From: Nephrocerus scutellatus
Lineage: Eukaryota; Arthropoda; Insecta; Diptera; Pipunculidae
Direction: 5' to 3'
Assembly: GCA_947095585.1 (NCBI GenBank)
Contig: OX352761.1
Coordinates: 106,606,390 to 106,670,389, forward strand
Length of the DNA: 64,000 nucleotides
The position numbers and the translations under genes were made by a program. The notes under the pieces are model-generated. The model was not told the origin of the DNA and did no database searches. It was given only the letters and a program-made list of their open reading frames with translations. Position 1 is the first letter of the stretch, and every line of letters starts with the position of its first letter. Positions 1-64,000 of the stretch are shown here, piece after piece.

Positions 1-300
1 TTAATATATAATCTTTAATGATTGTGCATTCTGCTTGCAAGAGCCAGAGGCAGCATCCCACAGGAAGTGGGATACTGTTTCTTCCTCCTTGACATCATTG
101 CAGCTTTTACGGAAATCATTGAACTTAAGGTCCATTCTTCACGTATATGCTCTGTTAGATCATTTGCATATCTCTTCTTTGTGTGGATATCAGTGCTCTA
201 GATCAATTAGGCCAAACTATGGTTCATGTCTATCACTCATTTTTCGCCTCTTTCCGATGCATTAAATTCACCGTTGATAATTGCTTTCCTATACTTACCA
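1..300. other. unassigned AT-rich sequence
   Basis: No convincing coding exon or repeat was seen here on either strand. The upstream bcd exons, which encode the N-terminal part of the protein, were not found here and probably lie before base 1. Confidence 0.4.
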
Positions 301-720
301 TTTCTAGTAGCATTTGAAGGTTTGTGCAATGCGGGTGTCGAAATACTCACTCATCTGCGTTACGGATGTGTGCCAGCTCAACACCACCCCCAATGTCAAT
401 GAGACTGACTCCTACACTTTGATTACCGTCTGACTCTCCACTTAGATTACAATATCAGTTACTGATATTATGTTACGTTTAAGCCCGGTCAAAGCTTCCT
501 CAATCGCTGTCACCTCAGCCTGCTAAACGCTAGGTTGACACAGAAGACCCAATCATATACTTTACTGTCTGACTGTCCACTTAGATTAAAATACCAGTTA
601 CTGATATTATTTTAGGTTTTAGCCCGGTCAGAGCTTCCTCAATCGCTGTCACTTTAGGCTGATACACGCTAGCTTGTCTCAGAAGACCACATCACCTTCT
701 TTACCGTGAAGCCTGGATCC
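300..720 (-). mobile_element. LINE RNase H remnant, tandemly duplicated
   Basis: Read on the minus strand, two direct copies (about 426-564 and 565-703, spacing 139 bp) encode the RNase H-like string AEVTAIEEALTGL, the region around the conserved glutamate of LINE RNase H domains. Both copies are degraded. Their similarity shows directly that a short local tandem duplication happened after insertion. Assignment to a non-LTR element of the I/LOA/Jockey type with RNase H is by motif only. Confidence 0.5.
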
Positions 721-1299
721 GGCCGTGATGAATTTATCAATTTGATTTCCTATAACGAACCATTACTCAATTGTTCTCTATGGGTTTTGATAGCCCGGAA
801 ACCCTTGTTAAAGTATAGAACCGGTCATGTATAGTCTAAATTCGCCAGTTCTACCTTAAGCAAATTGTTAATTGTCGAGTATCCTGTTTGTACACATTTC
901 CACTGATCTGTTGCTGACAGTCGCGCAGCCTTATTGACCGCTCTTTGCCTACCACATATGTCTACTGGAGTAAAGTTACAGAATCACATCTAGAGCAAGT
1001 GTTGTTGTTGTCCTTAGCACCTCACTTATGTGGAGACAGGCTGCCATTTGAAACTTCTCTATAATTTTTAGGTATGTGGATTTTCCATGAACCCACCACT
1101 AAACGCTTACCCCGTACATAAGTATTGTCGTTAAGTTAAGGAGAGAGAAAAACTACCAGGAATTGTATGGAAGTGTGCCAGAAGAATTAAAGACTGCTTA
1201 TTTATTATATAAAATTCAAGATCATGAAATATTACTGGATTTTTTTAAAAAGACAAACCTAGCCCACGTGACTGAAACTTCGATCTAAAAAGATCTATT

Positions 1300-2130
1300 G
1301 TATCATGGGGTGTAGTTAATCTTACCAACTTACCACATCCCTAATGAAGGATAGTATTTCCTTAGTGGCAGAGTTTCTCAGATCTGCTGACCAACATATT
1401 GCCTTTTGGAAAATACGTCTCCTTAACCAAAGTAATGCTGGGCATTCCCAGAGAATGTGCACGGATGATTCATCATCTCCCGAGCAAAGCCTACATTCCG
1501 TGTCTGAGCCTAGATTAACTTTGCTAAGGTAATACCGCAAGCCACAGTGACCTATGAGAAAGTTCACCAGCTTTCTAATGCTACCCTTGTCTAGATCAAG
1601 GATTTCCTTTTAGAAAAGGTCCTCATTAATTGTTTGGATTGTCTCAGCCCTGGGTTATTTTCCCAATGGGTTCCATTTATTAATCATCGCTGTGGTGGCA
1701 GCCCTATTGACACCGATCCAGCCCTAGCTCATCTGCATATTCATTGCCTGCAATTCCTTAGTGACCAGGGACCCATTCGAGCTTCACCCTTCCCCCTGCA
1801 GTGCATCGTACCAATATTTAACTGATTATCTGTAGAGATATAAATCTTAGCGCCGATAATACATTTACTAAAATTAGTCCTAGCGCAAACCTCAATCCCA
1901 TGGAGTTCTGCCTGGAAAACCATTGGTATCGAGACTTTGGTGTTGTACCAGCTCCAAGTCCAGATTTCATCTTCTATCCGTCTGTGTACCAGACCAGACC
2001 TTTAGCGTCCAGTGGTTGAACACCATTAGATCAGATTGCACGGTCCCACATTTCTACCTCAAATTACTTGCCAAAACATTTGAATTAAATTTTAGTAACT
2101 TGCCACAGTGAAAGCCTTCCGTAATTTCAT
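1300..2130 (-). mobile_element. LINE ORF2 C-terminal remnant (RNase H and zinc-knuckle tail)
   Basis: On the minus strand, 1923-1741 reads as an RNase H segment (FQAELHGIEVCA, then IYISTDNQ, the STDNQ being the usual SDSQ-type motif). Further downstream, 1567-1322 reads CRLC followed by HILWEC, the C-x2-C...H-x4-C tail typical of non-LTR ORF2 C-termini, after GHCGLRYYLSKV. Stops and frameshifts separate the pieces, so it is dead. It lies immediately upstream of the bcd exon and probably sits within a bcd intron. Confidence 0.7.
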
Positions 2131-2217
2131 TGGTTGCCTGGTTTGGATAATTTGTTGTAACTATGGCTGTAATTCAATAAAATAAAAAAATTTATTTAGT
2201 GGCTTTATGTAATGTTT

Positions 2218-2244
2218 ACATTTTTATTGCAATTTCCTACGCAG
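2218..2244 (+). promoter_or_regulatory. bcd: bcd splice acceptor
   Basis: A T-rich tract ends in CAG at 2242-2244. The next bases complete one codon and continue DSMVMKRPRRTR, matching the Drosophila protein just before the homeodomain. This fixes the exon boundary and argues against the upstream in-frame ATG. Confidence 0.75.
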
Positions 2245-3314
2245 ATGACTCGATGGTAATGAAACGACCTCGCCGCACACGCACAGTTTTCAAGACCTCA
2301 CAAATAGACAAATTGGAAGCGTATTATCTCGAGAACCGATATTTGTCGTCGGCCCGACTCGCAGAATTATCAGCGGAATTGTCGCTGGGTACAGCACAGG
2401 TAAAAATTTGGTTTAAAAATCGACGTCGTCGTGAGAAGATACAATCGGATCAACAAAAGGACCCTCGGTTTACATACGATGATGCTCTACAGTCGCCGAG
2501 GTCCAGAAAAAAGGATTCATATGAAACTGATGGAGGAGCGTCGTTAGCACATGGTTTAAGTGAAACTCCTGCAACACCGATGGCTTCGCCAACACATATC
2601 ACATCCAATTACGATTCCTTCTGTGATGGTCAATCTATTAATGCGTACTACGCTACATACAAGTCCAGCAATCCTCATTCGATTCATCATCCGCCCCATC
2701 ATTACCCAGAGCCAACATCAAAGATTGCTGCTTCCGTTGCTCCAACATACTTCGGATCAACTGGCTCACAATCTCAAAATCGGCATCAGCAGCAGCAGCA
2801 TCAGCAACTCCATCAAAATCATCAACAAGTATCACAATATCAACATTACGATTACATCAAATGCTCAATGGCCAAGCAAGAGCAGATTATGAATTACAAC
2901 AATTCCTATAACATGATAATGCCAAACAGACAAACCAAAGCAATGACAGCGGTGGAAAGTGGGACAAGTAATACCAAAATGGACACAACATATCATCACT
3001 CATCGGCACCGAATTCACAAGCCTATGAACCACTGACACCGTCAACAGACGAAAGTCCACCTCAGAGCGGCGCATCAGAAGATATGGACGACGATACCAA
3101 AACGCTGCTTGTTCTGAGTAGCTCTACCGGATCCGGCGAAAGCGATATGGGTAGCGTTATTGGCCCTGAAGATTACAGTGTTTTCCAGAAATTCAAACCG
3201 ACAAACAGCTCCGACTCGAACAACTACCAATGCTCCATGGATACGATAATGCAAGCGTATAACAGTCATCGTAATTCATCCGGCAATATGCCATTCGCCT
3301 ATTGCTTCAACTGA
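2245..3314 (+). CDS. bcd: Bicoid, 3'-terminal coding exon (partial gene)
   Basis: This is the anterior morphogen bicoid, a homeodomain transcription factor that also binds RNA. The homeodomain is at 2268-2447. It has the diagnostic lysine at position 50 (KIWFK) and arginine at 54 (NRRRR), followed by KIQSDQ as in Drosophila Bcd. Further on are His- and Gln-rich stretches (about 2680-2870), a YEPLTPSTDESP block, an acidic EDMDDDTK block, and a C-terminus ending MDTIMQAYN...FAYCFN that closely matches the Drosophila C-terminus. The exon starts after a splice acceptor (pyrimidine-rich tract then CAG at 2242-2244). An in-frame ATG at 2199 is intronic and not a plausible start. The 355 residues run without interruption to the stop. 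Exons encoding the N-terminal region lie upstream, outside the window or unrecognised. Confidence 0.93.
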
Positions 3315-3640
3315 CCACTAAATTGAAAACCCAAGGACTAAACTACCTTTCCCATACCAAACACCTTATGTTGTGTTGTTCCTTAATTGTACATATATAT
3401 ATGTGAGTAATTAATGTTATGTCTGCATGTTAGATTCTAGTTTGAAATTCTCTAGAATCGAAATCTTCCATTTAGATCATTCACATTTCGGTTATCCAAT
3501 TTTAATGGAAAAGAGAAAACTTTAATACTTAGATGTAAGCCGAGTAGATGTAAGTTTTAGTTTAAGTTTAGAATTAAATTTTAAATATAAGTTTATAGTC
3601 TTTAAGCGATCGTAAATGTGATTTTTTTAAAATTAAAAAT
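3315..3640 (+). other. bcd: bcd 3'UTR (extent estimated)
   Basis: AT-rich sequence follows the stop codon. It contains a Nanos-response-like element (listed separately) and ATTAAA at 3573-3578, a possible polyadenylation signal. In Drosophila the bcd 3'UTR is long and folds into a localisation structure. I cannot test folding here, and the true end may be further downstream. Confidence 0.5.
3375..3395 (+). promoter_or_regulatory. Nanos response element (Pumilio/Nanos site) in bcd 3'UTR
   Basis: GTTGT (box A, 3375-3379) is followed 6 nt later by ATTGTACATA (box B, 3386-3395), which contains the exact Pumilio-binding octamer TGTACATA. A second GTTGT lies at 3370-3374. Spacing and order match the bipartite NRE of Drosophila hunchback. 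Drosophila bcd is also known to carry an NRE. It lies about 60 nt after the stop. Confidence 0.75.
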
Positions 3641-3787
3641 TCTACTCAACAACTTCAGCCCATGAATGTTGGGTAGAATTTTTGATACTCATGGGCTAAA
3701 ATTGCCTTTACGACTTTCTCAAAAATTATCTCGAAAGGGGTAAAAATTTCCACCGCGCCCATGTCTTGTAACCCAGCCGAAACCCTT

Positions 3788-3930
3788 TGAGTTATTGAAC
3801 TGAAGAACGATCTTTCTTTCTTGGTTATTGAATTAAAGAACGTTCCGTATTTCTGCTGGGTTATTGGACTCAAGGACATTCTTCCTTTTTTCCGGGTTAA
3901 TGGACTACAAAGAATGTTTTTTCATTCCGG
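3788..3930. repeat. degenerate short tandem repeat 3' of bcd
   Basis: About four imperfect copies of a GGGTTATTGGACT-like core, with spacings of 33, 36 and 36 bp (cores at about 3791, 3824, 3860 and 3896), separated by pyrimidine-rich stretches. Function unknown. Confidence 0.5.
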
Positions 3931-4880
3931 GTGTAATTTTTACTCTTTTTTTTTAACCAAATACTGAAGAAAGGGCAAACCTATAACCTCTATAGTGAGT
4001 GCATAATGTTTCTCTTCCTACAAATTGTCGAAATTTTTAGTACAAGACATAACATTTCAACAACAACAACAAACAAACAAACCCAACTTTCCTACTCATC
4101 TAGGGAAGTACCAAAAACCGACTTTCTCCAGAGCTACTGTACCAACAAAATTCATTCTAATTCAATTAGCAATGGACATCTTGTTAAAGTATGTTAGCCA
4201 ACAAATTTGGACGAGTAAAAATATGAATTTTTTACCCTTTTTGAGATAATTTTTATGACATTTTTCTTTAATTTAAGGTTTTACTTTAAGTTATTTTAGT
4301 ACCTATTCGTAATTATTTCTCCTCATTTGAAATTGGATAGCTGAAATGTATGAAACTAACATTAGTGCGCACCAAATTGTATTATAAAGTTATACTTTGA
4401 TTTGTCTTGTTATTCCCCGTCCCCTCCCGCAACGGTATAGGAAAGTTATGTGATATATGACTTTGTAAAAAAGTTATTAACTCAAAAAAATTGTCATTTT
4501 AAGTATCAGTTTTAAAAAAATTAATTGTTTTACTTTTTTACAAATTCCATATGGTAATAATAACGATAACTAATTTTTATAATAAAAAAATGCACTCACA
4601 TCTTGTGATTCGTTTTTTTTTCTTCTTTTTGATACATATCCGCTTTCAAATCATCATCATAAAAAATGACCTTTCATCAATGAGCTCACATCAAAAAATC
4701 AAAAGGATACACGAGTAAGGAGCTGAAACCGGGAAGAACATTTGCTAAAGATGGGATTACAGAAACAAGATGACTAGATGACCGGTACGGTACCTCACAT
4801 CAAAAGTACAATCGGAAACGCTTTCCAAACAATTCTTTGAAATATTCCAGAATGACTTAAAGAGTTTTTTATTCCGAAGT
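3931..4880. other. unassigned AT-rich intergenic sequence
   Basis: Simple-sequence patches (CAACAACAAC then CAAA repeats near 4060-4080, several T runs) but no coding or TE signal that I can support. Confidence 0.4.
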
Positions 4881-4883
4881 ACT

Positions 4884-7010
4884 TTATTCTGGAATTATGT
4901 TTCTGTTACTTTGGTTGGCGGTCAAATGCTCCCACGTTAATCCAAAAGATCTCAGACCAATCAGATTATCATCGTTCCTCCTAAAGTCACTGGAAAGACT
5001 GATAGACATCCACATTCTAGCATTGATAAGAAACTTCTGTCCACAGATCAACATGCGTATTGCAAGGGTAAATCTGTGGAAGCAGCCATGCATACGCTAG
5101 TACGTTTTATTGAATACTCCCTACACTACAAGGAGTATATCATTTCCTATATATTAAAGGCGCATATGTGATCACAGATTCTCTGACGGCTTTGAAGATA
5201 GACGACTCGCGAAATTATTAACCTTCTACTCACAAGTCGGGTATGTCGTCTGCCAGAAGATCTTTTAGCAGAAGAACCCCACAAGGTGGAGTAACTTAGT
5301 GGTGAACGAGCTACTTGTATGCCTGAGAAGGGAGGGCTGCCGAGAGATCGCTTATGCGGAGGACGTTGCTATTGCCATCTCAGGAAAGTACCTTAAGACC
5401 TTAAGAAAACTCATGCAAATTGCTCTCAAGAAGCTAACAAATTGGGCAGATCGCTGCGGCTTAGGAGTAAATCCACAGAAAACTCAACTTGTCCTCTTTA
5501 CTAGGAAATACAAAATCCCACATGTTGACCCTCCTTCTATTAAATGTTAAAGCTTAGCACTCTCCGATGAAGCCAAATATTTGGGTCTTATTTGGAATAG
5601 GAAGCTAAGCTGGAAACCTAAAATACAAGAAAGAGTTCGAAAAGAGTTCGAAAAGACACAGTGGCACTCTTCTCATTCAAAAAGGCCCACTGGTAGCCGA
5701 TGCGGTCTTCAACCCCATATAACTCATTGACTATATACAGCAGTAGTAATACCTACTCTTATATACGGTGTGACTGTTTGGTGGACTGCCTAAAATAGGA
5801 AAGTAAATCTATATAAATTCAGCAAAGTCCAAAGATCAGCTAGTCTATGTATGCGCGGAGCAATTCGTACAACCCCCTCCGCCGCATTGGACTTTCTCTT
5901 TGACCTTCCACCTCACGACATTTTCAGTAGGCAAGTAGCTGCTTGTACGGCTATTCGCTTCGAGGCTATCTCGGCCACTTCTCTATCCAGAATTTAGTCA
6001 GGATCCCAGACAACATAGACTACACCACGCCACAGCTCCATTTCAATAAAAACTTCCAAGTCACCTTCACCTCCAGATCATTCTGGGAGGAAGGCGCATA
6101 CCTGGAAGATGAACACATTCATTTTTACATAGACGGGTCTAAAACTGGTGACGGAATTGGTGGAGGAGTCTTCTCATAAAGCTAAACCTAAGCCTCTTTT
6201 TCCATCTTCCTAATTACTGTAGTGTTTTCCAGTCTAAGATTATGGCGATCAGTGAAGCCTTATCTTGATTGAAGAGTAACATCATATCTGCTAAGGATAT
6301 TCTCGGATAGCCAAGCCGCGCTGAAATCCCTGGAATCAATCTCTACAAATTCAACCTTAGCCCTTAACACCATCTCTTAGGAAGATGGCGGAGCAGTTTA
6401 ATATCCACCTGTGTATGTTGCCGAGGCATATAGACATTCCGGGAAACTGTATGGCTGACGAACTCGCAAAACAAGGAACTACACTACCCATCTTACCAAA
6501 ATATGGTTCTTTAGGCATACCAATCGCTACATGCAAACTCATGTTAAAGAGGGATGCTAATCGTAGGTGGTCAAACGGTACAAGTTGTGTAGCGACAAAG
6601 CAGAGCTGGCCCAATCTGGATCCGAAACGTTTCAAGTGTTTGATCTCTCAAAAAGATCGCGCATCGGTGCTATTGTAGGTGTCATTACGGGACACTGTCT
6701 TATAGGCAAGCATGCAGCAAGAATCTCGACGTCTTCTCGAATAACTTCTACAGAAGCTGCATGGATGAGGAGGAGGGGGAGACCATTATCCATCTTCTCT
6801 GTACATGTCTAGCCCTCCCCCAGAAACGTAAACTCCATATGGAAGCTTTCTTCTACAACGACACTTATGATCTTATCAACACTTATATCAGCAGTTTCGC
6901 TGGCACCACCACAGAAGTCTGTAAGTCCATATTGTCTTAAGGACTTGTTCGTAGAGCAGAAGCTTGTTGTATACTGATAGGACTAAGAACCGACCCATTA
7001 ACCAATACAT
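4884..7010 (+). mobile_element. degenerate non-LTR retrotransposon, RT plus RNase H type
   Basis: Plus-strand pieces appear in correct domain order: RT palm (KDLRPIRLSSFLLKSLERLI, 4933-4995); RT catalytic region (IAYAEDVAIAISGK, 5350-5390, where the usual YADD reads YAED) with NPQKTQLVLFTRKYKIPH after it; RNase H start (FYIDGSKTGDGIGGGVFS, 6122-6178); and RNase H end (HIDIPGNCMADELAKQGT, 6428-6480). Frameshifts, stops and the altered YADD show it is inactive. The domain set fits the LOA/I/R1-like elements that carry RNase H. Related pieces occur on the minus strand at 37.4-38.0 kb and 54.7-56.6 kb. Confidence 0.8.
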
Positions 7011-7089
7011 CTTTCTGTATTTAAGTTTCATCTCTCCTTGTTTTCAAATTATAAATATATAGAAACAGTCCTTATAAGTTTATCTAGAG

Positions 7090-7360
7090 ACCTACTTTCG
7101 CCGACGTTGTTGACATCATCCCAAACCCCAAAAGTCACTCCCAAGAAGCTTTCGTCTAGATCGAGCAAGCGGTAAAAAATCTGGGGCTACATATAAATGA
7201 GAGCAAAACAAATTACATGGTGGGTACGTCTGCGAGCTGAAGATCAAACATTAGTCCCTCAATTAAGATAGTAAGGGCACAAATTAGAAGTAGTGCAATT
7301 CTTTAACTATCTCGGTTTAATTGTAGCAGCCTATAACAAATTGAAAAATAAAATACCCGG
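7090..7360 (+). mobile_element. RTE-like reverse transcriptase fragment
   Basis: Plus-strand sequence reads VKNLGLHINESKTNYMV, the RT segment after the YADD box of RTE/CFDP2-like elements. A closely similar but separate piece lies at 10.39-10.88 kb. Truncated on both sides. Confidence 0.55.
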
Positions 7361-7575
7361 ATGGTTGCTTGAGAATCGTAGGAATGTTTCACGCTTGTCA
7401 CTGTTTAATCATTCTTTTCACAAGCGGTGTTCAAAAGAAATATCCAGATGCATCCCGCCCATTCTCGAAATACCTGTGCCTCAACTCCAGCGCACCGCTC
7501 TACCGTTAAGCCTATCTTCGGACGTACCAACCAATTCAGAGATTTCTTCTTTAGCCCCACAATAGTTATGCCCAA
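7361..7575 (+). mobile_element. CR1/Jockey-like LINE 3' fragment
   Basis: The sequence matches, by eye, the 3' tails of the element at 20.6-21.8 kb and of that in the 25.7-27.1 kb region (HKRCSKEISRCIPPILE, then the SSDVPTNSEISS-like block). Only the C-terminal end of ORF2 is present. Confidence 0.6.
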
Positions 7576-7639
7576 CTCTACATATGATATGATTATGATA
7601 TGATATGATAACTCAAGCGTGCACAGACATATCATATTT

Positions 7640-8120
7640 ACCTCTCTCTAATTTCCTAACCATTGAGTGTTATAAAAAAAAAGCCAACGGTGACTACCTT
7701 TCTGTCTGTCTGTCAGGACTCTTTAAATTCAGGAATATAATCATTAATATCCAAGCAGCTGGGGTATAAGACAATGGCGATACGAGTACTTACTTTCGAG
7801 ACTTGAGTGCTTCGCAAAAAGCACTCTGACTCCTTAGCAGCGTTCGAGAAGAAAGACTTACGGAGAATTGTTGGCACAGTTTTCTGGAAACTCTATATTG
7901 AAGAAATCCACAAGCGTTGCCGCGATGTTCAAATCGTTAAGAGAATTAAGCTCGGTAGGCTCCGGTATGCAGTACACCGAGCTTGCATGAGCGAAGAGGA
8001 TCCTGCTCGGAAAGTTCCTTGCGGTTGGATTAATGGGACCAGACAGTAAGGCCGGCATAGCCTACGCTGCAAGGATGGCGTTGACCAGGACGCGTAGAGT
8101 TTATGGATGTCAAACTGGAC
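7640..8120 (+). mobile_element. RTE-like ORF2 C-terminal fragment
   Basis: The plus strand reads FEKKDLRRIVGTVF, then HKRCRDVQIVKRIKLGRLRY, then EDPARKVPCG, and ends with KDGVDQDA-like sequence in another frame. This is the conserved C-terminal tail of RTE/CFDP2-type polyproteins. A shorter copy of the same tail lies at 17.03-17.17 kb. Broken and 5'-truncated. Confidence 0.7.
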
Positions 8121-8142
8121 GACGTTGGGTTGAACTATTATA

Positions 8143-9083
8143 TCTATATATTTATATAAAAATCAAATGCTGTGCGTTAGACTGACTAAAACTCGAGAAC
8201 GGCTGGACCAAATTGGATACTTCCTTCTGCGAGTGTGTTTGTAATTGCTACGGGAAGGTTTAAAAGGTTTAAAAGCCCCGCTAGGTGGCGCTGGTATCGT
8301 TTTTTTCCGAAAATTCTTATTTATGGAACGATTTGGCTCAAATTTACACCATATAATATTTAAATAAAAAGAAAGTCGTTGACAAAATTTGGACCCGATA
8401 GGTGGCGCTGGTGTCGTTTTTTCCGAAAATTCTTAATTATGGAACGATTTGGCTCAAATTTACACCATATAATATTTAAATAAAAAGAAAGTCGTTGACA
8501 AAATTTGGACCCGATAGGTGGCGCTGGGGTGGAAAATGTAGTTTTCCCTGTATATAATCTTCATAGAATATTCGAACAAGTGTACATTTGTTGCCTGTAT
8601 AAGTGTCGATTCTATAGTTTTCTGGATTGATGAGTTGGTTAGTTATTGGGGTGTAAGTGGGCGTGGCATCAGTGGGAAGGAGGTCAGTGGGCGGTGGTCA
8701 GCGGGATGGGCCAGCCGGGAAATGCGGGTGTAAGTGGGCGGGAGGTCAGTGGGCGGGGGTCAGTGGGAAACGCGGGTGTAAGTGGGCGTGGCGTCAGTGG
8801 GTGTGAGTTCAGTAGGTGGGCAGTGTGTATGAGGTCAATGGGTGGATGGTCAGTGGGCGGGAGGTCAGTGGTTGGGAGGTCAGTGGGCGGGAGGTCAGTG
8901 GGTGTGAGGTAAGTGGGTGTGAGTTCAGTGGGCGGTGGGTCAGTGTGTATGAGGTCAATTGGTGGGTGGTCAGTGGGCGGGAGGTCAGTGGGCGGGGGTC
9001 AGTGGGATGGGGCAGCTGGGAAACGCGGGTGTAAGTGGGCGTGGCGTCAGTGGGCGGGTAGCAAAGCGCCCGGGAACAGCTAG
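8143..9083 (+). mobile_element. Helitron-like non-autonomous element
   Basis: The left end starts TCTATATATTTATATAAA. The right end is GGGAACAGCTAG followed by T, fitting the Helitron rule of a 5' TC and a 3' CTRR inserted between A and T. The interior has a direct repeat (ACGATTTGGCTCAAATTTAC near 8330 and 8443) with the GTGGCGCTGG phrase recurring near 8286, 8402 and 8518, then a minisatellite. No replication or helicase ORF is present. Related ends occur at 34.14-34.20 kb (plus) and about 37.27-37.36 kb (minus). The superfamily call rests on termini only. Confidence 0.6.
8640..9060. repeat. G-rich minisatellite inside the Helitron-like element
   Basis: Many imperfect copies of a 14-16 bp unit (GTCAGTGGGCGGGAG with variants such as GTGAGTTCAGTGGGT), plus a longer repeated block at 8700-8800 and again at 8990-9050 (GGGATGGG, then GGGAAACGCGGGTGTAAG). 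Strongly G-rich on the plus strand, in contrast to the AT-rich surroundings. Confidence 0.85.
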
Positions 9084-10385
9084 TTATAGTTAAAACAAAG
9101 CATTAGCTGAGACCTTAAATTGTATTAAGTAGATAAAAATCAATCAACCTTTATCAAAAAAGTTATAAACCAAACTAATTTTGAAACAAATAAATTAAAT
9201 TACTGAAAATTCTCAGCTGTTAAAAAAAACTTAAATTCATCCATGTGGTCAGATCAACAAGTAACCAACAAATGAAGTACTGAGAGTCAACTAATTGAAT
9301 GATGTTTAGTTAACGACCCGTTGTAGCAGAAACCGATATTATACTCGTTCTCTTGCGGTATCTTACCTTTGTTTTAAAATATCACTAGATATTTATTGCA
9401 CTTGAGCACTTCGAATACAAGTCATTTGAAATTCTTTTGTCAATAGTGCGCTCATTGATACCTGAGAAAGCGCGTGTCCTCTTTGAGAAAGAACAAACGA
9501 AGCAAAATTTAAAATTCATCTATGATTTATTGTTTTATAACGTTGTCCATATGTTTTTATTGCTTAGCAACTGGCCAACAACAATTGGTATGCAAATCTA
9601 ATAAATTCAAATAAAAGGTAAAACAAAAATATCTAGTGTAAACCTATATCCTTTGGCTTTCCATTATTGCCGCGTTTCTCGAAAAACTCGCAAATTGACT
9701 TGTTTTAAGGACTCTCGCGTCTAGGTAGTAATTTTTAAAGGATATTGCATCTAGACTATTAGGCAGGCAACAATGAATATGATCATTGTGGGAATTAAGG
9801 TAACAATTCGTACCGACTGACGAAATCTGGTTCTATTGTGGTACACAGGAAGATTTGCTGTCAAACTATTTTTTAACTCCTTCTCCGGGATTAGTTGGGC
9901 TCAATAGTCAGTAGATGTAATGACGCTGTGGTGGTATTAGCTAAACTACTGATAAGCCGCAAAAGGTGAACAAGGAATCCAAAAGCAAAAGCTATCCGTA
10001 GCTTTAACAGCGTAAGTTGCGGCTGGAAGCGAGCGTTGATCTTGCAGTACAAACACAAGATAGAACCCAATGTTCTTAGTCATAAAAAGGATGTTTGTTC
10101 CTACTAAGTTCTTGCTTTGCGCTTATAACCATCGCAATGAAACATACCGAACGATTTTGATGATTACAACACATGGGGCGTGTTTTTTATGTCGGAATTA
10201 TCGGAGAGAAAAGAGAAATTACCTATCCCATAAATGCAATAATTTTTTTCTTTGATATCAAAAAGTGACGTTCATCTAAAAATAGAGAAGATTTGATAAA
10301 TTAATAATATTTTCTAAATAAAATTAAAGTTTTATGTCTCACCTGAATGCTCCACAGTAGTGGACATGTCTCTGTTTGATGAAAC
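9084..10385. other. unassigned sequence
   Basis: No repeat match within the window, RNA gene or plausible exon was seen. Short ORFs here have no recognisable motif. Confidence 0.4.
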
Positions 10386-10389
10386 TAAA

Positions 10390-10880
10390 ACATTCTTAAA
10401 ACCCCACACCACAATATGCTGCCGACACCAAGCATAGACGAAGTTAGCAGAGCGATAAATCGGCTTAAAAAAATCAGATAGTATCCCACGGCAAGAGGAA
10501 GAATCCTCTATAAGTCCATTCTGCGTCTGCGTTATTGCCTAGCAGACGACATCGACATCTTTGGTAAAAACCAAAAGGCTGCACAGAGCTTTCATCCAGA
10601 TCCTACTGGTGGCACGAAATCTGGGGCTCCACATATGAGTAGAAAATGCGAGTAGAAGAAGTAGAAGATCCAATATTGGTCCCTCAATTAAAACAGTGGA
10701 GTGCGAATTTGAAGTAGTGCAACCCTTTAACTATTTCGGGTCAACTGTAGCAGCCGATAACAACATGGGACCAGAAATACGCGCACGGTTGCTCAAAGCC
10801 AACAAAGACTACTTTAGTCTGTCAAGACTCTTAATTCCAGGAACTTAACCATAACATCCAAACTGCTGGTGTATAAGACC
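10390..10880 (+). mobile_element. RTE-like reverse transcriptase fragment
   Basis: The plus strand reads LADDIDIF at 10538-10561 (YADD-box region), then pieces equivalent to the RT thumb. Frameshifted. It ends exactly where the inverted-repeat arm with zen-like copy A begins (about 10880). Confidence 0.6.
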
Positions 10881-11666
10881 TTTTAAGCTAACTCAGTTTT
10901 TATATAGATATGGCGAGCTTAGAAGCTCTGCTTTACTATGTTGGATATGTATATTATCACTTCGTACAGTGTCACGTTCTAGGGGGAAAATTTATTTAAA
11001 ATTTCATTCTTCAATCAGATATGGGAAAATAATAAAAAGAAATATGACTACGGAAACTAATAATTATTACTGGTAATGATCACATTTAAAGAGAGCTTCT
11101 TGTTTTGGTGGCAAAGACAAAACATCGACTATTTTCCATCGACTGTTCTCTTGCGAGATTTTGCGATTGTATCTGCGGCAACTTACAGACCATTTATGTT
11201 TCTATCTACTAAATATATTCAAAACAAATCTCTGCTCTTCTTGATTGCATGCAAGTTTGGCTAAAAGAACCGATCTGAACTTTTGAAAAAGCAAAACTTT
11301 TCTTAAGTTTCGTACAACTTTTTATAAACTTTTGAAAAATTGAAAAACAGAATAATTGTTGATTTTTAATTCAGTGAAAATTTATTTAATTAAAAATTTA
11401 ACGTTAAATGTGTGATTTCTATTAAAAAAAATGCAAAATTTACTGTAAGCCTAGTAACAATTGACTCGAATAAATATAAGAATTAAATACATTCTTAAAA
11501 CTATTACGAAAATATAAAGATATTACAGTTCTCTGTTATACTACTTTCTAGTAACTTACAATACTTATACTTAAGCTAATTGCAATTACAAAAAATTGCG
11601 TTCAATCTTAACGTTCTGAATTGGACGAACATTGAAGAGATAAGTGATTTGTGATCTAAGCTCGAT

Positions 11667-12326
11667 TTAAGAAATCTTTATGCTTTTTTCTCTGTTGATG
11701 GTCGAATTGAGTTCTTCCTGAATATACTCTAAGGCCAAATCGAGATCCCATTCCACCGAATAATCGGAGCACCCGGAATCGTCCGAACTCAACAAATCGG
11801 CCAGAATCTGATTTATTTCTGCTGGCTTGTTTTTCGTTCGCATTTCTCTTTTTTCCTTCATCCTGCGATTCTGAATCCAAACTTTTACTTGCGTTTCGGA
11901 AAGGTTCAAGCGCTGGGCGATTTCAATGCGACGAGGGCGACTAACGTACTTGTTCCTCTTGAACTCCTCTTCTAATCGCAGAACTTGTGAACTTGTAAAG
12001 GAGGTGCGGGTTCTCTTGACCTTTTTTGGCTCTTGATATTCGACAGAGCTCTCCGGTGATGAGGATAACGGCATCGGCGAATCGGGTAGTTCGCCATAGG
12101 AGAATACTGGTATTAACGTCTGTTCATCAAACCTTACATTCAAAACGGCCCCTTGGTGCTGCTGATAAATAATCTAAAGTTTTAAAAAAGAATATTAATT
12201 GACTAAAGGTTAAGGTGAATATTGTCAGATAAAAATACTTACGTTTTCAAAATTGGGCAACACTGCGTTGTTACTTTCTTCACAATATAAATGTGGATTA
12301 TCGACGCGAACTTGATAGTAATTCAT
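11667..12326 (-). CDS. zen-like homeodomain protein, copy A
   Basis: A Hox3-derived (zen family) homeodomain transcription factor of 196 residues. Exon 1 is 12326-12243 (28 codons from ATG), intron 12242-12174 (69 nt, GTAAGT...TTTAG, phase 0), exon 2 12173-11667. The N-terminal part has a [13 protein letters not shown] block. The homeodomain is residues 80-139, with R5, W48, Q50, N51 and R53 present but isoleucine instead of phenylalanine at position 49 (KVWIQNRR). The C-terminus is acidic ([18 protein letters not shown]). It is intact with no stop or frameshift. It differs from copy B by two residues (V instead of A in exon 1, E instead of D before the homeodomain) and from copy C by two. 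TATA box at 12438-12443; polyadenylation signal (reverse) at 11391-11396. The family is sure; orthology to Drosophila zen2 is possible but not shown. Confidence 0.9.
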
Positions 12327-12405
12327 TTTGTTTTTTTTTTGTTTGTAATTTTTTTAGTAAAAATAGCGGATCTCAAAGATGTGTCAACGATAGAACTCAA
12401 GTTGC

Positions 12406-12443
12406 AAATGATGCTGTCATCCATTTGGTAGTCAGAATTTATA
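12406..12443 (-). promoter_or_regulatory. core promoter of zen-like copy A
   Basis: TATAAA (minus strand, 12443-12438) followed by an Inr-like TCATTT whose A at 12409 lies 34 nt downstream. The same arrangement is found upstream of copies B and C. The predicted 5'UTR is about 83 nt. Confidence 0.6.
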
Positions 12444-12675
12444 GTCCAAGCCGCGGTTAAAAGTTGACACTCTGAGTAAGCGTCAGCGTTGATCCCTTTA
12501 ACGAGTACACAAAATCGATCTATTTTTTATGGTAGGTACAGAAAATGCACCCATAAGTCATAAAAGTTACGCCGATCGATGAAGATATCTTTGAGGTACA
12601 TTTTGGTTAGCCGAGATTACCCGATCAGGTGTCCAGACCTTCGGAATATCTGAACGAGAGAGAAAGAGAGGCATA

Positions 12676-12682
12676 CAGGTAA
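12676..12682 (+). promoter_or_regulatory. Zelda/TAGteam-like heptamer CAGGTAA upstream of copy A
   Basis: CAGGTAA is a strong Zelda-type site in Drosophila. It is present only in copy A. At the matching place copies B and C have GACAACG or GACAGCG. Copy A lacks the CAGGTAG site found in B and C, which an 18-bp deletion at about 12605 has removed. Confidence 0.45.
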
Positions 12683-13169
12683 CGCGGTATTGTAAAATAT
12701 TTTAAAGCGTACAGTGATACTATTTGCATCTCCTTCTATTACAACTCTTTACTCTCTCAACACTACAAAAGCACGACCATTGCGCAACGTTAGCACTTAA
12801 ATTTTACATTGAAAATATTTATTATTATTAGTAACTATAAACTATAAAATATGCCGCTACATCTAAGAATTTTAGGTACAATTAAGTTGTTCCCAAAATA
12901 ACGACTGACATATTTGAATCAAGTAGTACCAAGTTTTGTTGGATCTGTTCTGCTAATCTAATATGCATTCGTATATAGAAATATATTTACTATCAGTTTA
13001 AAGTTATTAACTTTTAAAAATACCAGATTTTGAGGTCGTAAAACTGATCTCCTAAAACTCCGGGTCTGAAATTTGTTAGTGTCATGCCGTATTTTTATTA
13101 ACGTCAATTTTTATCACATTTACAATCTTCATTCATAATATTTACAGATATGATTTGTCTTAGAGAAAA

Positions 13170-13600
13170 CACATATCGTATACAAGGTGTCCCCTTATTC
13201 ATCACCAATAATTTGGGAAATGATTCTTGGGTATATTCTAGGAAAAAGTCGTGCTGCAATAAGGGTCTATATCTCTAATATTGACATCATTCATTGGGGA
13301 TTGAAAAAAATGCTTACTTTGGTGGACTCTGACCCGTATTAAAGAAATTAGTTAATATTAATGGAAGAAACTTCGTTTATTACTTTGTTTTTAAAAAAAA
13401 TATTAGCCGTTGTAGCTGCCTTTTAAATAAAGTTGATATCTTATTTGATTCTACAGATACCCAATTTTAATGCCTGTTCCATTTTTCTTGCCCATGCTAA
13501 TTTTTGACTTTGAGGTCAATTTTCTCCAGAAAATGCGTAATAAACGTAACTTTTTACTTTTTTTTCCATATAAACGTAGCAATTTGTTTTTTTTTTTGCT
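13170..13600. repeat. dispersed repeat with CAGGGTGTCC-like end
   Basis: It starts AAGGTGTCCCCTTATTCATC and continues with GGGAAATGATTCTTGGGTATATTCTA. Similar copies lie at 39.99-40.35 kb and 52.81-53.37 kb. The homologous place in the C arm (about 27720-27800) lacks it, so it probably inserted after the inverted duplication or was lost there. The end resembles a Tc1/mariner-type terminal repeat, but no transposase is inside. Confidence 0.6.
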
Positions 13601-13671
13601 TTATGCTCAAAGGCTATGAATAAAAAATAATTTCGTGTGGTTTAGATAAAAACAGGTGCTCTAAGGGTCCT

Positions 13672-13699
13672 CCTTTTTTTTAAATTCTCTATATTAACT
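13672..13699 (+). mobile_element. terminal remnant of a CTCTA-family element
   Basis: Only TAAATTCTCTATATTAAC remains. At the matching point of the C arm (27071-27618) a complete element is present, so the left arm has lost most of it, together with about 130 bp of adjacent LINE. Confidence 0.65.
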
Positions 13700-14430
13700 A
13701 TATTAACAAATGCGGAAACACAGAATCAGGCAATTCATTCCACATCACTATTGTGCGGCTAAAGAAGGCATCTCGGAATTGGTTGGTATGTCCGGAGATA
13801 GGCCTTATGGTAGACCCGTGGGCTCGAGTTGTGGTACGGGTATTGTGATTGGGTTGGAGGATGTGCGGGATGAATCTGGATATTTCCTTTGAACACCACT
13901 TTTAGAAAAAGCGATAAAACAGTGACAATCAGGAAACATTCCTATGACTTTCAAGCGATTCGATTATTTTCGCGATATTTACGTCACCAATAAGTTTTAT
14001 CGCGCGGTTCTGAGTTCTGTCTAGTATGTGGCAATGTGGCACCTGCCAAGACAATACAGTTGTATTCAAGATTTAGGCGAATATAAACCTTTTAAATAGT
14101 AGTCAGGTCTGAGGGAGTGAAGTACATCTTGCACCGTTTAAGGAAAGAAAAGTGTGAACAATAAGGGACATAGTTTACGTAAACACCAGTCTTGGTTTCG
14201 TAGAAGTTGGACAATTTCTCGTTGACGTAAGCTGCTTGAATACGACCCTTGAAGTATAGCTTTTGATTAGTATTCGATATAATCTTTTGGAAAAGTCTAG
14301 CAGAACCATATAACATGATGTTTATTCATTTCTGCATGAAGGCAGAAAGGCAGAAGGCACTAGATCCACAGCGTAATGTTTTAATTATGCTTTAGTCTAA
14401 AATAAGATTGATGAGGTGATAAAAGGCCGA
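13700..14430 (-). mobile_element. LINE fragments (CR1/Jockey-like), minus strand
   Basis: 13700-14100 is the reverse complement of the ORF2 3' end seen at 26.5-26.95 kb. 14090-14430 reads, on minus, an RT segment with AAYVNEKLSNFYETKTGVYVN; the homologous piece in the C arm is at 24.9-25.29 kb. Both pieces were therefore already in place before the arms were duplicated. Dead. Confidence 0.75.
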
Positions 14431-15850
14431 ACTCATTGAGGTAAATGGTAATTTTTTGAATAACTGTCTTTTTGAAAAGTTTCGATCAAAATTGGTAATA
14501 AAGAAGTTGAACAGTACACCTACGTTACTAGTTATTTTTTACTAAACTCTTTGAAATGTGTGAAGAGTATGTGTTAAATTGTTAATTAACATATAAGTTT
14601 TGTGTGGCAACTACTATCTGTTTTAGACATTTTAAATGCATACCGTCTAAGCCTAATTTGATTGATTATAAAAATAAGAAATTTTATTCAAAACATTGCC
14701 AATGATGACCTTCGTAGCTGTTGGTCGTATTTTAATAAATCCACTGATCGTGTTATCATCTAACTCTAACTCTAAATCAGTTGGTGCTATGGTTCATCAG
14801 CTAAAACCTCAAAAGAAATAATCAGGAGGTTTTAAACTACACAGAGTACAGATCCTAATTAAGAATTCTATTATACAGACAAATGAATGAACATAAATCT
14901 GGAAATTCCCATAGAAAAATATATAAATAACAAAAGTTAAACTCCGATTAGGGGTGCAGTAAAATTCGGAACTAGCATTTGCAAAATAAAATCTTTTAAC
15001 TAACCATTCACCGTTCGCAGTTTGCGGATTACCTATTTTACCTATTGCAGATGCAATATAGGTATAAATCCAAAATGTGGTGCTCGCCTTCTAAAAATCA
15101 CTTTACTGCTGTGTACTTTAAGCTGGTTTGTGTTCCAAGTGCAGGGATAGGTTTATTGTATACGCAGAATAGGTCTGATCATTACTTATGAACTTTTATG
15201 ATCCCTAATTGCATACGCAAAATTACGATTTAACTTTTATGATCCTTAAAAAAACCCCAAAACGTAATCCGCAAAATTGCGCATAGTTCGCAAGTTGCAC
15301 AACAAACTCGACTTTTATTGTTGTATGCTAACGGGGTAAAAATATCATTACCCATTCGATAATCCAGGTAGAAGTTTGTCCTAAGATTAAGAAAAGATTA
15401 CCCAAAATTTTCACACTAATCCCATCAACGATTTTTATACCAGCCTCCGAAAAAATCTACCAGAGCGCAATAGTCCTTGAAATGAGTCATTTTATGACGG
15501 TTCGAGGATCAAGTACTTGAGGTCCGCCACAATAACCGAATGTCAATGGATTTAATGTTGTTTTTGTAGTTTTTAGTTATAAATGACTGGAAAATTTTCA
15601 TAATAAAGTAACTTGTATACTTATTTTAAAGTTAGCCGAATGGGAATTGCTTCCGAAGTAATGCTACCAATAAACATTCTATTTACGTTGAAATGCATAT
15701 CAATATTAGTAATTGAAAAAGTCAAGTCAATTACCTATATAATCTCTCTGCAAACTTTCAATTGTAAGCGTATTGAGTCCTACACTTTAACACCAAGTAC
15801 CACAGTACACCTTTGTTTTACATCCGATCGTGAATGGACTCTTAATAAGA
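14431..15850. other. non-coding part of the left arm
   Basis: No gene. The sequence is the inverted homologue of 23.04-24.9 kb. It includes a dispersed repeat (about 15140-15360, phrase GTAATCCGCAAAATTG) with a third copy at about 36.05-36.17 kb. Confidence 0.6.
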
Positions 15851-15894
15851 GTGTAGTAGTCTCGAAGCCCCACATAAATGTATTATGTTATAAA

Positions 15895-16255
15895 ATAGTT
15901 CAGGCTAACGATAAGGGGTTCGCATCTTTATAACACTCGGCTATATGGAAAAGGAGTGGCAAATAGGAGATGTCTATGAGATTGTGCCTTGAATGCCTGC
16001 GGATCATAGTAATGTGGAAAGACAGAGCTTGGCAGAGCATTCCACATACGTGGTGTACGGCTGAAGAACGAATCTCTGAACTTAACTGTACGTGCAAAGA
16101 TCGGCTCGATGGTGAATTGATGAGCATTTAGAGCATCACGAGTATTACGGTTGGCATGCTAGCTATTTCTCTTGAGAACCGTTGGTGGAAGAAGAGTGAC
16201 AAACAGGAAACGTTCCTGCGGTCTTCAAGCGTTCTTTATGGCTTTTCGCACAGGT
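15895..16255 (-). mobile_element. CR1/Jockey-like LINE 3' fragment
   Basis: On the minus strand it reads RDSFFSRTPRMWNALPSSVF, the standard C-terminal end of this LINE group, then a tail. It lies just outside the arm boundary. Confidence 0.7.
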
Positions 16256-17029
16256 CAGCTCTATTCAGGTTTATGCATTTTACATAGTTTGGAATTGCAA
16301 ATGCGAGCTTAAGAATTCAGAAATTTCAGAAACTTTTCTTATACGTATGGGCGCTAACTCTCATACGAAGATGTGTATTCTTCATCTAGCGTGACAATGA
16401 GTGCATTTGGAAAGGTAAATTTCAGACACTCGGAATAAAACAGAATGCTGAAAAGAGTCTAGGATATTATTTTTAATTTATTCCCCTTTTTTTACATCTC
16501 AGAAACGACATTGGAACTATTCTATCATTCTATCTATAGCGGTGAAATAAAAATATAACACCTTGCGAAATAGACCGTCAGACCACATAAGTCCTTGAGT
16601 GGTATTTATGCAGTACGCCAATTAATAACAAGTTTTTCATAAATTCCATTCTAAGCGTTTTTACAGGTTTTCCAGTCTTTCTAGTTAGAACAAAGGTACG
16701 TAGCGTGGCAAGCCGCTGGACTTGCGAGAACCTCAATTATCGCTTCATTACGCTATTTAAATACAACAAACCTCGGGTGTTACTATAACAAAACTTTTCC
16801 TGGAACTGGAGTTTTGAAAGTGCGGTTCTCATCTGGTAAATTTTCGCATCTTAAAAAGTTTAAAACTGTAACCTGATTGTAAAGATGTACCGAATGTAAA
16901 CGCGTTGTACAAAAGTGGTCCTTCAAATCTTGGTAGTATTTGAACCAAATTTTAGTCGGTATTCTGTGACTAACTTGAGGATTTCAAAGTTAAAATATAT
17001 AAACGAAAAGATGTAAGGAATATTTCCTC
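16256..17029. other. unassigned sequence between arms A and B
   Basis: No coding, RNA or repeat signal that I can support. Confidence 0.4.
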
Positions 17030-17175
17030 AAGCCAAAGATGGAAGGATAGCGTAGACCAGGACGCCTAGAGTTTAGGGATGCCAAACTGGATGACATCGA
17101 CTCGAAATCAGGACCGGTGGAGAGATTTTTTGATGGAGCCAGGATCGGACCGCGGTTGTAGAGCCAAATTTGATG
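17030..17175 (+). mobile_element. RTE-like 3' tail fragment
   Basis: This short piece matches the tail at about 8060-8120 (GTAGACCAGGACGCCTAGAG and what follows). It lies immediately before the copy B arm. Confidence 0.55.
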
Positions 17176-17480
17176 ATGAACGCATATGTTCTACTCTAAC
17201 TCTTCAGTAAATAATAACTTTTAGTTAAAATATTCTAAGTAAAATGGCAAATGTTATTATAAGTATTATATATATATATTAGACAGTCAACTATTGCTTT
17301 GGTAGGTATTATAGTGTGTATATAGAAAAATATTTGTATTAGAAAGGGATGTAAATAGCAAACTCTGTATCAGTGGTTTTGTTTGATGTCATGCTTTTAC
17401 AAAACTGGAACGCGTTGTCTTTCTATCTCTCTCTCGTTCGGATATTTAAAAAGTCTGGACACCTGATCGGGTAAGCTCGG

Positions 17481-17487
17481 CTACCTG
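17481..17487 (-). promoter_or_regulatory. TAGteam/Zelda site upstream of copy B
   Basis: CTACCTG on plus is CAGGTAG on minus, the perfect TAGteam heptamer, about 205-210 nt upstream of the predicted start. It is conserved in copy C (28250-28256) but deleted in copy A. Confidence 0.55.
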
Positions 17488-17657
17488 ACTGTACCAAGTG
17501 AGCTAAAATTGACCTCAAAAATATATTCGTCGGTCGGCGTAACTTTATGACTTCATGCATGCGTATTTGTGCCTACAATAAAAAAATTGATTGAACTCAT
17601 CAAAAGGATTAACGTTGACGCTCACTCAGAGTGTCAACTTTTAACCACAGCTTGGAT

Positions 17658-17697
17658 TATAAATTCTGACTACCAAAGGGATGACAGCATCATTTGC
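17658..17697 (+). promoter_or_regulatory. core promoter of zen-like copy B
   Basis: TATAAA at 17658-17663 and an Inr-like TCATTT with its A at 17692, 34 nt apart. The 5'UTR would be about 69 nt to the ATG at 17761. Confidence 0.6.
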
Positions 17698-17760
17698 GAT
17701 TTGAGTTCTATCGTTGACACATCTTTGAGATTCCGCTATTTTTACTAAATTAAAAAAAAA

Positions 17761-18421
17761 ATGAATTACTATCAAGTTCGCGCCGATAATCCACATTTAT
17801 ATTGCGAAGAAAGTAACAACGCAGTGTTGCCCAATTTTGAAAACGTAAGTATTTTTATCTGACAATATTCACCTTAACCTTTAGTCACTTAATATTTCTT
17901 TTTTAAAACTTTAGATTATTTATCAGCAGCACCAAGGGGCCGTTTTGAATGTAAGGTTTGATGAACAGACGTTAATACCAGTATTCTCCTATGGCGAACT
18001 ACCCGATTCGCCGATGCCGTTATCCTCATCACCGGAGAGCTCTGTCGAATATCAAGACCCGAAAAAGGTCAAGAGAACCCGCACCTCCTTTACAAGTTCA
18101 CAAGTTCTGCGATTAGAAGAGGAGTTCAAGAGGAACAAGTACGTTAGTCGCCCTCGTCGCATTGAAATCGCCCAGCGCTTGAACCTTTCCGAAACGCAAG
18201 TAAAAGTTTGGATTCAGAATCGCAGGATGAAGGAAAAAAGAGAAATGCGAACGAAAAACAAGCCAGCAGAAATAAATCAGATTCTGGCCGATTTGTTGAG
18301 CTCGGACGACTCCGGGTGCTCCGATTATTCGGTGGAATGGGATCTCGATTTGGCCTTAGAGTATATTCAGGAAGAACTCAATTCGACCATCAACAGAGAA
18401 AAAAGCATAAAGATTTCTTAA
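17761..18421 (+). CDS. zen-like homeodomain protein, copy B
   Basis: 196 residues, intact. Exon 1 is 17761-17844 (28 codons), intron 17845-17914 (70 nt, GTAAGT...TTTAG, phase 0), exon 2 17915-18421. Homeodomain at 18068-18247. It has Q50 and N51, and isoleucine at position 49 as in copies A and C. It differs from copy A at two residues (A for V in exon 1, D for E before the homeodomain) and from copy C at four. Polyadenylation signal AATAAA at 18692-18697. It should act as a nuclear DNA-binding regulator; in flies zen-family genes act in dorsal/extraembryonic tissue. Transcription start and early expression are inferred from the shared promoter layout. Confidence 0.9.
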
Positions 18422-19199
18422 ATCGAGCTTAGATCACAAAGCACTTATCTCTTCAATGTTCGTCCAATTCAGAACGTTAAGATTGAACGCAATTTTTTGT
18501 AATTGCAATTAGCTTAAGTATAAGTATTGTAAGTTACTAGAAAGTAGTATAACAGAGAACTGTAATATCTTTATATTTTCGTAATAGTTTTAAGAATGTA
18601 TTTAATTCTTATATTTATTCGAATCAATTGTTACTATGTTTACAGTAAATTTTCAATAGAAATCACACATTTAACGTTAAATATTTAATTAAATAAATTT
18701 TCCCTGAATTAAAAAGCAACAATTATTCTATTTTTCAATTTTTCAAAAGTTTATAAAAAGTTGTACGAAACTTAAGAAAAGTTTTGCTATTTCAAAAGTT
18801 CAGATCGGTTCTTTTAGCCAAACTTGCATGCAATTAAGATGTGCAGAGATTTGTTTTGAATATATTTTTATCTCGCAAGAGAACAGTCGATGGAAAATAG
18901 TCGATGTTTTGTCTTTGCCACCAAAACAAGAAGCTCTCTTTAAATGTGATCATTACCAGTAATAATTATTAGTTTCCGTAGTCATATTTCTTTTTATTAT
19001 TTTCCCATATCTGATTGAAGAATGAAATTTTAAATAAATGTTCCCCCTACAACGTGACACTGTACGAAGTGATAATATACATATCCAACATAGTAAAGCA
19101 GAGCTTCTAAGCTCGCCATATCTATACAAAAACTGAGTTAGCTTAAAAGGATTTTAATTGCATCAATAACCCCTTTTTACACTTTTTCTACGAAAACTA

Positions 19200-20600
19200 C
19201 CCCTAGGATTCAGTGTTGATTTCTGAATCGAAATTAATGATTTAAGATAAGATCTCTCTCTTTGCGATGATAGGTTTTAATATTTTTAGTAAGAGTCTTT
19301 CAAACAGTTTCGAAATAATCATTAGTAGTGACATGACCGATATGATGTTGTTACAATCATAACGACTTGAGCCACCTTCCATGATTGTGGTTGGTATTTT
19401 AGTCTGAATGTTGCACTGATCAAATAAGTTATTTTAATTATTCCCTTTCTTGGAAGTTCTCTGAGTATTTGTCCAGTGATAAGGTCAAAGCCAGGTGTTT
19501 TTTGGAGCAATGTTAGTTTTTATTTTTTCGTTTAATTTCAGCCAACGTAACTAGTGGAATTACTATCCTTTCTTTCTCAATAATATCTGGTAGTATTTCA
19601 ATACTGTTCACTAAGTTCGTTCGGAATATTCCTTCTTGATGCAAACCTTGATGCTTTTTGATAATTGTTCTTGCCCAACTGCCATCCGAATTTTTAATGG
19701 GGGGCACTTCCACAATTGATCTTTTCAGCTTCCCGCTTGCTTTCCAAAGCGAATATTCAGTAGGTCATTGTGCCAACATCATAATTACCTCTAATCAGTG
19801 AAACTCCTTGGGCTATTTTATTGTTTTGGTAATAATTGTCAATGGTGGTCAGCCATCAGCAAAATAGGGGGAATAACACGTAAGATTCATCAGAATTGTA
19901 CGTTGCCTCAACTACGAGTATCTCTGACTGGTGGAAATACGATGGACGGGAAATGGTGTCTTACAAAAATTAGAATATGAAATATATTGCACCTGACATG
20001 TAAGACATGATGTGCTCGGGGTGGGCTTTCTAGTTATTGTATAATTTTTCAGTTGTTTGATCTCTTCACTTAGTTGAAAAGTGAGATAACTTAACCTGGT
20101 TTTAGTTTGCGGGGCCCTGGTATAATGTCATTATTTCCTCGCTTTTCTATTTTATTTACTAAGCTCTGGTATTTCTCTAGGGTAGTTATTACCTTTAAGT
20201 TTTCTTTTTATTTCAGGAGTTTTTGACAGGCAGATTTCTAAATGTCGCTGATAAATTTGTCCATTTCAAAGTCCAACTGATCTTTGGTTTGTAATAGTAC
20301 CGTTAGTTGAATATTGTTTTTTCTAGTGTTATCCTGCAGCGTTTACAGTCTGTTTTTTTTATTGACCCAAGTAGGATTGGGGAGTTTTGAAATAATATTT
20401 CCACCAAGCGTTAATATAATCGGGAAATGATCTGAGCCTAACTCCAAGCTGCCTTATATATGCATGTAATTACTAGAGATATTTCTTATTATGTAAAAGT
20501 CCATCAAACCAGGAATTTTCTTTGGATCTGTATAGGACAGTAAGTTGGTTTGCCTATTGGTATAAATTCACATTTCACTTATTTGAATAGCAATAGTAGT
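19200..20600 (-). mobile_element. Jockey-like LINE remnant
   Basis: The minus strand reads, from high to low coordinates, an endonuclease C-terminal motif (LGSDHFPIILTLGG, near 20390-20440), then linker pieces (19713-19513), then RT (KTPGFDLITGQILRELPRKG, 19510-19440). The order is correct for ORF2. Several frameshifts. It abuts the end of the copy B arm. Confidence 0.75.
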
Positions 20601-20639
20601 TCTCTGATATTCAAATAAGTGAAGCTAGCTCCACGCTAC

Positions 20640-21845
20640 CATATAGCGCGTTGTTGCCGCCGGTACTTGTAAGAGTCGAATTTTCTATGGGACAGATTAA
20701 CTTTCGTACTCGTCAAGTGGCTAAAGTATTGAATGATCTCAGCATTCATAAATCTGCTTGGCCTGATGGTATTCCCGCTATAGTTTTGAAGAGGTGTTCC
20801 TTAACGTTGGCATTGCCATTGCGTAGGCTTTTTCGTTTCTCTTATTCTTCTGGAGTTGTTTCAATGAATTGGAAAATAGCCTTTTTACAATCTGTTCCTA
20901 AAAGAGGCAAACCATCATCTCTTTCCTCCTACCGACCAATTGCGCTAACATCCATCCTTTCTAAGGTCATGGAAACGCTGATCAATCGTTAGCTTATGCA
21001 ATACCTTAAATCTTGTGAAATCCTTACCGACCAGCATTACGGTTTTCGTAGGCAACGTTCTACAGGTGACCTTATCTCACTGAAAAGTGGAACCAGTCTA
21101 TTCAAAAGTTCGGTGAAAGCAAAGTTGTTGCACTCGATATTTCCAAGGCATTCGACAGAGTCTGGCATCGAGCGCTTTTGTCGAAAATTAATGCCTATGG
21201 AATTAATAACGTCCTGCTCGATTGGACTAGTAACTACCTTTCTGACCGTTCAATCCACGTCGTATTGGACGGATTCAAATTCAATGTTCACCGCATAAAC
21301 GCCGGTGTTCCCAAAGGCTGGAACTTGAACAACAACGTATGTTAAGCACTTTAAATTCTGACCTTGACAGCATAACAAGGTGGGGTCTACAAATCCAATG
21401 CTGCCTTCTGTCGTCTCAATTGTCGGTATGTGCGTCAACAACAAGCTTCGTCGCAACGACTATCGCCAAGAATGTTGCGAGATGTTTAGGTTTCTTAAAA
21501 CGGTGCAAGATGAACTTCACTCCTTCAGATCTGGATACTATTTACAAGGCATATATACGCCCTTAACTTGAACACAACTGTATTGTCTGGGTAGGTGCCC
21601 CCAAGACCACATTAAATCGACTAGAGAGAATTCAGAACCGCGCGTTAAAACTTATTGGTAACGTAAATATCAATAAAATGTTCAAAAGATATATCCAGAT
21701 GTATCCCGCCTATTCTCGAACCCATCCGTAATACCGAAGCCTCCACTCGACATCTCATCTCTTCCTCTCCCTAATTTCCTAACGCCACGCTGCGCTAAGT
21801 ATTATAAGGGGCAAATCCCTTTAGCGTGTGTACATTAAAAAAATA
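20640..21845 (+). mobile_element. CR1/Jockey-like LINE, RT to 3' end
   Basis: The plus strand reads LSIHKSAWPDGIPAIVLKR and SLSSYRPIALTSILSKVME (20727-20980), then QHYGFRRQRSTGDL, and in shifted frames a DISKAFDRV block and GFLKRCKMNFTPSDLDTIYK (21497-21556). It ends with a short A-rich tail after CCTTTAGCGTGTG. Broken by several frameshifts and at least one internal stop. Siblings lie at 25.7-27.07 kb, 33.0-33.47 kb and 48.6-48.99 kb. Confidence 0.85.
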
Positions 21846-22150
21846 TTTAATGCCCCATTCCTTGAACTCAATCGCAATACTCGTGGTGCTCTAAAGCTCA
21901 TCAGTTTACCATAGAGCCCATCTTCGGACGTACAGTTAAATTCAGAGATTATCGCTCTTCAGCCGTACACCACGTATGTGAAATGCTCTCCCAAGCTCTG
22001 TCTTTCCACATTAATATGATCCACAGCCATTCAAGGCACAAGCTCATAGAAATCTGCTCTTTTCTACTTCTTTTCCTTAACGCCGTCGCTGTGGCAAGCA
22101 TATAGCCGAGCATTATAAGCGTTCGAACCGCTTTACGCAAGCGTCAAATA
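21846..22150 (+). mobile_element. second LINE 3' end fragment
   Basis: The last ~300 bp of the same LINE group repeats here (TVKFRDYRSSAVHHV-like reading, then CTCATAGAAATC and an A-rich tail), directly behind the previous copy. Confidence 0.6.
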
Positions 22151-22151
22151 T

Positions 22152-22335
22152 AAAAAAAACAACCCATAAAAATTAAAATTTTTCTTGTAAATTCTCTAAT
22201 CGGAGATACACACACACACACACACACTGCGTTCGGCTTGTGGCAAAATCATCCAGCAAATTACGCAGCCGCAGCGAACAGCGCTGCTCACAAAGCACAG
22301 AGCTCAAACTTTACCGTGATCTGATGCGAATTTAA
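22152..22335 (-). mobile_element. CTCTA-family element end, minus orientation
   Basis: It starts AACAACCCATAAAAATTAAA, then GTAAATTCTCTAATCGGAGA, a CA microsatellite, and a block ending near CCGTGATCTGATGCG. It is the inverted partner of 22843-23035, so the two form a snap-back pair about 510 bp apart. Confidence 0.75.
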
Positions 22336-22508
22336 AAAAATTTAGAAGAGAATTTAAAAACAACTCTATTGTACTTTGTAATACATTTTTTGCGTTTACA
22401 AGACGATAAGTTGGACTTTCTTAAAACATCGGTTCACATTATCGTTACCCTGGACTTACTTTTAACATAATCAACTAACGAGTGGCTTCGAAACTACTAC
22501 TTTCTTAT

Positions 22509-22539
22509 TAAATTCTCTATATTAACTTCACTTGCCCGT

Positions 22540-22570
<31 letters not shown>

Positions 22571-22951
22571 TGGCTGGCTGGCCAAATCTTGTGATCAATT
22601 TTTAACCCACTTCCTACAGCCCGATTTTATTGAAATTTTGCACACATGTATATCTCCCAAGACAACACTTCTTATTAAAATTTGAGGCCCCTCGGGCCGC
22701 GGGGTCGGGGGGCTCCCATATATTTTACAAAATTTACCCGATTTTCTTTAAATTTTGTACACCATTCTTCGATGGAAAACACTTTATGTAAAAATTTGGA
22801 GCGATTGGCCCCTTGGAGACCCCAATATACAATTTTTAAATATCGCTATATCGCATCAGATCACGGCAAAGTCTGAGCTCTGTGCTTAGTGAGCAGCGCT
22901 GTTCGCTGCCGCTGCGTAATTTGGTGGAATATTTTGCCACAAGGCGAGCAC

Positions 22952-22986
<35 letters not shown>

Positions 22987-23039
22987 CTCCGATTAGAGAA
23001 TTTACAAGAAAAATTTTAATTTTTATGGGTTGTTTTTTT
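22509..23039 (+). mobile_element. CTCTA-family non-autonomous element
   Basis: Complete-looking copy: TAAATTCTCTATATTAACTT at the left, a GGCTGGCTGG tract, internal ~120-bp subrepeats with ACACATGTGTAT-like cores, a GT microsatellite, and the right end GATTAGAGAATTTACAAG through ATGGGTTGTTTTT. No ORF of known type. It abuts the edge of the copy C arm. Confidence 0.75.
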
Positions 23040-23288
23040 AAGAGTGCGTTCACGATCGGATGTAAAACAAAGGTGTACTGTTGTACTTTGTGTTAAAGTG
23101 TAGGACTCAATACGCTAACAATAGTAAGTTTGCAGAGAGATCATATAGGTAAGTGACTTGACTCTTTCAATTACTAATATTGAAATGTATTTTACAACGT
23201 AAACTGAATGCTGTTTATTAGCAACAATACTTTGGAAGCAATTCCCATTCGGCTAACATTAAAATAAGTATACAAGTTACTTTATTAT

Positions 23289-23839
23289 AGATATTTTATA
23301 TCTATATTATAAAATAAGAATACCAGAACGAAATCAAGTTGAAAATATCATAAACAACCTTCCCCATCATGCATCTATCTGGTACACAGGGACGTGTTCA
23401 GGAGTATTCTGGCCTAGAACCACAATACGAATACCCTTAGGAAAATCACCAACCGTCTTCCAGGCTGAAACATCAGCCATAGAAGCCTGTACCATCAAAT
23501 GCATTAAAAGAAGACTTACAAGAATCAAGATCTACCCGATCTCCGACAGCCAGGCCACATTGCTAGCATTTAAAGGCCCAGCTTTCAACTCCAAAACAAC
23601 GTGGAGCTGCTACTGCCACCGAAACGAACTGGCCAAAACCAACAAGATCACAAGATTTCAATACCTCAAGGCTCGCACAATTCCATGTCAATATATCAAA
23701 CCGATCGACCTGGCAGATATGGTGGTATTCATGAAGGAACTAAGCCACCACATATTGTGGTAAATATCTGGAATGCACAATATATCTCAAGGTCGCAGTG
23801 CACAAGGCTTCTCAGCCCACCAACAATAACAATAATAAA
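23289..23839 (+). mobile_element. 5'-truncated LINE insertion with target-site duplication
   Basis: TACTTTATTAT occurs on both sides (23278-23288 and 23840-23850), and the left arm near 15600 has one copy with no insert: an exact empty site. The 551-bp insert encodes, in plus frames, RNase H pieces of Jockey type (SGVFWPRTTIRIPLGKSPT, QAETSAIEACTIKCIKRR, YPISDSQATLLALKGP) and ends in an A-rich CAATAACAATAATAAA tail. Confidence 0.88.
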
Positions 23840-23850
23840 TACTTTATTAT

Positions 23851-24900
23851 GAAAATTTTCCAGTAATTTATAACTAAAAACTACAAAAACAACATTAAAT
23901 CCATTGACATTCGGTTATTGTGGCGGACCTCAAGTACTTGATTCTCGAACCATCATAAAATGACTTATTTCAAGGACTTTTGCGCTTTTTTCGGCGGCTG
24001 GTATAAATATCGTTGATGGGATTAGTGTGAAAATGTTGGGTAATCTTTTCTTAATCTTAGGACAAACTTCTACCTGGATTATCGAATGGGTAATGATATT
24101 TTTACCCCGTTAGCATACAACAATAAAAGTCGAGTTTGTTGTGCAACTTGCGAACTATACGCAATTTTGCGGATTACGGTTAGGGATTTTAAGGATCATA
24201 AAAGTTAAATCGTAATGATTGGGCATATTTTGCATATGTAATTAAGGATAATAAAAGTACATAAGTAATGATCAGACCTATTCTGCGTATACAATAAACC
24301 TATCCCTGCAATTCACTTAGAAGACCAATCAGCTTAAAATACACAGCAATAAAGTGATTTTTAGAAGGCGAGCACCAAATTTTGGATTTATACCTATATT
24401 GCATCTGTAATATGTAAAATATGTAATCCGCTTACTGAGAAAGATGAAGTTAGTTCGAAGGTTGCATTTTGCAAATCTTAGTTCCGCATTTTACTGTACC
24501 ACTTATCGGAGTTTATCTTTTGTTATTTATATATTTTTCTATTGGAAATTCCCATATTTATGTTCATTCATTTGTATGTATAATCGAATTCTTAATTAGA
24601 ACCTGTACTCTATATAGTTTAAAACCTGCTGATTATTTCCTTTGGGGGTTTAGCTGATGAACCAGCAACAACTGATTTAGGGTTAGATTTAGATGATAAC
24701 ATAATCAGTGAATTTATTAAAATGCGGCCAGCAGCCACGAAGGTCATCATTACCCCGAAAAGTATTAATGCCATGTTTTGAATAAAATTTCTTATTTTTA
24801 TTATCAATCTAAGGTCCTGCCACACATAACTTAGTTATTAAAAACCAATTTTACATACTCTTCAAAGAGTTAAGTAAAAAGCAACTAGTAACGAAGAGTA
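23851..24900. other. non-coding part of the right arm
   Basis: Inverted homologue of about 14.5-15.6 kb, including the GTAATCCGCAAAATTG dispersed repeat. No gene. Confidence 0.6.
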
Positions 24901-25290
24901 CCTACTGTTTAATTTCCTTATTACCATTTCTATCGAAATTTTTCGAAAAGACAATTCTGCAACAAATTACCATTCACCTCAATGAGTTCGGCCTTTTATC
25001 ACCTCATCAATCTGATTTCAGATTAAAGCACAGAGTTGAACCACTGCGCCGTTGAATCAAGTGTATGACTTTCGTGCAGAAATTAATAAAAACTATATAC
25101 ATAACATCGCTGGTTCTGCTAGACTTCTCGAGAGTTTATCTCGAAAACTACTCAAAAGCTATACCTCAAGGGTCCCATCCAAGCAGTTTACCTCAACGAA
25201 ACATTTTCCAACTTCTTGAAAACAAGGCTGGTGTTTACGTAAATTATGTCTCTTTTTGTTCACACTTTTCCACAATAACATCCCTTCAGT
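24900..25290 (+). mobile_element. LINE RT fragment, plus strand
   Basis: Reads LISLLPFLSKFFEKTILQQI, then SPHQSDFRLKHRVEP, SLVLLDFSR and QLLENKAGVYVN (the usual KAGVPQGS box in degraded form). It is also present, inverted, at 14.09-14.43 kb. Confidence 0.75.
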
Positions 25291-25292
25291 GC

Positions 25293-25495
25293 TAAAAAAA
25301 AACAACCCATAAAAACACACACACACACACACACCGCGTGCTCGTATTGTGGCAAAATCATTCACCAAATTACGCAGCGGCAGCGAACAGCGCTGCTCAC
25401 AAAGCACAGAGCTCAGACTTTGCCGTGATCTGATGCGATATAGCGATATTTAAAAATTGTATATTAGGGTCCCCAAGGGGCCGATCGCTCCAATG
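25293..25495 (-). mobile_element. CTCTA-family partial element, minus orientation
   Basis: AACAACCCATAAAAA, then a CA microsatellite and the same block as 22210-22330 (GCAGCGAACAGCGCTGCTCA). Truncated. Confidence 0.65.
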
Positions 25496-25699
25496 TTCAT
25501 CTGTATTTAAGATACCATTGGATTCTTCACTCCGAATCATTGTTGACCTCAAATCGGTAGCGTGCATAGACATTATATTGAATATACAACGCAGACTATA
25601 CTTATTACGAGATATTCTATATAACAGGCGCTATATAGGTCAACGCCTGTTGAAAATAATGTCTCGGCAGGACAGTCATAGAGTCCCGAAATCCCGGGC

Positions 25700-27070
25700 T
25701 TGAGTCAATTCAATAAATTCAAGGCTATAGCATGCATACAAAACCGCTGGTCAATCGTAAGCTTATGCAATACCTTGAAACACGTAAAATCCTTAGCGAC
25801 CAGCAGTACGGTTTTCGTAGGCAACGTTCTACAGGTGACCTGATGGCTTATCTCGTTGAAAAGTGGAACCAGTCTATTCCCAGATTTGGTGAAAGCAAAG
25901 TTGTTGCACTCGATATTTCCAAGGCATTTGACAGAGTCTGTCATCAAGCTCTTTTTTCGAAAATGAATGCCTATGGAATTAATAAGGCCCTGCTCGATTG
26001 GATTAGTAACTACCTTTCTGACCGATCAACCCAGGTTGTATTGGACGGATTCAAATCCAATGTTCACCGCATAAACGCCGGTCTTCCCAAAGGCTCTGTT
26101 TTGTCTCTGACACACTTTCTGATTTAATTACTGATTTCCCATCCAGCACTTCTAATCCAATTCTTTCGCCGACGAGAGCACTCTTAGCTTTTCATGTGAT
26201 TTCACGCTTTTCTCCATGCCCCTCTTCTTCGCAAGTGGAACTTGAATAACACCGTATGTTAAGCACGTTAAATTCTGACCTTGACAGCATATCAAGGTAG
26301 GACTACATAATAGAGTTGAATTTAACGCTGTCTTCTGTCGTCCAAGTGTAATTTAAACCAACAACCTTTATCCGTGAATGGATCTTGCATCGAAGAAACT
26401 GAAAAACTCGCAATTATCGGTATGTGCTTCGTTGAAACGGCCACATATTGCCTCTGCCAAGAATACTGCGCAATGTTTAGGTTTCCTAAAACGGTGCAAC
26501 ATGTACTTTACTCCTTCAGATCTGGCTACTATTTACAAGGCAGTTGTATTCAAGTTTAGGGCGAATATCTAAACTTGAATACAACTGTATTATCTGGGCA
26601 GGTGCCCCCAAGACCACATTGCTTCTACTAGACAGAATTCAGAACCGCGCGATAAAACTTATTGGTGACGTACATATCGCGAAAACAATAGAATCGCTTG
26701 AACGTCATAGGAATGTTTCCTAATTGTCACTGTTTTATCGCTTTTTCCAAAAGCGGTGTTCAAAAGAAATATCAAGATGCATCTCGCCCATCCTCCAACC
26801 CAGTCGCAATACCCGTACCATAACTCGAACCCACCAGTAGGCATATCTTCGGACGTACTAACCATATCAGTGATTCCTTCTTTAGCCGCACTATAGAGGA
26901 ATGAATGTTGGATGAATTGCCCGATTCTGTTTTTCCGCATTTATATGATCTGCAGTCAGTTAAGACACTTGTGCATAGACATCCCATCTGTTCCTCTACC
27001 TAATTTCCTAACACCCACGCCGTTCTAAGCATTATAAGTGTGAAAATCCCTTTAGCGTGTGCTCATAATA
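25700..27070 (+). mobile_element. CR1/Jockey-like LINE, RT to 3' end
   Basis: 25732-26127 is an uninterrupted RT stretch: QQYGFRRQRSTGDLMAYLVE, KVVALDISKAFDRVCHQALF, INAGLPKGSVLS. Then come broken pieces (GFLKRCNMYFTPSDLATIYK at about 26479-26540) and the 3' end with CCTTTAGCGTGTGCTC. The 3' part (26.5-26.95 kb) is shared, inverted, with the left arm. Confidence 0.85.
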
Positions 27071-27618
27071 AAACAAAAACAACCCATAAAAATACAATTT
27101 TTCATGTAAATTCTCTAATATGAGATGGGTATGTGTTAAAATTTGAAAAAAATCAAGCTAATTTTTAAAAAATGTATATGGGCACCCCTCGGACCTCAGG
27201 GCCTCACTCCAAAAACTTTACAAAAACTGTTTTCTATCGGAGGTACACATGTGTATTAAATTTGAAGAAAATCGGGTTAATTTTTTAAAAAAAAGTTATG
27301 GTGCCCCACGAACCCCGGCCCGGGGTCTCCAAATTTTTTACAAAAAGTGTTGTCTATCGGAGGTACACATGTGTATTAAATTTGAGGAAAATCGAGTAAA
27401 ATTTTGTAAAATATTTGTATGGGAGCCCCCCCGACCCCGTGGTCAGAGGGGCCTCAAATTTTAATAGAAAGTATTGTCACCGGAAATACACATGTGTGCA
27501 AAATTTCAATAAAATCGGGCCTTGGGAAGTGGGTTAAAAATTGTTCGCAAGATACCATGACACACAAACCCAACCACAAACAAACGGGCAAGTGAAGTTA
27601 ATATAGAGAATTTAAAAA
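27071..27618 (-). mobile_element. CTCTA-family element, minus orientation
   Basis: Complete copy with ACACATGTGT cores at 27247, 27367 and 27488, giving an internal period of about 120 bp. Ends AACAACCCATAAAAA at the left and AGTTAATATAGAGAATTTAA at the right. Confidence 0.8.
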
Positions 27619-28156
27619 AGAGGACCCTTCGAGCACCTGTTATAACTGTTTAAGTACACAAAGTATCTAAAACCACACAAAATCATTTTTTATTCATAGC
27701 CTTTGATAAGAATTGGCGGGATTTGAATTACTAATACGGTCATGCCATATGAACGTACTAACAAAACTAAAAACCGAAGTTGAAGAAGATCAGTTTTACG
27801 ACCTCAAAATCTCGTATTTTGAAAAGTTAATAACTTTAAACTGATAGTAAATATATTTCTATATACGAATGCATATTAGATTAGCAGAGCAGATCCAACA
27901 AAACTTGGTACTACTTGATTCAAATATTTCAGTCGTTATTTTGGGAACAACTTAATTGTACCTGAAATTCTTAGATGTAGCGGCATATTTTATAGTTTAT
28001 AGTTACTAATAATAATAAATATTTTCAATGTAAAATTTAAGTGCTAACGTTGCGCAATGGTCGTACTTTTGTAGTGTTGAGAGAATAACGAGTTGTAATA
28101 GAAAGAGATGCAAATAACAATCTCTGTATGATGTCATGCTTTTACAAGACTGGAAC

Positions 28157-28166
28157 CCGCTGTCTT

Positions 28167-28204
<38 letters not shown>
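28157..28204. repeat. CT microsatellite in the copy C promoter
   Basis: About 45 bp of (CT)n with a few interruptions. The matching places in B and A hold a much shorter tract (CTATCTCTCTCTC and GAGAGAGAAAGAGAG). GAGAG is the core recognised by GAGA factor in flies, so the expansion may matter for promoter function (inference). Confidence 0.75.
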
Positions 28205-28208
<4 letters not shown>

Positions 28209-28249
28209 AGGTATTTCGAAGGTCTGGACACCTGATCGGGTAAGCTCGG

Positions 28250-28256
28250 CTACCTG
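28250..28256 (-). promoter_or_regulatory. TAGteam/Zelda site upstream of copy C
   Basis: CTACCTG on plus (CAGGTAG on minus), same position relative to the gene as in copy B, about 215 nt upstream of the predicted start. Confidence 0.55.
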
Positions 28257-28434
28257 ACTGTACCAACTGAGCTAAAATTGACCTCAAAGTTATCTTAATT
28301 GGTCGGCGTATGTTAATGCCTTGTTGCATGCATTTCTGTACCTACCATAAAAAAGTAGATTGATGTCGTGAACTCGTTAAAGGGATTAACGCTGACGCTC
28401 ACTCAGAGTGTCAACTTTTAACCGCGGCTTGGAC

Positions 28435-28474
28435 TATAAATTCTGACTACCAAAGGGATGACAGCATCATTTGC
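28435..28474 (+). promoter_or_regulatory. core promoter of zen-like copy C
   Basis: TATAAA at 28435-28440 and an Inr-like TCATTT with its A at 28469, 34 nt apart. Confidence 0.6.
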
Positions 28475-28543
28475 AATTTGAGTTCTATCGTTGACACATC
28501 TTTGAGATTCCGCTATTTTTACTAAATTAAAAAAAAAATCAAA

Positions 28544-29203
28544 ATGAATTACTATCAAGTTCGCGTCGATAATCCACATTTATATTGCGAAGAAAGTAAT
28601 AACGCAGTGTTGCCCAATTTTGAGAACGTAAGTATTTTTATCTGACAATATTCACCTTAACCTTTAGTCAATTAATATTCTTTTTTAAAACTTTAGATTA
28701 TTTATCAGCAGCACCAAGGGGCCGTTTTGAATGTACGGTTCGATGAAGAGACGTTAATACCAGTATTCTCCTATGGCGAACTACCCGATTCGCCGATGCC
28801 GTTATCCTCATCACCGGAGAGCTCTGTCGAATATCAAGAGCCGAAAAAGGTCAAGAGAACCCGCACCTCCTTTACAAGTTCCCAAATTCTGCGATTAGAA
28901 GAGGAGTTCAAGAGGAACAAGTACGTTAGTCGCCCTCGTCGCATTGAAATCGCCCAGCGCTTGAATCTTTCCGAAACGCAAGTAAAAGTTTGGATTCAGA
29001 ATCGCAGGATGAAGGAAAAAAGAGAAATGCGAACGAAAAACAAGCCAGCGGAAATAAATCAGATTCTGGCCGATTTGTTGAGCTCGGACGACTCCGGGTG
29101 CTCCGATTATTCGGTGGAATGGGATCTCGATTTGGCCTTAGAGTATATTCAGGAAGAACTCAATTCGACCATCAACAGAGAAAAAAGCATAAAGATTTCT
29201 TAA
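28544..29203 (+). CDS. zen-like homeodomain protein, copy C
   Basis: 196 residues, intact. Exon 1 is 28544-28627 (28 codons), intron 28628-28696 (69 nt, phase 0), exon 2 28697-29203. It has the same homeodomain as A and B (WIQN with isoleucine at 49) except isoleucine for valine after SSQ (SSQILRL), plus glutamate in DEETL where A and B have DEQTL. The 3' flank is more diverged than between A and B; AATAAA at 29515-29520 is not at the ancestral position. Coding identity therefore seems higher than flank identity, which points to purifying selection or gene conversion. Confidence 0.9.
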
Positions 29204-29640
29204 ATCGAGCTTAGATCACAAAGCACTTATCTCTTCAATGTTCGTCCAATGCAGAACGTTAAGATTGAATGCAATTTTTTATAATTGCAATTAGCTTAAG
29301 TATAAATATTGTAAGTTACTAGAAAGTAGTATAACAGATAACTGTAATATCTTTATATTTTTATAATAACATAATATACATTAGTTTTAAGAATGTATTT
29401 ATTTCTTATATTTACTCGAATCAATTGTTAATAGGTTTATAGTAAATTTTTAATTATCTGAAATGGAAATTATGTGTTTAACATTAAGTTATTAATTAAA
29501 TAATTGTCCATTGAAATAAAAAACAACAATCGTGATTATGTTTTTCAATTTATCAAAAGATTTATAAAAAGTTCTTTGAAATTTAAGAAAACTTCTGCTT
29601 TTTCAAAAGTTCAGATCAGCTATTTTACAAACAGGGAAAT

Positions 29641-30780
29641 AAAGTAAAAAAGTCAAATCATTTCTGATTTCTCCAATGGGTAGACAGAAACATTCATTAA
29701 TGGCTGATTAGTTGTCGTAGATAACGACAAAAAAACAATTATAATTTGAATTGTTAGCATACTCGTATATACCTAATATACGTGTTTACTAATTGCCAGA
29801 GTGTTAATTCATTTTGCTACTGTCAAACGCCACGTCCTAGAGGTGTCCTCTACCACCAGTATTTCTCACAGCCATGGATATCGGAACGTTTAACCTTTCA
29901 CAACACCAGATCACCCAGCACCATTATATCCATTACTATTCATCACGGCGGATCCCGAAAACTATAGGTGCGAAAATAATATGCAGCTGCCACTCCATCC
30001 CAAGCCACAAAATCTAGTATCCCCACCCCATTTATTTGATTCCAGATTGTTAGTAATATTTCACCAAGCTTGGTTGAAATTGGTCAGCGTTTGGTCAGGT
30101 GATTGGCGTTTCAGAGTAAGACAGGCACAAACAATTAAAGAAATAAAAACAATATTACTGAGCCTAAATATATGCATTGATTTTTTATAATTTCTCAATT
30201 CTAATACAATCAGTACAATAAATGATTTCTATTTAAATTTTCGTAATAATATTTTGGTGGGTAGTTAGGTAGAGTGGCGTTCCCCGTTGCACTTTCGTGG
30301 GCTTCAATTAGCGGTAGAATGCGGCATTTTGATACCATAGATCGCAAGAGATCTATCAATGAATATTTGGATGGTTTTAAATTCAGTCTGTAGCGGTGAA
30401 GTACAAGATCAGTTCGGTGATGCTGTACTCTGAAAGCTCTATCAGGTCGGCTGGTGGCAGAGTCTGGATATCTGCAAAGATAGTGGAGGAGAGTTTCTAG
30501 TTCATTTATCCCTATGCAACTCCTGCAAAAGGTGTTATAAGGTATACCCAGCTTAGTAGTATAACTTTGATATAAGCCAACTTCATTTAGGTTTCCTTTA
30601 CCACAATGGTATGAGTTTCTTGTAGTTTATCAAATTGATTCCTCTTCGATTGTTCTAAAAGTAAGAACTATCATCAGTAAGCAACTCTATCATACAAGCA
30701 GTTTTTACTGGAAAATCGCTAGTATATAGAAGATAGTGTATATTGCCCACAATACTTCCTTCAAAAATTACTGCTGTAAT
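29641..30780. other. unassigned sequence
   Basis: Short ORFs at 29782-29967 and 29981-30190 show no family motif. 30270-30560 is less AT-rich and may be an old TE, but I see no diagnostic motif. Confidence 0.35.
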
Positions 30781-30784
30781 ATTT

Positions 30785-31160
30785 TTAAATTTCCTATATT
30801 AACTTCGCGTGCCCGTGGCTTGCTGGCGGGCACACCAAATCTTGTGATACATTTTTAACCCACTTGCTAAAGCCCGATTTTATTCAAACTTTGCACTCAT
30901 GTTAACTTCTCATAACAATACTTTCTGTTAAAATTTGAGAGTGATCAGCCCCGGGGTCGGGGAGCTCCCGAACAAATTTTTTTCCATATGCGGCATCAAA
31001 TCATGTCGTACTATAATGACTGTATTCTTTGTGCGCTGTGAGCCCCACTGCTTGTCTTACGATTGGGGTTGTTTTGTTGTTGGGTTGCAGTGCAGTGCAG
31101 TAGCATTTATAGTGAAATTCAGTATACTTTTGCTTATTAGAGAATTTACATGAAAAATTG
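30785..31160 (+). mobile_element. CTCTA-family element, plus orientation, internally deleted
   Basis: Left end AAATTTCCTATATTAACTTC followed by GCCCGTGGCT. Right end ATTAGAGAATTTACATGAAA. Shorter than other copies (about 375 bp). Confidence 0.65.
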
Positions 31161-31569
31161 TAAAGGTTTTGAAATAATTATGCAATTTCATATTAGACTC
31201 AAAAGAACCCATTGAAAAGTTAGTACTCTATAAGATTGGAATAAAATCAGCTTTAGCTTTGAATTAATTATTAACTGCTTTGCGTAACATAACATTCTAT
31301 TTTCAAAAGTCCTCTTGATTACATCAGTAATTTTGTGGAATTGCACAATACACAAATAAAACGACGGTTTTTCCGATTAGTAGCATAGTTCTAGACTTTT
31401 GTATCTGGATATACAGGGTGTATCCATTAGGGTGGCAAATATGTACTTAAAGGGGATGATTCTTGGTTCATTTCGTGAAAAAAATCGAATGGGAGTCAAA
31501 TTTCAACTCCTGAGGTGTACGTAGCTTTTTAATGCAAGGAGACGTACTTTTGACCTTATAAATATAACT

Positions 31570-32640
31570 TCACACCATGTAACTCTTGAACCGTTTAGAC
31601 GCTTGAGCCACGTCTAAAAATATAGCTGAATATACCATTTTGTCTTCTAGGTCAACAATGTCGCTTATTCTATGAACCTGCACTATCGTTGAGTGTTTTT
31701 CCCTGAACCCGAACTGATGAGATGGAATCACGCCTTCACTTTCAATGAACGGTTTTATCCTCTTGATTAAGATCTTTTCAAATAACTTCAACATGATGGG
31801 CAACAGTGAGATGGGTCTGTAAGATTTCGGTTCATTAGAATCCTTCCCTGCCTTCGGAATCATTATTATACTTCGGCAACTTTCTAAAAGCAAGTAAAAT
31901 CTTTGAATCTCAAGCAAGCATTCATTATCGCTGTTAGCTTACACTTGGCTCGCTGGGGCAATTGTTGCATTAGTTCAGATGTAATGAGGTCATAACTAGG
32001 TCATTTTTTTAGTATTAACCCTTTTTGAATAACATTATATTTGTTCTAAGAGGTAGATTCTGTTGTAAAGGGCATTTGAGGTATTTAGTTGATTTCCACA
32101 ATGAATAATCTGTTGTTTTATCTGCGGTGAGTTCAGCTAAATATTTTGTAATCTATTGATTCTTAAGTTCTGTGAGTTGGTTTAGTTGCGATTTGAACAT
32201 CTCTTATTTGTTGCCATTTCCTTTGGATTTTCCGTTTTTCGGATATTATCTTTAAGATTTCGTTTTCCGTCAAATTTTTGATTTTTTATAACAGGAGTAC
32301 TTTTCCAAGCTGCACATCATCGTATCTGTTCAGTGAAGGCAAGTATTTGTTCTTCCAGCTGATATTTGCTTGATATCGGAGTGTGAAGATTAATTTTCTC
32401 TTCAAGCTGCGCTTTAAAATAATTCCAATATGTATTTTTGTTTGTGAGAAAGATATTCTTTTCACTTTTCATATGCACACGATCGCTATAAACCATGTGG
32501 ACTGGAGAGTGATCCGAATTCAAATCTGATCCTTCTTCAGTTTGTAGCAAACCCCTTGATATTGGTTTTGTTATAAAGAAGTCGATAAGGTCAGGTTATT
32601 TAACTCTATCCGTAGCCCAACAGGTTGGTTTACCAGTTGA
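31570..32640 (-). mobile_element. Jockey-like LINE remnant
   Basis: Minus strand: endonuclease C-terminus (GSDLNSDHSPVHMVYSD, 32532-32480), then RT with IIMIPKAGKDSNEPKSYRPI, LLPIMLKLFEKILIKRI and IPSHQFGFREKHSTIVQVHR (31890-31660), then FLDVAQA. Typical Jockey-clade RT. The RT part is one open frame but the element is broken elsewhere. Confidence 0.85.
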
Positions 32641-32999
32641 TATAAATTTGCATCCTGTTTGTTGAGCAGATTTAAACGGTTATCGACCTTTTGTAGGTAT
32701 TAATGGCGATCCTCAATGAAATAAGTATTAATTGCCGATATTGTTCAGAGCTAATTTTATGTCTTGGTGTACTATAGACAGCTGTGAGTGATAATATGTG
32801 TTTCTCAATTCTGATGGTGATAAATTTAAATTAAATAATTATTTGTTTAATTTTTTTAGAATACATGTCCTCTATGTAACTGTCTGTGATATACCTCACA
32901 AGAGAATCTTCTGTCTGTTCTTAAAAACTGAAATGAAAGGCAATGTTTTATTTAAGTTAAAGTTTAAAGTGCAAGACCAAGACCTATTTCGCTCATGAC

Positions 33000-33470
33000 T
33001 ACATATGAAGGAACAACAACGTATGTATGTTTAGCAAATTCAAATTCTGACATTGACAGCATAACAAGATGGAATTACACAATTGAGTAGAATTTAACGT
33101 TTCTAAATCCAAATTCTGTCTTCTGTCGTCTAAGCGAAAATCCATGAATGGCACATGAACATTCAGGAAAGTTCGTTGGAACGATAACACAGTCGCCATT
33201 AAAATGTTTAGGTTTCATTTAGGATGCAAAAATTAATCAAATCAATCAGACCTGTCTACTATTTATAAGGCGTATACTTGAACTCGACTGTATTTTCTAA
33301 TCACGTGTTTATTGCATTGTTTAATCGGTTTTTATCAAAAACGGTCAAATGTATCCCGTCCATCTACTAACCCATCCATAATACTCTTGTCTTGCCCACA
33401 TGTCCACCAATCAGTGAGCCCATCTTCGGACATTTCGACCAATACAGAGATTCCTTCTTTAGCCATACAT
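33000..33470 (+). mobile_element. CR1/Jockey-like LINE 3' fragments
   Basis: Degraded equivalents of 21.33-21.95 kb: the CTGACATTGACAGCATAACA block and the block ending ATTCCTTCTTTAGCC. Confidence 0.6.
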
Positions 33471-33474
33471 TAAT

Positions 33475-33775
33475 AATAATATTCGGCGCTACAGACCGTT
33501 GTCCATGGCCTAGCTTATCGCGACCATTGGTGTTGTGCATGTATATTTTTAGATACAAATAGAAGGACTAGCAATTTAAGACCGAATCCGAACGGCGAAT
33601 TGAGAAGCTATCCTTGACAAGTTATTACTCTCGGAACGTTTTTCAGGCATTCGCGAGAGGTGGGACACCGTGAAAAATACTTTTGGTGTTACTGTGATTT
33701 GCACCACGAACCTCCTGCTCAGTAGCCATGCGCTTTTCCTCTGAATTATTTGCGGTGCATTGCAGTAGTCCACTA
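33475..33775 (-). mobile_element. tRNA-derived SINE, minus orientation
   Basis: Read on minus: a tRNA-like head (degraded A-box region, then GCGCATGGCTACTGAGCAGG and a B-box-like TTCGTGGTGCAAATC), then TAACACCAAAAGTATTTTTC and a body shared with 35385-35572 and 60450-60752. Ends in an ATT-rich tail. Confidence 0.7.
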
Positions 33776-34079
33776 TATGGACTTATTACGTGGAAATGGT
33801 ATTAACAATGATATATTCAAAGTTATCGTACCAAATGTACTAAAACATTTAAATATTTATTTATTTATTTCCATTAAACATTTTAAGTTTTACAAGACGA
33901 GTCAAAGTAGGCCAAGCTAGAGTGGTGCTCGTTATGCCACTTATGTGCTTAGACGTTCTGTGACCACCTTGATCTGATTAGCTCAGATCTCTGGAGTCCA
34001 AGAGTCATTTTAATAAAAAGTTGCTCAAAACCTTGTAATAAAAGCTTGTGTATAGAATTATCTCAAGTTTTTATGAATA

Positions 34080-34204
34080 AATCATAACATGAAATTTTGC
34101 ACACCTGTTTTACACACGAAACACGAACCTGTACTATTTTGGAACGCGTTTGATACCTGGGTATTCATGTGAGCGGGCAGCAAAGCACCCCAGAACAGTT
34201 AGTT
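34080..34204 (+). mobile_element. Helitron-like element 3' end
   Basis: GCGGGCAGCAAAGCACCCCA then GAACAGTTAG matches the right terminus of the 8143-9083 element. Confidence 0.45.
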
Positions 34205-35380
34205 TTAGAAAAATAATAAGTAATTTTAATTTTATATAAATGTTATTTTCTTTGTTTAATTGATTTACCCCATTACTTCTCATCACGTTTATTTCGAGCA
34301 AAGCATCAGCCCTTACCGCTTAATTATGTGCAGTAAATTTCATCAATAAGAAGGCCATCAAAGGAGTTTACCCTGAAACCTGTGCAGATTAGTCTGAATG
34401 ACATGACTACCACCACTTCTATTCTAACTACAGTGCCATATTATTTCAGTAATATATCCAAAGGCACTGTTCGCCAGGCACTTTACCAAGTCTATGTAAG
34501 ACCTTATGGTTTACTTTGCTCAGCAGAAAAGCGAAATGTTTTAAACGTAGCTCATCTATTCTAAGATCATTTAAGATGCCTATAAATAAAGTGCTCTCAT
34601 GCTGTCTCAGATTTTCCGTTAACTTAAAGATTTAATATTCTCGTAATGGCGGCAGCTACATTTAGTCAACAAAACCACATATATTTAAACGTCCTTACAT
34701 TGCCAACGGGTAGCAAAGTTCCAGTGTAAGTTACAAAACAAAACGCAAAAGCAAACCTTTATACCTTTGACATAATAGGCAACAAATAATCAACATATAT
34801 TTTTGTTGTTTCAAGTAGTATTTCACACCAAGATTGCGGGTACAGTTTGCAAATAGAACGACAAACCAAAACCAAAAATCTTGACTCTACCCTGCAAATC
34901 GAAAGAGCAATTAGAACTGTAAAATTTCAACTTAATTGAAGAACGGACATTAATTATATCAAAAGCAACATTCGAAAAACATATGAAAACAAAAACATAT
35001 GAAATTAAATGAAATCTTGTACGAGTATTTTCGGAGTACATCATCAGACCATAGCATTGATTCGTCATCGGGACATCGGAATGAATCAAGTGCATCAAAA
35101 TAGACTTGCAAAATTTGACGCAGACAAATTTGTAAATCTCCTACATCACAAGTTTATTATCGGTACACTTTACTGGAACCATAGCACCGCTTTGTCACCG
35201 GGAATTGAAAGTTTTGCTGTACCCAACCAGGTGAAATCAAAGAATTGCTTGTACCTTCCAGATTTTTAATCAGACCAGTTCATTGGAATCAAGGCATAGT
35301 AATGGAATTATTAGCAAACAGCAAAACTTTTGAACCTCCTATATTACAAGACCATCATCGAAAGAGCTCATTGGTAGTGT
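34205..35380. other. unassigned AT-rich sequence
   Basis: No supportable gene or repeat seen. Confidence 0.4.
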
Positions 35381-35384
35381 AACA

Positions 35385-35572
35385 TTGCATTAAAGGCCGG
35401 ATCCGAACGGCGAATTGAGAAGCTTTCCATGACAAGTTATTACTCTCCGAACGTTTGTCAGACATTCGCGAGAGGTGCGACACCGTGAAAAATACTTTTG
35501 GTGTTACTGGGATTCGAACCACGAACCTCCTGCTCAGTAGCCATGCGCTTTTCGACTGAGCCACGACACCTG
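35385..35572 (-). mobile_element. tRNA-derived SINE, minus orientation
   Basis: On minus: GGTGTCGTGGCTCAGTCGAA (A-box region), GGTTCGAATCC (perfect B box), AGTAACACCAAAAGTATTTT, then the SINE body. The head resembles a tRNA but lacks a proper acceptor stem closure, so it is a SINE and not a tRNA gene. Confidence 0.8.
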
Positions 35573-35849
35573 AAATGAAGTTTGGTTTGTTAAGTGTGTT
35601 AAGCATCACACACTTACTTCAGTCCTTGTATAAATGCATTTGTCATTGCAGTAAAACAGTTTCTAGATTTCTTTTGACTTTGATTTTGACGTAAACACAA
35701 CAGAAAGAGCAACTGCTAATTGAGAATATTTTATTTAGCTGAAAAAAGGTCCAAACTGATTAGGTTAGAATGGAAAATGTTAGATACTCTAGTAAAAGTA
35801 CTCTTAAGGAAATCATATTTGAAAGGTAGCACAAAGTCCAAAACTCCCA

Positions 35850-36175
35850 AACGAAAATACGCAATTAGAAAAGCGAGATTTTCGGTTTGCAAATCGTAAT
35901 TTACGTTTTTCAGTTAAAGTGTGGATTATCTATTTCAACATCCACAGTTGCAAAGATGCAAAATTTTCGTGCTCTCACACTAAAAACACTTTATCTTTAT
36001 GGCCGTATATTTTACACTGGCTGGTATTCTAAGAAAATTAAAAGGACGAAAATGCGCAATTTAAGTCCTTACTGATCAACCCTTATAAACCATAACCGTA
36101 ATCCGCAAAACTGCACATAGCCCGCGCGTTGCACAATAAACAAAGGGTTTTATTGCTACGTGCTAACGGGGTTCT
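35850..36175. repeat. dispersed repeat, third copy
   Basis: It contains CGTAATCCGCAAAACTGCAC and TTGCACAATAAAC then GTGCTAACGGGG, as at about 15250-15335 and 24105-24190. The class is unknown. Confidence 0.55.
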
Positions 36176-37264
36176 TCGATGACAGTTTATGCTACATTCA
36201 TACTTGCGAAAATCCAAGTTAATAGCCGTAATTGGCTTTTTAGTTTTATTTTACAAGGGTTGTATAATCAATACGTATGCATTATTGTTGTAGTAATTAA
36301 CGCCATTCACTTTGGACGAAAATCTAAAACATTCACAACAACAGGATTATGATGATTTGCACTTGCATGTTACATTTTATTGAAATCCTTAGCCGAAGTA
36401 TTCAGGTGATTACAACAATGCAATCTGTGTCTAATGAATGGACCAAACTCGGTTAATGAGGGGTTTTTTATATTATTTTTCAGTTCTGCAACTTTATTGA
36501 TATTCATATTTTTTCCTTCAGTTGTGTTTCCTGTGGGTGTACCGAGCTCTACATAGATATTTCTTAGAATCCTATAAACTGCACTTTAGGTTACCATAAT
36601 TCTTTTTTTTTTTGCAATTTTGCCCTTATTTTGCGTAATTACCAGGAACATGAGCATCGCTTACATTTGCGTTCATGATTTCTTGATATATTTCTTAAAC
36701 GGATTCGCAGGTCATAAAATTGGACTGCTCGTATTTGAAAGTATCCTTTTACAAGTTTGACAACACCTTCCGGAATAACGCCAGGCAGTTTGAAATATGT
36801 TTGCAATATTTTTGTTGTAAAAATAGGAATGGAACATAAACTTTAAGTGGAGATTTTTAGTTATATTTTAGAAGTATTTATTTGCTTTGCTAATTCAACG
36901 TCTTGTCAGTGAGCCAAGAAGAAAGCACCTCTAGTTGTATTTAGAATGTGGTACTCATAAAATTTTAAAAAGGCTATCATTTAAGTTTGTTTAGGATTAG
37001 GTCCCTCTAATTTCATATTAATAATTTTATTCCACTATGAGATAATAACAATATTATTTAATACTCGTAACATTGTTAAACTTCTCCAGCGGCAAGCGCA
37101 AGTGCAGATTAGATATAAAGGAGGATCCTCTCGAAATTCTTTTATATAGAGACTTGTACCCTTATGATGCCAAGCACAGCTTAGTCGCCAGAGAATTAAG
37201 AAGAGGAAATTATAATATCTTTTTCCACATCTGTCGTGAATGTTTGCGGATCATACAGACGAGG
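36176..37264. other. unassigned sequence
   Basis: AT-rich. The 37073-37315 frame has no recognisable motif and its end overlaps a repeat. No gene called. Confidence 0.4.
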
Positions 37265-37360
37265 AAATACACTAGCGGAAATACCCGGCGTTTCCCGGCT
37301 GCCCCATCCAGCTGAACACCCGCCAACTGACCTCCTGCTCACTGACACCCCACTAGCAAT
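37265..37360 (-). mobile_element. Helitron-like minisatellite fragment
   Basis: GCGTTTCCCGGCTGCCCCAT is the reverse complement of the unit at 9000-9035. Confidence 0.5.
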
Positions 37361-37369
37361 AGACTACCT

Positions 37370-38045
37370 CAACAACCCAAAAAACTGTTGTTGAAATGTA
37401 GTTGCCAAATGATGTAGTCTATACTCCTGGTGGAGCCCTGAACAGAGGAGTGTCCGAATAGACTTACATACATTGACAAGCCGATTGTTCGAATTTTCTT
37501 AGTTTGTCGCGTTCACAGTTCACCAGACTAAGGTCTTATTACCGAAATATAAAGCCAATGAGTGATATGGGGTTGAAGACTCCATTTGTTACCGATGGCT
37601 TTTTTACAGGAGAAGAATGCCACTGTAGTTTTGCGAGCTCTTTAAAGTATATATAGGTTCCTAGCTTAGCTTTCTGTCCAGAACGAGACCCAGATATTTA
37701 GCTTTATCAGAGAAGAATATGCTTGTGCCCTTATAGAGGGTGGGTCAACATGTCGAACTTTATATTTTCTAGTGAAGAGAACAAGTTCTGTTTTGTGGGG
37801 GTTTACTCTCACATCTGCCCATCTGGTTAGCTTGTTAATAGCATTCTGTAATAGTTTTCTCAGATTATTAAGATGTTTTCCTGAAACGGCCATAGCACGT
37901 CATCCGCATATGCGATCACTCTGCAGGCCTCCCTTTTCAGGTATTTTAGCAGCTCGTTCATCAATAAGTTTAATTGAAGGGTTAAGAACTCCACCTTGCG
38001 CTGGATCTAACTGTTCTAGATATTGTTGCGTGGGAAGGAACTAAA
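37370..38045 (-). mobile_element. LINE RT fragment (same family as 4.9-7.0 kb)
   Basis: Minus strand: MAVSGKHLNNLRKLLQNAI, then RVNPHKTELVLFTRKYKVRH and DPPSIRAQAYSS, matching the plus-strand RT at 5385-5550. Truncated. Confidence 0.75.
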
Positions 38046-38049
38046 GAGC

Positions 38050-38120
38050 TAGCGGGCGCCGTGGCTCAGTGGAAATGCGCGTGGCTACTGAGCAAGAGGT
38101 TCGTGGTTCGAATCGAATTC
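38050..38120 (+). mobile_element. tRNA-derived SINE head, plus orientation
   Basis: GGGCGCCGTGGCTCAGTGGA, then GCGCGTGGCTACTGAGCAAG and GGTTCGAATCG. Head only; the body is missing. Confidence 0.65.
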
Positions 38121-39293
38121 GAAAATTGTTGCCCCCTCCGTAAAAAAGTTTCACTTCAAAATCCAAAATAAAAATATTATTGTATACTCATTTTATAGCG
38201 TTTTTAAGAAAAAACTTTTAAATTGCCAACCCTTTATATTAAATTTCTAAAAACTATGAACTTCTAGCATCCTGTTATTGTGTAGTTTCTTAACGTGAAT
38301 TTCGATCAGCGACAGTGTTGCTTACTCAATAATATCGAAAAAAAAGTTACTAAATTGTAATTATTCTTATATTAAATGGGAAGTACGTACACATGGGAGT
38401 ATATTTTAACCCATAACCCAAACAATCCAGTATACTAAAATTTTCATTCTGGAATTCTGGAATCTTAGTATAATTAGACGATTTTGTGAAATTATGACTA
38501 TGACTGATTAAGAACAGTTTGGCGATAAGTTGATTTCGAGATGTGACCTAACTTGTAGTCCAACCTGGTTCCTGCGAATTGATATCTCTGTTGACCTACC
38601 AGCTATGCGACATGTCTCACTGGTATGCATTATGAGACTCAGGCTAGAGTTCTTTTCAAGAAACTAATATTTTGAAAAATTATTCATCATACAATGAGTG
38701 GATCTTTCAAAAAAATAAATAATTTACTTTTGCGTGTACGTTTGATGATTGTTTTGTTAGAACGGCAAGAGAAGCCGAGAAAGACAATTGCCTGATGATG
38801 TATGCCATACAAAATTTCCGAGTTTTAATTTTTGAAAGTTTTTCTCTTATATTTGCATCAGGTTTGTTTCATGAAGTTTCTTTCACTTAAATAACATATG
38901 CTCTGAAGTTATATGAGTGTATGGATTTCGTATAAGAATAAAACAAATTGACATACACTTATTTATATATAGATATATAGATAATTAATTAATAATAGAC
39001 GCTACTGTCATTAAATTCCAGCAAATGTCACGTCAATTGCAATTCGAGTGTTCAATACAATGCACGTGTTGGTGAAGTGAGATCGAGAAATACGTAATTA
39101 GAGTTGTAATAAATAATTTTGAAGAATATCATTCGAGTTTCTTTTGTTACATTGCTAATACTTGTGTACAACTATTGCAAGGTCTCTTGTAATTAATTCG
39201 AAATCAAAACTAGGAGATTGGATTTGATCTTCACGTTAACCTAAGAAGTAATCATCACAATCCATCACATCACTCCCGTTATTTATAGCTGCA
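38121..39293. other. unassigned AT-rich sequence
   Basis: No gene or repeat that I can support. Confidence 0.4.
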
Positions 39294-39419
39294 ATGCTTA
39301 AACAAAAAATATCAATCAACAAAAAAACGCCCACGAGCTGTAACAACCAGCAGGACACCAACCGCCAACCAATAAGCCATTATAAGGATTTATTCCCTAG
39401 GAAAGTGCTGACAGATATG
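39294..39419 (+). CDS. possible first coding exon, unknown product
   Basis: An ATG opens 42 codons (starts MLKQKISINKKTPTSC, ends KDLFPRKVLTDM) that run directly into a perfect splice donor GTAAGT at 39420. The composition is less AT-rich than its surroundings and the exon is phase 0. I found no convincing second exon and no family match, so it may be chance. Confidence 0.2.
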
Positions 39420-39986
39420 GTAAGTCTTGAGCTTGTGCTCAGTTCTTAAGAGTACTCATTGTCATTTGCCCTTTTGTTCAACATGAATTTTGCAAAGTCA
39501 ATGGTCATAAAGTGCGTCCATCCATCTGTCTGTCTGGCTGAGTATTAGGTCAGACGGCAGAACTGCTGTAATAAGTGTGCGAGTTCCACTACATTTCCAT
39601 GTCAGGAATGTGTGTAGCAGTGTACCTCTATGACACCATTCAACACCGTTAAGATGGACCTAAAGATTGTTCGTTTTTGTTATTCGACGCGGGACGGTGA
39701 CTCTGGTGTCGGAGCTCATATTAATTTGCAATTATTAGACTAACGTAGGGAAACCATTGAAGTGTGGCGCATACTGTTCCCAATTTGATTCTGACAATGT
39801 CCCGCCACATAAGGTCACGACGGCGACTTTAGCTTCTTATTATTGTTTTAATGAGCCGACAAAAATAGCTCGAAGGCTGTTGATTGTTTTAACTTTCACG
39901 ATGAGAAGTATTTTAGCAACGCTTCTTCCTCGTTGTTGTTGCTCTAGAATAACTGATGTTTACATTGAGTTTGATTTCCCATTGTT

Positions 39987-40360
39987 TCCAGGGTGTCCCC
40001 TAATTCGTCAAGAATAATATGGGAAATGATTCGTCGGTATATTCTAAGAAAAAATTATTCTACAGTAAGGGCCCAATGTCCAATGTTTACATCATTTATC
40101 GGGAATTTAAGAAAAAGCTAACTTTGGCGTACCCTGATGCATTTTCTGGAAAAAATTGACCTCACAGCTAAAAATTATGATGGGCAAGAAAACTGGATTA
40201 GGAATTGAAGGAATTGGATATCTGAAGAATCAACCTAGATATCAACTTTATTTAAACGCAGTTACAAAGGCTAATATTTCTTCTAAATATAAAGTCCTAA
40301 ATGAAGTTTCTACCATTATTATTAACAGACAATTTCAGTTAACATGGGTCAGGGTACACA
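39987..40360. repeat. dispersed repeat with CAGGGTGTCC end
   Basis: CAGGGTGTCCCCTAATTCGT, then GGGAAATGATTC and a body shared with 13.17-13.6 kb and 52.81-53.37 kb. Confidence 0.6.
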
Positions 40361-40923
40361 AAATTACAAATTCATACATACAAGTGGCCACAAGAAATAA
40401 CAGCCAAAGATATTCTTACCATTTTTCACGAGAGCTGTGGGAAAGTTATGAGGATCATTGACCCAGATGTCCAACATGTTACAAATTATGAAGGATTCGT
40501 AAGGCTACATCATGGCTCTACAACTGAGGTCCTGTCTTGGCATCACTCAAAAAACCTCAGCCGCCGTCATACAATTTGGAAAAAATTTGGCGTTCTTGTC
40601 TACGCAATCGTTCCAGCGTTAGATAGGGTGGCCTCGCTGTCTTGTCCCATAAATCCTACCACAAATCATCCTCTCTACTTGTGCAAGCTCAGTGTCCTGC
40701 CCACCGAAATCAGCCGAGCTTAATTCTCTTCACGATATCAAAATTGTACTAACGATCGTACATGGTCCGACGATCGAAGTGTTACTAAATTCACGATGCT
40801 GTATTTGTCAAACGTCTGATGACAGCACTCTTATATTTTGACAAAAGTTAGCCTGTTAAGTTGTTTACAAGTCTAAGGAATCACATCGATATACGTCGTA
40901 CTTAAAAGGAGTATGTATTTAAA

Positions 40924-41880
40924 ATGGATTTCAAACGTAACAGTGTGATTGCACTGTTTTTGGCTGAAAAGCCACAACCAGCTATAGTCGAACAGCTCAT
41001 GAATTTGAATGTGAATATAATGTTTTTCTGTTTTTGTATCGTATCATGGCATGTTACAACGATACTACTAGCATCGCAAACCGCCAAACCATCTTCCAAA
41101 AACAGCAAGGTCATCAGAAATGGTTCGCAAAGCAAAATCCATGACGAATTGCGCAGAAACTGTCTAAAAATTTGCATGTGTCCGATAAAACTGAAAAATG
41201 AACTTCAATTGATTCAAATAGTACAAGATTAAACAACGGCTCAAAAGGCAGCTCGACTTGAAAGATACAAAGTGCTAAAACGTCTGCACGAACCTAACGA
41301 TCTTGTCAACTTGGTGTTTCCTAATGAAAAAAATTTGTCTGTTCAACAGTACGTCAACAAATAAACAAATCGTCTGTGTTTAGATGGCAAGTCCAACGGC
41401 AATTTGAATAAGATACTTAACAAGTGGCTCTTAGCAAATAAGCGCCGGCTTCTGTGATGGTTTGTGCAAACTGCAAATTGTCGTTCTCCGCTAGTCTTTA
41501 TCGATCAGGGCGTCAAGGTGCATCAAGAAGTGTACCTTGGACGTACAATAAATTTGGTAACAACCGCTGGAAATTCCAACAGGACTCAGCACAAAAATGT
41601 TTACAAAGTCACGTTCCAAATTTTATTTCTTCGCAATTCCTTCGCAATGGCCTCTATACTTTCCAGACTTGAATACAATGAACTTCTCCATATAGTACAT
41701 CTTGGAGAAAAAGGTGTCGACAAAAAGATATGAAAGTAGGGACTCATTGAAGATAACTGTTCGTAGCGAATGGACTGGAAAACCAACAGGTCATGTTTGT
41801 GCAGCATGCAATGCCTTCCTTAAAAGACTCGACGCTATCATACGCGCCAAAGTTGGCTATTTCAAGCAGTAACGTGTATT
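40924..41880 (+). mobile_element. degenerate Tc1/mariner-type transposase
   Basis: From 40924 the plus strand reads MDFKRNSVIALFLAEKPQPA (N-terminal helix-turn-helix of an IS630/Tc1-mariner transposase), KIHDELRRNC, LKNELQL, VFPNEKNL (expected first catalytic aspartate now asparagine), SPLVFIDQGVKVHQEVYLGR, FQQDSAQK (second aspartate in place) and, in another frame, PDLN. Stops and frameshifts throughout; non-functional. Clear terminal repeats were not found. Confidence 0.8.
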
Positions 41881-41989
41881 TCATAAAATTTGAAATGTTT
41901 TTAATATTCTTTTGCAAAAAAAAATTATAAAAATATTCATAAATGACGAAACGAGCATACGAGCATTTTATTATTATAGAATCTGCGGA

Positions 41990-42790
41990 ATTGTCGGAAT
42001 AGTCGGAGTGTTTTTTAACCACCAAAGTCTCGGATCCATATGTAAGTGCTGGTATGACCATTGTCTTATATACATCCTGCCTTTTCTAGAGTGTTGAACG
42101 CTTCCCTAAGATTGTTAATATTTCTACAACAAACTACACTAGCGCGATGGGTATCTATACTTTTAAGAAACGTTTTTAGAATAACTGACTCTACCAGCTG
42201 TTTAAATGTCATGGTTAAATTCCTGGATTTGAAGGTATTGACACACTTAAGTAGCATTTGTTGGCTTTAAGCAACCATGCGCGTTATGCTGTTATCGGCT
42301 TATACAGTTTACCCGAGATAGTTAAAGGATTGCACTCCTTCAAATTCGCGCTACACTATTTGAATTGAAGGACAAATATTAAATTTTCTGTTCGCAGACG
42401 TGGCCACGATGTTTTTTGTTCCTTCCTATACAGCTCTTGGATTTCTACCGACGATGTCAATATCGTCCGCGTAAATCAGTATCTGAATTGACTTATAGAA
42501 TATTGTTCCTCTCGCCGTTTCATCGGAGTCTCAAATCAATTTCTGCAACGCCAGTTTCAAAAGGACGCAGACCATTTCCTTGCCGGAGCCCTTTATAGGC
42601 ATGATAGTGATCCGGATATTTTTTACTTGGCTTATAACATTGGTCATGCTCAACTTACATGGTCGTGTCAGTTTATTTGGGACGTCGAATTCTCTCATGG
42701 CTTCAAAAAGTTCTACTCTGGCTATTCTGTCATAGGTATCTTTAAAGTCTATAAACAGATGATGTTGTGAGTTTTGGAACCTAGACATGT
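41990..42790 (-). mobile_element. RTE-like RT fragment
   Basis: Minus strand, 42788-42531: HHLFIDFKDTYDRIARVELF, EAMREFDVPNKLTRPCKLSM, then TNVISQVK (RT fingers/palm of RTE/CFDP2-like elements). At 42061-42010: VIPALTYGSETLVVKK. Part of this fragment (from 42231) was copied into the tandem duplication and recurs at 44730-44987. Confidence 0.75.
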
Positions 42791-43017
42791 TTTCATCGGC
42801 TACACCTATAACCTACTATATGAATATGACATATGCTATTAATTCCTGCTCTATTAGAGTGAAAAAATTATAACGTATAGTTCAAAATATGGATGGTATC
42901 GTTAGTCCAATTTTTTATGCTGTCATTCTTTTATGACACAACTGTATTTACATATATACATACTCGTTATTAAAAAACAATTTACACAAAACTATTTCAG
43001 TTTTATTGAATGTCAGT

Positions 43018-43905
43018 TTTTAAATTCTCTATATTAACTTCACTTGCCCGTGGGTCGTCGGTCGGTCGTCGGTCGTCGGTCGGTCGTCTGTCGTGGATTC
43101 TTGCGATCAATTTTTAACCCACTTCCCATGGCCCGATTTTATTGAAATTTTGCACACATGTGTATTTCCGGAGACAACACTTTCTATTAAATTTTGAGGC
43201 CCCTCGGGCTGCGGGGTCGGGGGGCTCCCAAACAAAAATTTTAAAAAATTTACCCGATTTTCTTCAAATTTTACACACATGTGTATACCCAATAAACAAT
43301 ACTTTTTCGAAAATTTGGTAGTGATCGGGTCCCGGGTTCGGCCGCAAGGCCCTTATACATTTTTTAAATATCTGTACTGGCATCAGATATTCGTCGCCCT
43401 TTATGGACTTTGTGCGGTGTGTGCTGCGCTGCATGGTTTTGGTGGTGGAGATAGAGAGAGAAATCTTAGCTCACGCACAAATGAACCCAGCAAATGAAAC
43501 GAGACATACATGTTTTATGCTTACTTCAACTTACATTTTTATTATATACTGAATTTTATTTTTATTGATGTCGTTTTTTTTGTTGTCGATATCAACTTAC
43601 AGATAGAACAACAAGTTTTCACAATATTCTGTCATTTGGCGTTTTCATAAATTAGTTCAGAGCAGTCAAAGAGTTCTCAAGATAAATGTTCGTGTTTCTT
43701 ATTTGCTCAGAGTATGAGCGTGCTCTAAGTGCTCAGAATAAAATGATCTGAGCTTTTTCAATTTTAACATCTGATGTCAAATGTTTGTTTCGATGATTTT
43801 CTCCTACAATAAAAAAAATGGCCCAGGATCGAGGGGCACCCATATCAATTTCTGCGATTAGAGAATTTAGATAAAAAATTTTAATTTTTATGGGTTGTTT
43901 TTTTT
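43018..43905 (+). mobile_element. CTCTA-family element with an exact empty site
   Basis: TAAATTCTCTATATTAACTT at the left, CGTCGGTCGGTCGTC tract, ~120-bp subrepeats with CACACATGTGTA cores, right end GATTAGAGAATTTAGATAAA through ATGGGTTGTTTTTT. Unit 2 of the tandem duplication lacks it (about 45213-45223 reads CAGTGTTTTTTAACC), so about 883 bp were inserted in or next to a T run. Confidence 0.88.
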
Positions 43906-44250
43906 TTAACCGAAATAATAAGAATTGACTGCAACAAAGCAAAACTGGTAGCTTGTTAGTCAAGTTAGTTCAAATTATTTTGAATAACAAATAAGACACA
44001 CACTGATCGTACTCCTATTGTCGTATCGTTCTATAAGCAAAGATCTCTGGTATGAAATAAGTCATATCTCTTTTCTACCCGTTTATCTGTGTTTCTTAAT
44101 ATAATCTGCTATGTAAATTTTTTCTGAAAGGGGCTACCAATCCTTTCCTTTTATGGCGCAGATACATATGCAGGTGTGTTACTGCAACAATTTGATTGAT
44201 CAGTTTGCAAATTTCAAAATTGCCGTCCAATCGCAATTAAGGAAAAAGGA

Positions 44251-44424
44251 CGATTTTCCCGTGGACCTTTGCGTCATTGCCCAAAATTTAGATCGCAGGT
44301 AGCGAGACCGCTATCGGCTATGGCGGAATACCTGCCAAAAATTCCATAATGTTATCGAGTAAACCGGTTGCAGGCAGAAAAGATTGACCTCTATAAATAG
44401 TTTTGTAAATTTCAAAGTAGCTCA
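44251..44424 (+). promoter_or_regulatory. extra copy of the zen promoter
   Basis: Copy of the zen upstream region: CGATTTTCCC (44251-44260), CAGGTAG (44296-44302), ATACCTG (44328-44334), TATAAATA (44392-44399) and TCACATT with its A at 44424. It lies 1325 bp upstream of the proximal promoter in the same orientation but faces no zen exon directly. Confidence 0.75.
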
Positions 44425-45576
44425 CATTTGAAGGTATTGACACACTTAAGTAGCATTTGTTGGCTTTAAGCAACCATGCGCGTTATGCTGTTATCGGCTT
44501 ATACAGTTTACCCGAGATAGTTAAAGGATTGCACTCCTTCAAATTCGCGCTACACTATTTGAATTGAAGGACAAATATTAAATTTTCTGTTCGCAGACGT
44601 GGCCACGATGTTTTTTGTTCCTTCCTATACAGCTCTTGGATTTCTACCGACGATGTCAATATCGTCCGCGTAAATCAGTATCTGAATTGATTTATAGAAT
44701 ATTGTTCCTCTCGCCGTTTCATCGGAGTCTCAAATCAATTTCTGCAACGCCAGTTTCAAAAGGACGCAGACCATTTCCTTGCCGGAGCCCTTTATAGGCA
44801 TGATAGTGATCCGGATATTTTTTACTTGGCTTATAACATTGGTCATGCTCAACTTACATGGTCGTGTCAGTTTATTTGGGACGTCGAATTCTCTCATGGC
44901 TTCAAAAAGTTCTACTCTGGCTATTCTGTCATAGGTGACTTTAAAGTCTATAAACAGATGATATTGTGAGTTTTGGAACCTAGACATGTTTTCATCGGCT
45001 ACACCTATAACCTACTATATGAATATGACATATGCTATTATTTCCTGCTCTATTAGAGTGAAAAAATTATAACGTATAGTTCAAAATATGGATGGTATCG
45101 TTAGTCCAATTTTTTATGCTGTCATTATTTTATGACACAACTGTATTTACATATATACATACTCGTTATTAAAAAACAATTTACACAAAACTATTTCAGT
45201 TTTATTGAATTTCAGTGTTTTTTAACCGAAATAATAAGAATTGACTGCAACAAAGCAAAACTGCTAGCTTGTTAATCAGGAAACTGTACATCGGTTCAAA
45301 TTATTTTATATAACAAATAAGGCACACACTGATCGTACTCCTATTGTCGTATCGTTCTATAAGCAAAGATCTCTGGTATGAAATAAGTCATATCTCTTTT
45401 CTACCCGTTCATATGCGTTTCTTAATATAATCTGCATTGTAAATTTTTTCTGAAAGCGGCTACCAATCCTTTCCTTTTATGGCGCAGATACATATGCAGG
45501 TGTGTTACTGCAACAATTTTATTGGTCAGTTTGCAAATTTCAAAATTGCCGTCCAATCGCAATTAAGGAAAAAGGA

Positions 45577-45586
45577 CGATTTTCCC
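45577..45586 (+). promoter_or_regulatory. possible Dorsal (NF-kappaB-like) site in the zen promoter
   Basis: CGATTTTCCC (GGGAAAATCG on minus) is one mismatch from GGGAAAATCC. Drosophila zen is a classic Dorsal-repressed gene. A single site by eye is weak evidence. Confidence 0.35.
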
Positions 45587-45621
45587 GTGGACCTTTGCGT
45601 CATTGCCCAAAATTTAGATCG

Positions 45622-45628
45622 CAGGTAG
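45622..45628 (+). promoter_or_regulatory. TAGteam/Zelda site CAGGTAG in the zen promoter
   Basis: Perfect heptamer about 125 nt upstream of the predicted start. A second one, CAGGTAT on minus, lies at 45654-45660. In Drosophila, zen is one of the genes in which TAGteam sites were recognised as timing early zygotic transcription. Confidence 0.65.
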
Positions 45629-45716
45629 CGAGACCGCTATCGGCTATGGCGGAATACCTGCCAAATGTCCATAATGTTATCGAGTAAACCGGTTGCAGGC
45701 AGAAAAGATTGACCTC

Positions 45717-45752
45717 TATAAATAGTTTTGTAAATTTCAAAGTAGCTCACAT
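45717..45752 (+). promoter_or_regulatory. zen: zen core promoter
   Basis: TATAAATA at 45717-45724 and an Inr-like TCACATT with its A at 45749, 32 nt apart. The predicted 5'UTR is 67 nt to the ATG at 45816. Confidence 0.75.
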
Positions 45753-45815
45753 TTCTAGTAATCGCCTTCTAAGGATAACAACGTCTTTCAAAGTACTCGT
45801 TATTACAAAGGCAGA

Positions 45816-47967
45816 ATGTTTGATCGCGAGGAATATTTTGTTGATTTCCCACAAATTTCGCCTCCGCCACCGTACGAAGTTGCTGTAAGTTTGTATAAGA
45901 ATTTAATACATTTTTTAAGAACATAACTATTAACAATTTGTATGTTTGTTTTGTTTTCAGGTAACTCAACAGAGACCAGAAGCTTCAGACTTTATGACTG
46001 ACTTCAATGTCGCTGAAATGACAACAACTCTCACAACACACACAAACAGTGAAAAGATAATGAAAAAATCGAAGCGGCATCGCACCGCCTTTACCAGTTC
46101 TCAACTGCTCGAACTGGAACGCGAATATCAAATAAATGCGTATTTGGTCCGCCAACGAAGAATCCAGATCGGTAAACAACTCTCACTAGACGAACGCCAG
46201 GTTAAAGTTTGGTTTCAAAATCGACGCATGAAGGCCAAAAGAGTTGAATCCAAAGGCGGTAAAGCTTGCCAGAACTCGTTACATAAATCAGGCCCTTCAC
46301 ACAGAAGTAGCACCATTTCAATATCGCCAGAACCTCAGCCTGTCATTTTATCCTGGCCAAAAGAGGAGCCGGAGTCTTTGCAAAGTAGTGCAGAATCATC
46401 GGCATCAGTATCGCCACGACACGAACCCATAATTTACTCCTGGCGGCAAGACATGCAGCCGCAGTCTGTGCATAGTAATGATTCCTTAACATCAGTTGCA
46501 TTGCCACAATACCAGCAGAGTAATGGATCATCGACAATCGTATCGCCACAACCCAAGCCCGCCATTTATTCCTGTCAAAATATGCAACGGGAATACGTGC
46601 AGAATAGTAACTCCTCAAGATCAGTGTCGCCACAACACCAGCCCGTCAGTTGTTCCTGGCTAAAAAAGGAACCGGAGTCCTTGCAAAGTAGTGCAGAATC
46701 ATCGGCATCAGTATCGCCAGGACACGAACCCATAATATGCTCCTGGCGGCAAGATATGCAACCGCAGTCTGTGCAGAGTAATTATTCCTCAACATCCGTT
46801 GCATCGCCACAATACCAGCAGAGTAATGAATCATCGACAACCGGATCGCAAAAACCACAGCCCGCCATTTATTTCTGGCAAAAGATGCAATCGGAATATG
46901 TGCAGAATAGTAACTCCTCAACATCAGTGTCGCCACAACACCAGCCCGTCAGTTGTTCCTGGCCAAAAAGGATACCGGAGTCTTTGCAAAGTAGTGCAGA
47001 ATCATCGGCATCAGTATCGCCAGGACACGAACCCATAATATGCTCCTGGCGGCAAGATATGCAACCGCAGTCTGTGCAGAGTAATTATTCCTCAACATCC
47101 GTTGCATCGCCACAATACCAGCAGAGTAATGAATCTTCGACAACCGGATCGCCACAACCACAGCCCGCCATTTATTCCTGGCAAAAGATGCAATCGGAAT
47201 ATGTGCAGAATAGTAACTCCTCAACATCAGTGTCGCCACAACACCAGCCTGTCAGTTGTTCCTGGCCTAAAAATGAACCGGAAAGTAGTGCAGAATCATC
47301 GGCATCAGTATCGCCACGACACGAACCTTTAATTTACTCCTGGCGGCAAGACATGCAGCCGCAGTCTGTGCAGAGTAATTATTCCTCAACATCAGTTACA
47401 TCGCCACAATACCAGCAGATTAATGAATCATCGACAACCGGATCGCCACAACCACAGCCCGCCATTTACTCCTGCCAAAAGATGCAACCAGAATATGTGC
47501 AGAGTAGTAACTCCTCAATATCAGTGTCACCACAACACAAGCCCACATCGATATCTACATCAAAACAACATGATGACATTGTTCAGCGACTCGTGCAATA
47601 CAAAAACTACTCAAATATCACCAGCCCGTTCATGTCCGATCAAATGGAACAGATCAGAGTCAACGCTTATCCCAAAATGGAGTTCCCTGCTGGGGTCTAC
47701 GGTTATTCACATAATGGATATTCTTTCAATAATTATCCGTATCCATACCTGATGGCACCAATTCCACAGACATTTGATACCGCAAGGACTGCTGGCGCAT
47801 GCTTACAGTATCCATCACCGACAATGAATTTTCAAAGTACGCTCCAAAACAACAACAACAACAGCAACCTGCCTTATAAGTTCAATGGTTTTGCGCCAAA
47901 CCTCGACGATCTGCCATTTCTCGATGATCTTCTAAAGACATCTGACTTGGATGTTTTGATACAATAA
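45816..47967 (+). CDS. zen: Zerknullt homeodomain protein with internal repeat array
   Basis: A Hox3-derived transcription factor that acts in dorsal/extraembryonic specification in flies. Exon 1 is 45816-45884 (23 codons, starts [13 protein letters not shown]), intron 45885-45960 (76 nt, GTAAGT...TTTTCAG, phase 0), exon 2 45961-47967; 691 residues. The in-frame ATG at 45946 is intronic. The homeodomain is residues 60-119 (46069-46248) with [14 protein letters not shown], canonical WFQNRRMK and Q50. Then come a Ser/Gln/Pro-rich region made of four near-identical ~100-residue repeats (46324-47526), a Tyr/Pro-rich stretch ([11 protein letters not shown]), an Asn run, and an acidic leucine-rich C-terminus ([20 protein letters not shown]). 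It is much longer than Drosophila zen (about 350 residues), largely because of the repeats. Polyadenylation signal AATAAA at 48314-48319. Confidence 0.93.
46324..47526 (+). repeat. tandem coding repeat in zen (4 units)
   Basis: Units start at 46324, 46627, 46930 and 47233: three of exactly 303 bp (101 codons) and a last one of 294 bp lacking three codons. A fifth partial match starts at 47527. Units 2 and 3 are almost identical. Within each unit, shorter related blocks of about 28-30 residues repeat (consensus like SPxHEPxIxSWxxxM followed by VQSNxSSTSV), so this is a higher-order repeat. All length steps are multiples of three. Confidence 0.95.
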
Positions 47968-48313
47968 CTCGAGAGAGAGAACTCTACAATAGCTCTCGTA
48001 TCGAATAATATAAATTTAGTTGCGTTACATTTAATTTAAAATCTTTTTAAGTTAACATTACATTTTAAAAAAATGTAAAATTTAAGCATTTAATTTAATT
48101 TTGGTTCACACATTAATTTAAAAAGCTTCTTAACTTAACTTAACACTATAAAAAAAAACAAAAAACAAAATGTATTGCATTTAAGTTGTATGTATTATGT
48201 ATATATATATAAATATGAATATTTCTGACTTAATTTATTTTAAAATGACAAAACCTGTACATATTTTTTGACCCAATTAATTATATGACAAACATTTAAT
48301 GTAAATATTAAAA

Positions 48314-48319
48314 AATAAA
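48314..48319 (+). terminator. zen polyadenylation signal
   Basis: AATAAA about 350 nt after the stop, followed by GT/T-rich sequence at 48330-48360. Confidence 0.5.
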
Positions 48320-48599
48320 CTGATTAAAATGTAATAATATTTATTTTCATTGGTTGTCTTCCACATTTTGCGACTTTTTCACTGAGGTTTTCGGACGTAC
48401 GACCAAGGCCTTATCTCATCTCTGTGAGGCAAACCAAATTCATAGAATTGCGGCCTTGCATTAAGCGGGTGAATTACACTCAACTGCACTTGCTCGGGGT
48501 AATGTGTAGTTATATTTTTTATTAAAATCTAAATGTTGCCATTCGTTTATTTTCAACACACATTGTACTTAATTGTACCGACCCATAGCACCTACGTCA

Positions 48600-48990
48600 A
48601 TTCTTTTCAAGGTTATGTGTTTCCATGAAATGTCTGGAAACCAAAAAAAATCCTTAGTGATCGGCAGTACCTGTTCCGTGGCCAACTTTCTACCAATGCT
48701 GCGAAAGTTAATCTAACCGCATAGTGGAACCAGTCTATTCATCAATTTGGTGAGTGCAAAGTTGTTGCACTCAATATTTCCAAGGCTCACACTCACAAAT
48801 CCGCTGGGCCAGATTAGTTTTGGACAATTGTTCTTCCAAGCTGACATAACTATTGCGTAAGCTTTTCTATCTATCCTATTCTTCTGGACTCTTCCCGAGA
48901 AGTTGGACAACAGCCTTAAATTTTCAGCTCATGAAATATCTTGAAACCAATGAAATCCTTAGTGACCGGCAGTACGGAATTCGTGGGCAA
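48600..48990 (+). mobile_element. CR1/Jockey-like LINE fragments, scrambled
   Basis: Pieces equivalent to 20.75-21.15 kb (GTGGAACCAGTCTATTC, GTTGTTGCACTCAATATTTC, TGAAATCCTTAGTGACCGGC) in changed order. Interrupted by the following CTCTA element. Confidence 0.6.
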
Positions 48991-50060
48991 TTTTAATTCT
49001 CTATATTAACTTCACTTGCCCGTGGCTGGCTGGCTGGCTGGCACACCAAATCTTGTGATCAATTTTTAACCCACTTACTAAAGCCCGATTTTATTAAAAT
49101 TTTGCACGAATGTGTATCTCCCCACACTTTCTATTAAAATTTATTTTATGAAAAAAGTTCCCGATTTTCTTCAAATTTTATACGCATGTGTATCTCCGAT
49201 GGACAAATCTTTTTGTAAAATTTTTGAAGCGATCGGGCCCCGGGCTCCCATACAAATTTTTTTTTAATTATCAATTTTTAACGCACTTCCTAAAGCCCGA
49301 TTTTTCTGAAATTTTGTGCACATGTGTATTTCCGGTGACTTTCTTTTAAAATTTGGAAGTGATCGGGCCCCGGGTTCGTGGGACTCCCATACAAATTTCA
49401 AATAAAAATTGCCCGTTTTTTTTCAAATTTTACACACATGTGTATACCTAATAAACAATACTTTTTCTAAAATTTGGTAGTGATCGGGCCCGAGGTTCGG
49501 CTGCAAGGCCCTTATACATTTGTTTAAATATCATATAGTGGCATCAGATACCGTAGTACTTTAATGACTGTGTGCGGTGTGTGCTGCGCAGTCGGCTGCG
49601 CTGCTTGGTTTTGGGTGGTGGAGAGAGAGCTCACGCACAAATTAACCCAGCAAATGGAACGAGACATAAGTGTTTTATGCTTAATTCAATTTACTTACTT
49701 ATTTACTGAATTGTGTTTTTATTGATGTCGTTTTTTGTTGTCGATATCAACTTACAGATAGAACAACAAGTTTATACAATATTCTGTCATATGGCGTTTT
49801 CAAAAATTAGTTCAGAGCAGTCAAAGAGTTCTCAAGAAAAATGCTCGTGTTTCTTATTTGCTCAGAGTATGAACGTGCTCTAAGTGCTCAGAATAAAATG
49901 ATCTGAGCATTTTCAAATTTGACATCTGATCTCAAATGTCTCTTTCGATGATTTTCTCCTACAATAAAAAAAAAACGATCCAGGATCGAGGGGCTCCCAT
50001 ATCAATTTCTGCGATTAGAGAATTTAGATGAAAAATTTTAATTTTTATGGTTTGTTTTTA
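48991..50060 (+). mobile_element. CTCTA-family element, long copy
   Basis: About 1070 bp. It has both ends, a GGCTGGCTGG tract and more internal ~120-bp subrepeats than other copies. Its right half matches the 43.3-43.9 kb element (CTCACGCACAAATTAACCCA and following). Confidence 0.8.
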
Positions 50061-51240
50061 TTATGTTTTGTGCGTTGGGTGTCTTTTCTCCAGTCTGCTA
50101 GCTCTCAAACTATATGCACAAACCCAAGCTAAACAGTTTCAAAAAACAAAGTTCCATTTTAATGTTTTATAGCGATCAGCGGAAAAATGTCTTTCACTTT
50201 GCCATTGACAAAACCCGCATTTAAAGAATTAAAACTAAGCACAAGCTAAGTCATATGAGAAAAATTAATTTTGTTATGGAAAATTGCTGCATCGAACAAG
50301 CCGGTGTGTTTGTGCGACACATATCGAAGTAATGTTTTGGATTTTTGCAGAATATTTTTTTTTTGAATATTTTCTAAGAAAAATTATAGAAATACACAGT
50401 TAATAGACTGGCTCACATACGAAAAATTGCACAGTTGCATTGAGTCATAAATGCATGTCCTTTATTGTGCATTATTTAGAGCAGGATCTAAGAAATGCAC
50501 GATTTGCGTAACTATTGCCGGCATTTTATTGCACAGTGTACATCCCATAAATGACGTGATGTATGAATACGTGAGTTTCGCAAGCCGTTTATATTGCGCG
50601 ATTTTGTGTTAGCATTTCAAAGGGGTTTTTCTTTATTATCTAGGCTGGCTTACAAATAAGGATGAGAGCAATAAAAATGCGATATGTCGAAGGTGTTTTT
50701 ACACAGGTAGCTGAGTATCGTTTTTTGTACACCTCGACAGGATCGAGTAAAGTAGGAGGAACCATTTAACGTGAAGCTATTTGACATTTTTAACTTGGAT
50801 ATGTGTCCATGGTTTATACAACACCAAACAATTTTTTTTTTGTTTGCCTTTGCAGTCGCCGTTAAATTTTGACTGACGTCAGCCGTCGGCTAAATAATTT
50901 TTTATTTCCTTAGAAAAAACCAGGGAATGGAATGGAATGTGAATTTTATTTGCAGAGACTGGACGAAAGTCATACCTTGATCCTCGTCGTCGCAATATTA
51001 TTTTTATGCAAACTATTTCCACAACTAAATCCATTAGAGCCTTTATACTTAAGTCTCTGTCAATCAAGACACTCTTTAAACTTTTGCTGTATACGTTGTT
51101 GGAATGTTGGAAACCACAACAACGAACGATTTTTTTTTGGGAGATCAATTTTCGGATCCCGATTGTAGAGCCAGGAATGATGGTGAGTACTTTTTTAAAG
51201 TTTTGTGGCTCTTTTTTTGAATCATTTTATTTTTATCCAA
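50061..51240. other. unassigned sequence
   Basis: No gene or repeat clearly supported. The 3' end near 51140-51180 (GGATCCCGATTGTAGAGCCA) resembles the tail of RTE-like copies. Confidence 0.35.
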
Positions 51241-52160
51241 TTTAACAATTTACTGAGGGGATCTTTAGCCGGTCGATGTTATGCCTAGGCATTCGGATGA
51301 TATTGCAAATTCTATGAACTGATGCAGTACGTAACTGGACAATAGCTACCATAAGGTGATGATCCCGTACCATACCCATGTCGGCTCCTCGTCTGTTTCG
51401 GAAGTCCTTTCGGAAGGCAGCTCCTGATCGCCACATGGTCGATTTGGTTGGATGATGATTGCCTGTCAGTTGACACCCACCTGACTTTGTGGCAGGTCTT
51501 ATGCTCAAACATGGTGCCTCCTATCACAAGGTGGTTGGTGTCACAGAAATCAACAAATCTTTCACCATTGTCATTTCATTCGCCGAGTCCGTGCTTCCCA
51601 ATCACTTGTCTGAGTCGTTCATTGTCGTTGCCTACCTTGGCATTCAAGTCCCCCATTACGATGACGATATCTCCTTCCGGCGTTGCATCGAATACAGTGC
51701 TTAGCTGATTGTAGAAGTTGTCCATTTCATCCTCAGTCGAAGGGTTCGTTGGGGCAAAACACTGTATTATCGTGACGCGCCGTGCTCTAGTCGGAAATCT
51801 GACCGATAAGAAACTATCACCATGTGTGTGCCAGGAAAATAAGCCTCTGCGTGCTGTTGGCGTTAGCAGCAGACCCACTCTAGATTCACTGGGACTGCCG
51901 GAAGGTTTACCGGAGTAGAGTAGCACAGTGTTACACGTTGTGGGTTGGTACTCTCCCGCGTCGAACCATTTTATTTCACTCACTTCCAGTATGTCCAAAT
52001 TTTATCGAAGAAACTCACGTTCCAGTTGAAAAAATCTGGCATTTTGAGGTCCTTCACTCCCTGAGTCAAGGAGCGTCCTCCGGGTCCGGGTACAATGGCC
52101 AAAAGTCGTCATTATTCGATCATCACTTATCCGAGGCGTTGTGTCAGTTTCAGTAGCGGG
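51240..52160 (-). mobile_element. RTE-like endonuclease fragment
   Basis: Minus strand 51998-51576 is one 140-residue open frame of the CFDP2/RTE endonuclease type: MDILEVSEIKWFDAGEYQ, SRVGLLLTPTARRGL, RARRVTIIQCFAPTNPS, then IVIVMGDLNAKVGNDNER (MGDLN catalytic loop). Further degraded sequence continues to 51240 and above 51998. Truncated, not a host gene. Confidence 0.85.
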
Positions 52161-52598
52161 CATTTTTCGGTACCGCAGGGTGCTAACCCACCTTACCTAG
52201 ACTAGAAACGCTACACCGTTCTTATATATATAAGGATTTATACACATAATTGCCCGGAGGACCACCACTTAGAGGTAAAGCAAGCACTACATCATAAACT
52301 TGATTGTTGCACCACTGGCTCAAAGTTTTGAGCAGTCAGTAGTTTCCCAATCAATCGCTATAAAATTAATACAAGAATAAATACAACTTTATGAAAAAAA
52401 GCATACAAAGCAAAACAGAATAAAAAAAAACAAATGACATCAAATTCCAAATTTGGAAGAATGTTGACCCTAACTTAAAGTTAGTTCCCCATTAAAGGAT
52501 GAGCCACTTCGTAACGTCAAACGCAATAACTGGTTGAATTTTTATGTAGTTATTACTTTTAACAAGCTCTCTGTGTTATGTTGACTAACGTGCCATTT
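52161..52598. other. unassigned AT-rich sequence
   Basis: Nothing supportable seen. Confidence 0.4.
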
Positions 52599-52800
52599 TT
52601 TAATTCTCTATATTAACTTCGCGTGCCCGTGGCTGGCTCCGAGGCTGGCCCCGATCCATACAAATTTTACAAAAAAAATTATCCGATTTTCTTCAAATTT
52701 TATATCTCCGTTGGACAACACTTTTTGTATAAATTTGAAAGTTATCGGACCCGTACAAAATTTAATTAATAATTGTGGGCGCAATAATTGATAATATAGT
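52599..52800 (+). mobile_element. CTCTA-family element, truncated
   Basis: TTAATTCTCTATATTAACTT, GCGTGCCCGTGGCTGGCT, then one internal subrepeat. The right end is missing. Confidence 0.65.
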
Positions 52801-52809
52801 GATATACTG

Positions 52810-53380
52810 ATGTCCTCTAACTCGTCAAGGATAATTTGGGAAATTATTCTTGAGTATATTCTAAGAAAAAAATCGTTCTACAGTAAGGTCTATCTCTAAT
52901 GTTGACATTATTTATCGGGGATTTAACAAAAAGCTTACTTTTGGTGTACCCAGGCCCATGTTTAAATAAAGTTGATATCTTATTTGAGTCTAAAGATATC
53001 CAATTTCTATGCCTGTTCCAGTTTTCTTGCCCATGCTAATTTTAAAACGTTTTTATTAGCTCGCTCTTCGTGTACATCTGTTTGTGCGGGTGGAATTTTG
53101 TAATGGATTTTAAACTAACTTCCCACTGAGCTAGAGATTTGAAACTCCAAACATAGCTCAGAACTGGATGAACATTGCCAAATCACAACAAATCGTAAAA
53201 AAGAATAATAATTTAACGCGAGTTTGCAATTCGTTTCAGATCACAGCAAACTACTACGCACAATACTCGTTTTAAACGTTTCAAATTAAAAATGTTTTTT
53301 TTATTAGCTGACATGTTTGACTTTGAGGTCAATTTTCTCCAGAAATTGTGTAATAAACAAAACATTTTTTTACTTTTTTC
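52810..53380. repeat. dispersed repeat, third copy
   Basis: Shares the body of 13.17-13.56 kb in order (TTTGGGAAATTATTCTTGAG, GTTGATATCTTATTTGA, TTTGACTTTGAGGTCAATTT), with extra sequence in the middle. Confidence 0.6.
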
Positions 53381-53529
53381 TTATAAACGAAACAATAATA
53401 AAAATAAAAATCACCAACAAGTTTCCAGAAACATCCATAGATTTTATGATAGGTACTTGAGAAAACCTGCAGCAGGTAAATTTTTAAAAAGAGGGGTTTT
53501 TTGCTCTCTCTCTCTCTATCTCTTTTCCA

Positions 53530-54470
53530 ATTAAATTGACTGTCAACTATAAGACCAAAATAGCGAAATTCTTTGACGTTCTCAATTTCAAAACATGAGG
53601 CATCGCCACATGAAGTAGTGCTTTGAGATAGGCGAGACATTCTGATGAAACTGGATCGTGCACAATATTGAAGAACATAACCTTTGTTTTTTCATTCAAA
53701 GGCATACAATGTATGTCAAACCACTTTCTTATAATTTTCAGATCATGCTCCAGTGTATTAATGATTTCGGTACTACTATATCCCGAGTATACTAGAGCGA
53801 ATCGGCGAATGCTGCTACCTTGCCAGACTTTTTAAAAGTCAAAAGGGAATTTATTTAAATTAGGAAGAGGCTTGGACTAAGTACCGAGCCCTGAGGAACA
53901 CCTACATTTGTAGCAAGCTTAGTACTTCTTTTATCGTTCACTTTCACTTGTTGCATCCTATTGTACAAGATACAATTGAAAAAATGTCTTAGCAATACCT
54001 CTAATAGCAATACACTCCAGTGTTCTTAGCATCGGAGCATGATTTACGTTATCAAAAGCCTTTTTAATGTTAATGAATGAAGCTGCAGTGTTTTCCATTT
54101 AATTAACCGATTTATAAATTCCTTAGAATAAACTTGGCAGAGCATCTGCAAAACTTAAACCATTCCGAAATACATACTGTTCGTGGCTCAAAAAGTTTAT
54201 ACTATCCAAAAAAAAAAATAACGAATCGATTTTTAACAATCTTTTCCAGTTCATTAGAGAATACTTGAAGCAAAGAAATTGCTCATATTGCATTTTTCGC
54301 CTTTTTTATAAACCTGTATTATAATTCGAACTTTTCGATTAATATAGCTATGATTAATAGAGAAGAATTCATTATATGCAGAAGACGGATCACTAATCTC
54401 TAGAACTGAAATCCATGATTCAGCTCTTAAGCTATCACACACACTATTGACGTAAATAAAACTTTTATAT
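53530..54470 (-). mobile_element. LINE RT fragment
   Basis: Minus strand reads FINIKKAFDNVNHAPMLRTL (about 54090-54030), then KLATNVGVPQGSVLSPSLF (about 53922-53868), both diagnostic RT motifs, with stops in between. An upstream piece near 54185 reads HEQYVFRNGLSF. Confidence 0.75.
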
Positions 54471-54659
54471 GCTATGTTGCTCTCACTTTGAATTACTAGT
54501 CACTTTCGGCATCAATTGTGTAATGTTATGATCTGTAATATCTAGCCCTTATGATTTTGTTTCAGTGGTAAAGAAAGCATTTGGCCGAATTCTACCAATA
54601 AAATGGTCAATACGTGAAACTAGTTGACAACACAAAACAAAAATAAAATTAAAACAACA

Positions 54660-56640
54660 AAGCTCTGTGCGACCGGAAAAGCCGCACAGAGCTGTCATTA
54701 AAGCCGCCCTGCAAGACACATTGTACAGGACGTACATAATGCTTCATTCGCTTGGCTTTCCGAGAAAATGCGGATATCCTTAGAAGGTATGACAATTTTC
54801 TTCGGCCCGGACAGGACTTCATTAATCGCCATAAAAACCTGGAAAACACTACACCGATTAGAAATACGGAAAAAGTGACTTAGATCTAGCCTTTTTGAGA
54901 AAACACCTCCGCCAACCCCGTCATCAGCTTCTGATCCGTCTGTGTAAAAATTAATGTCATTATTTTCAATTGAGCTCCTTCTTCCAGAATGATCTGGAGG
55001 GAATAGCAACCTGTTGTCCTAACTAAATTCAGGATAGAAAAGTGACCGATTTTATTTCCGCTCCACTGGGAGATTGAAAATGTCTAGTGGTGTAAGGTTG
55101 AACAGAATGTCAAGTGCGGCGGAGGAAGTTGTACGAAGTGCTCCGCTCATACATAAACAAGCTGATCATTGGACTTTGCTCAGTTTGTCATGATTTACTG
55201 CCTCGTCTAAGGCAGTCCATCATACAATTACACCGTATAGAAGTGTAGGTCTTACTACCGCTTTATATAACCAATGGGTGATATTGTGTTGAAAGCCCCA
55301 CTTGTTTCCAATATCCTTCTTGCAAGAGCCAAAGTTCAAAAGCCACAGTGGAACTCTTCAAACTATTTCTATGTTTGGTTTCCAGCTTGACTTTTCCAGA
55401 TATTTGGCTTTATCAGGTAAAGATACTCGTTTTTATCAGAGAAAGATACTTGGCTTTATCAGAGAAAGTTCACCTTGTACCTTTAATAGAAGGATGGTCA
55501 ACCTGTGGGATTTGGTATTTTTTAGTGAGGAGGACAAGTTCAGTTTTGTGGGGGTTTATTCCTGCAACACAGCGATCTGCCCAACTTGTTAGCTTGTTAT
55601 GAGCATTTTGCAGGTCTAAGAATGCTTTCCTGAGACGGCAATAGCAACGTCATCCGCATAAGCGATCACTCCGCAGCCCTCTCTTCTCAGGCATATCAGC
55701 ACCTCATTCACCACTAAGAAGTGGGGATAGGACTCTATCTTGCGGGGTTCCCCTGCACACAGATCTTCTGGCAGACGACACACCAAGTGTTGAATTAACA
55801 ATCCGACTTGTGAGTAGAAGGTTAATCAAGTGGGTCGTCTACCCTCAAGGTCTATAGTTTATACGTGATCGCAGATGGATTAATGTTGTTAAAAGCGCCT
55901 TCAATGTTTAGGAATGCTACCAAAGTGTACTCCTTGTAGTGTGGGGAATATTCAATGGAACGCACTAGCGTGTGAAAAACTGTTTCTACAGATCTACCTT
56001 TGCAATACGCGTATTGATCTGTAGACAGAAGACGTGCGCGTGTAGCGTGCGTGGATGTCGATCAGTCTTTCTAGTGTCTTTAGGAGGAACGATGATAGAC
56101 TGATGGGTCTGAAATCTTTTGGATTAACGTGCGAGCATTTACCAGCTTCGGATATGCAAACGACTTTCACTTCTATCCAGAATCCGGAAATCTAAACAGC
56201 TCTTTAGAATTGTCTATAGGAAAGAAAGGATAATATCCGAAGTCCTTTGCAGCTAGGCAGAAAGAATCCCGTCTGGTCCTGCGGATTTGTATCGTTTGAA
56301 GCTAGAAGCGCCCAAAGCAAGTTATTCTTCTTTATGAGATCATTTGACATAGTTGTATGAGTGTTTGACCAGGTAAGGTTAAAACAACTTAAAACATGGG
56401 AGCTACCCGGGAAGTGGGTGTCTAGAAGCAGATTGAACGATTCTTCGCTAGAGGTTGTCTAAGAGCCAAACAGCTATGCATTGTCGGATTGGTAGACAAT
56501 GTTTTTCTTAGGCAGATGCCTGGAAAGATTTTTCTATTTTGCTACAGAAGAGTCTCCTTGTAGAATACACTTTTGGCTTTCCTTAATTCTTTTTTACATA
56601 CTTTTAGGGATGTAGGATTTTGTAGGCATCCCAATCGGGT
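54660..56640 (-). mobile_element. LINE with RT and RNase H (same family as 4.9-7.0 kb)
   Basis: Minus strand, in order: RT N-terminal pieces with the 'KDFRPISLSSFLL'-type block near 56130-56060 in degraded form, RT catalytic VIAYADDVAIAVSGKHS (55665-55616; intact YADD), then RNase H (NDINFYTDGSEADDGVGGGV, about 54960-54905; then IRIFSESQANEAL). Frameshifts separate all parts. Confidence 0.8.
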
Positions 56641-57935
56641 GATCTTGGCTTAGTTGAACAACCGATTCCGATTCCCGATTACCTAAAGACATTGAAATAT
56701 TTCGGATGCGTTTGTCAGTTGCCCTCTAGCAATATGGTAGATCATGGGCACATTGCACGAGTCCGAAAAATAGCCCAGTGCATCCAGATTCAAGAATGCC
56801 TCAGGTGTTATCAATCCACTATCAAGTGCTCTCTAGAAGTACTGAGGATGAGATAAATGGCTCCCGAAATAAAGTCGTTTGCAACAGAGGTTGACCGAGG
56901 GAAATGGTTCCCTGTAAAATCTAAATGATTCTGGACACCCCGGGAACGTCCAAGAGTTTCTTACTCGACAAATAATGTCTATAATTGGAATCTATGCTCT
57001 TTACCAAACTGAGGACTACTGGAGTAGCAGGATTTTCATTACTACTGCAAAAACCAGGAAACGAAACGAGAGAAGAAAAATACAAATGCAAAATGCACCT
57101 TTTTGAATGCAACCACGAACCTGTCCGACTAAAAAGGACAAGCAAAGAGCAGCTCATTGAATCCTTCAATGTACTCGTACAGTGAGTAATGGTGCTGGTT
57201 GCCTCAACTACGCGTGTTAAAGCGAAAAACACTCAATGCAATTGTCATTCGCGACACACGCATTAAATTGTGTGCTTCAACGCGATTTTAATTTAGGCAT
57301 AATGAGCAAACTATTTCTTCAGGACGGTAGTCCACTTCCGTTGCGGAGTCCGAACAATTGTTTCACTGTATACCTACTCGTACGAGTATACGACTTAACC
57401 GAGGGCTTGCAGCAAATTAGCGAATGTGTTCTTCCCATTGCCAATGTCGTACGAGCACTCTTGTCTAATTGTTTGCTGCATTGACAAACTTGGTGAACTT
57501 TATTGATTGATTTATTGACATAATGATGGGTATTATTTATTCCTTCGAGTTTGGTGTTTTTGCATTGTTAGGCAGGTCACATTTTTATCAATCAAATCCA
57601 TTGCTTTGCTATGACATTTGGTTGAGGAACACAATAGCCCGAGTAACAATTGGTTTAAGAGCTCCTTTTCGGAAATGGTAATTGGACGTTGAAATTTTTC
57701 CATACAATTTATACGGATGACTAATGTTATGACCTGGATTTTCACAGTTCATTTAACAGACGTTCTTCGATTTTTGGATTTTGAATTTTTAAAAAGAAAT
57801 TGTGTGTTAGAATGAGATAGATTTTAGAGAGCACAATAAAATTCTGACTTTTGAAATGTTACAGAGTTCTCACAATCGAAAAACTTTGAACTTAGGAGTA
57901 ACGAGCTTCCTTACGCAATGGATCACATCCATGCT
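56641..57935. other. unassigned sequence
   Basis: 56641-56900 may continue the LINE. 56980-57900 has short ORFs on both strands without recognisable motifs. Confidence 0.35.
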
Positions 57936-59230
57936 CGGTAGCAAGCCTTGGCAGCTTCAGCATTATCAAACTAGTCGACAGAGGTTCTTTCAAAGTAGGG
58001 GTCATCTCCCTTACTGTGGCTAATGGTAATTAACAAAATGCTACTAAAACTTGAGGTGATACTCGTATCAGGCCAGCAACTTTCCTTGCTACCACAGTCC
58101 CCAGGAGACCTGCCCTGGGTAAAGTCCGCTCCTCGGCAACTCAATGGGCAAAGTCTCAGCGTTACCCCTAGCGCCAATTATCTCGGAGTAATCTTGGATA
58201 CGGACCTTAGCTGGAAGGCTAACATGACAAGAAAGGGTGGGTTGCCCTCTTTGCCAGCAGTAAAACCATCGGCAGGAAATTGGGTCTTCAACCAAGGATG
58301 GGTCTCTGGGTGTACACAGGCCAATTCTTACCTGTGAATTGCTAGTCTGGTAGCCAGCGATGAAAAAAAAGTATATTGCCACCAAACTAAGCAGATTACA
58401 GTGATCAGCAGCAGTCGGCATCACAGGAGCTCTACGGTCATGCCCGACCGAGGCCCTTAACACCATCTTGCACCTATTACCTCCAGACACATTTATCAAG
58501 TATGTGGCGACGTGCAGTGCAATACCATTCAGAGAATCTGGTTCGTTTGCTACTAGACCATACGTGCTCTTTAATATACTGCAGGCAGTACCTGAAGGTG
58601 TGATACCATCATCTACTAACTACTGCATCCCTAAACTTAGCTTCAACTCCTCATTCGGCGTCGATTTTTCTACCAGGGAAAACTGAAAGGATGGGGCAGT
58701 AACGAGGCAATTTGACGCAATTATATTCATTGATGGATCCAAGATGAAGGATTGAGTCATTGGCATGTATCTTCCAGGATGATCTAAATCTGTCAAGGTC
58801 ATTCAAGCTACCCTATTCCAGCTAGCATTTTTTAGGTAGAGATCCTTCCATTTAGGGAGCCCTGCAGGTCACTAAGGCTCAGTAGCGCACAAATCGGAAG
58901 GGTCGGCATATTTGTTGGTAGTCAACTTGCTATAAGTGCGATTCATGCGACTACGAAGGGCATCGCTATGGACGACCGCTCTATGGAGAGGTTTAGCTGT
59001 CCGATAAGCTCAGTCAAGTAACAAAGACCCTAGCAGGGTTAGGCAGCTCGGCATTATTGGATTGGTTGCAAGGATTTTTTTAGCCTATAGCCTCAGAAGA
59101 TTCCTTTATTTTACCACAGAAGAGTCTCCAGAAGAGCGCTGGGCTGTCCTTAATTTGTTTTATAAAGTTTGAGGGATGCTTTCTAAGCATTGATAATCTA
59201 ATCTAAGTTTAAATAGTGTTTAAGCGTTTT
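57936..59230 (+). mobile_element. degenerate LINE, RT to RNase H, plus strand
   Basis: Pieces: YCGXWX-like then VILVSGQQ (58050-58085), LNGQSLSVTPSANYLGVILD and TDLSWKANM (58140-58225), LHLLPPDTFIKYVATCSA (58470-58525) and IDGSKM (58731-58748, RNase H). A sibling occurs at 63.06-64.0 kb. Confidence 0.7.
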
Positions 59231-59445
59231 TCTGTATTTTAGCCAGTCAGTCTTCCTATTGTTTTATTGGCGTTGGGGGTGTTGATTGGCGAGGGGGTTT
59301 ACCATCTTGACTGAATTGTATGTACCGGTGATCGGAGAAAGAGTGTTCAGTCGATACCTTCCAGTTCCGACGTGGTCGTGGGCGAGATAAGCCGATACCA
59401 GCCAATTGTGCAGCAGTGACATCTCGATCGCTAAAGTAAGGGAGT

Positions 59446-60079
59446 AAAAAAGACAACTCATAAAAATTACATTTTTTCTTATAATTTCTATAATAGGAGA
59501 TACATATGTGTGCAAAGTTTGAACCGGGTTCAATTGGAAAAATTAATATTGGAGTTCCTTTACTTCAAAATTTTTACAAAAACTGTTGTCACCGGACCCC
59601 TTGGGGCCCGATCAATTAAAAATTTCAATATTTGAAGGAAATCAGGCTAATTTTTAAAAAATTTATATAGGCACAACTCGGGCCTCAGGGCTTGTTCACT
59701 TCAAAAGCTTTACAAAAAAGGTTTGTTCATCGCAGATACAGATGTGTATAAAATTTAAAAAAATTTGTATGGGGCCTCACGGGGCATGTACAAAAGCTGT
59801 TGTCCATCGGAGATACACATGTTTATAAAATTTGAACAAAATCGGGTAAATTTTGTAAAATATTTGTATAGGAGCCCCACGACTCCGAGGCCGGAGGGAC
59901 CCCAAATTTTAATAGAAACTGTTGTCATCAGAGATATGCATGTGTGCCAAGTTTCAATAAAATCGGACATTGGGAAGTGGGTTTGGAATAGATCGCAAGA
60001 TTCCACGACAAACAAACAAACAAACAAACAAACAAACAAGCACACGGGCACGCGTAGTTAATATAGAAAATTTAAAAAT
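59446..60079 (-). mobile_element. CTCTA-family element, minus orientation
   Basis: GACAACTCATAAAAATTACA at the left, subrepeats with TACACATGTTTATAAA and ATGCATGTGTGC cores, AACAAACAAACAAACAAACA tract, GCGTAGTTAATATAGAAAAT at the right. It interrupts LINE sequence. Confidence 0.75.
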
Positions 60080-60420
60080 ACATTTAGATTACGTTTCACT
60101 AATATCCAGGATCTAGGGCTACCTTTATCTGCTACATATAGCGAATAATATCCAGGAGTCCTGAGTCCGCAAACCAGGTTGTTAACAATCCATGCTTCTT
60201 GGATCAGGACGATGTCCTCTCCTCCTTTAAGCAGACGGAGTGAAAGGGAGGCCGAGGCCTTTTCAGAGTGTTGCAGGTTAATCTGGACTAACTGCAGCAT
60301 TTCTGTTGCAATCAGGCAGATTAACCTCCACCACGGTATTCTCCAAATCTTCACTTTCTGAAGATGTCCTCGTTGGGGAAGAGACTCCCCCTACCCGCAG
60401 GGTGAGTTATCCGTCCCCAT
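60080..60420 (-). mobile_element. LINE endonuclease N-terminal fragment
   Basis: Minus strand reads MLQLVQINLQHSEKASASLS, then GGEDIVLIQEAWIVNNLVCG (AP-endonuclease with the catalytic QE). Truncated after about 100 residues. Confidence 0.8.
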
Positions 60421-60449
60421 ATCCGATAGAGGATCGGCAGGGAGATAGA

Positions 60450-60752
60450 CGCAATTGTTTCATAATAATATTAGGCGCGACAGACCATTTCGGTCCAAGG
60501 CCTAACTTCTCGCGACCATTTGTGCTGCACATGTTAATTTTTGGACCCAAATGGAAGGGACCTGCAAATTTTAAGGCCGGATGCGAACGGCGAATTGAGA
60601 AGCTTTCCGTGACAAGGTATTATTAATACTCTCGGAACGTTTGTCACGTTTATTTGTGGGACACCGTGAAAAATACTTTTGGTGTTGCTGGGATTCGAAC
60701 CTGAACCTCCTGCGCAGCAGCCATGTGCACTACCACTGAGCCACGGCGCCCA
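60450..60752 (-). mobile_element. tRNA-derived SINE, minus orientation, full length
   Basis: On minus: GGCGCCGTGGCTCAGTGGTA (A box), then GGTTCAGGTTCGAATCCCAG (B box), then AACACCAAAAGTATTTTTCA, body, and an ATTATT tail near 60467. It is the most complete of the four copies. Confidence 0.82.
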
Positions 60753-60754
60753 AT

Positions 60755-61700
60755 TGTTTATGTGAATTTTAATTTCCTTAGAAAACTAAAAGTATCATTT
60801 AATTATCAATACATAAGTACTTCTGGCTCCCAGCTAAAGCACTTACTCCTGTTTATGTGTAGTAATATATTTCTTTGAAATCTAAAAGTTCCGTTCCGTT
60901 TATCATCTACAGACAAGTACTTAATTGTTCTTGTAAACGTATAAAGGAATATAACAATTATGTGTAATTTTGCTTCGAATCTGACTCCATTATGCTAAAG
61001 AGATTCTTATTGGTATGTAGTTGGCAATCTAATCAGTGTGCTTCCTGATTAACAGCAACCCAATGCATACGATAATCATTCCCTGACATCGAATATCGTC
61101 CACGTCCATGAGACACATTGATCATATCAGATAGTGCTCAGATGCTTTTTGCATCTCTATTGTTACCTCTTTCTTCGGCAAATGTAAATCAAAAAGGTCA
61201 ACAATAAACGGCTTGCACCTCCCTTCTTCACAACTACACGAGTACGTACTCCAAAGGAAAAAATCTAAAAAATAACTTTACTTGTGAAAAATTTCTTTAA
61301 AAACTAAACAAAAACAAAGTGCTCCTGTTTGGCGATTTTTGATTTTTTTCTTATTATTCACTATTGGAATTTGTAAAATTCATCAAAAAAAATTTCCCAC
61401 AAATTCAAATTAATGAGCAACAATTTTTTTTGAATTATAATTAATAAATAGAAAAGAATATAAAAATAAGAAAATACGAATTTAATATAATTAACTTTTT
61501 GGTGTTTTCTTGTGAATCGCGTTGTTGGTGTTGCTGGTCCCGTCCGTTGTAGTGAAGTATTATTTTTTGGCCAACACCAAAGGTAAAACATTCTTGTAAC
61601 GAAGTCAACAGATTGTCTGTAACTAATGATAAAGAAAAATATTTTCCCAACGAAGACGACCTACAAAGGAGGTGAGTGTTCTTTTAATGTTTCTTACTTT
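60755..61700. other. unassigned AT-rich sequence
   Basis: No supportable gene or repeat. Confidence 0.4.
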
Positions 61701-61729
61701 TCTATTGTCGTGAACGCTGTTTAAAATGT

Positions 61730-62400
61730 ACAAGGGTTGGTGGAAAAGTTTGCCATCCAACCGTGAAAGAGCTCGGGGAAGTTTACACAATGCTTTCATT
61801 TCTCAATTTCCTGGTGTCATAACAAGGAAGGTTTCCCGAATATCTTTAAAAAAAACTCGTTTACTGCAACTTCGACCACTTCATTCGTTCAAAATATTGC
61901 CCTACCAAATGTTTTTTTTTAAAAATAGATAACAGATGAAAGTCACACGAAATCAGATCAGGCGAAAAGGAAGTAATTCAAACTCACATTCAAGCCATGG
62001 TAAGGCGCGACGTGTGTGGGCGTACATTGTCCTGATGAAACAAAACTTTTTTTCTCAATATTTCTAAACGAGTTATCAGTGATTCCCATTAAAAGCGACG
62101 CGCAAAATAGTAGTATTCCAAGTTAATTGTTTGACCCTTGACATGGTGATTCCGTGTGCGGTCCAAAAAAATGTTGGTATTGCCTTATCCGACTATAGTT
62201 TAACCTTCTCTTAGACGCTTGTGATCTAGACCTTCTCCACTCTTTTTTGATTGAACATCGAACTCAAATGTAAAAAGTGTTAAACCAATGTCTGTCATAT
62301 CATCATATTTGGCTCTGCAACCGTGGTCCACCAATGCCCATCAGTCGTCGTCACAAATCCGATTAAAAAATCTTACTTATAAAATAGTACTACCAATGTT
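61730..62400 (-). mobile_element. degenerate mariner-like transposase
   Basis: Minus strand, high to low: TFFWTAHGITM (expected FWD..GI block near 62175-62145), then KVLFHQDNVRPHTSRLTMA (about 62050-61997; the HQDN block holds the second catalytic aspartate), then SPDL. Stops and frameshifts; dead. Confidence 0.7.
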
Positions 62401-63060
62401 ATCTAGTCCAGTGGATTTTTGCCATCTGGAAGCAAGCAAGCAGTTGGCTGCAAAATCCACCTCAAGATGATTTGCAGCAGTTTCTTCTTAGAGCTGAAAG
62501 CTGGAATGTCCTGATAAATGAGAAACGAGACAGCATTTTTAATTCGAATGACACAAATGACCAAAAATGTTTACTACCTTTGGGACATTCTAGTATTCAA
62601 TGTCTCAGTTTTCGGTCACGGGGGAATTTCAATCAACGCAAGCAGGCAATACAATCATTTCTGCCTCATTTACATTTTTTTTCGGTTTTCCTTAGTAGAA
62701 TGTGCTTTATGGAACCGAAAGAATACCTCTCTTATCATACCAGCTTAAATAGGTACTTGTTTTGATGTTTTTTGATCGTATCAGCGGCAGCATCCACATC
62801 GCTAATGCAACATATAGAACAACATCGACCAGATAACACTCCCAAACTATCGGTACCAATTGGCTTTCTCGCATTGTTATACTTCTCTCCTGGGAGTGGT
62901 TTTTTCTGAGTGGTTTAACAACTAAAAGTTAGCCGCAATACACAATGGTCGGATATGCCCAGAACCGATAATACACTGATGATGTATTTATTGTGTTAGG
63001 AGTCCTGAGAGTTAATGTAATGTCGGGTTTTCTTGTAGTTCATGGCTAGTGAATTGCTTT
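62401..63060. other. unassigned sequence
   Basis: The 62472-62765 ORF has no recognised motif. Possibly flanking mariner or other TE sequence. Confidence 0.3.
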
Positions 63061-63064
63061 AGAA

Positions 63065-64000
63065 GTTGCTTACGACTTAACTATATTCCCTCGAGTTGGA
63101 AAAAAGTACGAGTAGTGTTTATCCCCAAAGCAGGCAGAAGAGGTCATGAAGGTTCATAAATCTGCCAAAGATATTAGACCAGTCTATTATCGTTTTTGAT
63201 TAATAGAACGGAACGAATTTTAGACTACATCAGATTAAGTTTCAAAGATACGATGGTATCTAAATACCAACATGCTACATGGTCTACGGAGACGGTCCTC
63301 CATGATTAAGCACTCCCTTAATTATATCCAATACACTGTTGCAGCCTTCCTCGACATAGAAGTAGCTTTCAACAATGTCCACATTCATTAAAGCAATTGG
63401 TTATCTCCATACTAGGAAGCAGGGAAATGTTAATCTGGGCAGCAGTTATATTACCAAGTCAACAGAAGCACTGCCCAAGGAGTGATAATATCGCCCTTAT
63501 TGTAGCTGATGGCTATAAACAAGGATACTTGAAACCGTTGTGTATGCAGTCGACGTGGTAATACTTGTGTCAGGACAGTACCCTTCTGTAATTAGTGAAG
63601 TCATGGAGTATGTTTTAAGCAGTGTTGGTTAGCTCCTGGGCAACGAGCTGTGGTCTAGGAGTTACCTCTATTTGAAGTTCAAGTTCAATGATAATAGACT
63701 TACATTTACCTCAGATGCTTAATATCTCGGTGATATGAAAGGAAGTTCCATACATAATTTAGGGATAAGAAAGCATGTTTGTTGTTTTAGCGCTAGTCTA
63801 GTGGCCGGCGATTAACAAGAAGTACAATGCCAGCAAGCTAGGTAGAATACAAAGATCAGTAACTGTTGGTATAAATGGTCCTGTCCTACCGATGCTCTCA
63901 ACATAATTCTACACTTATTACCTCCCGACCTATTTATTAAATACGTTGCGACGTGCAATGCATTCCGTCTCAAAGAAGCTGGGTGGTTTGTTGCCAAACC
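63065..64000 (+). mobile_element. degenerate LINE RT, plus strand, runs off the window
   Basis: FLDIEVAFNNVH (63352-63387; RT palm), DVVILVSGQ (63554-63579), then NNRLTFTSDA and the tail RAMHSVSKKLGG near 63950. Same family as 57.94-59.23 kb. Confidence 0.7.

What the first reader, a model, noticed from the sequence alone, without database searches (positions are those of the whole stretch)
10880..29640. Three intact, near-identical zen-like homeobox genes in nested inverted duplications
Copies A (minus), B and C (plus) each encode 196 residues with no broken frame and differ by only 2-4 residues. Drosophila has zen plus one diverged zen2. Here the extra Hox3-type gene is amplified between bcd and zen, with promoters and 3' flanks included. 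The coding parts look more alike than the flanks of C, suggesting selection or gene conversion between inverted copies.
Basis: partly seen in the sequence, partly recalled or inferred. Interest (0 to 1): 0.88.

Follow-up and report, generated by a model that had tools for sequence, protein, structure and literature searches.

The report
Three zen-like fly homeobox gene copies
In the Hox cluster of an unidentified fly, a zen-like developmental control gene exists as three nearly identical, intact copies; such copying is known in flies, but here the copies show both natural selection on the protein and sequence exchange between two of them.

Summary
Between bicoid (2181-3314 +) and a zen-type gene (45816-47967 +) lie three intact two-exon, 196-residue zen-type genes: A (12326-11667 -), B (17761-18421 +), C (28544-29203 +), differing by 2-4 residues. 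A and C are arms of one collinear inverted duplication (11255-16153/21869-29632); B lies inside. The low A-C coding divergence is mainly purifying selection: 2 non-synonymous against 11 synonymous changes; synonymous sites (11/121) are not significantly below non-coding (388/3442), although 4-fold sites (3/68, p=0.08) leave some room for conversion. A-B is different: 3' flank 2.5%, 343-bp 5' flank 15.6% divergent (p=4e-14), indicating exchange of gene body and 3' flank. A and C are each constrained; B is undetermined. All share homeodomain Ile49, against Phe in 153 of 153 others. The own genome, reached late, shows lab, pb and three more zen-type genes, two of them a recent tandem pair, 9.3 Mb away. 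Multiple zen copies in flies are published (up to 118), so: new member of a known kind. Orthology, expression and species are unresolved.

The parts
12243..12326 (-). Gene A exon 1 (28 codons)
11667..12173 (-). Gene A exon 2 with homeobox and stop
17761..17844 (+). Gene B exon 1
17915..18421 (+). Gene B exon 2 with homeobox and stop
28544..28627 (+). Gene C exon 1
28697..29203 (+). Gene C exon 2 with homeobox and stop
11255..16153 (-). A arm of the A-C inverted duplication (five collinear blocks)
21869..29632 (+). C arm of the A-C inverted duplication, longer through insertions, one with reverse-transcriptase sequence
10879..12669 (-). A side of the A-B inverted repeat; gene body and 3' flank nearly as B, 5' flank diverged
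17334..19150 (+). B repeat unit (to A from 17422, to C from 17334 to 18823)
12617..12634 (-). 18-bp promoter block of A, identical in B (17457-17474) and C (28226-28243)
17481..17487 (-). CAGGTAG (Zelda/TAGteam-type) before gene B
28250..28256 (-). CAGGTAG before gene C
12676..12682 (+). CAGGTAA before gene A (this motif is no more frequent in the window than by chance)
2181..3314 (+). bicoid open frame with homeobox (stop to stop)
45816..47967 (+). zen-type gene, 691 aa: exons 45816-45884 and 45961-47967

Best explanation
A zen-type (Hox3-derived) homeobox gene was amplified in place beside bicoid. An inverted duplication of at least 4.9 kb, with gene, promoter and upstream DNA, relates A and C; a third copy, B, lies inside it head-to-head with A (shown). 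A and C have each stayed intact under purifying selection (shown by their substitutions). Gene body and 3' flank of A and B were later made alike, most likely by gene conversion between the inverted copies, while their 5' flanks stayed apart (strongly indicated; direction not settled). The product is most likely a short Gln50 homeodomain factor expressed in the early embryo as zen is, the copies adding dose or dividing expression among promoters (inferred).
For: Intact genes and arms. A-C: six non-coding blocks 9.3-12.3% divergent, synonymous 11/121, p=0.56 against 388/3442; non-synonymous 2/467 v synonymous 11/121, p=1e-6. By lineage A 0 of 4 and C 2 of 9 non-synonymous, p 0.002 and 0.0004 against neutrality. 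A-B: 3' flank 18/731, 5' flank 50/320, p=4e-14; over like stretches A-C (36/333 v 47/410, p=0.82) and B-C (35/339 v 44/400, p=0.81) show no such contrast, so it is not a local rate difference. Site patterns shift at the ATG, p=3e-5. TATAAA and an 18-bp block are kept in all three. Drosophila zen is a Zelda/TAGteam target (PMC3197689, passages); CAGGTAG lies before B, C and the window zen-type gene.
Against: YN00 gives a lower A-C dS (0.058; NG86 0.097) and 4-fold sites 3/68 (p=0.08), so A-C conversion is not excluded; short A-C stretches vary (-600..-450 2/150, -450..-330 30/120; intron 0/69). Both private changes of B are non-synonymous, so constraint on B is unshown. No expression data. Motif evidence is post hoc, on related copies; 26% of 400-bp stretches hold some variant, CAGGTAA is at chance level. 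Homeodomain trees do not resolve kinship.
Confidence: 0.7

Rival explanations
1. No gene conversion: B arose by a recent duplication of A's gene body and 3' flank that landed downstream of an older, related promoter.
For: A-B likeness runs without break from near the ATG to 10879/19150; farther upstream B hardly aligns with A or C (54-65% different from A).
Against: It needs an insertion exactly in register below a homologous 343-bp promoter (A-B 50/320, B-C 35/339), which is what conversion gives without further assumption.
Confidence: 0.2
2. Neutral amplification: the copies are redundant and have not yet decayed.
For: Three near-identical products; B's changes are 2 of 2 non-synonymous; the authors of PMC10914929 raise this for zen arrays.
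Against: A and C lineages each depart from neutrality; A-C p=1e-6. The C count includes the branch to the A-B ancestor.
Confidence: 0.15
3. A new function: the shared Ile49 alters DNA binding and the copies do something other than zen.
For: Ile49 in all three, Phe in 153 of 153 readable homeodomains; long branch in both trees.
Against: A conservative change at a core position (recalled); Gln50, Asn51 and Met54 are kept; other zen-type genes of this fly diverge much too.
Confidence: 0.2
4. Assembly or haplotype artefact.
For: Reads were not available.
Against: 9-16% divergence of flanks with private indels; inside a 142-Mb contig.
Confidence: 0.03

Closest known systems
zen copy-number expansions of Diptera (PMC10914929; section 3.4 and passages read)
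   Different: That text speaks of tandem duplication and leaves function open; here an inverted layout, constraint by copy and A-B exchange are measured
Drosophila and calyptrate zen2 (zerknullt-related)
   Same: A second, short, fast-evolving zen-type gene; A shares 40 of 63 homeodomain-region residues with D. persimilis zen2
   Different: Drosophila zen2 neighbours pb (PMC7188484, passages); these copies lie between bcd and another zen-type gene; the D-F-[VI]-Q-N-L-L end of zen2 proteins is at most a trace here
Lepidopteran Shx genes (PMC4207634, start of abstract in listing)
   Same: Hox3-derived array beside zen
   Different: Described as divergent; here near-identical
Tribolium zen1/zen2 (PMC7536231, start of abstract in listing)
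   Same: Kept zen duplicates
   Different: Two diverged paralogues with separate functions

Membership tests
Hox3/zen family | Hox-type homeodomain | tested here: met
   PF00046 76.3 bits, cut-off 22.9
Hox3/zen family | Lies in the Hox cluster beside bcd and zen-type genes | tested here: met
   bcd and zen-type gene on either side; Dfd and Scr next on the bcd side
Hox3/zen family | Small first exon and short phase-0 intron before the homeobox exon, as in the window's zen-type gene | tested here: met
   84-bp exon, 69-70-bp intron; 69-bp exon, 76-bp intron in the zen-type gene
zen2 orthologue | Homeodomain groups with Drosophila/calyptrate zen2 | tested here: inconclusive
   Neither the zen2 grouping (p-AU 0.229) nor a zen grouping (0.468) is rejected; groupings with this fly's other zen-type genes not rejected either (0.312, 0.256, 0.328)
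zen2 orthologue | Position next to pb | tested here: not met
   pb homeobox at C1:97100056 (-), 9.5 Mb from the window; its nearest zen-type genes are at C1:97.256-97.271 Mb
Gene conversion between duplicates | One part of the repeat much more alike than the adjoining part, beyond rate differences | tested here: met
   A-B 18/731 v 50/320 with A-C and B-C as controls
Gene conversion between duplicates | The same between A and C | tested here: inconclusive
   p=0.56 on all synonymous sites, p=0.08 on 4-fold sites
zen-like function | Early dorsal/extraembryonic expression | not testable with these tools
   No expression data; motif hints only

The most novel reading that the evidence does not exclude
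In this fly the Hox3-derived genes lie on both sides of a cluster break and are being amplified at two places; beside bicoid a factor with a non-canonical homeodomain core (Ile49) is kept as several copies by selection, and conversion between inverted copies renews coding and 3' parts while promoters diverge, so that expression rather than protein is what evolves.
Probability: 0.3. Interest if true: 0.6.

Novelty: new member of a known kind. Interest (0 to 1): 0.42.

Why it matters
The published survey leaves open whether amplified zen copies in flies are functional. Here two of three copies show constraint each by itself, and the copies record which parts were exchanged. With a recent pair at a second zen-type locus of the same genome, the case lets one test whether zen amplification acts through dose, through promoter divergence, or not at all.

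Tried and rejected
Assembly artefact: judged unlikely, not tested with reads. Conversion A-C: not needed, not excluded. Kinship by homeodomain trees: unresolved (63 columns, long branches). The search with the 196-aa gene gave 4 proteins among 102 candidates, none from flies; that search needs shared 5-residue words, so it does not show that no relative exists. The bcd tree puts the window with drosophilids and calyptrates against Megaselia, Lonchoptera and Platypeza (97/97, long branch); the species was not identified. Pfam on seven other ORFs: two reverse transcriptases, five without family. Paper searches: position 49 of the homeodomain, 3 papers, none relevant by title; gene conversion among zen duplicates, 16 papers hold at least 4 of 6 terms, 12 listed, none on that subject by title or abstract start; that proves no absence. 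Structure prediction was not run: I did not expect it to judge a point change. A first zen ATG was one base off; the translation failed and was mended, so zen motif distances are one base too large.

They weakened 'A-C synonymous equals flank' (4-fold sites) and replaced 'genome search unreachable' by the result; confidence went from 0.72 to 0.70 for the first reason.
Full report
Observation. The window is part of a fly Hox cluster. A bicoid frame (2181-3314 +) matches bicoid of Drosophila, Lucilia, Musca and others; a zen-type gene of 691 aa lies at 45816-47967 (+). Between them are A (12326-11667 -), B (17761-18421 +) and C (28544-29203 +), each of 591 coding nucleotides with a 69-70-bp intron and no broken frame. 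They differ by 2 (A-B), 2 (A-C) and 4 (B-C) residues.

Anatomy. A and C are arms of one inverted duplication in five collinear blocks: 11255-13080/29632-27757, 13708-14146/26942-26482, 14147-15610/25270-23840, 15591-15848/23297-23035, 15938-16153/22085-21869. The C arm holds insertions, one with reverse-transcriptase sequence at 25717-26124. B lies between, head-to-head with A and in tandem with C. A-B likeness runs from 10879 to 12669 in A and 19150 to 17422 in B, farther on the 3' side than A-C.

A against C. Six non-coding blocks differ by 9.3-12.3% (pooled 388/3442). Synonymous sites differ by 11/121 (p=0.56), while only 2 of about 467 non-synonymous sites differ (p=1e-6). So low coding divergence is mainly purifying selection. 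Against a clean equality: 4-fold sites 3/68 (p=0.08) while 2-fold third positions 7/107 fit the non-coding transition rate 193/3442; YN00 dS is 0.058 against 0.097 by NG86; and short stretches vary widely (2/150 and 30/120). Some A-C conversion is not excluded.

A against B. The 3' flank differs by 18/731, synonymous sites by 4/121, the 343-bp 5' flank by 50/320 (p=4e-14), and farther upstream 54-65%, which is hardly alignable. Over like stretches A-C and B-C show no 5'/3' contrast (36/333 v 47/410, p=0.82; 35/339 v 44/400, p=0.81). Site patterns (AB|C, AC|B, BC|A) change from 10, 23, 22 upstream of the ATG to 18, 3, 5 downstream (p=3e-5; -340 to +860, columns with gaps and three-state sites left out). 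B shares promoter insertions with C that A lacks. Exchange of gene body and 3' flank between A and B is the simplest account. Its direction is open; the best match of B's distal 5' flank to C's (41.9 bits, 0 of 200 shuffles reach it, best shuffle 32.8; 66% over 16838-16976) may mark an older B, which would favour A to B.

Constraint by copy. Giving each coding difference to the copy that stands alone: A 0 of 4, B 2 of 2, C 2 of 9 non-synonymous. Against 79% non-synonymous sites, A and C depart from neutrality (0.002, 0.0004), B does not (0.63). The C count includes the branch to the A-B ancestor.

Protein and promoter. The homeodomain is residues 80-139 (standard numbering recalled) with Gln50, Asn51, Met54, but Ile at 49. 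Of 154 fetched proteins 153 could be read and all have Phe there; they are hits of three searches, not a random sample. TATAAA and an 18-bp block are kept in all three. CAGGTAG lies 280 and 294 bp before the ATG of B and C and 194 bp before that of the zen-type gene; A has CAGGTAA at 356. By numbers alone this is weak: CAGGTAG 7 in the window against 3.6 expected (6 of 100 shuffles reach 7), CAGGTAA 7 against 7.8. In Drosophila, Zelda and TAGteam sites drive zen (PMC3197689, passages), so early zygotic expression is a fair guess, no more.

The own genome (613 Mb, 9 contigs; the window is C1:106606390-106670389). One search lists 107 homeodomain matches. By reading their translations (names from recalled homeodomain sequence), AbdB, abdA, Ubx, Antp, ftz, Scr and Dfd lie at C1:104.89, 105.21, 105.64, 106.12, 106.27, 106.39 and 106.48 Mb, then bcd, A, B, C and the zen-type gene. 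lab (about 96.86 Mb) and pb (97.10 Mb) lie on the other side of AbdB, and near pb are three more zen-type genes at 97.256, 97.267 and 97.270 Mb. The last two are a tandem pair of 4 kb, 93.4% alike, differing by 3 of 253 residues (6 of 759 nt; flanks 70/1744 and 44/1303). This fly thus has at least seven zen-type genes besides bcd, on both sides of a 9.3-Mb break, with two separate recent amplifications. [quoted passage not shown] PMC7188484 (passages) found no break of pb-zen synteny in 80 arthropods; here pb keeps zen-type neighbours, but others stay with bcd.

Kinship. Homeodomain trees do not settle which zen-type gene is zen or zen2. PMC10914929 places the zen2 duplication in the genus Drosophila, PMC7188484 in Schizophora; the like C-termini of Drosophila and blowfly zen2 proteins (by eye) favour the latter.

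Known or new. Amplified zen genes are published for many Diptera, up to 118 copies, function left open. This is a new member of a known kind, of interest for its inverted layout, measured constraint, A-B exchange, Ile49 and the split cluster.

Limits. No reads, expression, relatives' loci or species name; protein and DNA searches of the own genome did not complete.

Noticed in passing
46324-47544: The zen-type gene's coding exon holds 4.1 in-frame copies of a 303-bp (101-residue) unit, 91% alike: a coding minisatellite in a Hox-cluster gene.
   Followed up: partly
11874-11876 (-), 18212-18214 (+), 28994-28996 (+): Homeodomain position 49 is Ile in all three copies, Phe in 153 of 153 readable fetched homeodomains.
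   Followed up: partly
L022/L023 (own genome C1:97264688-97272247): A second zen-type gene is a recent 4-kb tandem pair (93.4% alike, 3 of 253 residues differ) near pb, 9.3 Mb from the window.
   Followed up: partly
L005-L008 (own genome C1:39777313-39829364): Four tandem copies of another homeobox gene (resembles Not-type, recalled), one with a stop inside.
   Followed up: no
2244-3311: bicoid of this fly is fast-evolving (end branch 0.95), with several changes in an otherwise well-kept homeodomain.
   Followed up: partly
42227-45754: Direct repeats 42227-43021/44426-45220 (99%) and 43864-44429/45178-45754 (92%) just upstream of the zen-type gene: a recent tandem duplication.
   Followed up: no
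15365-15371 and 24070-24076: CAGGTAG in the distal A and C arms, a possible shared distal element.
   Followed up: no
25717-26124 and 31573-31938: Reverse-transcriptase fragments (RVT_1) around the duplicated genes.
   Followed up: partly
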